Shown piece after piece: positions 1 through 32,279 of a stretch of 32,279 nucleotides of DNA; positions within the stretch are counted from its first letter, which is position 1; every line of letters begins with the position of its first letter. The stretch lies in contig CANRFR010000018.1 in the NCBI GenBank assembly GCA_947629945.1, positions 1 through 32,279 on the forward strand, read 5' to 3'. The stretch is from an uncultured Clostridia bacterium (GTDB lineage: Bacteria > Bacillota > Clostridia > Oscillospirales > Ruminococcaceae). The position numbers and the translations under genes are program-made. The notes below the pieces were generated by a model. That model was not told the DNA's origin and did not search any database. It saw only the letters and a list, made by a program, of their open reading frames with translations.

Positions 1-91
1 GTTCTCGAAGTGTATATTCGGAGAACATTCAATGAAAGTTGGGGATAATATTTTCTTGGGGATAATATAAAAAAGATTGAAGAAAGTGTCC

Positions 92-135
92 AAAAACACC
101 TCCGCTAAATGCCTTAATAAGTAGGAGGTGTTTTT
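92..135 (+). promoter_or_regulatory. Perfect 12-bp inverted repeat overlapping a ribosome binding site
   Basis: The arm at 92-103 (AAAAACACCTCC) is the exact reverse complement of 124-135 (GGAGGTGTTTTT), with a 20-nt loop. The right arm contains the AGGAGGT ribosome site of the small gene that starts at 137, and it ends in a T run. The structure could act as a rho-independent terminator of an upstream gene, or as a hairpin that hides the ribosome site. Both readings are inference; the repeat itself is directly visible. Confidence 0.7.
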
Positions 136-136
136 T

Positions 137-313
137 ATGCTAAATGATACAGAAGAACTACAAAAAGACTTTGACTTCTTTTTGGCACAGCGGCTGCTAA
201 AAAAGCTGCTTGACGAGGGGATGATAACATCGGGCGAATTTGACAAAATAACCGAGAAAAACCGTCAAACTTTCTCTCCGTATTTATCCGATATAATGCC
301 AAAAACAACTTGA
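137..313 (+). CDS. Small hypothetical protein upstream of serine recombinases
   Basis: This 58-residue protein is rich in Leu, Lys, Asp and Phe, has no membrane segment, and begins MLNDTEELQKDF. I chose the ATG at 137 over the in-frame GTG at 128 because AGGAGGT lies 7 nt before it and the GTG sits inside that ribosome site. The middle part (LLDEGMITSGEFDKI) looks like the short helical SHOCT-type segments seen in small proteins of mobile elements, but this is only a resemblance. It precedes the recombinase cluster by about 50 nt on the same strand, so it probably belongs to the same integration module. No function can be assigned. Confidence 0.6.
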   Translation: MLNDTEELQKDFDFFLAQRLLKKLLDEGMITSGEFDKITEKNRQTFSPYLSDIMPKTT

Positions 314-362
314 CTTACTTCGTTTTTAGAGTCAATATAGTACCTAAGGAAAGCGAGGTGTG

Positions 363-1926
363 ATGATGTTTAGTATAACCAAAATTGACGAATTTCAGCC
401 TGTCCAAAAGGAGAATAAAACCAGAGTTGCAGCATATTGCCGAGTATCTACGGACAGCGATGAACAGCAAACAAGTCTTGATACACAGCGTTCGCATCAC
501 GAAAGCTATATCAAGACAAATTCAGAGTGGGAGTTCGCGGGAGTTTATTTTGATGAAGGTGTAACAGAGACTAAAAAGGAAATCCGTAAAGGACTGATGA
601 CACTGATTTCCGATTGTAAAAAAGGAAAGATAGATTTGATTTTAACCAAGTCCATCAGCAGATTTTGTCGCAATATAACCGATTGTCTTGAACTTGTTCG
701 ACTGTTGCTTGACATCAATGTTTACATATTTTTTGAAAAAGAAAATCTGAATACGGGTTCTATGGAAAGTGAACTCATGCTTTCGATTTTCGGAACTCTT
801 GCAGAGAACGAATCAGTGTCGATTTCGGGAAACGAGAAATGGAGTATTCAAAACCGATTTAAGAACGGTACTTACATTATCGCTTACCCGCCCTACGGAT
901 ATACCACAGTTGACAGAGAAATGGTAATTGTGCCTGAACAAGCGGAGGTCGTCAGACAGATTTTTGCGGAGTGCCTAAACGGTAAAAGTGCAGGGGGTTA
1001 TAGCCAAAGAACTGAACGAGCAAGGCATTGTTGCGAAAAAGGGCGGCAAGTGGACATCAACCTCTGTTCTTGCAATTATACGAAACGAAAAATATACGGG
1101 TGACGCTTTGTTTCAGAAAACCTATACCGACAGCAGCTTTAACCGCCACAAAAATAACGGCGAATATAATCAATACCTTTGTGCGGAACATCACGAACCT
1201 ATAATAAGTCACGAGGTTTACGAAAAAGCAAATGAACTTGTAAACAGACGCGGTAAAGAAAAAGGCAACGGTGAGAATACGCAAAAGTATCTGAACCGCT
1301 ATGAGTTTTCGGGAAAAATCAAGTGCGGAGAGTGCGGAAGTTCCTTTAAGCGCAGAACACATAAAACTCCGGGCGGAGATTATACTGCTTGGTGCTGCAG
1401 CCGGCATATTGAGGACAAAAATGCCTGTGGTATGAAATTTATCACCGATGACGATGTTAAAACGGCTTTTGTTACAATGATAAACAAGCTGATATTTTCA
1501 CAGCAAGTCCTTTTGAAACCTTTGCTTAAAAATGTGGAATCACTTAGTCACGAGGGAATATCCGAAGAACTTAAAGCAGTTGAAATAGAAATCTGTCAGC
1601 TTAACGAAAGAAAACAGGTTCTTGCAAATTTAGGTGTCAGCGGATTGTTAGAGCCGCCGATTTTGCAAAAGGAAAACAATGCCATTATAGCCGAAAGCGA
1701 GAAATTGCAAACCAAAAAGAACAGCCTTTTATCCGCCGCAAGCGTAGATAATGAAAAGATAGAGGCTCTGAAATATCTTATAAGGTTTGTGCAAAGCGGT
1801 ACAATGCTGACGGATTACGATAAAGACCTCTTTGAAAAAGTTGTAGAGAAAATCACGGTAATTTCACGGAAAGAGATTGAATTTAAATTGTTCTGCGGAT
1901 TAAACTTGAAAGAAAGGTTGAACTAA
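363..1926 (+). pseudogene. Large serine recombinase, frameshifted
   Basis: The N-terminal resolvase domain contains [11 protein letters not shown], with the likely nucleophile Ser29, and ISRFCRN (usually SRFARN). The C-terminal half carries the recombinase domain, a CxxC zinc ribbon (KCGECG, then WCC and NACG), and a coiled-coil tail. The two halves lie in different frames. They join at a five-G run (993-997), where removing one G restores the family-typical order KSAG-VIAKELNEQG. The translated N-terminal frame runs on to 1103 and the C-terminal frame is open from about 988. The usual DDGISG motif is replaced by DEGVTE. The start is one of two ATGs (363 or 366) behind a GAGGTG site. It is a pseudogene unless the extra G is a sequencing error. 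The family inserts and excises integrative elements through a serine-DNA intermediate. Confidence 0.85.
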
Positions 1927-1928
1927 AA

Positions 1929-2357
1929 ATGTCACATCTACCTTATGGATATGTTATCGAAAACGGAGAAATCCGCATTGACGAAGAGAAAGCAGACAAG
2001 GTCAAAGAACTGTTTGACGCATATATTTCGGGACTGTCCCTCCAATCTGCCGCACAAAAAGCAGGACTTGACTTGTTTCACGGCAGTGTTGGGAAAATGC
2101 TCCGTAACAAGCGGTATCTCGGTGATGAGTTTTACCCGTCCATTATTGATGCAGCGACCTTTGAAAAAGCCGAGGAGGTCAGAACGGCAAAAGCCGCAGC
2201 ACTTGGCAGAACGGGCAGAACAAAGGAGCCTAGCCAAACATCAAAGACTAAAGCCGCAGCCGCATTTGTTATGCCAACGGTAGAATGTAAATTTTCCAAC
2301 CCATTCAAACAAGCAGAATACATTTACAGCAAAATCAAGGAGGAAAACGATGAGTAA
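1929..2357 (+). CDS. Short recombinase-domain protein of a serine recombinase cluster
   Basis: This 142-residue protein lacks the catalytic resolvase domain but resembles the central recombinase (DNA-binding) domain of large serine recombinases. It shows the pattern [21 protein letters not shown], then a helix, then [14 protein letters not shown], which parallels the [11 protein letters not shown] segment of its neighbours. The Ala/Lys-rich C-terminus looks unstructured. It starts 2 nt after the stop of the broken recombinase and overlaps the next gene by 8 nt (ATGAG within the last codons), so the genes are translationally coupled. Short middle genes of this kind accompany paired recombinases in clostridial elements. 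A role as accessory DNA-binding subunit or directionality factor is inference. Confidence 0.75.
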
Positions 2358-3918
2358 AAACATAACGCTAATTCCCGCACGAAAAACCATAGGAAACGCT
2401 GTGCAGGAAGAAGAAAAGCCGAAACTGAGAGTTGCCGCATACTGCCGTGTCAGTACGGACAGCGATGAGCAGGCAACAAGTTATGAAACACAAAAAGAGC
2501 ATTATACGGCATTTATACAGAATAATCCGGACTGGAAACTTGCCGGGATATTCGCCGATGACGGAATCAGCGGCTGTAACACCAAAAAGCGTGATGAGTT
2601 TAACCGAATGATAAACGAGTGTCTTGCGGGCAACATAGATATGATTGTCACAAAGTCAATCAGCCGTTTTGCTCGAAACACTCTTGACTGCTTGAAATTC
2701 ATCAGACTTCTCAAAGAAAAGAATATCCCCGTATTCTTTGAAAAAGAGAACATAAACACAATGGATACCAAAGGCGAGGTACTTCTTACTATTATGGCAA
2801 GTCTTGCACAACAAGAGAGCCAGAGCCTTTCACAGAATGTCAAGTTGGGATTGCAATACCGTTATCAGAACGGACAGGTGCAGGTAAATCACAATCGTTT
2901 CCTCGGATATACCAAAGACGAGGACGGTCATTTGATTATTGAACCCGCCGAGGCGGAAATCGTAAAGAGAATTTACCGTGAATACTTGCAAGGTTCGAGC
3001 TTAAAACAAATTGGTGACGGACTTGAGGCTGATGGTATTCTCACGGCGGCGGGAAATCGGAAATGGCGACCGGAAGCTCTAAAGAAAATTCTTCAAAACG
3101 AGAAGTACATCGGTGACGCTCTGCTGCAAAAGACATACACCGTAGATTTTCTAACCAAGAAAAGAGTGAAAAACAACGGTATTGTTCCGCAATACTATGT
3201 GACCGACAATCACGAAGCGATTATCCCCCGCGACCTTTTTATGAGGGTTCAAGAAGAAATGCAGCGCAGAGCAAATCTTCACAGCGGCAAAGACCGAAAG
3301 AAACGGGTTTACAGCAGTAAGTACGCTCTATCAAGCATTGTGTACTGCTCCAAATGCGGTGACATCTTCCGCAGAATTGTATGGAACAATCGCGGAAAAC
3401 ATTCTGTGGTTTGGAGGTGCGTAACAAGAATAGAGAGCGGACCGAATGCCTGCGATGCCGATACCATTCAGGAAACGGAACTTCAAGAGGCAGTGGTAAA
3501 AGCTATCAACAGTATCCTCGCTCGGAAAAGCACTGCTATCGGTGTTCTGCAAGAGAACATCGAGGAAGTCTTAAAGCAAGAGAATTCTCCCGCAAAGGAC
3601 ATTGACAGTCAGCTTGAAGAACTTCAAAAGCAGCTGTTGCAAAAGGCTAACAAGAATGAACAATACGACAGCTTGGTGGAACAGATATACAAGCTGCGTG
3701 AGGAAAAGCAGAAGTTACTCAGTGACAAGGCGGAAATGGAGGGTATAAAGCAGAGCATTTATAATATGAAAGCGTTTCTGAACAGCCAAATGACCGACAT
3801 TGAGGAGTTCAATGAGGAGTTGGTCAGACGGTTGGTGGAGAAAGTCACGGTATACGATGACAGGTTCGAGGTAGAGCTTAAATCCAAGCTATCGGTGGAC
3901 ATTACGAGGAGTAAGTAA
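2350..3918 (+). CDS. Large serine recombinase (site-specific integrase)
   Basis: An intact 522-residue protein. The resolvase domain (about residues 26-165) has [10 protein letters not shown] with catalytic Ser35, DDGISG, and [11 protein letters not shown]. The recombinase domain (about 180-290) has [16 protein letters not shown]. The zinc ribbon uses Cys333, Cys336, Cys357 and Cys368. A Lys/Glu/Gln-rich coiled coil (about 400-480) and the C-terminal VEKVTVYDD segment match the usual length of this family. It catalyses conservative integration and excision between short att sites. The ribosome site AAGGAGG is near 2338 and the gene is coupled to the small recombinase-domain protein upstream. 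A terminator follows directly, so it ends the operon. It is likely the active integrase of the left element, since its upstream paralogue is broken. Confidence 0.95.
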
Positions 3919-3931
3919 ATATGGTTTCGTT

Positions 3932-3971
3932 AAGCACTTTGTGGTAGTTATTTCACGCAGAGTGCTTTTTT
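3932..3971 (+). terminator. Rho-independent terminator after recombinase operon
   Basis: AAGCACT at 3932-3938 pairs with AGTGCTT at 3961-3967, with additional inner pairing (TGTG with CACG), followed by a run of T residues. It lies 14 nt after the recombinase stop codon. Confidence 0.75.
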
Positions 3972-4002
3972 GTGTACTTTAGTGGTTTTGCTCAAAAACA
4001 TA

Positions 4003-4031
4003 TTGAAATTTTTAGTAAAATGGTGTATAAT
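4003..4031 (+). promoter_or_regulatory. Sigma-70/A-type promoter
   Basis: TTGAAA (4003-4008), a 17-nt spacer, then TATAAT (4026-4031). It points toward the decayed regulator and the 546-residue protein, and probably drives the latter with a leader of about 240 nt. Confidence 0.75.
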
Positions 4032-4142
4032 ATATATTTAAAGGGAGTGTGCCATAACTACATCGGATATGATAAGTGTACTATGTTAAACGAAGAATAT
4101 AGGCATAGTGGAATCAGTAAGGTGCTTCGGTAGTCACCGTAG

Positions 4143-4307
4143 AATTTTAGTAAAAAGCTGAAGTGCGGTACAGTGTCCTTTGAGAAAATGATGAAGATTG
4201 CAGAGGCACTGGATGTAGGCTATGAGCAAACATTTGTTCTGCCGGATGGAAAAAATATCAGTTGCAAAGGAGTTTGGAGATGGACAAAAAAATACTGTAC
4301 CAAGTAG
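4143..4307 (+). pseudogene. Remnant of an XRE-type HTH regulator
   Basis: The frame from 4143 to the TAG at 4305-4307 reads KCGTVSFEKMMKIAEALDVG and continues YEQTFVLPDG. This matches the C-terminal half of small Cro/XRE-like repressors. A stop (TAG, 4140-4142) precedes it, and no intact N-terminal HTH helix pair is in frame, so this looks like a decayed gene. The frame overlaps the start of the next gene by 28 nt in another phase. It originally may have regulated the downstream gene from the promoter at 4003-4031. Family assignment is by sequence resemblance only. Confidence 0.55.
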
Positions 4308-5920
4308 ATATAAGAGAGTGGATAGAACAGGCATTTGGAAACGAAATGATGATACCAGTGTATGGATCAATTAAAAACCAAAAATATGACATTTTTATCC
4401 AAAGTTATTTAATACCTGTGCAAGACGCAGAACAGCAATTAGAAAAAGACACTTATGATATAGGTTCTTTAAGACCGGGTTTTACAGTATATGGTGCTTG
4501 GGAGGATTCCGAAGTTGTTTATGATAGGTTTAATAGTGGTATCGGAGCTGAGCCACTTGTGATTGTTAGAGATTATGATGGGCTGGCAGAATCTACCATC
4601 GAAATTGTCGAGGAATTTAGGCTTTTATTTAATTTGTATTTTAATAATACTGCAAACGAGTACAAGGACTTAGTCGATAATATCGTAGCGGTTCGCATAA
4701 AAAATGACGGAATAGTGGAGATACACAAAAAATATTTAAAGCGTTATCTAGCTGTTAAGAAAATGGCTTTAGTATTACATATGGATAGTAGATGTATTTT
4801 TTACGAATATAATCCTTTGTTGAAAGATAATAGCTTAGAATATAGGAGCGGGGATAATACGATTTATTATACATTGCATATTGGAAAGTGCAATACAGGG
4901 TGCAAAATGGAAAATTTCTCCATTTTATTTGGCAAGAAAATAGTATGCGGATGTGATATAAAAGATAGTGGAGTATGGCCTTATGATGCAGAGAAGAAAT
5001 ACATAGATTTTATTATTGGATTAGATGAAGATGGAAATGAAATTAAATATACATCAGATCCAAGTAAATTGAGCAACCATTTTGAAGCAAATTCTGATGC
5101 ACCGGATTATTTAACACCAGTTTTCTTTGATTCTGCCGTACTGGAAAAATACTATTCAAAACCTGAAGTATATAAGATTGAAGATGGCATTATAAGGTGT
5201 GGAACATTGTGGTCGTTGTTTATTGATAACCAGCAATCGGAATATGTCTCTGCGTATCTTGGTGATTTAGGAAGAGACTTACCGAGCGAACAGGAACAAT
5301 ATTATTGGCGAAGCTTTAATAAGGCAATTGCGGGGAAACTAAGTGAAGTAAAGTTTAAACGAGATTTTTTAGCACAAGCTACGAATTCGACATCAATAGA
5401 TTTTGTGTTTAAAAACACATATGTAAAAGTTAATAAAAAATTTTCAGACAAGATGGGTTGGAAATTATTTATTGACTTAGCCAAGCAAGATATATATAAT
5501 TTTGAAGGACTACGTGTACCTATAAATAACTCGATACCAGAAATGGATATGCTTGTGTTATCTCTTGTTAAAGTTTTGTTAGATTCAATAAACGAGAAAG
5601 AAATCGTACGGCAGTTAACCGGAAACTATGAGAAATTAGTAGGAAGCATATCGAAATTGGAGGCATGGATGGTAGAATCGGGATTGCAAGGTTTTGAAGC
5701 ACATATAAAGTTTTTGAGGAACCTCCAAGACCTAAGATCAAGCGGGACAGGACACCGTAAAGGGAAGGAATATCAAAAGATAACAAAGGTTTTTAATATG
5801 CAAAAAGGAAATTACAAAGAAGCATTTGCGAACATTTTAGAGCAGGCAAATTCATTTTTGAACTATATTGACGAGAATATTAACTCAATGAAAATAGGCA
5901 AAACTGGAGAGCAATGGTAA
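4280..5920 (+). CDS. AT-rich 546-aa protein with candidate C-terminal HEPN domain
   Basis: No family was recognised over the whole length. The N-terminal about 430 residues are mixed alpha/beta with several Cys (for example CNTGC and CGC), and no membrane segment is visible. The C-terminal about 120 residues are helical and contain LRNLQDLRSSGTGHRKG, in which Arg486 and His492 fit the Rx4-6H motif of HEPN ribonucleases, followed by further predicted helices. The start at ATG 4280 has AAGGAG 9 nt upstream; an in-frame earlier TTG at 4262 has no ribosome site. The gene is visibly more AT-rich than the recombinases and lies at the downstream end of the element beside an orphan restriction-modification gene. 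That context and the motif make a single-gene antiphage (abortive infection) role plausible, but this is inference. Helix prediction could also reflect an unrelated fold. Confidence 0.6.
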   Translation: MDKKILYQVDIREWIEQAFGNEMMIPVYGSIKNQKYDIFIQSYLIPVQDAEQQLEKDTYDIGSLRPGFTVYGAWEDSEVVYDRFNSGIGAEPLVIVRDYDGLAESTIEIVEEFRLLFNLYFNNTANEYKDLVDNIVAVRIKNDGIVEIHKKYLKRYLAVKKMALVLHMDSRCIFYEYNPLLKDNSLEYRSGDNTIYYTLHIGKCNTGCKMENFSILFGKKIVCGCDIKDSGVWPYDAEKKYIDFIIGLDEDGNEIKYTSDPSKLSNHFEANSDAPDYLTPVFFDSAVLEKYYSKPEVYKIEDGIIRCGTLWSLFIDNQQSEYVSAYLGDLGRDLPSEQEQYYWRSFNKAIAGKLSEVKFKRDFLAQATNSTSIDFVFKNTYVKVNKKFSDKMGWKLFIDLAKQDIYNFEGLRVPINNSIPEMDMLVLSLVKVLLDSINEKEIVRQLTGNYEKLVGSISKLEAWMVESGLQGFEAHIKFLRNLQDLRSSGTGHRKGKEYQKITKVFNMQKGNYKEAFANILEQANSFLNYIDENINSMKIGKTGEQW

Positions 5921-6023
5921 CATAGAGATTTGCACTATCTATTTATATATTGTTCACGATGGATATGATATATTTCCCCAAACTGCACCACTGCTCTAAT
6001 CCTCGACGAAACGTTCCCTTTGA

Positions 6024-6110
6024 ATAAAAACGGGACAAGACAGACTTCCCATCAGCTCGGCGCACGTTGAGTGCGTCGTTTTGATGTCGCGCTCGGAAAA
6101 GCAGGTCTGA
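6024..6110 (+). other. In-frame remnant resembling the C-terminus of rRNA uracil methyltransferase; possible att junction
   Basis: This short open frame ends ISSAHVECVVLMSRSEKQ plus Val and a TGA at 6108-6110. From memory of the family, this resembles the C-terminal end of RlmD/RumA-type 23S rRNA (uracil-5-)methyltransferases, whose 3' end is a known insertion hotspot for integrative elements. Only about 28 codons remain and a stop precedes them, so it is not a gene here. It may be the regenerated or left-behind 3' end at an element boundary. The identification is tentative. Confidence 0.45.
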
Positions 6111-6472
6111 AAATCGCTTTGTATAGAGCCTTTTTCGGCAATGCGGCGCGGATTGACGGCTCTCCGAAAAGTTCGCTAAATCCCGTTGGGGAATATTTCC
6201 ACGGCGGGGTGGAGTTGACAGAATGGATGAAAATAGGGTCGTGTGGACGGGATTGTTGGGGTGGACAGGATGGATGTCGAAATTTTAAATTGTGGGATGA
6301 AGTACGAAAAGGTAAGTTTTATCGGCACCTGCTTTAATGCTATAATGTATGAATTACAAATCTGCAAAAATACCATATATTCGTATTATCTGCGGATTTC
6401 TGCCAGAGGTAGGTATCGATATAAAGATTGTTGAACCACACAAACAAATTATAAACCGGAGGAATTTTAGAT
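6111..6472 (+). promoter_or_regulatory. Intergenic region with a possible promoter before hsdM
   Basis: No supported gene lies here; together with 5921-6023 this is a gene-poor stretch of over 500 bases. A TATAAT hexamer at 6341-6346 lacks a good -35 at the proper distance. A G-rich stretch (about 6205-6275) with repeated GTGGA/ATGGA units precedes it. A GGAGGA ribosome site sits about 10 nt before the hsdM ATG. The 88-codon open frame at 6071-6337 has no ribosome site and odd composition, so it is not called. Confidence 0.35.
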
Positions 6473-8254
6473 ATGAATAAGCGACAACTGGCTGCCACAA
6501 TATGGAAATCGGCTAATGAAATGCGTTCCAAAATTGAAGCCAACGAGTACAAGGATTATATCTTAGGCTTTATTTTCTACAGGTATCTTTCCGAGAAGGA
6601 ACTGCACTTTTTCAAGAAACAGGGAATGTTAGCAAAGGACATAAAAGAAATGAACGAATCCGATGAGGAGTTTGTGAATTTCACGAAAGAGTCTATCGGC
6701 TTTTTTATCGCATATGAGAATCTATTCTCCACGTGGCTGGAAAGGGGTAGCGATTTTGATGTCTCTGATGTAAGAACGGCGTTGACTGTCTTTGACCGGC
6801 TCGTCAGCCCTTCTCATAAAAAAGTGTTTGAAAAGATTTTCAATACACTGCAAACTGGACTTTCTAAACTGGGAGAAACTGCGTCCACGCAGACAAAGTC
6901 CATTAACGAGCTTATCAAGCTGATTAGACGCATTCCTATGGATGGGCGGCAGGATTATGATGTCCTTGGGTTTATTTATGAGTATCTCATCAGTCAGTTC
7001 GCTGCCAATGCGGGCAAAAAAGCGGGCGAATTCTATACGCCACATGAGGTTTCGCTGCTCATGTCCGAGATTGTGGCAAATCATTTGAAGAACAGAAAGA
7101 AAATCCGTATATACGATCCCACATCCGGTTCCAGATCTCTATTAATAAATATGGGAACGGCAGCTGCCAAGTATATCAAAGGCGAAAACAAAATCAGCTA
7201 TTATGCGCAGGAACTGAAGGAGAACACCTACAACCTCATCAGAATGAACCTCGTGATGAGAGGTATCGATCCGGTCAATATTTATGTAAGAAACGGTGAT
7301 ACTTTGGAGGAAGACTGGCCATTTTTCGAGGAAGGTGATATTGAGCATTATCAGCTTGTCCGTGTAGACGCCGTGGTATCCAATCCCCCCTATTCACAGA
7401 AATGGAATCCGAAAAATAAGAAGCATGACGCTCGTTTTTCTGACTATGGCATAGCACCAAAGGGTAAGGCGGATTATGCGTTTCTGCTACATGATCTATA
7501 TCACTTGGAGAAGGATGGGATTATGACGATAGTCCTTCCTCATGGCGTTCTCTTCCGTGGAAATGAAGAATATACAATTCGGAAGAACCTGATAGAGAAA
7601 AATAACATTGATGCTATTATTGGGCTCCCTGGTAATATTTTTTTCGGCACATCTATTCAAACACTAATCATGGTGTTGAAGCGTGAAAGGACAGAGACGG
7701 ATGTCCTTATTATCGATGCATCGAAGGGATATGAAAAAGCCGGAAAGAGCAACAGACTGCGTTCTTCGGATATCAAGCGTATTGTAGACTGCATCCGTAC
7801 TCGTGCTGTTATCCCTGGATTTTCCGCACGAGTGGGCAAAGAAAAAATCAAGGAGAACGACTATAATCTAAATATTTCTCGTTATATTGACTCTTACGAA
7901 AAGCCGAAGCCTTGGGATTTACATTCCATTATGTTTGGCGGCATTCCGAATGCGGAGTTAGATTCCTTGAATGATTATTGGAAAGCGTTCCCAACACTCA
8001 AGGAGTATCTCTGCAAGTCGATTTCTGAAAGATACGTGGAAATGGTTTTCTCTGATATTGGGCAGGCAGTGAAGAATGAGATGTCTGTTATCAGCTACAA
8101 GGATAGCTTTGCTGCTGTTTTCGCAGATTTGCGGGAAAAACTTCGGGCGGTTCTTATAGAACAATATTCCACGATATCTGTACAAGCGGAGGAGGAAAGA
8201 GCCACTGAGGACATTTTTAAGAGGTTGGAATCTATTGCCGTGGCAGACGAATAA
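6473..8254 (+). CDS. hsdM: Orphan type I restriction-modification methylase subunit (HsdM)
   Basis: A 593-residue N6-adenine methyltransferase subunit. The N-terminal helical domain (about 1-150) is typical of HsdM, followed by GEFYTP (185-190). The SAM-binding motif I region is at 215-221, and catalytic motif IV NPPY is at 304-307 with SQKWNPK after it. HsdM normally methylates DNA in complex with the specificity subunit HsdS and restricts with HsdR. Neither HsdS nor HsdR is present nearby on either strand. Motif I reads DPTSGSR where DPxCGSG is usual, so two conserved positions are changed, including a Gly to Arg that may harm SAM binding. The start ATG follows GGAGGA by about 10 nt. It could be a decayed relic, or it could work with an HsdS encoded elsewhere. 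Confidence 0.92.
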   Translation: MNKRQLAATIWKSANEMRSKIEANEYKDYILGFIFYRYLSEKELHFFKKQGMLAKDIKEMNESDEEFVNFTKESIGFFIAYENLFSTWLERGSDFDVSDVRTALTVFDRLVSPSHKKVFEKIFNTLQTGLSKLGETASTQTKSINELIKLIRRIPMDGRQDYDVLGFIYEYLISQFAANAGKKAGEFYTPHEVSLLMSEIVANHLKNRKKIRIYDPTSGSRSLLINMGTAAAKYIKGENKISYYAQELKENTYNLIRMNLVMRGIDPVNIYVRNGDTLEEDWPFFEEGDIEHYQLVRVDAVVSNPPYSQKWNPKNKKHDARFSDYGIAPKGKADYAFLLHDLYHLEKDGIMTIVLPHGVLFRGNEEYTIRKNLIEKNNIDAIIGLPGNIFFGTSIQTLIMVLKRERTETDVLIIDASKGYEKAGKSNRLRSSDIKRIVDCIRTRAVIPGFSARVGKEKIKENDYNLNISRYIDSYEKPKPWDLHSIMFGGIPNAELDSLNDYWKAFPTLKEYLCKSISERYVEMVFSDIGQAVKNEMSVISYKDSFAAVFADLREKLRAVLIEQYSTISVQAEEERATEDIFKRLESIAVADE

Positions 8255-8496
8255 GATTTTCAGCATTATCGGTTTCCTTTCAAAAGTGGTAAGATTTGCA
8301 GTGTTTTGCGAAGTTACGGCGCGCCGCGCTATGTTGGAATGGGCGCTCGATTTTTACAGTTTCTCACGCAAATAGGCAAAACTCAGCAAGATGTGGCGGT
8401 CAAACGTAGTCAAAACGTAGTAGAAAATTGGGATTGCTTACTACTGCGGGATTTTCTCGTTGTTTTCCAAATAATGGAGGGTTTGCCAATAACAGA
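8255..8496. other. Intergenic region between convergent genes, nothing identified
   Basis: After the hsdM stop I see no gene with a ribosome site, no clear HsdS remnant and no strong terminator. A 66-codon frame (8306-8506) has no ribosome site and no recognisable product. The region separates the + strand hsdM from the convergent minus-strand genes. Confidence 0.4.
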
Positions 8497-9111
8497 TTAC
8501 TTTTGAGAATTTTCGTCCTCATCGTATGTCTGAGTAATAGTTCTATTTCTTAAAGTAACCTCAATCTTGGAGAGAATTTTAGCGGGATCCAAATCTTTGT
8601 GATCGTTTGACAGTTGAAGCTTTTCCGGCTTAATAAAAAATTGCGTTTTATCAGCAGCACCTTTATATCCAACGTACAAAACTATGATAGTATCGCCGTC
8701 ACGATCTTTTTTTACATCTACATTGATCCAGTAATCGGGATCGTCTTTGACTTTGCGTTTTATTTCTGGAGTATACCAATCATCTAGACGAATCAGTTTA
8801 GCATTTTTAAATATCTCACGATTCAGCGCCCTCAAACACTGTGACGTAAGTGAATGTATACTTATAATCTCAATTTGCTTTTGGCATCTAGGACAGTAGA
8901 GAGTAGTATCTTCCGAACGTTCTAATTCAATCTCCGGGTGCTTTGAACAGTGAAAATGAATTCCATCTTGATTACAATAATAATAGCGCAGTTCATCTGG
9001 TTCGTACCCATAGAAATTAGTGCAATCTCCGGGACTAGTATTTGGATTTCTATACAATGAGCATGTCCTAAATGAAATATCATCGTTTAGTCTATAAATT
9101 TTCTTGTCCAT
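8497..9111 (-). CDS. Hypothetical protein with zinc-binding Cys/His cluster
   Basis: This 204-residue protein starts MDKKIYRLNDD, with GGGAGGG 7 nt before the ATG at 9111; the upstream in-frame Met at 9150 lacks a site. Around residues 55-85 there is a Cys/His cluster (HFHCSKHPEIE then LYCPRCQ), consistent with a zinc ribbon. The C-terminal half is charged and ends in an acidic tail (YDEDENSQK). No enzyme motif or membrane segment was recognised. It lies 73 nt downstream of the GIY-YIG gene on the same strand and may be cotranscribed with it, suggesting a shared accessory or defence role. No function is assigned. Confidence 0.7.
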   Translation of the reverse strand: MDKKIYRLNDDISFRTCSLYRNPNTSPGDCTNFYGYEPDELRYYYCNQDGIHFHCSKHPEIELERSEDTTLYCPRCQKQIEIISIHSLTSQCLRALNREIFKNAKLIRLDDWYTPEIKRKVKDDPDYWINVDVKKDRDGDTIIVLYVGYKGAADKTQFFIKPEKLQLSNDHKDLDPAKILSKIEVTLRNRTITQTYDEDENSQK

Positions 9112-9184
9112 GATTTTGCCCTCCCAAGAACAATCATTTAATGTATGCAAATGTTTCTATAAAATAGTAAAGCTCTGAGACCTA

Positions 9185-10084
9185 CTATGAGATACCCTCG
9201 CTGTTTTCCAGATCGCGCAAAGTCCTGCCATCTAAGGTTTTCCATTCGATCCAACCGTTGGAGCTATTGCCAATGACAAAAGATGATGCCCCAGAGGGAG
9301 AACTGAAAAGAACATCCTCAAGCAAAACATTGTTCTCATCGACCTTGCGCTGCTTACGCCGCTCTAAATAGCCTTTTGAAAGATACTCCGCGTCCATTGG
9401 AGAAATTATACTCCCTTTTAGCACAACAAATCCATCGGAAGTCTGCTTGCCAATTGCTTTAACGGTGAAATTGATTTGCTTTATCGTTCGGGTAAGATAC
9501 AGCTTTTGCCCATCTCCGGCAGCGTTCTCATTAGTATCATCGGACGAATCCTCAACGACCGGAACGAATACCTTGTGTTCGAGCGTTCCCATTATAAGCT
9601 TGGCGTTTTCGATAAACTCCTCCAGCTCACTCTCCTTTTCCTCGGTGATATGTCCGGGAGAGGGATCGTTTCCGTTTTTGACCGAATAGCGATCGACTTC
9701 AAGCGCAAGATTACAGAAACGATTTTCAAGATAACTTATCTCGGTGGGTCCGAACGAATTGTTTGAAGTGGTGAAGACTACGGCTTCCGTCCAGTAATCC
9801 TTTTCGCGATTGCGTCTATGCTCATACAAGCGGTTTAAAATGCCCTCGCCGTTTTTCCGCACCCCGGCTTGCCCGATATACACGATCTCTTTTCCGGTCT
9901 CATCCGATTTGCCGAACAAGAAATAAACACCGCTCCATTTGAGATCTTCGCGCTCTTTACATTTATCCAGATCGGTTCTCGGTATCTTATACGCAACACC
10001 CGTCCAATTGGCTAAGGTGCATTTTATTCTGCCGTCTGCAACGCCGTCCATCAGGAACAAATTGATGCTTTTGCCTCGTGACAT
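9185..10084 (-). CDS. GIY-YIG nuclease-domain protein with C-terminal DUF4357
   Basis: About 299 residues. The GIY-YIG signature appears as GVYFLFG (52-58) and VYIGQAG (68-74), with downstream Arg-rich GILNRLYEHRR and a Glu in YLENRF (120), as expected for the metal-binding residue. The C-terminal segment (LFSSPSGASSFVIGNSSNGW) resembles DUF4357, a domain often fused to GIY-YIG or found in restriction-modification loci. The domain pair suggests a DNA nuclease, possibly a restriction or anti-invasion enzyme. The start is uncertain: Met at 10084 follows a weak GGGG, while the Met at 10099 has GGAAGA directly adjacent. AT-rich sequence with two ATTATA boxes (10125-10136) upstream may hold the promoter. 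It lies between hsdM and the integrase, so it may be element cargo or part of the local defence cluster. Confidence 0.8.
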   Translation of the reverse strand: MSRGKSINLFLMDGVADGRIKCTLANWTGVAYKIPRTDLDKCKEREDLKWSGVYFLFGKSDETGKEIVYIGQAGVRKNGEGILNRLYEHRRNREKDYWTEAVVFTTSNNSFGPTEISYLENRFCNLALEVDRYSVKNGNDPSPGHITEEKESELEEFIENAKLIMGTLEHKVFVPVVEDSSDDTNENAAGDGQKLYLTRTIKQINFTVKAIGKQTSDGFVVLKGSIISPMDAEYLSKGYLERRKQRKVDENNVLLEDVLFSSPSGASSFVIGNSSNGWIEWKTLDGRTLRDLENSEGIS

Positions 10085-10169
10085 TTTATGTAACCCCATT
10101 CTTCCAAATATTACAAATATACCTATTATAATTATATCACAGTTTTCGGGAAAATGGAATACATTTACA

Positions 10170-10210
10170 CAAAAAAATCCCCTGTCAATCGAAAATCGAC
10201 CAACAGGGGA
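10170..10210 (-). terminator. Rho-independent terminator after the integrase gene
   Basis: On the minus strand CCCCTGT and ACAGGGG (10203-10209 and 10179-10185) form the stem, with an inner self-complementary TCGATTTTCGA loop, followed by seven T residues (10171-10177). It sits 16 nt past the integrase stop. The element's attachment site should be close to this point. Confidence 0.8.
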
Positions 10211-10225
10211 TGTAAATTCATTTCG

Positions 10226-11491
10226 TTAAACCGAGCGGAACAAATCTCTTGAGACGCTGCCGGTATCGCGGTCAAGCTCTTTACGAGCGGCTTCTATGTC
10301 ATTCAGTCGGCTGAGTTCATCGGCTGCGTCATCAAGCCCCAAATGCGTATAGGTGTTCAAGGTAACGCCGATGTCGCTGTGACCCATAAGATACTGGAGA
10401 GTTTTCGGGTTCATTCCCGCCTTAGTCATATTGCTGCAGTAGGTGTGGCGACAAACGTGCGGGGTTATGTTCGGCAGCTGAAGCTTATAAATTTCATTGT
10501 AACGCTTTACCATGTGATTGAACCTGTGTTCCCAATGCATTGCCACAAGCGGGTATCCGTCCTTGTCTGTGAACAAAAATCCCGTATAGCCGCCAACTAT
10601 CCGCTCCGCTTTTGGTGCCTTTCTGTCATCGATTATCGCTTGAAGGCAATATGCAACATCATCTGTGATGGGTATTTTCCTTGTACCTGCATTGGTTTTC
10701 GTGGATTCTATGATCAGCTTCATATCGCTTGTCCGTTGAAGCTGACGCTCGATGTTTACCACCTTGTTTTCTAGATCGATATCGGAGAGCGTCAACCCGC
10801 AGAACTCCGATATTCTCATTCCCGTGTGGAACAATATGTAAACGACTTCATAATACTTACAGTAATTGTTATCGTCGTGAACGAATTTCAAAAATCTCCG
10901 CATTTCGTCCTTGGTGATCGCTTGACGGGTAACGCTGTCATTGACGATAACAGTAGCCATCTCAAATCCGAACGGGTTCTTTCTGAGTACATCATCGTCA
11001 ACCGCCATCTGAAAAGCCGGACGGAGGACGCCGCGCACGGTTTTTATCGTGCTGTAACCCTTTCCGTCCTCTTGCAGCTTGATAAGGAACAGCTTCGCAT
11101 CGGATGTCTTGACCGTTCCTATCTTATTTGACGAAAACGGCTCCTTTGCGAGAAGATTTTTTACAAAGCCGTAATTGCTCTTGGTGCTGTACTTTACGCC
11201 CGTCTTAGTCGCCAGATAGCGTTCCACGAGTTCATAAACGGTCATATTTTTATTGGACGGGTCGCAGAGCGTGTCCAGATCGTAGCCTATCTGCTTCTCC
11301 ATTTCCCGAAGCGATTGGCAAGGCTTTTTCCCGCTCGGCAGCGGATCGGTAGGCTCTAACCGCCAGCTGTACACAAAATGCGGCTTTCCGTTGATGTGAT
11401 ACTTGAACTGATATTTTCCGTCTGCGCGGATAGATTCTCCGCGCCTTAAAAGCCGCCGTTTTGAATCCCGTCTTTGCGGATTTCTCGGCAT
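10226..11491 (-). CDS. int: Tn916-type tyrosine integrase
   Basis: A 421-residue integrase that aligns by eye with Tn916 Int over its length. The N-terminal arm-binding domain has GESIRADGKYQFKYHINGKP and FVYSWRLEPTDPLPSGK. The core catalytic residues are Arg226 (TGMRISE), Lys265 (STKTNAG), His345 and Arg348 (HVCRH), His371 (MGHSD) and Tyr381 (NTYTH). It inserts and excises the element through a Holliday-junction mechanism, with an excisionase controlling direction. The start ATG at 11491 follows GGAGGAG. It overlaps the preceding excisionase-like gene by 46 nt, and a terminator follows directly. In this position it sets the left end of the prophage-like element. Confidence 0.97.
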   Translation of the reverse strand: MPRNPQRRDSKRRLLRRGESIRADGKYQFKYHINGKPHFVYSWRLEPTDPLPSGKKPCQSLREMEKQIGYDLDTLCDPSNKNMTVYELVERYLATKTGVKYSTKSNYGFVKNLLAKEPFSSNKIGTVKTSDAKLFLIKLQEDGKGYSTIKTVRGVLRPAFQMAVDDDVLRKNPFGFEMATVIVNDSVTRQAITKDEMRRFLKFVHDDNNYCKYYEVVYILFHTGMRISEFCGLTLSDIDLENKVVNIERQLQRTSDMKLIIESTKTNAGTRKIPITDDVAYCLQAIIDDRKAPKAERIVGGYTGFLFTDKDGYPLVAMHWEHRFNHMVKRYNEIYKLQLPNITPHVCRHTYCSNMTKAGMNPKTLQYLMGHSDIGVTLNTYTHLGLDDAADELSRLNDIEAARKELDRDTGSVSRDLFRSV

Positions 11492-11700
11492 AACAACTCC
11501 TCCTTTGCTTTCGGTTCGCTTTCCAAAAAATGCTGAAATTCCTCGCGAAGTACCAAGACCCTGTTGTGATAAAACGCCAAAAAGCTGTAATGGTCGCCGC
11601 TTTTCAGGAAACGAGTGAATTTACGCGCGCTCAAGCCGAATAATTCAATTGCTTCACGAACGTTTAAGTAGGTTTTTTCGGATATTTTCGGCTTTATCAA
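11446..11700 (-). CDS. Small HTH protein, excisionase-like
   Basis: This 84-residue protein contains a MerR/excisionase-like helix-turn-helix: TYLNVREAIELFGLSARKF, then a wing with NRVLVLREEFQHFLE. It starts at a TTG (11700) whose last bases overlap the TGA stop of the preceding gene (TTGA), with AGAGAGGTG 7 nt upstream, and its end overlaps the integrase start. This tight coupling argues that the two are made together. It likely binds near the attachment site or regulates the integrase, as small Xis-type proteins do. It is the most divergent of three related small proteins in a row. Confidence 0.75.
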   Translation of the reverse strand: MIKPKISEKTYLNVREAIELFGLSARKFTRFLKSGDHYSFLAFYHNRVLVLREEFQHFLESEPKAKEELLCREIRKDGIQNGGF

Positions 11701-11906
11701 TCCTCATCACCTCTCTCCGTCAATGAATCAATATACTCCTCGAACCGCTTTCTGATGATAAGGTAACGGTTTCCGTTCATTATCGCGAAATGGTTATCGC
11801 TCTCGGCAAGTCTGCGAAGCCGTTTTTCTCCGATGTTGAAATAAGCCGCTGCCTCGTTTATCGACAGCAGATACTTTTCACTTATCGGAATATTCTTCTC
11901 TAACAT
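11697..11906 (-). CDS. Excisionase (Tn916 Xis-like)
   Basis: A 69-residue protein starting MLEKNIPISEKYLLSINEA at the ATG 11906, with GGAGGTGAGCATT upstream. The pattern AAAYFNIGEKRLRRLAES followed by MNGNRYLIIRKRFEEYI matches the winged-helix excisionases of Tn916-family elements. Such proteins bind the element ends and direct the tyrosine integrase toward excision. It shares most of its length with the next gene upstream (same EKYLLSI and FNIGEK cores), which suggests tandem duplication. It is coupled to the following small HTH gene by a TTGA overlap. Confidence 0.85.
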   Translation of the reverse strand: MLEKNIPISEKYLLSINEAAAYFNIGEKRLRRLAESDNHFAIMNGNRYLIIRKRFEEYIDSLTERGDED

Positions 11907-11985
11907 AATGCTCACCTCCGTTTTCCGATACCATATTAACTCTTTCAAACGGAAATAGCAACTACTTACGGCAAAGAAAAAGAAA

Positions 11986-12228
11986 CTAAATCGCCGAACT
12001 TTCCTCAATAAATTTCTCGAATTTTGTGCGAATTATGAGTACACGATTACCGTTATAAACAGAAAATCTTCTATCCGCCGAGCCGCCTTGATTGTCCTCG
12101 GCAAGTCGGCGTATCTTTTTCTCTCCGATATTGAAATACATCGCCGCTTCCTTTATAGAAAGCAGATACTTCTCGCCGATAGACAGAGAAGCCCTCTCGG
12201 TGCTGACCGATTCATTCTTTAGCAACAT
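11986..12228 (-). CDS. Second excisionase (Tn916 Xis-like) paralogue
   Basis: An 80-residue protein starting MLLKNESVSTERASLSIGEK at 12228, preceded by GGGAGGTGATA. The core EKYLLSIKEAAMYFNIGEKK and NGNRVLIIRTKFEKFIEE is a close copy of the neighbouring excisionase, with an inserted Gly-rich stretch (DNQGGSADRR) before the wing. The longer upstream open frame to 12390 crosses the late-operon terminator and is not used. Two Xis paralogues in one operon may recognise different arm sites, or one may be a spare copy. The gene is the first of the int/xis operon. Confidence 0.85.
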   Translation of the reverse strand: MLLKNESVSTERASLSIGEKYLLSIKEAAMYFNIGEKKIRRLAEDNQGGSADRRFSVYNGNRVLIIRTKFEKFIEESSAI

Positions 12229-12256
12229 TATCACCTCCCGGAAATGCGTTCCTATT

Positions 12257-12278
12257 ATTATAAGGACAGTTATTCTGT
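12257..12278 (-). promoter_or_regulatory. Candidate promoter and dyad operator before the excisionase operon
   Basis: A TATAAT hexamer on the minus strand (12257-12262) lies 28 nt before the excisionase start codon. It is adjacent to a perfect dyad ACAG-N5-CTGT (12266-12278) within the spacer. The -35 is poor (CCCAAT), which would fit an activated or repressed promoter. Inference from sequence only. Confidence 0.4.
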
Positions 12279-12357
12279 AATTGGGGACTAAATCCTCACT
12301 CAGTCGCCCTATAATGTTTTTCAATAATCTATCTGGACAAAAATGAGTAAATTGGGC

Positions 12358-12396
12358 GAAAAAAATCAGCCCGTGAGAATAATTTCCCACGGGCTG
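12358..12396 (-). terminator. Strong terminator of the phage late operon
   Basis: CAGCCCGTG (12367-12375) pairs with CACGGGCTG (12388-12396). On the minus strand the hairpin is followed by ATTTTTTT. It lies a few bases past the endolysin stop and separates lysis genes from the int/xis operon. Confidence 0.9.
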
Positions 12397-12399
12397 CGC

Positions 12400-13299
12400 T
12401 CATCTCAATATTTCATTTACACGTTTCTGCACAGCAGAATAGTCATACCCCGCCGCAATCAACCGTTTTCTGCGTTCCTCTCCGTTCCCCCAATCCCCGC
12501 GAATGACCTCGCGGGCAAGTTCGTCAACGGACTTCTTCGGCTTGTACAAAATCTCGTTGACGCGGTTTTGCACGGCATAGTAATCGTACCCGGCGGCTGT
12601 CAAGCGTTCCTTGCGCTCGATACCGCTGCCCCATTTGCCGGCGATGATCTCTTGGGCAAGTTCATCAACTGTCTTTTCCGCAACAGGCTCCTTGACCGCA
12701 TAGTCCGCAAAGCAAATATCCCCGTCAATGTCATAGCTGCCAGCCCGGCTCAGGTCGCCGATGTTGTCCAAGCCCCACTGCCACATCTTCTGTCCGTAGT
12801 CATACTTGGAAGGCTTGTTCGGGCTACCCGTCCAATGAGCAAGCCAGATGTCGTACTTTCCGATGAGTTCACCCTTGTTGTAGTAGCATTCAATAAAAGA
12901 CGGATTTGCGTAGATACCCGGAGTAAATCCCGCCGCGCGAACGATCTCGCAGAACGTTTTCGCCATTTCCGTGCGAGTTGCGTTATTCAAGCCGTTTATC
13001 TGACGCTTTTCTTCCAAATCAAAAAACACGGGATATGTCGGAGCAAGCCCCTTGACGACCTCCACGCACTTTTCCGCCTCAGCTTTGGCTTCGTCAATGC
13101 TCATCGCATAGCTGTACCAATAAAAGCCGTAGTCAATGCCGTATTTGTTGCAGTCCGCGACGAACTTGTCCATTGTAACATCCTTTTTCGTAGAGAAGCC
13201 CGCGCGGATGATCGCGAACCTCACGCCCGCCTTTTGGAGCTCCGCAAAGTTGATGCCCTCCTGACAGTAGCTGATGTCAACACCTTTAATTCTCGTCAT
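12400..13299 (-). CDS. Endolysin: GH25 muramidase with two Cpl-7-type wall-binding repeats
   Basis: A 299-residue lysozyme. The GH25 catalytic domain (about 1-200) shows KGVDISYCQ (Asp8), FAIIRAGF, and VFFDLEE with the acidic pair Asp94/Glu96. Two tandem CW_7 (Cpl-7-like) modules occupy residues 210-251 and 257-299, each with VDELA, GxWGxGxERKxRL and AAGYDYxAVQxRVNEIL. It hydrolyses the glycan backbone of peptidoglycan at lysis; the repeats bind muropeptide and broaden target range in known relatives. The start at 13299 follows GGAGGA by 8 nt and overlaps the holin end by 14 nt. There is no signal peptide, so release depends on the holin. Confidence 0.96.
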   Translation of the reverse strand: MTRIKGVDISYCQEGINFAELQKAGVRFAIIRAGFSTKKDVTMDKFVADCNKYGIDYGFYWYSYAMSIDEAKAEAEKCVEVVKGLAPTYPVFFDLEEKRQINGLNNATRTEMAKTFCEIVRAAGFTPGIYANPSFIECYYNKGELIGKYDIWLAHWTGSPNKPSKYDYGQKMWQWGLDNIGDLSRAGSYDIDGDICFADYAVKEPVAEKTVDELAQEIIAGKWGSGIERKERLTAAGYDYYAVQNRVNEILYKPKKSVDELAREVIRGDWGNGEERRKRLIAAGYDYSAVQKRVNEILR

Positions 13300-13723
13300 T
13301 ATTTCCGTCCTCCTTTTCGTCTGTTTCGGCGCGGTTGTGCAGCTGTTCAAGCACCGACTTTATCTTCTTCGGCACGGGCAGCCCCAGATGAGCCGAATTT
13401 TCCACCAAAGATACTCCCTCGTTGGATATGTAGAAGAAGATCACGGCAGTCCGCAGAATAGAGCCTGTCCGAATAACGTACAAATCCAAAAGATGCGACG
13501 CGCCAACTATCAGAAAAATCAGCACCTTTCTGCAAATCCCTTTGAAACCTACCGAACTCGACAGCTTTTTGTCGATAACAGCGCACATCACTCCTGTGAT
13601 GTAATCAATAACGACAAACGCGATCAAAGCGATGAGCAGTCCATCACACCCTCCGAGATAATAGCCGAGCCAACCTCCAACAGCTGTGAAAATTGCTTGT
13701 ACTGTGTTCCAAAATTCTTTCAT
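13286..13723 (-). CDS. Phage holin (phi-Cp/TcdE-like family)
   Basis: A 145-residue membrane protein with three hydrophobic segments. The first is AIFTAVGGWLGYYLGG, followed by LLIALIAFVVIDYITGVMC and KVLIFLIVGASHLLDLYVI. DYITG and the SSSVGFKGICRK loop are typical of the toxin-secretion/phage-lysis holin family. The C-terminus is charged. The start at 13723 is preferred over the Met two codons upstream because GGAGGA would otherwise touch the start codon. It overlaps the stop of the upstream tail gene and immediately precedes the endolysin. The holin forms membrane lesions that let the endolysin reach the wall. Confidence 0.93.
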   Translation of the reverse strand: MKEFWNTVQAIFTAVGGWLGYYLGGCDGLLIALIAFVVIDYITGVMCAVIDKKLSSSVGFKGICRKVLIFLIVGASHLLDLYVIRTGSILRTAVIFFYISNEGVSLVENSAHLGLPVPKKIKSVLEQLHNRAETDEKEDGNNDEN

Positions 13724-13725
13724 TT

Positions 13726-15435
13726 TCATTCCTCCTCGTCAACAATGTCATAAGTTATTTTCATTACCTGTCCGTCCAGCTTGCGAACCGGCGAGGACAG
13801 GTTGTTTATCGTGGTAAGGCACGGCTTTAAAACACCGAGTGAAAGTCCAAAATAGCGGGATGTGCCGTTGCTTGTATACGGATTGTCTGGCGCGACATAG
13901 TACGGAAAACTCATGTCCTTGACTTTCATGAAATTTGCGTAGCAATTGATACGGGAAGTTCCGTAAGTGGGCATTGAAACCCGCATTCTGTACTGATCGT
14001 ACCCATCGCCGTTCTTGATTATTTCAAGTGCAATAGCGGAATAGTTTATGTTGCAGCTGTCGCAAATCAAGATTGGAGTGTGAGATTTTTCGTCCACATA
14101 AAAGCCCCAGAAACTTGCAGTCGCCATATTGGATAATCGCTCATTATTTATGTATTGGAGCGTTTTATTCTCGGAAATTCCGCTCTCCGAAAAAATTCTC
14201 AACTGCCCATAGTTTTCCGAAGAAGTGTTTTCCGTACCATCAATCAGCGGATGATCGGTTATTGCGAAATACTTTCCATCCCATTGAAAAGCGGGAAGAG
14301 CCGAGTTGTAGTCCTCATTCACTCCCGCTCCGTAGAACCATGTGTACTTGTAATCGTGATAAACATAGTTAAACCCGATATCATAGTTTTGTAACATAAC
14401 ATCTGTGGTTATCACTTTTTTGGATTTTTGAGTATAACTCGCAAGGTCAAACACATAGTGATATATACTCTGTTTACTTTGACCTATAACGTGTATTTCC
14501 TCACCGATAACATACGGGAAGAATGCCAGCCACTGCGGGTTTTCAAACCAATTATTCCGCAGCTTTTCCTTTTCATCTTCGGGAATACTGCTTGTGTTAT
14601 ATGAGCTGTTTGTGTAAAAATATGAGCCGTGAAAATAATTCCCCGATGATGTATCGGGGATAGGACTTGGCGCGGGGAATATTTCGATCACCTTTTTCAT
14701 GCTTACAATGCCGCAGAACGGCTTTTTCTCGCTGACGCTTATGGAAGTCGGGTCAAAGAAAATGACCTCATAAATTCCGCAGTCATGACGGTTCTTTCCA
14801 AGCAGACGGACATTGCCATTTTCGAGTTTGTCCATATAAAACCACTTGTAGTGCGCTAAATCAATTTCGGAATTCGGAATAAATCGTCCGCAAATAGTGT
14901 GCAAATTACTGCTGAAACTTGAAGTGGAGTTGCTGTTGAGGTCTGTGCCGCCCATTGACAAGTCCCAAAAAGTATCGTGATAACCGCCCGTGCCGCCGTC
15001 CTTGGTAGTCAAGCAGATACATGAGATCTCGCCGTTTGCCTTGTCGGACGCGAAATCCCAGACGTGGCGGTAACCGCCGTCAATCTTCCCACTCTCGTTT
15101 TCGTTGTAAGTGCCGATGGTTGAATCGGTGTTTGTGGTGGGAATTCCCGCGTGACCTATTTCCGCGTTCGTCCACGGGAGCATTACGTTGTCTGCGTTCT
15201 CCTCGATTTTATCGCGGCAGACAATAACGCCGTGAAAAGCCGTGTCCGCAATATTGCTTTTGAACAGCCGCAAGGGATTGAAACTGCGGTCGTTTTCGGA
15301 ATCCATTCCCGATTCAATGTAATCGGGCGGATTCAGAATATTGTCGACCGCGTTTGTTATCATGTTTTCCTCGCGCGTTTCGGAAACGAGCTTGCCGCCC
15401 TCGAAAAGCTGTATTTTAGCCTTGCCCTTTATCAT
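13726..15435 (-). CDS. Tail appendage protein of unknown type
   Basis: A 569-residue protein, starting MIKGKAKIQLFEGGKLVSET at 15435 with GGAGGA 5 nt before the ATG. The N-terminus (GGKLVSETREENMITNAVDNIL) resembles the start of tail-tip or appendage proteins in clostridial prophages. The rest is rich in Tyr, Asn, Ser and aromatic beta-type segments, with no collagen repeat or clear enzyme motif. It overlaps the upstream tail gene by 20 nt. Its position between the tail protein and the holin suggests a host-recognition or distal tail role, which is inference. Confidence 0.7.
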   Translation of the reverse strand: MIKGKAKIQLFEGGKLVSETREENMITNAVDNILNPPDYIESGMDSENDRSFNPLRLFKSNIADTAFHGVIVCRDKIEENADNVMLPWTNAEIGHAGIPTTNTDSTIGTYNENESGKIDGGYRHVWDFASDKANGEISCICLTTKDGGTGGYHDTFWDLSMGGTDLNSNSTSSFSSNLHTICGRFIPNSEIDLAHYKWFYMDKLENGNVRLLGKNRHDCGIYEVIFFDPTSISVSEKKPFCGIVSMKKVIEIFPAPSPIPDTSSGNYFHGSYFYTNSSYNTSSIPEDEKEKLRNNWFENPQWLAFFPYVIGEEIHVIGQSKQSIYHYVFDLASYTQKSKKVITTDVMLQNYDIGFNYVYHDYKYTWFYGAGVNEDYNSALPAFQWDGKYFAITDHPLIDGTENTSSENYGQLRIFSESGISENKTLQYINNERLSNMATASFWGFYVDEKSHTPILICDSCNINYSAIALEIIKNGDGYDQYRMRVSMPTYGTSRINCYANFMKVKDMSFPYYVAPDNPYTSNGTSRYFGLSLGVLKPCLTTINNLSSPVRKLDGQVMKITYDIVDEEE

Positions 15436-17206
15436 CTTGTTCCTCCTCAAATTCCGTGTACATAAACGAAGTCTGAAAACTGCCGCACGGAGCGTCATTC
15501 AGCACGTCATGCAAGTTTCCGCTGTCGCCGTCATACAAAACGGTTATAGCCTGTACGCTGCCTTTCATTGACGATTCCGCAAGCGTCAGCCAAACAGTGC
15601 TGCCAAAGTTGCCCGCACCAAAGCTTGCCGAAATAGGTGTTAAATTCAGCGTTTCACTTGCCGTTGTTACTATCATCTTGAACGCCGAAAGCTCTATATT
15701 ATCCGATGTCACGGGGTTACGCAATTCAAGAAAAATCTCGCGGTTAGAGATATTTTCGGCTTTCAATGGAGGCGGCGTTTTCGTCTGCGGTGAATCTGGC
15801 GCGGGGAAATGAACCACCGTGTTTTCAAGAGTTTTGCGCCGCTTTTCATAGAACCTTGCAGAGAAATGCAAGTTATTCTCGCACATTGAGTGTCTTTGAA
15901 TATCCGTGAGTTTCGCGATGAGCGTTTCCTTGATAGAAATTGTTCTGAGCGGCTGCTTGCGTTTCTTGAAAATGAAGCCGCGCTCTCTGAATTCCAAGTA
16001 ACCGTCCCAAGGGCTGTCTCCCGCAATAGCCGCGCCGATAACGTAGCCCCAAGTCTGCACGGCGGGAAGGAAACCCTCCGCGCCGTTGTCCGTCAACACA
16101 TGAAAAGTTATAGTGTTCAAGCCGTCCTCCGAAACGAACGGATAATTGAAAGTCTTAGTGTGCTTTCCGACATCGAAATACTCGGTGTAGCGAACACGCT
16201 CATTCGGTCCCAAGCGAATGAAAAAGATAATGTTTCCCGCCGCTGTGATCTCGAACTTCACCGTGACGCAAAACGCGGAATATGTTTTCTTATATGCGTT
16301 ATAAGACAGCTTGATTATCCTCTGCTCTGTGTCCGAAATGTTTATTTGAGAATTGTTTGTGTCGGATTTTATCGCCGCCGTAGCCTCTTGAACCGACTGA
16401 TTTGTCTTGCTGGTTTCCTTTTCCAGCTTGTACAGGCTGTCGTTTATTGACGGGCGATAATCTCCGACCTCGATCTGAATTTCAAATCGGTTATACGGGT
16501 CAAAGCTCATCGAAACTATGCGAGTTTGCACGTTAATTTCAAACGGGCGAAACGTTATGTTGACGTTATCGCCCGTGTGCAGATCGGTGTTTTTATAGAG
16601 CGTCAGCGCGTAGGAATCGGTGCTTGAACGGCTGTCCTTGTCCGTGGAAAGGTCGGTGACGTTCCGCCCGTCCATGAGCTCGATGTAACTCTCCGAACCC
16701 CTGTGTCGGCGAATGTTTATCGCCAAGCCGTCATACTCTATCTCACCATCACAAAGGGCTATAAGCTGCATTACTGCGGCTCTGCGTGTACATTGCTGAT
16801 TTATTTTAAGTTCCACGGGAATGGTGAAATCGCAAATTCCCGCTATAAGATTTGTACCGTTCAGCAATTCGCTCAGACAGTCAAACGGAGTTCCGTTAAA
16901 CTCGAATTTCGTTACCGTGTACTCGGAATTATTGAGTTCGTAGGATTTGTGTTCGCACTCGACTGTCACCGCCGCAATACCGCCCGACATCTTTTTGCTT
17001 ATCTTGACGATGTTAAACAGGTAGTTGAAATCACTACCGCACAACTGAACTTTCTCTCCAACATCAATGGAGTTAAGCGCTGAACACATCACCGTAAAAG
17101 AGAATGTACACTCGCCGTTAAGACTGTCGAACAGCGCGGACGACATCACGCGGGTAAAGCGGCGTTCGTTCTCGCCTTTGGAATTTGTTATGATTATTTC
17201 AGTCAT
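15416..17206 (-). CDS. Prophage tail protein (tail-associated, endopeptidase-tail-like)
   Basis: A 596-residue protein starting MTEIIITNSKGENERRFTRV at 17206, where ATGA overlaps the tape-measure stop. The N-terminal about 370 residues resemble the hub/tail-associated domain of siphophages: GECTFSFTV, VKISKKMSGG, VECEHKSYELN and a Ser-rich linker SKTNQSVQEATAAIKS. The C-terminal part appears to be a beta-rich or carbohydrate-binding region. No catalytic motif was found, so the endopeptidase name of the family is not supported here by residues. It follows the tape measure as expected for the baseplate hub. Confidence 0.8.
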   Translation of the reverse strand: MTEIIITNSKGENERRFTRVMSSALFDSLNGECTFSFTVMCSALNSIDVGEKVQLCGSDFNYLFNIVKISKKMSGGIAAVTVECEHKSYELNNSEYTVTKFEFNGTPFDCLSELLNGTNLIAGICDFTIPVELKINQQCTRRAAVMQLIALCDGEIEYDGLAINIRRHRGSESYIELMDGRNVTDLSTDKDSRSSTDSYALTLYKNTDLHTGDNVNITFRPFEINVQTRIVSMSFDPYNRFEIQIEVGDYRPSINDSLYKLEKETSKTNQSVQEATAAIKSDTNNSQINISDTEQRIIKLSYNAYKKTYSAFCVTVKFEITAAGNIIFFIRLGPNERVRYTEYFDVGKHTKTFNYPFVSEDGLNTITFHVLTDNGAEGFLPAVQTWGYVIGAAIAGDSPWDGYLEFRERGFIFKKRKQPLRTISIKETLIAKLTDIQRHSMCENNLHFSARFYEKRRKTLENTVVHFPAPDSPQTKTPPPLKAENISNREIFLELRNPVTSDNIELSAFKMIVTTASETLNLTPISASFGAGNFGSTVWLTLAESSMKGSVQAITVLYDGDSGNLHDVLNDAPCGSFQTSFMYTEFEEEQDDKGQG

Positions 17207-19677
17207 ACCGCACCCGCATTTCTCGCCGTTACCTGTCCGTTGCTCCACTGAATACGAGATACCACTTTTGTGAGCGTCACGCCGTCAATCGTAAGAGGTA
17301 TTGTAACGTCAAACACAGCGGTTTCGGCAGATGCGCCGCCGGAAATATCCGAGTTGATATTCGCTTTCACATCGGTATCGAACTCGGAGGGAATTGCGTC
17401 CACCATATCCTTGGTGACTGTTTTCATTTCATCGCCGAAGCCTATTCCCAAGCCTTTAGCCATATTATCTCCAAGCTCCGCAAACAAGGTTGACGGCGAG
17501 TGTATGCCGAAGAACCCCTTGATGCCGTCCACGATGCCGCCGAAAAAGCCCGTGACCTTATCCCAAAGCCACGATGCCGCGTTCGATATGCCTTCCCACA
17601 AGCCCTTAAGCAGATTTCCGCCTATCTTTACCATTTCTCCGAAACCGCTTGCAAAACCGTTTACAATGCCGGTGATTATCTGCGGAACAGCCTTTACTAT
17701 TTCCACGATTATGGTCGGCAAGTTCGCGATAAGCGACACAAAAAGTTCTATTCCCGCTTGAATTATCTGCGGAATGGAGCCTATTATCGCCGAAATAACG
17801 CTCGTGATTATCTGCGGTATAGCCGCGACTATCTGCGTTATTATTTCGGGTAAATTCTGCACAAGAGAGATGAGCAGTTTTATTCCCGCCTCAATGATTT
17901 GAGGGATAGCACCGATTACAGCGGTTATTATCCCCTCGATAATCTGCGGAATGACCGCGACTATTGCCGCGATGATGTCCGGTAATGCGCCAACAAGTGC
18001 CGTCAACAACTGTATTCCCGTTTCAATTATCTGCGGAATTGCGCCGATCAGAAAATCTATAATGCCTTGAATAATAAGCGGCAGCGATTCTATGAGTATA
18101 GGCAGCGCGTCCAGCAAGCCTTGCGCAAGTGCCGTTATGAGCTGCAAAGCCGCGTCCAGAATAAGCGGCAGGTTATCGATAAGCGTCTGAACGATCTGAA
18201 CCATTACTTCTACTATCTGTGGAATTAGGTTCGGGATAGCCGAGGAAATACCGCTGATAAGCGACACGATTATGTCCGCGCCGGCTTGGACTATTTGCGG
18301 GAGCAAGTCCACAAGCGCCGAAATGATCTCCGTTATAATTTTCGAGAGCGATGGCATCAGCTTTGGAATTGCGGTAAGCAAACCGTCCGCCAATGCTTTT
18401 ATTATTCCCGGCGCACTTTCAAGAACGGCTTCGGCGATTGATGTGATGAGTTCGACCGCTTGAGGAATAATAGACTTTATTGCGTCAATGACGCTTGTAA
18501 CACCGTTTTTGAGTTCCTCACCCGCTTGTTCATTTCCTGCGATAAGGTCTGTCAAGCCGTCTGTGATCTGCGTTATTCCGGGGAGCAATTCACCGACAAG
18601 GCGATTTTTAAGCCCGCCCGCCGTATGTGAAAGTTTTGTAATGCTGTCCTCAAACGCCGCGCTTGCCGCCACAGCCTCGTTAGACATTATCATGCCGTAG
18701 TCTTGCGCCTCTTGCTTTAAACGCTCCGTTTCCTCAACGGAAGTATTCAGAACCGCCGCCATATCCACAGCCGACTTTCCGAGCAGATCGTTCGCCGCCG
18801 CCGTGCGTTCCGCGCCGCTTTCCATTCCTTGCAAAGCCGTGATAACAAGCTGCAGCTGTTCGTCTTGGGATTTGCCGTTCAGCTGCTCAATAGACAGCCC
18901 GACAGCGGACAGCATTTCGGCAGCGGAATCGGAGCCGTTCGCCGCGTCCGTTATGACGGTGGACAGCTTTTTCATGCCGATCTGGAGGTTATCCACGTTA
19001 GCGCCGCACCGTTCGAAAACGTAACCCCACTCCTGATAGCTTTCCGCCGAAATGCCGATCTTCTGCGAAGTCTTGTCGATAGCGTCACCCGCCAAGCCGA
19101 CTTCGTTCGCTATATCCCACAGCTTTTTGCCCGCCGCAACTGCCGCCGTTCCGATAGCCGTTGCAGCTGCGCCCAGAGCCGCGCCTATTTTCTTTGCGGT
19201 ATCGCCGAGCTTTGAGAACTTTCCCTCTGCACTATCAGCCGTATCCGCCGCTTTGTCCACGTCCTTGGAGAAGTCTTTCGCTCCGTCTGCGGCGTCGTCA
19301 AAGCCGTTTTCGGCGTTCTCGAGAGCCTTGTTGTTATCCGACAACTCGCGCTCCATATCGTTCAAAGCCGCCTGAGCGTTATTCAACTGTATCTGCCAGC
19401 TTTGAGTGCGTCTGTCGTTCTCGCCGAAGGAGTTAGCGGCATTGTCGAGCGCGGACTTCAGCGTTTCGATCTTTCGGTTCTGCTCGTCAATTTCCTTGTT
19501 GAGGACTTCGTTCCGCACGGACAAAGCCTGAACGGACGTGTCGTTCTTGTCGAACTGCGAAGTGACAAGTTTCATCTCCGAGCCGAGAACTTTGAACGAC
19601 TGATTTATTTCGGACAGCGATTTTTTGAACTCGCGCTCGCCCTCTACGCCTATTTTTAAGCCGAAGTTGTCGGACAT
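17203..19677 (-). CDS. Tape measure protein
   Basis: An 824-residue protein, starting MSDNFGLKIGVEGEREFKKS at 19677 with GGAGGTGGC before the ATG. The first about 150 residues are coiled-coil (long Glu/Asn/Asp-rich helices), followed by Ala/Gly-rich helices (KKIGAALGAAATAIGTAAVAAG). A long hydrophobic repeat region with 44-residue units lies at about 550-690, then a Gly/Trp-rich SNAASWLWDKVTGFFGG and FFGIHSPSTLFAELGDN near the C-terminus. It sets tail length and may act during DNA injection. It lies downstream of the chaperone pair, but a moron gene (19774-20715) is inserted between them. Confidence 0.97.
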   Translation of the reverse strand: MSDNFGLKIGVEGEREFKKSLSEINQSFKVLGSEMKLVTSQFDKNDTSVQALSVRNEVLNKEIDEQNRKIETLKSALDNAANSFGENDRRTQSWQIQLNNAQAALNDMERELSDNNKALENAENGFDDAADGAKDFSKDVDKAADTADSAEGKFSKLGDTAKKIGAALGAAATAIGTAAVAAGKKLWDIANEVGLAGDAIDKTSQKIGISAESYQEWGYVFERCGANVDNLQIGMKKLSTVITDAANGSDSAAEMLSAVGLSIEQLNGKSQDEQLQLVITALQGMESGAERTAAANDLLGKSAVDMAAVLNTSVEETERLKQEAQDYGMIMSNEAVAASAAFEDSITKLSHTAGGLKNRLVGELLPGITQITDGLTDLIAGNEQAGEELKNGVTSVIDAIKSIIPQAVELITSIAEAVLESAPGIIKALADGLLTAIPKLMPSLSKIITEIISALVDLLPQIVQAGADIIVSLISGISSAIPNLIPQIVEVMVQIVQTLIDNLPLILDAALQLITALAQGLLDALPILIESLPLIIQGIIDFLIGAIPQIIETGIQLLTALVGALPDIIAAIVAVIPQIIEGIITAVIGAIPQIIEAGIKLLISLVQNLPEIITQIVAAIPQIITSVISAIIGSIPQIIQAGIELFVSLIANLPTIIVEIVKAVPQIITGIVNGFASGFGEMVKIGGNLLKGLWEGISNAASWLWDKVTGFFGGIVDGIKGFFGIHSPSTLFAELGDNMAKGLGIGFGDEMKTVTKDMVDAIPSEFDTDVKANINSDISGGASAETAVFDVTIPLTIDGVTLTKVVSRIQWSNGQVTARNAGAV
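17650..18045 (-). repeat. Three tandem 132-bp (44-residue) repeats in the tape measure gene
   Basis: Three successive units begin IPQII(E/Q)xGI, contain (N/A)LPxII near the middle and IPQII(E/T) at residue 30, and are each 44 residues (132 bp) long. The third unit is cut short by the C-terminal region. Degenerate earlier copies (LPQIVQAG, IPQIVEVM) extend farther upstream. Unit gain or loss would change tail length in multiples of one unit, which is inference. Confidence 0.8.
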
Positions 19678-19703
19678 TCTATGCCACCTCCTAAAAAACG
19701 AGC

Positions 19704-19730
19704 ATAAAAAAAGAGCCTTGCGGCTCGAAA
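19704..19730 (-). terminator. Terminator between moron and tape measure
   Basis: On the minus strand GAGCC-GCAA-GGCTC (19713-19726) is followed by seven T residues and TATGC. It lies upstream of the tape-measure ribosome site, so it ends the moron transcript and may also reduce read-through from upstream late genes. Confidence 0.8.
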
Positions 19731-19773
19731 AATATAGAAAAAGGAACAACCGTGGAGGCTGCTCCTCTCATTA

Positions 19774-20715
19774 TTAGTTATAAAATGCATTCGATTGATT
19801 TATTGGTGTCTTATTCACCAAAAGGTTTGAACTATTAACAATGCTTTCAAATTGTTGCCTTAAACAATATACGCATCTATTCTTATCATTCAAACGAAAC
19901 AAGGGATTAGTACACTGCCTGCAAATAAAACCCGCCGAGTTTTCCCCATAAAACTTTTGCAGTATTAAGAAATATGAGTTTGTATATATGTACAGATTGG
20001 CTATCAGCAATTCCCGTAAAATTGATTCTTTTGATTCTGTATAACCTAAATATGAATTTGTAGTCGAAAAAACAGCAGTTACAGGAGTTAAATATACATT
20101 TGGATGAGCATATTTATTACATTTGTCGGAAATTTTCAATAAATCTATTTCAGTAGGAAACCAATCATTTTTTACCAAATGATAATCTTTCGCACATCCC
20201 TTTACATCGTTGGTAGCAATCTTATGCTTAATATGCACAGTAAAATAATTATTGTTATTTTTTCCAAGGAAATACTTATAAATGCCGTTATACTCATTAA
20301 CGCCTTTATACTTACCATCCTTAGAACAAAATGCTAAAACATCTTCATACCTTTGATCTCTACAAAGATTATATAAATCCAAAAAAGCTTCAATACTATG
20401 GCGAGTAAGAATATGAATAACAGGAAAGCCCAAAACATCTTGTGATGAAACATCAAAATTATGAAGAGACATCCAATTGGTATAAAAATTTTGTTGAACA
20501 TAGTAAAACAAAAAGTATTCTTTTGATGCCGCGATATTGTAAATGTTATTAATCAAATAATTAACAGAAGTTTGAATGTAACTAAAAATATTAATTGGTT
20601 TATAGGGTCTGATTTTACAATTGTGTTCAGCAAGTTCGACAAAACTTTCTCCAATAACCGCATAATTGCCAAACAGCACTAAAAATGTAAAAGTCAAGAC
20701 CGCTTTCGCGTTCAT
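19774..20715 (-). CDS. AT-rich moron protein with C-terminal zinc finger
   Basis: Up to 313 residues, lying between the tail chaperone and the tape measure. The C-terminus carries CxxC-x12-CxxC (Cys265, Cys268, Cys281, Cys284: FICRQC then CVYC). The N-terminus (residues 6-22) reads as a hydrophobic stretch, VLTFTFLVLFGNYAVIG. The base composition is much more AT-rich than the flanking tail genes and it has its own consensus promoter and terminator, so it is an inserted moron rather than a tail gene. The apparent ATG sits in the loop of a large fold-back repeat and has no ribosome site, so the true start or even integrity is uncertain. It may be a decayed or altered gene. Function unknown. Confidence 0.65.
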   Translation of the reverse strand: MNAKAVLTFTFLVLFGNYAVIGESFVELAEHNCKIRPYKPINIFSYIQTSVNYLINNIYNIAASKEYFLFYYVQQNFYTNWMSLHNFDVSSQDVLGFPVIHILTRHSIEAFLDLYNLCRDQRYEDVLAFCSKDGKYKGVNEYNGIYKYFLGKNNNNYFTVHIKHKIATNDVKGCAKDYHLVKNDWFPTEIDLLKISDKCNKYAHPNVYLTPVTAVFSTTNSYLGYTESKESILRELLIANLYIYTNSYFLILQKFYGENSAGFICRQCTNPLFRLNDKNRCVYCLRQQFESIVNSSNLLVNKTPINQSNAFYN

Positions 20716-20771
20716 TTTAGTCTTGACTTTTACATTTTTAGTGCTAAAATGACAATGCGGTTATTGGAGAA
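20647..20771. repeat. Long fold-back inverted repeat over the moron start
   Basis: A perfect 26-nt arm pair (20675-20700 with 20720-20745) surrounds a 19-nt loop. An outer 17-nt pair (20647-20663 with 20755-20771) has a few unpaired bases between. One arm is coding sequence of the moron; the other is its inverted copy. The loop contains CGC-GAAA-GCG and the ATG used by the longest open frame. Confidence 0.9.
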
Positions 20772-20849
20772 ATTTGTCAGTCGGTGGCATTTACACAGTT
20801 CAAAATTAAGACTCGGTTTATATAAATCATCATTAACAACAACACCCAT
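20730..20849 (-). CDS. Small ORF upstream of the moron, possibly its displaced N-terminus
   Basis: A 39-residue frame starts at ATG 20849, with GAGAGGTG about 10 nt upstream, and begins MGVVVNDDLYKPSLNFEL. It ends with a TAA in the right arm of the inverted repeat (20730-20732). It lies just after the promoter at 20904-20932 and has the only good ribosome site in the unit. It is not in the same frame as the 19774-20715 gene. One reading is that it was originally the first exon-like part of that gene before the fold-back insertion broke the frame; the other is that it is a leader peptide. Confidence 0.4.
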   Translation of the reverse strand: MGVVVNDDLYKPSLNFELCKCHRLTNFSNNRIVILALKM

Positions 20850-20903
20850 GGAAATATGCACCTCTCAATTTATCTAAAATAAATAATATAATTCTCCAAT
20901 TTA

Positions 20904-20932
20904 ATTATATCATATTCTTCTATATTTGTCAA
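20904..20932 (-). promoter_or_regulatory. Consensus sigma-70/A promoter for the moron
   Basis: On the minus strand, TTGACA (20927-20932), a 17-nt spacer, then TATAAT (20904-20909). It is fully consensus and sits within the late operon, so the moron can be expressed from the quiescent prophage. Confidence 0.9.
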
Positions 20933-20944
20933 TACCCATTAACA

Positions 20945-21513
20945 TTAAATACCAAATGGAATCACATCATCAATAAACCGTTCCCTTTTCGGCTTTGCAA
21001 TGCCGATAAACTGCTTATGACACTCCCAAAGATCGAGCAGCTCTCCGAACGGCATAAACCACACCTCATCCGGCGTGAGGTGCAGCTGTGCCGTGCCATA
21101 ATAGAACAGCCGAATAAATAACTCATCGTCATTTACTCGGCTGTTACCGCGTTTTTTAAATCATCCTCGCTCTGTATCACACGATTTGTTCCTTTAGTCA
21201 TAGCCGCCATTATCGCGTCCTTGTATTTCGCAAGATCGGCGGGAAGTGTCAGCAGCTCCAACTCCTCGGCGGTAAGCAGCGGCTTTTTATCCTCGCTTTT
21301 GAGATTGTGTATCTCTATCGGCTGATTGCAAAGCAGCACTATAAGCCACACGATCTCGTCAAGAGCCTGTTCAAAGTTCTCGGTGCTCATCAGCCTATCG
21401 CCGAGGTTCTCCAAGCCGCCGTAACGTTTCGCTATTTCCTTTGTAGCTTTGGTGGTGAGGAGCATTTCGTATTCCTCACCGCCGATATTTACCGTTGTTC
21501 CTCTGTCGTTCAT
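20945..21513 (-). CDS. Tail assembly chaperone, long form by -1 frameshift
   Basis: The short frame (21133-21513) ends GAT TTA AAA AAC GCG near its 3' end. The heptamer A AAA AAC (21151-21157), overlapped by T TTA AAA, is a classic -1 slippery site. Slipping back one base continues the open frame for 68 codons through RGNSRVNDDELFIRLFYYG to a TAA at 20945-20947, giving a 189-residue fusion. The extension ends FIDDVIPFGI and has no start codon of its own. Gene G/GT-type chaperones upstream of the tape measure are known to use such shifts in siphophages. The fused form should bind the tape measure and tail subunits. The GAGGA a few bases upstream may act as a stimulating internal ribosome site. 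It is a strong prediction, not a measurement. Confidence 0.85.
21133..21513 (-). CDS. Tail assembly chaperone, short form
   Basis: A 126-residue protein, MNDRGTTVNIGGEEYEMLLT, ending DLKNAVTAE. The NIGGEEYEMLLTTKATKEI start matches the small chaperone family that precedes tape-measure genes. The start ATG is a few bases after the stop of the major tail protein, with GGAGGTCTGACAG upstream. This short product and the frameshifted long form are normally made in a fixed ratio and help the tape measure stay soluble during tail assembly. Its last codons hold the slippery site. Confidence 0.88.
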   Translation of the reverse strand: MNDRGTTVNIGGEEYEMLLTTKATKEIAKRYGGLENLGDRLMSTENFEQALDEIVWLIVLLCNQPIEIHNLKSEDKKPLLTAEELELLTLPADLAKYKDAIMAAMTKGTNRVIQSEDDLKNAVTAE

Positions 21514-21516
21514 CTG

Positions 21517-22125
21517 TCAGACCTCCTCTGTGTCGGTGGAACTCGCCGTGAAAGTCGGCTCGTAGACTTCCTTGTACCAATTCTTGATCGTTTCCTCGGT
21601 AACTCCGGCATTGCCCTCGGTGACCTCGGCTTTCCACGGATGTTTCCCGTCTGCGCCGACTTTGTTTCTCCGCAGTATTGTGCCCTCGATGGTCGGTGTG
21701 GAAAACGTGATGCTGTCGCCTTTTGTAGCAAGTGAAGTTGACGGAATGCCGAATTTTACACGATAAAGCCAGAAATAGCGATATTTGTTATTAGACTTTT
21801 TCGCACGGAAACCGATCGCAACAGGCTCTCCGCCGTCCTCGCTCGATGAGATCACCACGTTATTTTTGTCGATAGTCGCGCCCGTAAGATCGGACGCTAC
21901 TTCGTTTCCTATATCGTCCACGCCGAGCGAAAGAGTGCCGTTTTTGAACTCCTTGACGATCTCCGCCGCGCCGTCGTCAGCGTAAAGAGTAGCCTCGGCA
22001 AGCTCCACGGACAATTCCGCGCTCATCGCTTTGGCGAGTCTTTTCGGCGAACCGTAGGCTTCATTGCCGTTTTCGTCTTCGGTAATTTTTGCGTAATACA
22101 GCATATCCAAGCCGATAGTAGCCAT
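21517..22125 (-). CDS. Major tail (tube) protein, phi13-like
   Basis: A 202-residue protein starting MATIGLDMLYYAKITEDENG, with GGAGGAATTATA before the ATG. The pattern LDMLYYAKITED, AKAMSAELSVELAEATLYADDGAAE and LSLGVDDI is typical of the phi13/TP901-type major tail protein that polymerises into the tail tube. The ATG overlaps the stop of the preceding gene at 22125. The C-terminus has a Thr/Ser/acidic tail. Its position between head-tail connectors and chaperone supports the assignment. Confidence 0.94.
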   Translation of the reverse strand: MATIGLDMLYYAKITEDENGNEAYGSPKRLAKAMSAELSVELAEATLYADDGAAEIVKEFKNGTLSLGVDDIGNEVASDLTGATIDKNNVVISSSEDGGEPVAIGFRAKKSNNKYRYFWLYRVKFGIPSTSLATKGDSITFSTPTIEGTILRRNKVGADGKHPWKAEVTEGNAGVTEETIKNWYKEVYEPTFTASSTDTEEV

Positions 22126-22469
22126 TATAATTCCTCCGTTTCATAATATTTTGCCGCGTCTATCACATAGTGATGATAACCCGTGTCGTTTTCGTGTCCG
22201 TTGTAACGCTTGTCGGTTATCGTAAAATCCGCTGCTAAAAGCCTTTTACAGAGCCGATTCTTCAATTCGATGTAATTCCCTTTCGTGAGTACGGAAATGC
22301 GGACATTTTGCACCTCGATCTCCGGCGCGTTATCCGCATGAAGACCGTAATCGTCCGTAAGCGGCGTTAAAACTATGTATTCATCGGGAGGAACTCCCGA
22401 GAAAACGCCTGTTTCAACGGACAGACCGCAGTTCTTGACCACCATTTTCAGTTCGGATAAAATGCTCAT
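22125..22469 (-). CDS. Tail terminator / tail-completion protein
   Basis: A 114-residue protein. The start at 22469 (MSILSELKMVVKNCGLSVET) overlaps the TGA of the previous gene as ATGA; a longer upstream open frame is not used. The pattern SGVPPDEYIVLTPLTDDYGL and the KRYNGHENDTGYHHYVIDAAKYY end resemble the minor tail (DUF3168-like) proteins that cap the tail tube. The GGAGG upstream is 13 nt away, so coupling probably drives translation. The order after the HK97 gp10-type gene supports the role. Confidence 0.78.
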   Translation of the reverse strand: MSILSELKMVVKNCGLSVETGVFSGVPPDEYIVLTPLTDDYGLHADNAPEIEVQNVRISVLTKGNYIELKNRLCKRLLAADFTITDKRYNGHENDTGYHHYVIDAAKYYETEEL

Positions 22470-22897
22470 AGCTTTCTCAATTCCTCCTCCAGCTTGGACT
22501 TCATGGCGTTCTCGCAAGCGGACTTTGTTGCGTTTTTCGCGGGCTTGAGAAAGGGTTTCGCCGCTTGCCCGTGCCGTCCATATTCGAGAATGTTGGCAAT
22601 TTTCGCATTGCTCTCTCCGTCTGTCCTGTTCTCTGCAAACCCAATCTTGACATTGAAATTCCCGTCCTTGTCTTGCTTTGCGGAAGATGTACCGAGTGCC
22701 GCCAAAAGCTGTCCCGTTGACTTTGACGGTGTTTTCGTTCCGCTGCCTATAACGCCTTGCAAATTCGAGCAAACCTTTTTCTCAACGATCTCCGCGCCCG
22801 CTTTAAGGACTTCGGGAATTATTTCGTCAGTCTTTTCGCCGAGCCGAGAGATTTTCAAAAGGAACTCCTCCGGCATTTGCATAGTTGCTTTAGCCAC
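22466..22897 (-). CDS. HK97 gp10-type head-tail/tail component
   Basis: About 143 residues. The GTG at 22897 is preferred: AGGAGG lies 9 nt upstream, and the GTGGCTAA overlaps the stop of the preceding gene. The sequence KISRLGEKTDEIIPEVLKAGAEIVEKKV and the C-terminal Lys/Ala-rich ATKSACENAMKSKLEEELRK match the HK97 gp10-like family. It acts in joining head to tail. The middle part has a Gly/Ser/Lys-rich stretch and the SNAKIANILEYGRHGQAAKP segment typical for the family. Confidence 0.85.
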   Translation of the reverse strand: MAKATMQMPEEFLLKISRLGEKTDEIIPEVLKAGAEIVEKKVCSNLQGVIGSGTKTPSKSTGQLLAALGTSSAKQDKDGNFNVKIGFAENRTDGESNAKIANILEYGRHGQAAKPFLKPAKNATKSACENAMKSKLEEELRKL

Positions 22898-23222
22898 TTT
22901 CCCGAACCTCCTGTGCTTGCACTTCAAGATACATTCCGCGCCCTTTGACGTCCTCCACGGACGTTATCTCAAATACTTGTTTGCCACAGATTATCCGCAT
23001 TTCCGTCGTCACTTCCAAACTGGGAATGACGCGAAAGCGGAACAAGTCCATAGCATTTGAGAAAGCCGCCATATTCGCCCATTTTTCCGAACCGTGCCGC
23101 CCCTCACGATACGCGCGAACCGATGCGAGGACTTCATCGGTTTCGACCTTAAAGCCCTCATCATCGGTGGTTATCTTCTTTTGCACGATATCTATAAAGG
23201 TGTTCATTTTACCGAAACTCAT
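22890..23222 (-). CDS. Head closure / head-tail joining protein
   Basis: A 110-residue protein, MSFGKMNTFIDIVQKKITTD, with DEGFKVETDEVLASVRAYREGRHG... and EITSVEDVKGRGMYLEVQAQE. This matches the SPP1 gp16-like head-closure family. It plugs the portal/connector before tail joining. The start ATG at 23222 lies 2 nt after the stop of the connector gene and has only a weak ribosome site; the Met five codons later is an alternative. Translation is probably coupled to the preceding gene. Confidence 0.85.
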   Translation of the reverse strand: MSFGKMNTFIDIVQKKITTDDEGFKVETDEVLASVRAYREGRHGSEKWANMAAFSNAMDLFRFRVIPSLEVTTEMRIICGKQVFEITSVEDVKGRGMYLEVQAQEVRESG

Positions 23223-23223
23223 C

Positions 23224-23532
23224 TCACACCGTCCATTTCCTGTCGAGCCGCAGCAACAGGTTTACAGTATTCCATACTTGCTGCGCCGCATTGGTGTTGT
23301 CCGCAAAAAAGCCGCCCGTTGAACCGTCTCTGCTCTCGTAAAAATGGCTTGCAAGCATAATGACGGCTTGCTCGGTGGTAGGCGGCATTTGCTCGGTTGT
23401 GTATGTTCCCTCCGTGATGTGCTGATAACTCTCCGCATAGGAAACGGCAGCGGTAATGTACATCTGCAAAAGTTCATCGTCTTCATCGTGTTCAAGAATA
23501 AGGTTCTTTTTCACCTTTTCAAGCAAAGTCAT
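23224..23532 (-). CDS. Head-tail connector (HK97 gp6-like adaptor)
   Basis: A 102-residue protein: MTLLEKVKKNLILEHDEDDE, then LLQMYITAAVSYAESYQHI, and AVIMLASHFYESRDGSTGG. This is the helical HK97 gp6-type adaptor that forms a ring under the portal. It is 21 nt from the capsid gene stop and has AAGGAGTG upstream. Length and order agree with the family. Confidence 0.9.
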   Translation of the reverse strand: MTLLEKVKKNLILEHDEDDELLQMYITAAVSYAESYQHITEGTYTTEQMPPTTEQAVIMLASHFYESRDGSTGGFFADNTNAAQQVWNTVNLLLRLDRKWTV

Positions 23533-23553
23533 ACCGCCGCACTCCTTTCTTCA

Positions 23554-24750
23554 TTACGTTGCGCTTCCGGCTTTCATCTTCAGCAGCTGAATGCCCTCCG
23601 GCAGAATAACTTTACCGTCCACGCGCTCGGTCGCAACATAACCGATCTGTCCGTTGGTAGCATACAGTTCGTTCAAACGTTGAACGGTTCTTCCCGCACG
23701 GTCGCCGATCCAATAATTCTTGAAATCGCCGAAAGCGACCGTAAGCGCGCCAGCCGCCATAGTCGGAACATAAGGCGAGGTAAAAATCCCATATCCGAGC
23801 AGTCTGTCGGGCTGTCCCGCCTGAATGGACGGCTGCCAGAGATACGCTCCGTTCTGATCTTTCAGCTTGCGAATAGCGGAGATAGTCGCGTCGTTCATCA
23901 GAAACTTTGCGTTTCTGCGATACGGCGATTTCAGCGCATACACAAGGCTGATGAGTTCATCGGCTGTTATTGCGTTATTCGCCGCAGCGGTAACGCCCAC
24001 CGTGCCGCCGTTCGTTGTGAAAATGCCCGTAGGCTGATTAGTACCCGTACCCACGCAGAACGCTTCTTCCTCGGCAATACCAAAGGCTCTGGCGAACTCT
24101 TTCATGAGGTAGTCCTCGATGTCGAAAGCGGAGTCCTGCAGAAGTTCCACACTGACGCGGCACAAATTCGTGAGCTTGAATGCGTCTATCTGTTTCTGTC
24201 CGAAAGTGGGATTGCTCTCGGTGTAGGCGGCATTTTCCGCAGTCCACTGCGCCGTAGAGTGACCAGTAGCAACGGGTATCTTGCGCTCGTGCTGTGTGGT
24301 GATGACTTTCGCTAAAGAACGGATCACATTCTCCTCGTCAAGCGCGGTCACGATGTCTTTCTCGAACTCCTCCGGCACGAGATAGCCGCCATCCGCGTCT
24401 GTACCCTCGGAAAGGACGTTGTGGACGAGTGCCTTGCCGCGAAGATGGCGGTCGAAGTCCTCCTTATAAGCATCGGACGCTCTGCCGGTCTTGCTCGCCA
24501 AACCGACCGCCTTTTCGGGAGTTTCGGTAATAGGCGTGTTCACGGGCTTGTTGAGTTCCGCCTCAATAGCTTCACGGCGCTCCATACGCTTTATCTCGTT
24601 GGTCATGCTGTCGAGGTCGCTTTCCATTTTTGAGTAAGCGGCATCGTCCTCTGCGGACAGCACTCCCATGTCGTTTCTGTGGGTATCGAGGAAACCCTCC
24701 ATTGTGTTCCACAGCTTGGCTCTTTTGTTTCTCATTTCAGTAATGTTCAT
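23554..24750 (-). CDS. Major capsid protein (HK97 fold)
   Basis: A 398-residue protein with an N-terminal coiled-coil delta domain (about 1-75, MRNKRAKLWNTMEGFLDTHR and SDLDSMTNEIKRMERR), normally cleaved by the prohead protease, then the mature domain. The segments DADGGYLVPEEFEKDIV, ESNPTFGQKQIDAFKL, AFCVGTGTNQPTGIF and FGDFKNYWIGDRAG are HK97-type. It follows the protease gene and precedes the connector, the usual order. The ribosome site AAGGAGG is 8 nt before the ATG. Confidence 0.97.
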   Translation of the reverse strand: MNITEMRNKRAKLWNTMEGFLDTHRNDMGVLSAEDDAAYSKMESDLDSMTNEIKRMERREAIEAELNKPVNTPITETPEKAVGLASKTGRASDAYKEDFDRHLRGKALVHNVLSEGTDADGGYLVPEEFEKDIVTALDEENVIRSLAKVITTQHERKIPVATGHSTAQWTAENAAYTESNPTFGQKQIDAFKLTNLCRVSVELLQDSAFDIEDYLMKEFARAFGIAEEEAFCVGTGTNQPTGIFTTNGGTVGVTAAANNAITADELISLVYALKSPYRRNAKFLMNDATISAIRKLKDQNGAYLWQPSIQAGQPDRLLGYGIFTSPYVPTMAAGALTVAFGDFKNYWIGDRAGRTVQRLNELYATNGQIGYVATERVDGKVILPEGIQLLKMKAGSAT

Positions 24751-24763
24751 GTTAAAATCCTCC

Positions 24764-25477
24764 TTAAAGTAACTTCTTGTACAAGGACGCTTTCAGTTTG
24801 CTTACTGAGCGTCCTTGCGGCTTTTTCTCCGTTTTTGCGGACAGCTTGTTGATAAGCGTCCGTTCGACTGCCGAGGCTGAAAATTCAAAGCTATCCTCGG
24901 TAGATACGACTTTACGCTCATCGGTCAAAATACCGTCCGCAAAGGCAAGTTCCATGGCTTTGTTTGCGTTCATCCAAGTGGTATCGTCCATCATGCGGGC
25001 AAGCTGCTTTCTCGGCAGACTTGTCTTGATTTCGTAGGCATTGATGATGCTTTCCTTGACCTCAGACAGCATATCTATCGCCTTTTCCATATCCGCGTGA
25101 TCTCCGAAAGCCACGGTCGCGGGGTTGTGAATCATCATCATTGCGGTAGGAGCCATAAGCACCTTTGTTCCCGCCATGGCAATAACAGATGCCGCACTCG
25201 CTGCTATGCCGTCAATTTTGACTGTCACATCGTTTTTGTAGTCCATGAGCATCGTGTAAATCTGGCTTGCGGCGATACAGTCGCCGCTGGGCGAGTTTAT
25301 CCAAATCGTGATAGGACCGTTCCCGGCGAACAATTCTTCCTTGAACATCGCCGGAGTAATGTCGTCGTCATACCAGCTTTCCTCGGCGATAGTGCCGTAC
25401 AGTTCAAGTATTCGCTCCTTGATTTCCTCGTCTGTTTCGCTGTTCCGAATAATTTGATTCTTCCAGTTCCAAAACTT
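24764..25477 (-). CDS. ClpP-like prohead maturation protease
   Basis: About 237 residues. The start at 25477 (MKKFWNWKNQ) is chosen because AAAGGAGA precedes it; a Met three codons upstream is too close to that site. The ClpP fold is visible as PITIWINSPSGDCIAASQIY, DGIAASAASVIAMAG with the nucleophile Ser96 and MMMIHNPA with His119. It cleaves the capsid delta domain during head maturation. The gene overlaps the end of the portal gene by 74 nt, which is typical for coupled translation. The C-terminus (LSAKTEKKPQGRSVSKLKAS) is basic and probably a scaffold/capsid-binding tail. Confidence 0.93.
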   Translation of the reverse strand, partial: KFWNWKNQIIRNSETDEEIKERILELYGTIAEESWYDDDITPAMFKEELFAGNGPITIWINSPSGDCIAASQIYTMLMDYKNDVTVKIDGIAASAASVIAMAGTKVLMAPTAMMMIHNPATVAFGDHADMEKAIDMLSEVKESIINAYEIKTSLPRKQLARMMDDTTWMNANKAMELAFADGILTDERKVVSTEDSFEFSASAVERTLINKLSAKTEKKPQGRSVSKLKASLYKKLL

Positions 25478-26735
25478 CTTCATCGGTTTCATTCTCCTTT
25501 CCGCTGCTTGCCGCGAATATTCCCGCGTCACGCAGCTTTGTCATATTGCCGTTTATAAGGTACAGATCGCCGCCCTCCTCTGTAGGAATGCGGTCGAGGT
25601 TTTCCAGCTCCCGGATATCGTTTGCCGACATCCAACCATTCTGTCTTGCGGTCGCATACCCGTTCATACGGCTTGCGTAATCGCCGCGCAGCAATCCCTC
25701 AACATTGAACTTCACAAAACACGACTTCTTTTCATTGGGAGTAAACAGCGTCCGCTGAATGGACTGCTCCCACCTTATGACCCACGGGTCAAGCGTGTAT
25801 TTCACGAACTCCAAGGACTGCTGCTCGATATTGGAAAACGAGGACTTTTCCAGATCGCCCACCATGTGCGGTGGAACACGGAAGATCCTCGCTATCTCGT
25901 TTATCTGAAACTTCCTCGTTTCCAAGAACTGCGCCTGTTCCGGGGATATTGAAATAGGCGTGTATTTCATTCCTTCCTCAAGCACCGCCACCTTGTTGGA
26001 GTTGCCGCTGCCGCCAAAGGTCGACTGCCAGCTGTCCCTTATTCTCTGCGGGTCTTTCAGCGTTCCGGGATGTTCGAGAACACCGCTCGGCTGTGCGCCG
26101 TTGGCGAAGAACTTACTGCCGTATTCCTCGGTCGCAATTGCAAGTCCGATAGCGTTCTTAGCCATTGCGATAGGCGAGTAACCGACAAGACCGTCAAAAC
26201 CAAGTCCCGGAATATGCAGAACATCAGACGGATTGAGCCGCACTGTAAAGCCTTTCATCGTGTGCGCTTCATCGGAAGAACGTATGTATTCGTAATAGAG
26301 CCGCCCGTCCGCATCGCGGTTCACGCTCATTTTGTTCGGCATAAGCGGATACAAAGCCACAACTTCGCCTTTGCCGTTGCGTATTATCTGCGCGTAGGCG
26401 TTACCCCAAAGCAAGAGGTGCGTCATGAGCGTTTCACGGAACACGAACGAGGTCATTTCGGGGTTAGGCTCGTCGTGGAGCAACAAATACAGCGGATGGT
26501 CGATTGCCTTTTCTTTCCCGTTGTCCTCTTTATAACGATAAACGTGGAGCGGAAGTCCCGCTATTGCTTCTGACAAGATACGCACACAAGCGTATACCGC
26601 CGTCATCTGCATCGCAGAACGCTCCGTTACCGCTTTTCCCGCAGAGCTGCCGCCCATATAAAAGGCATAGCTGCTGCCGGGAGTTCGGTTTTGGGGCTTG
26701 TCACGGGATTTGAACAAGCCGGAAAAGATACCCAT
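25404..26735 (-). CDS. Portal protein (HK97 gp3-like)
   Basis: A 443-residue protein, MGIFSGLFKSRDKPQN, with AVTERSAMQMTAVYACVRIL and AGLPLHVYRYKEDNG at the start and LLLHDEPNPEMTSFVF then LLLWGNAYAQIIRNGKG. The later NEIARIFRVPPHMVGDLEKS and FSNIEQQSLEFVKYTLDPW are characteristic of the family. It forms the dodecameric DNA channel at the capsid vertex. AGAAGGAAGTGA precedes the ATG. A terminator and the Fic moron stand between it and the terminase genes. Confidence 0.97.
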   Translation of the reverse strand: MGIFSGLFKSRDKPQNRTPGSSYAFYMGGSSAGKAVTERSAMQMTAVYACVRILSEAIAGLPLHVYRYKEDNGKEKAIDHPLYLLLHDEPNPEMTSFVFRETLMTHLLLWGNAYAQIIRNGKGEVVALYPLMPNKMSVNRDADGRLYYEYIRSSDEAHTMKGFTVRLNPSDVLHIPGLGFDGLVGYSPIAMAKNAIGLAIATEEYGSKFFANGAQPSGVLEHPGTLKDPQRIRDSWQSTFGGSGNSNKVAVLEEGMKYTPISISPEQAQFLETRKFQINEIARIFRVPPHMVGDLEKSSFSNIEQQSLEFVKYTLDPWVIRWEQSIQRTLFTPNEKKSCFVKFNVEGLLRGDYASRMNGYATARQNGWMSANDIRELENLDRIPTEEGGDLYLINGNMTKLRDAGIFAASSGKENETDEEVLELEESNYSEQRNRRGNQGANT

Positions 26736-26761
26736 ATTGAATCACTTCCTTCTAAAAATGA

Positions 26762-26792
26762 GCATAAGAAAAGCACCTCCGAAGAGATGCTT
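26762..26792 (-). terminator. Terminator after the Fic moron
   Basis: On the minus strand AAGCATCTC (26784-26792) and AGGTGCTT (26771-26778) form the stem, followed by TTCTTATGC. It lies about 49 nt downstream of the Fic stop and just before the portal ribosome site. Confidence 0.65.
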
Positions 26793-26840
26793 TCATTTAT
26801 TATTGTTCTGAATCCCTTAATTCTGCGGATATTTTAAGGA

Positions 26841-27890
26841 TCATTCGTTCCTTACATATCGTGTATTCCTTGATGCACCGATACGCTTGATTTGACCCGC
26901 CTTTACCATCTTACCCAGAACAGATTCCACTGTTGTCGGGCTGATATCCGGGTGAATGGCACAGATCTCCGCTTTGGATATGGGCGTCAAGCTGCCAAGT
27001 ACAGTTGCTTCGATGCGGGCGGTCTTTGTGACTTTCTTGCCATGCACGATTGCAAACCGTTTGTCCAGTTCCTTATAGCACATATACAGGGTAGTGAGGA
27101 AATTCTGTATAAATGGGAAGTAGTCGTTCTCGTTGGTGTTCCAGCCGGCCGAAGACTGTTGCAGCGCCTCATAATAATATGCCTTGCAGTTATTGATCTG
27201 CTCCTCAAAAGAAATGTACTTACCGGCATCAAAACCGTTTTTGTAAAGAAGCAGGAGCGACAGAAGCCGCGACATTCTGCCGTTGCCGTCCCCGAACGGG
27301 TGGATGCAGAGGAAATCCAAGATCACGCAGGGGATCAGCAGAAGCTGATTGATGTTTGCGTTGGAGCAAGCGTCCGCATAGGCAAGCTCCAACTGTTCCA
27401 TAGCAGCCTTTGTCTCGGCTGCGGGGGTCGGACGGAAGCGAACACTTCGAGTGCCGTCCGGTGCGACCTCTAAGATCACATTGTCTGTATTCTTGTATTG
27501 TCCGGCATATTCATACCCGGCAACAGACATCATCATCTCATGCAGCCGTAGAATATCCCGTTCATTGAAAGACAGATGCTCATATCCGGTATGAATGATA
27601 TTCAGAGCATCACGGTATCCGGCGATCTCCGCCTCGTTGTGATTCAGCGGTGCGCTGCTCCGGTTCACGATTTCCGCAATACGCCGATCGCTGGTGACGA
27701 TACCCTCGATAGCATTGGAGCTTTTGACCGACTGTACCTTTGCCACAGCTTCCAATTCGGTGAAAACCTGCGCATATTCTTCCTTCCGAACGCCTGCAGC
27801 GGTGCGCAATGAATAGATGCTCCCGGTTATACCGATAAGGTTTGCAGGGAGCAAACCGTTATCCAAAAATGAATAATCAAACTTTCTCAC
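26841..27890 (-). CDS. Fic-family AMP transferase with built-in inhibitory motif
   Basis: About 349 residues. The Fic motif HPFGDGNGR is at about 187-195, with the catalytic His first. The N-terminal helix carries SNAIEG (about 58-63), which fits the (S/T)xxxE(G/N) inhibitory motif of class II Fic proteins. A winged helix lies at the C-terminus (SKAEICAIHPDISPTTVESV and the wing). Such proteins AMPylate a target, often a topoisomerase or elongation factor in related toxins, and are held off by the Glu of the inhibitory motif. I chose GTG at 27890 because GGAGGG is 6 nt upstream and the upstream in-frame ATG lies before the promoter's -10. It is an inserted moron between portal and terminase genes; the target is unknown. 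Confidence 0.92.
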   Translation of the reverse strand: MRKFDYSFLDNGLLPANLIGITGSIYSLRTAAGVRKEEYAQVFTELEAVAKVQSVKSSNAIEGIVTSDRRIAEIVNRSSAPLNHNEAEIAGYRDALNIIHTGYEHLSFNERDILRLHEMMMSVAGYEYAGQYKNTDNVILEVAPDGTRSVRFRPTPAAETKAAMEQLELAYADACSNANINQLLLIPCVILDFLCIHPFGDGNGRMSRLLSLLLLYKNGFDAGKYISFEEQINNCKAYYYEALQQSSAGWNTNENDYFPFIQNFLTTLYMCYKELDKRFAIVHGKKVTKTARIEATVLGSLTPISKAEICAIHPDISPTTVESVLGKMVKAGQIKRIGASRNTRYVRNE

Positions 27891-27914
27891 AATATCCCTC
27901 CGTTTCTGCATATC

Positions 27915-27943
27915 ATTATACCTCTTTATATGCAAAAAGTCAA
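27915..27943 (-). promoter_or_regulatory. Near-consensus promoter for the Fic gene
   Basis: On the minus strand TTGACT (27938-27943), a 17-nt spacer and TATAAT (27915-27920). The start of transcription would fall between the -10 and the GTG at 27890, which rules out the upstream ATG at 27935. Confidence 0.9.
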
Positions 27944-28019
27944 GTGGATAAGGGAATTTTCTGAATATATTTTGCTATATTATATGCAGAAATGGAGTTT
28001 TTTATGCATAAAATCACAG

Positions 28020-28043
28020 AAAGAGCCGATTGCTCGACTCTTT
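28020..28043 (-). terminator. Hairpin between the 70-aa gene and the Fic promoter
   Basis: AAAGAGTCGA-GCAA-TCGGCTCTTT on the minus strand forms a 10-bp stem with one G-T pair, followed by a weak T tract (TTTCTGTGATTTT). Probably a terminator of the terminase transcript. Confidence 0.6.
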
Positions 28044-28068
28044 CAAGGTGTGTTCTCGCCGCTTTTGT

Positions 28069-28281
28069 TTAGCGTACCTCGCTGACTTTGATATCGAAGT
28101 ATGCAATGTGATGCTCTCTTGCGTAGGCGCATAACCATTCGTCAGCCTCTACAAAATCTTCAAAGGTCCTAAGCGTTACCCAATCCGTGCGACCGGGCGT
28201 GTATGTTCTGATCCCGTTCTCAACCGTGGTCTTGCCCTTGCCTAAAACCCTTAAAACCTTCGCTGCCCATAATCTTTTCAT
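28069..28281 (-). CDS. Small hypothetical protein (70 aa) under a conserved leader
   Basis: A 70-residue basic protein beginning MKRLWAAKVLRVLGKGKTTV and ending FDIKVSEVR. It has the aromatic segment DWVTLRTFEDFVEADEWLCAYAREHH and no recognised domain. Its ATG follows GGAGGAAAAAGAA and the structured leader at 28304-28350. It sits between the terminase and the Fic moron, on the same strand. The leader suggests common control with the terminase and amidoligase operons. Function unknown. Confidence 0.6.
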   Translation of the reverse strand: MKRLWAAKVLRVLGKGKTTVENGIRTYTPGRTDWVTLRTFEDFVEADEWLCAYAREHHIAYFDIKVSEVR

Positions 28282-28303
28282 TTCTTTTTCCTCCGTGTTT
28301 TTG

Positions 28304-28361
28304 TTTTCCGTAGGGCTTGTCCCTTTCGGTAGTTACATATTAACTCTAAAGCCGCATTATA
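28304..28361 (-). promoter_or_regulatory. Conserved structured leader, copy 1, with -10 box
   Basis: The 47-nt core (28304-28350) nearly matches two other leaders in the window. It starts TTTAGAGTTAATATGTAACT on the minus strand and continues ACCGAAAGGG, then CCCTACGGAAAA. CCG pairs with CGG and GGG with CCC around a short loop. A TATAAT (28356-28361) lies just upstream of the core. Upstream of it lies the end of the terminase gene; its own gene is the 70-residue ORF. Confidence 0.75.
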
Positions 28362-28433
28362 TCAAGCTTTATTTGAGAATAATGTACACAAATATTCGGA
28401 GGAAAAATAGTGTATTTTATGGCTTGTTTTCTC

Positions 28434-30035
28434 TCATATAAAAAGCAAACCCCGCTCATCGTAAACGCTCTCGCCCGTGTCATTCCCGCACCGAATAGCC
28501 CTGTCCAGAGCCATTATCGTGGCGATCGCGCCGTCAATTTTCTCGGTGGACTTTTCCTTGTCCGCCTTAATGTTCCCGGCGGGGTCGGTGCGAATGAAAA
28601 TGTTATCCATATTCCACCGCAGAACGGGATTGCCGCCGTGAGCTATCTTCTGCTCCAAGGTCAGTTTCATCAACTCTTTTGTCGGCGGGCTCATATCCTT
28701 GAAACCCTGTCCAAACGGCACGACCGTAAAGCCCATGTTTTCAAGGTTCTGCACCATTTGAACGGCTCCCCAACGGTCGAAAGCTATCTCACGAATGTTG
28801 AACCGTTCACCAAGACGCTCGATGAACTTTTCGATAAAGCCGTAATGCACTACATTTCCCTCGGTGGTCTGAATAAACCCTTGACGCTCCCACACATCGT
28901 AGGGAACATGGTCGCGGTTCACTCTCAAAGCAAGTGTTTCTTCGGGGAGCCAGAAATACGGCAAAATCTGAAATCTGTCTTCTTCATCTTTCGGCGGGAA
29001 AACAAGCACGAAAGCGGTCAAGTCGGAGGTAGACGAAAGGTCAAGCCCGCCGTAGCAGACCCGACCTTCAAGTTCATCTTCATTTACGGGAAACGCACAA
29101 GCGTCCCATTTCTCCATCGGCATCCACCGCACCGCTTGCTTTACCCATTGATTAAGCCTTAACTGCCGGAAAGAGTTCTCCTCTCCCGGATTCTGCCGTG
29201 CGGAATCGCAAGCCGCCTGAACTTTGTCAATGCCGATAGTTTCACCGAGCGATGGATTTGCTTTCTTCCAGACCTTCGGTGAAGTCCAATCCTCACATTC
29301 ATCTGCGCCGTAAATAACAGGGTAGAAGGTGCTGTCGATCTTTCTGCCCTCAAGAATATCCTTTGCCTTTTGATGAGTTTCATAGCAGATACTGTTAGTA
29401 TCTGTTCCGGCTGTCGTGATAAGAAAATACAGCGGCTGCATACGAGCATCACCGCTGCCTTTGGTCATAACATCAAACAATTTTCGGTTAGGCTGAGTGT
29501 GCAGCTCATCGAAAACAACACCGTGTATATTAAAGCCGTGCTTGCTATACGCTTCGGCCGAAAGCACTTGATAAAACGAGTTTGTCGGCGTATAAATAAT
29601 ACGCTTGGTAGCAGTGAGTATCTTCACCCGCTTATTCAAAGCCGGACACATTCGCACCATATCCGCTGCCACATCGAAAACGATAGCCGCTTGCTGCCGA
29701 TCTGCGGCACAGCCGTAGACCTCGGCGCGTTCTTCGCCGTCGCCGCAAGTAAGCAAAAGAGCGACCGCCGCAGCGAGTTCGCTCTTTCCGTTCTTCTTGG
29801 GTATCTCGATGTATGCCGTGTTGAACTGCCGATAACCGTTCGGTTTTAAAATGCCGAAAAGGTCGCGGATTATCTGCTCTTGCCAATCGATAAGCTCGAA
29901 CGGCTTTCCCGCCCATGTGCCTTTGGTGTGGCACAGGCTCTCGATAAAAGCTACGGCGAAGTCCGCCGAGTCCTTATCGTAGCGGCTGTCCTTTGCTTTG
30001 AACTTGGTCGGCTTGTACTTTTTCAGTTTTCGCAA
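28434..30035 (-). CDS. terL: Large terminase subunit (HK97 gp2/Terminase_1-like)
   Basis: About 533 residues from a TTG at 30035 (start MRKLKKYKPTKFKAKDSRYD), preferred because AGAGGTGAG lies just upstream; an earlier in-frame start at 30134 has no site and would overlap another gene. Walker A is IPKKNGKSELA (about 79-85), Walker B VVFDELH (about 173-179), and the RNase H-like nuclease acidic motif GGLDLSSTSD (about 330-338). It packages DNA through the portal by ATP hydrolysis and cuts the concatemer. No small terminase gene is visible between it and the window edge. It follows a 47-residue ORF and leader copy 2. Confidence 0.96.
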   Translation of the reverse strand: MRKLKKYKPTKFKAKDSRYDKDSADFAVAFIESLCHTKGTWAGKPFELIDWQEQIIRDLFGILKPNGYRQFNTAYIEIPKKNGKSELAAAVALLLTCGDGEERAEVYGCAADRQQAAIVFDVAADMVRMCPALNKRVKILTATKRIIYTPTNSFYQVLSAEAYSKHGFNIHGVVFDELHTQPNRKLFDVMTKGSGDARMQPLYFLITTAGTDTNSICYETHQKAKDILEGRKIDSTFYPVIYGADECEDWTSPKVWKKANPSLGETIGIDKVQAACDSARQNPGEENSFRQLRLNQWVKQAVRWMPMEKWDACAFPVNEDELEGRVCYGGLDLSSTSDLTAFVLVFPPKDEEDRFQILPYFWLPEETLALRVNRDHVPYDVWERQGFIQTTEGNVVHYGFIEKFIERLGERFNIREIAFDRWGAVQMVQNLENMGFTVVPFGQGFKDMSPPTKELMKLTLEQKIAHGGNPVLRWNMDNIFIRTDPAGNIKADKEKSTEKIDGAIATIMALDRAIRCGNDTGESVYDERGLLFI

Positions 30036-30063
30036 ATTCTCACCTCTTAAAACTTTGGGATCA

Positions 30064-30207
30064 TCAATTGACCGCCGCGATCGCACTGTTTTGGCATTCG
30101 AGAATCGCCGCTGCCATTTCAGCAGTAAGCTCACCGCTTTTGGTTTTCTCCTCGATGAGTGCCCTTGTTGCGTCCAGAATGTTCTGTATCTTTTCTTCTC
30201 TTGTCAT
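30064..30207 (-). CDS. Small helical ORF upstream of the large terminase
   Basis: A 47-residue protein, MTREEKIQNILDATRALIEE, ending ECQNSAIAAVN, with GGAGGAAAGCACA before the ATG. It is too short for the usual frame listing but has a good ribosome site and follows leader copy 2 directly. Helical and charged, it occupies the position where a small terminase subunit would be expected, but it shows no DNA-binding HTH and is too short to be one. Function unknown. Confidence 0.6.
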   Translation of the reverse strand: MTREEKIQNILDATRALIEEKTKSGELTAEMAAAILECQNSAIAAVN

Positions 30208-30229
30208 TGTGCTTTCCTCCGTGCTTTCG

Positions 30230-30277
30230 TTTTCCGTAGGTCGTTGTCCTTTCGGTAGTTACATATTAACTCTAAAA
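30230..30277 (-). promoter_or_regulatory. Conserved structured leader, copy 2
   Basis: This copy matches copy 1 along nearly its whole length, including TTAGAGTTAATATGTAACTA and the CCG/CGG stem. The inner stem is AGG with CCT in place of GGG with CCC, and a -10-like TTTTAT lies just upstream. It precedes the 47-residue ORF and the terminase. Confidence 0.75.
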
Positions 30278-30291
30278 GCACATAAAAGCAA

Positions 30292-30326
30292 GCGGTTTTC
30301 GCACAATAATCTGCACGAAAAACCGC
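30292..30326 (-). terminator. Hairpin after the zinc-ribbon gene
   Basis: GCGGTTTTTCGTGCA pairs with TGCGAAAACCGC on the minus strand, with an internal mismatch, followed by TTGCTTTT. It lies about 18 nt after the stop of the small zinc-ribbon gene and probably ends the amidoligase/cyclotransferase transcript. Confidence 0.6.
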
Positions 30327-30343
30327 TGTTGTATCTGTATATC

Positions 30344-30541
30344 TTATGCCTGATAAGTGCGATGTATCGTTTCCATGATAAGCTCCTGTTCTTCTGGCTT
30401 GATACCGATGCTTTCAAGAGCCTCACGAGTGCCGCAGTCCGGGCAGATCGGGGAACTGTCCACTCTCGACAGTGCAGGAATACCGCGATAGGATTTTCCG
30501 CACTTTGGGCAAATCCTTATGCGTTCAGTGTTTTCTTTCAT
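30344..30541 (-). CDS. Small zinc-ribbon protein
   Basis: A 65-residue protein, MKENTERIRICPKCGKSYRG then ICPDCGTREALESIGI. Two CPxCG knuckles form a zinc ribbon. The C-terminal helix (EEQELIMETIHRTYQ) is plain. It overlaps the end of the cyclotransferase-like gene by 17 nt, so it is translated with it. It may bind nucleic acid or a protein partner; no specific function is known. Confidence 0.75.
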   Translation of the reverse strand: MKENTERIRICPKCGKSYRGIPALSRVDSSPICPDCGTREALESIGIKPEEQELIMETIHRTYQA

Positions 30542-31001
30542 TAAGCACCCTCCTTACTCTTTCCACCGCACGTTTCAGAAAACGCTTGTCGAACCCGAAA
30601 TCCTTGTAGCCTTGCAAGCACGTTTCAAGGTAGAACTCGCTCGGCAATCCGAGCCTACTATCCTCGTTCATGAAGTAGTAAAAAGCCTTTTTCCTTGCCG
30701 GTCTGCCGCCGTTTAAAGGGGTCACGTCAAGCGTTACCTCGGCTTTCGAGTAGAACCTCGGAAAGCCCTCGTAGCGGTCGAGTGCGGCTTCGTCAGAGGC
30801 TGTGACCTCCCATACACCAACAGGAACCTTGCCGCCGATTTTCGGATCGACCGAAAGGTAGTACCCGCTCCCCGAACCGCGAAAGGTCAGTGTATTGTTT
30901 TGGAGAACCGCTGTGCCTACCGCCTTTGCCGTAGGGCAGCGGTACTTCATTTGCTCCAAATTCAAGTTGCTGCCGTAAGCCAAATAATAACGTTTTGCCA
31001 T
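30525..31001 (-). CDS. Gamma-glutamylcyclotransferase-like (AIG2/GGCT) protein
   Basis: A 158-residue protein. YYLAYGSNLNLEQMKYRCP is the family's substrate-binding YGSNL motif, and YEGFPRFY holds the Glu that is catalytic in relatives, after DEAALDR. The beta-barrel pattern and length agree with GGCT. Relatives split gamma-glutamyl amides to give 5-oxoproline, or trim peptide-linked amides. The start at 31001 has GAAAGGATT upstream. It sits next to an amidoligase-like gene, a pairing described for peptide- or wall-modifying systems in mobile elements by Iyer, Aravind and co-workers (recalled, not checked). It may reverse or remodel the amidoligase's product. Confidence 0.88.
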   Translation of the reverse strand: MAKRYYLAYGSNLNLEQMKYRCPTAKAVGTAVLQNNTLTFRGSGSGYYLSVDPKIGGKVPVGVWEVTASDEAALDRYEGFPRFYSKAEVTLDVTPLNGGRPARKKAFYYFMNEDSRLGLPSEFYLETCLQGYKDFGFDKRFLKRAVERVRRVLNERKH

Positions 31002-31047
31002 TTGAAATCAATCCTTTCAAAAGGGCTTGTATCGCCGTGAAAAGCAC

Positions 31048-31104
31048 CCTTCTACCACCTAAAGACCTCCGTAGAGGTCGGTGGAAGGTATAAGGCTACC
31101 TTCC
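31048..31104 (-). promoter_or_regulatory. Mutually exclusive hairpins upstream of the cyclotransferase
   Basis: CCTTC (31048-31052) pairs with GAAGG (31084-31088), with CCACC/GGTGG and GACCTC-CGTA-GAGGTC inside. GGAAGGTA (31083-31090) can instead pair with TACCTTCC (31097-31104). Both use the same GAAGG, so only one can form at a time. This looks like an attenuator or RNA switch in the gene junction; inference. Confidence 0.5.
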
Positions 31105-31113
31105 TTGAGCCCT

Positions 31114-32087
31114 TCAAGCGGCTCTGCCATTGCGAAATGCGGTATCTCCATCAAGCCGCTTGGTGAGGATTTCTCTCGCTGTTGCGAACTCCTCGCCGAT
31201 AAAGCCGAGCCTTAAAAGCCAAGTCCTCATAGCGTACTTGGGGTTTTCGGTCTGCTGGGGCTTAGGGCTTGCGGTCTTGACTTCCTTTGCCATTTCGGAA
31301 AGCGCCAAGCAAAGCTGAATGTAGCTTTTAAGCTGTCCTGCGTGAAGTCCATTCTGCTTGCCGTTGCTCGGAGCGTCGAATTGGAAAAGTCTGAACTCGA
31401 CTGTGCCTTTCGTAAAGGTCGCGTGGAGGTTTAGCAATATGCGCATTATGCGCTTCGCACAAAACGCTAGCGGCTGTCGTTGTAGTGGGCGTCCCGACCG
31501 TAGTTAGCGTTCTGAGTGCCGTACCAAATGTCCGCAAGCTGTGCCATTGTTGTGGGCTTTTGCTTGTTGAGGTTCGCTAAGAAGCTGGGGTTTACCATTT
31601 TGCAGTAGCGGTTCATTCGGCGGCTGTCGAGGTTAAGCGCGCTTGCGAGGAGTTGCTCGTGGCTTGCCATAATGTTTGCCAAGTTCCTCAAAGTCTGCGG
31701 CGTATGCCCTTTCGCACCGATGTGAATGTGTACCCCGCAGCCCCTTGTCGCATCGCTCTTGGCTCCTGCCCTGCGAAGTCTGCGTATCAGTTCTTGCAAG
31801 ATTTCGATGTCTGCGTAGGTGAGGATCTGGGTCACAAGCTCGCACTTTTCGCTGTCGGGTCCCGCTATGCTTACGTCCTTTTGGAATTTCCACTCGCGCC
31901 CCTCGCCGTCCCAAGCGGAGTAGGTTTCGTAGCCGTTTCTACCGCCTGTGTATTCAACTCGGCTCGTTCCGAAGAAGTCTGCCGCTACTTTAGCTGCCGC
32001 TTTTCGTGTAATGCTGTTCATTTCAACCTCGACCCCTATGGTCTGTTTCTTCATTTCGGTGATTTGCTTGGTGGTTTTCTCGCTCAT
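31114..32087 (-). pseudogene. Amidoligase-family enzyme, split by a frameshift
   Basis: The N-terminal part (about residues 1-206, start at 32087 with GGAGGACATTACA before the ATG) has IGVEVEMNSITRKAAAKVAA and CGVHIHIGAKGHTPQTLRNL, typical of amidoligase (COOH-NH2 ligase, glutamine-synthetase-like) enzymes. It stops at a TAG (31467-31469). The C-terminal portion continues in another frame with LLNLHATFTKGTVEFRLFQF and LHAGQLKSYIQLCLAL. A 35-nt stretch with the palindrome GCGCATTATGCGC (31441-31453) separates the Arg codon and the Leu-Asn-Leu-His motif. A -1 shift across it would also restore the frame. It is either a broken gene or a frameshifted one; the broken reading is more likely. It lies after leader copy 3. 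Confidence 0.75.
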
Positions 32088-32109
32088 TGTAATGTCCTCC
32101 GTTTTGTGT

Positions 32110-32157
32110 TTTTCCGTGGGGCTGTTCCCTTTCGGTAACTGTATATTAACTCTAAAA
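32110..32157 (-). promoter_or_regulatory. Conserved structured leader, copy 3
   Basis: The core has TTTAGAGTTAATATACAGTT on the minus strand and the same CCG/CGG outer stem, with GGG and CCC inside. The sequence differs from copies 1 and 2 at several positions, mostly outside the stems. It precedes the amidoligase gene. Confidence 0.75.
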
Positions 32158-32223
32158 CGGATAAATAGCAAGCGGTTTAGCAACAATATATCTCACAAAA
32201 AATAGGTCCAACCCCTAAAGTAG

Positions 32224-32252
32224 TGGAAATTATCAAAAAAGTATGGTATAAT
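32224..32252 (+). promoter_or_regulatory. Promoter of a divergent gene at the right edge
   Basis: TGGAAA (32224-32229), a 17-nt spacer and TATAAT (32247-32252) on the + strand, followed by AAGGAG (32260-32265). Confidence 0.65.
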
Positions 32253-32274
32253 ATCCGGGAAGGAGTTGGTGAAA

Positions 32275-32279
32275 ATGAT
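32275..32279 (+). CDS. Start of a truncated gene at the right edge
   Basis: The ATG at 32275 lies 9 nt after AAGGAG and behind the promoter at 32224-32252. Only the first bases are in the window. It is divergent from the amidoligase operon, so it could be a regulator such as a repressor, but nothing of its product can be read. A GTG at 32269 is an alternative start. Confidence 0.5.

Follow-up and report, generated by a model that had tools for sequence, protein, structure and literature searches.

In an uncultured Clostridia bacterium, one contig stretch of 32,279 nt (the window, meaning the whole of the DNA analysed) has nearly the same short leader in front of three different genes. Is the conserved object an RNA structure, an operator or a promoter? 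A sequence-only reading had placed the copies at 28304-28350, 30230-30277 and 32110-32157, and all three are present there. They are the top and longest direct-repeat family in the window (119 nt), the repeat finder giving the two other copies 68% and 71% identity to the reference copy. Each stands, as claimed, directly 5′ of GGAGG and a start codon, the genes being a 70-aa ORF, a 47-aa ORF with the large terminase, and an amidoligase. Each also has the -10-like box that had been noticed, and -35 boxes are there as well, spaced 17 bp. All three are encoded on the minus strand, and the version first read must be reverse-complemented to give the RNA.

28337..28350, minus strand: copy 1 core TTTAGAGTTAATAT (-20 to -7), 66.8 bits, in the matrix training set
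28360-28365, minus strand: copy 1 -35 box TTGATA, probable +1 at 28330
28384..28391, minus strand: copy 1 upstream box TTGTGTAC, from -61; copies 2 and 3 have diverged forms only
28069..28281, minus strand: ORF following copy 1, 70 aa, no Pfam match
30263..30276, minus strand: copy 2 core TTTAGAGTTAATAT, 63.8 bits, in the matrix training set
30286-30291, minus strand: copy 2 -35 box TTGCTT, probable +1 at 30256
30064..30207, minus strand: ORF following copy 2, 47 aa, no Pfam match
28434..30134, minus strand: large terminase, 3′ of copy 2
32143..32156, minus strand: copy 3 core TTTAGAGTTAATAT, 60.3 bits, in the matrix training set
32166-32171, minus strand: copy 3 -35 box TTGCTA, probable +1 at 32136
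31467..32087, minus strand: amidoligase gene following copy 3 (PF12224)

A weight matrix built from 82 of 142 distinct motif copies (80% identity cut) scores the three at 60-67 bits (it was trained on them too, and the scores are not independent), whereas 3 Mb of phage DNA with its bases shuffled held no site of at least 12 bits. The leader family is far above chance. Two weaker copies lie elsewhere in the window.

325..338, plus strand: fourth copy TTTAGAGTCAATAT, 27.7 bits, in the matrix training set
310-315, plus strand: fourth copy -35 box TTGACT, probable +1 at 345, with a serine recombinase ORF downstream at 360
11933..11946, minus strand: fifth copy, diverged, GAAAGAGTTAATAT, 21.3 bits, in the matrix training set
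11956-11961, minus strand: fifth copy -35 box TTGCTA, probable +1 at 11926, with a Tn916-type excisionase ORF downstream

Shuffled controls kept base composition alone in the matrix, copies-per-phage, variant-mixing, amidoligase-leader-hairpin and box tests, and dinucleotides in the fold survey and the folds of the window copies.

One option first offered was that the leaders encode a selected RNA structure, on the ground that the inner stem pairs change together. The predicted folds are these.

28308..28329, minus strand: copy 1 leader hairpin, predicted RNA, -8.1 kcal/mol
30234..30255, minus strand: copy 2, site of the proposed hairpin; inner pair lost, not the minimum-energy fold
32114..32135, minus strand: copy 3 leader hairpin, predicted RNA, -7.2 kcal/mol

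Fold z-scores against dinucleotide shuffles are -2.88, -0.54 and -1.60 for copies 1, 2 and 3. The paired change turned out to be an artefact of register, both sides of the third inner pair of copy 2 having changed to A, a combination that cannot pair. A cis-acting structured RNA, an antiterminator- or riboswitch-like leader, would fit the folding of copies 1 and 3 and the hairpins, often different in sequence, that other leaders have at the same place. Against it, none of the seven pairs shows a change on both sides among eight stem-carrying sequences, the 3′ (closing) arm of the stem occurs in only 2 of 44 distinct amidoligase leaders and was judged by eye to be missing from most relatives, and the conserved stretch runs upstream of the start. 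Rfam gives no match at gathering level in the window; the three weak hits in 27900-32279 are all to snoRNA models with E >4, at chance level. We therefore reject a structure with covariation and regard a structured-RNA function as very improbable.

What is conserved is a promoter-like DNA unit, as judged by its sequence, with the small RNA hairpin an optional extra. Its DNA comprises a -35 TTG[AC]T, 17 bp, TTTAGAGT-TAATAT and the probable start ACCGAAAGG, and the three window copies have the sequence marks of a sigmaA-type promoter (TTG at -35, T-A-n-n-n-T at -10, about 17 bp between). Two observations had been named beforehand as telling against the RNA: a lack of compensatory stem changes, which is what we found, and conservation confined to the promoter hexamers, which is not, for it extends to the spacer adjoining the -10 box (TTTAGAGT) and the first ~9 transcribed bases. 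Since these are conserved and not the hexamers alone, we suspect an element read by a protein. Of the options first offered, the shared promoter unit is supported, perhaps combined with an operator that a protein binds; the selected RNA structure is not. An upstream box, TTGTGTA, lies at about -62 or -52. In 12 cases it is found 44-46 nt 5′ of AGAG and in 6 cases 33-35 nt 5′ of it, positions one helical turn apart, these spacings coming from the 19 of 114 box hits that are near a core, with near-identical phages counted separately; overall TTGTGTA[CG] is hardly enriched (114 versus 90 in shuffles).

The hairpin, where present, may shield the 5′ end of the mRNA, a role that would add to the promoter reading without competing with it and that we consider possible, if on balance improbable. 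Nine of the 44 distinct amidoligase leaders fold at or below -5 kcal/mol, against 3.4% of base-shuffled ones, and the leaders of the MWHEGTIGV... gene in L019, L020 and L016 keep a hairpin whose inner stems differ (by eye); the other 35 amidoligase leaders have none. Three of 75 loci in this hairpin count are without a start anchor. For the fold survey the 142 distinct motif copies were reduced to 95 (90% identity cut), and where no RBS stood out the leader was trimmed by a fixed rule, which leaves some 15-nt leaders uninformative.

How widely is the unit spread? Searches with a single copy of the DNA returned weak matches (best E 0.2 in phages and 2 in plasmids); their first phage rows are gut-phage records. 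A 22-base motif matched 30 IMG/VR and 25 GTDB stretches; these loci were selected by the core, and its conservation in them follows from that selection. The GTDB stretches come from 22 genomes, each with 1-10 sites. Amidoligase loci were collected by protein instead of motif, 80 being kept of 349 relatives and 75 examined after five were dropped for too little upstream DNA. The unit scores at least 16 bits in 54 of the 75, a further 17 are variants by eye, and four (L182, L187, L188 and L194) have a distant form only. Merging near-duplicates leaves 29 of 44 distinct 48-mers at or above 16 bits, and with the 12 contigs already matched by the motif set aside, 42 of 63 loci reach this score, as do 25 of the 40 distinct 48-mers. 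Loci L046, L047, L052, L073 and L091 are short fragments. Phages G461, G477 and G503 hold ~7 copies each, against 0-2.6 in shuffled sequence; one of the eight hits in G503 lies within a large ORF. Five longer maps could be compared: R. flavefaciens ND2009, C12 of the window's own genome, Syntrophomonas, G486:C3 and the window. In all five the copies stand ahead of small genes and the series runs on to the large terminase. Four have an extra copy before a serine recombinase; the 32 kb of G486:C3 that were covered contain none. In related gut-bacterial phages this promoter-like unit stands ahead of many genes.

The phages that carry it are relatives of Candidatus Heliusviridae, present as prophages. 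That group shares nine genes, among them those for the large terminase, portal, Clp protease and major capsid, the other five being DUF2800, DUF2815, DNA polymerase I, VRR nuclease and SNF2 helicase (PMC9226167). The window has four of the nine (TerL, portal, Clp protease and major head protein) and its contig stops short of the replication genes. All five remaining families are found in L159, a carrier in a genome of the same genus, its PF10991 presumably being DUF2815; three DUF2800-like matches lie on other contigs of the window's genome, and Ca. Heliusvirales is the label on two phage records with an amidoligase. A conjugative-element leading region was ruled out, the five longer maps being tailed prophages.

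That setting also bears on whether the unit is a single-stranded-DNA promoter of the Frpo kind, its upstream box pairing with a -10/+1 arm. Frpo/ssi promoters likewise occur as several copies before the genes of one mobile element and have an apparent inverted repeat, as described in excerpts of PMC11541004, whereas our unit sits in tailed phages and has no covariation of the arms. An imperfect inverted repeat does join box and start region in many copies (by eye), and arm complementarity is 18.7, against 16.4 with shuffled upstream arms. Arms swapped between copies, however, reach 18.3, and because 648 of 5000 permutations attain the observed value in this test (82 copies, after an 80% identity cut on the same 142), the arms do not co-vary. 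The complementarity is family-wide, not copy by copy, and the five longer mapped carriers are double-stranded-DNA prophages; a single-stranded promoter or cruciform is thereby disfavoured, and the Frpo-like reading keeps next to no probability.

We favour a phage promoter family that would be recognized by sigmaA, have its spacer and box read by a phage regulator and define a common regulon (probability about 0.72). Host RNA polymerase with sigmaA most likely binds the TTG -35 and the TAATAT -10, and transcription most likely begins at the A of ACCGAAAGG; a working promoter and its common control are likewise what we infer. A phage-encoded regulator most likely reads AGAG (-17 to -14) and the TTGTGTA box, and the accessory-gene block, the terminase/structural operon and the recombinase would be switched as one regulon at prophage induction or infection. 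Relatives carry the unit variants TTTAGAGCGAATAT, TTTAGAGTGATATAT, TAGTACGGGAATAT and AAAGACGGTAATAT. Some have G for T at -12 and some ATTCCAAT for TTG at -35, which strains a plain sigmaA reading; variants are also mixed inside individual phages, which strains a single tight specificity and weakens a strict heteroimmunity code.

The first candidate regulator would be DUF1492/phrog_36, a sigma-region-4-like protein whose size and place are those of the RinA/ArpU/Ltr kind of late activator, and which might activate or repress. Its profile matches 28 of 32 long contigs, some of which are fragments, and is missing from G503, G509, G510 and G513; five of the matches (G472, G506, G507, G522 and G524) are short C-terminal ones in a larger ORF. 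The window contig stops before the expected position of the gene. Since 12 of 14 control genomes also match, the match says little about function. In an association test across 32 families present in at least 10 phages, with pairs of near-identical phages omitted, it did not stand out (partial r 0.15); highest is a family resembling DUF2815 by eye (0.37), followed by one that is TerL-like by eye (0.30). Of the families shared by 70% or more of the phages in a given variant type, none is exclusive to A, B, C or E, and exclusive ones occur only in A2, D and F, with 2-3 phages each. Because the association is weak and the exclusive families are confined to these small types, we claim no regulator.

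An immunity repressor might instead occupy the spacer and -10 box at each copy, holding the regulon off in the lysogen; we think this unlikely, and equally so the transient activity after infection or induction that would go with it. The C1 operators of P1, the stoperators of L5 and the SPBRE of SPbeta are multi-copy phage operators, short sequences repeated over a phage genome and often at promoters, asymmetric in P1 and L5. Our copies differ in that they have the look of promoters and that their sequence around the start is mostly fixed. The invariant bases do overlap the -10 box, and the element precedes integrase genes and the block leading into structural genes, as a repressor's targets might; yet consistent dyad symmetry was not seen by eye, no repressor was found, and the variants mix within single phages. 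Plasmid p576 has a repressor-controlled establishment regulon, according to excerpts of PMC8708921. The same excerpts describe p576 EGeRS2 and pLS20 EGeRS1 as, likewise, one conserved upstream sequence before several mobile-element operons, EGeRS2 containing a strong promoter and EGeRS1 being 400-750 bp without a constitutive sigmaA promoter; unlike the phage unit these belong to Bacillus conjugative plasmids, and the likeness is drawn at the level of description.

The promoter reading can be compared with the late promoters of Gram-positive phages activated by Ltr, RinA or ArpU, which also stand ahead of packaging and structural genes (PMC13123087, in part). Ltr proteins recognize some four direct repeats 5′ of a single promoter, whereas in our phages the promoter is present several times over, with a single short box upstream and a spacer that is conserved. 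By eye no tandem repeats of the Ltr/RinA kind were seen upstream of the -35 box, which has the one box only.

In the open-access literature searched the strings TTTAGAGTTAATAT and AGAGTTAATATG were not found; the shorter TAGAGTTAATAT occurs in five open-access papers, none of which, by title, is on promoters of such phages. The word 'promoter' is absent from the main text of the paper naming Ca. Heliusviridae, and from the portion of a Faecalibacterium phage paper that was searched.

A broader system, which we hold doubtful, would have a dedicated factor throughout the Heliusvirales reading interchangeable spacer/-10 elements (AGAG-TTAATAT, AGAG-CGAATAT, TACGG-GAATAT and GACG-GTAATAT) together with a fixed initially transcribed ACCGAAAGG. 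It would amount to a Q-like or activator-loading promoter present many times per genome, one per tiny accessory gene, in contrast with single use before a late operon. If the favoured promoter family is real, one short DNA element would mark the regulon in a group of gut phages that is widespread and for the most part uncultured, a regulon in which amidoligase, gamma-glutamylcyclotransferase, DUF4314, DUF7678, DUF7698, terminase and recombinase genes would be switched together. The element would then be a handle for finding the master regulator of these phages and for predicting when their accessory genes are on.

The sequence-only reading described three repeated leaders upstream of operons, and these are indeed present, all on the minus strand. 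A repeat finder places them in one 119-nt family, whose other two members share 68% and 71% identity with the reference copy. We list them here with two further copies, both in the training set of our weight matrix, so that their scores are not independent.

28304-28350, minus strand: copy 1, before a 70-aa ORF
30230-30277, minus strand: copy 2, before a 47-aa ORF and the large terminase
32110-32157, minus strand: copy 3, before the amidoligase gene
probable +1 at 345: fourth copy, before a serine recombinase
probable +1 at 11926: diverged fifth copy, before a Tn916-type excisionase

In the direction of transcription, copies 1, 2 and 3 have the -35 boxes TTGATA, TTGCTT and TTGCTA; each is followed after 17 bp by TAATAT as the -10 box, then by a probable start A, ACCGAAAGG, some 50 nt of leader, GGAGG and ATG. 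The suggestion of a shared promoter unit upstream of different operons is supported.

A selected RNA structure, another suggestion of that reading, is not supported. Among eight leaders carrying the proposed stem, none of the seven pairs changes on both sides and three never vary; the inner pairs were proposed to change together, and what looked like such a change in copy 2 yields a non-pair. Predicted folds reach -8.1 kcal/mol for copy 1 and -7.2 kcal/mol for copy 3, while copy 2 prefers a different fold. In a survey of 95 non-redundant copies, the leaders of 35 reach a folding energy of -3 kcal/mol or lower and those of 25 have no fold. Folds of -5 kcal/mol or better occur in 9 of 44 distinct amidoligase leaders, versus 3.4% of base-shuffled ones, and the ACGG arm of the proposed stem in two of the 44. 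In three loci with leaders before one gene (MWHEGTIGV...), a hairpin is kept and the inner stems differ. The hairpin is thus an extra that a leader may or may not have, possibly shielding the 5' end, and the promoter is the conserved unit.

Relatives were sampled by amidoligase protein search rather than by motif, keeping 80 of 349 viral loci; five had too little upstream DNA, leaving 75. The matrix scored at least 16 bits in 54 of these, and a further 17 showed by eye the same architecture with other spacer/-10 bases; in four loci (L182, L187, L188 and L194) just a distant form, CTATGGCATTATG, is present. Twelve of the 75 lie on contigs that the motif had already matched; when these are excluded, 42 of 63 loci and 25 of 40 distinct sequences score at least 16 bits.

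The core varies (TTTAGAGTTAATAT, TTCAGAGGTAATAT, TTTAGAGCGAATAT, TTTAGAGTGATATAT, TAGTACGGGAATAT and AAAGACGGTAATAT). One main variant tends to recur among the copies of one phage; variants are mixed in several phages, for example at the integrase or the first gene of a block. Three phages (G461, G477 and G503) hold seven, seven and eight matches, one of the eight inside a large ORF, against shuffled-sequence means of 0-2.6; many phages have only 1-3. Exact core matches summed over 38 sequences, some overlapping, number 130 versus 3.15 expected by shuffling, an excess partly by construction as the cores came from the same phages.

Searching with 22 fixed bases gave 30 matching stretches in IMG/VR and 25 in GTDB genomes, the latter titled Ruminococcus (10), Clostridia/Eubacteriales/Oscillospiraceae (11), Syntrophomonas (2), Anaeromassilibacillus (1) and a MAG labelled Alistipes (1). 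When up to one mismatch is allowed, each of the 22 genomes behind the GTDB matches has 1-10 sites (with one reversed-control match), all on one strand in 14, contig orientations being arbitrary. Matches to a looser pattern were present in 4 of 100 genomes and, in a second set, 2 of 394, the window's own genome being among them each time; the reversed control pattern had none in either set. That genome has more copies of the unit on contigs C12 and C112. It also has three DUF2800-like genes (C3, C22 and C82) and three amidoligase blocks (C12, C18 and C112), which suggests at least three related prophages split over contigs.

All five longer maps (R. flavefaciens ND2009, C12 of the window's own genome, Syntrophomonas, G486:C3 and the window) are of tailed prophages. 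Two of them, ND2009 and Syntrophomonas, run from replication-type genes, HNH, small terminase and methyltransferase-type genes through a small-gene block with its own promoter copies to large terminase, portal, protease, capsid, tail, lysis and serine recombinases, with one further copy in front of the last. The window shares this plan, including its fourth copy. A recombinase copy is visible in four of the five maps; none was found within the 32 kb viewed of G486:C3. Four of the nine shared genes listed for Heliusviridae (PMC9226167) were found in the window and the remaining five in L159, a same-genus carrier of the unit; two phage records that include an amidoligase bear the label Ca. Heliusvirales. 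Other features of the window are as follows.

360-1926, plus strand: first serine recombinase, in two overlapping frames of 247 aa (resolvase domain) and 312 aa (recombinase and zinc-ribbon domains), suggestive of a frameshift in the assembled gene
6473-10060: type I DNA methyltransferase near candidate defence protein PDC-S14 with DUF4357
10226-12390, minus strand: Tn916-type tyrosine integrase with Tn916-Xis-like small ORFs (11697-11906 and 11986-12228 being the two examined), adjoining a phage lysin gene and likely to be a second integration module
19774-20775, minus strand: 313-aa ORF among tail genes, without a Pfam or PADLOC match, adjoining two inverted repeats, one perfect over 26 nt (20675-20700 / 20720-20745) and one of 21 nt at 95%; the ORF looks like an inserted cargo gene
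26841-27890, minus strand: Fic-domain protein (PADLOC SoFic-like), between large terminase and portal

As to what reads the promoter unit, the bases AGAG are fixed at -17 to -14, where sigmaA promoters are normally free of sequence constraint, and a second reader is therefore likely. The upstream box TTGTGTA[CG] takes two positions ~10 bp apart (12 and 6 of 19 cases near a core), suggesting a protein on one helix face; overall it occurs only 114 times versus 90 in shuffles, near-identical phages being counted separately. In some copies, which stand before the first gene of the block and in some loci before the amidoligase gene, the box is shifted towards the promoter by roughly one helical turn relative to other copies (L049 3028, L064 1384, L229 and L191). 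The unit being instead a repressor operator is compatible with these data.

A candidate regulator is the sigma-region-4-like family DUF1492/phrog_36, whose genes closely precede HNH and small terminase in all three phages examined (Pfam matches in two, phrog_36 matches in three). Of 32 long contigs, 28 match the family: in 23 the match starts at or before profile position 92, and in five it is short, C-terminal and part of a larger ORF; four contigs have no match. Among 14 control genomes, 12 match the profile too, and the family was not favoured in an association test (partial r 0.15 versus a best of 0.37). In place and size these proteins resemble the Ltr late activators, whose binding targets are four direct repeats at one promoter (PMC13123087), but such an arrangement was not seen for this unit.

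Between the -10/+1 arm and the upstream box there is an apparent inverted repeat, with complementarity of 18.7 versus 16.4 for shuffled upstream arms. A single-stranded-DNA reading was rejected: arms swapped between copies still give 18.3, and 18.7 is reached in 648 of 5000 permutations.

Most probably the unit is a promoter family, new and regulon-like, of a generally known kind. This putative family makes gene control in a widespread gut phage group directly testable.
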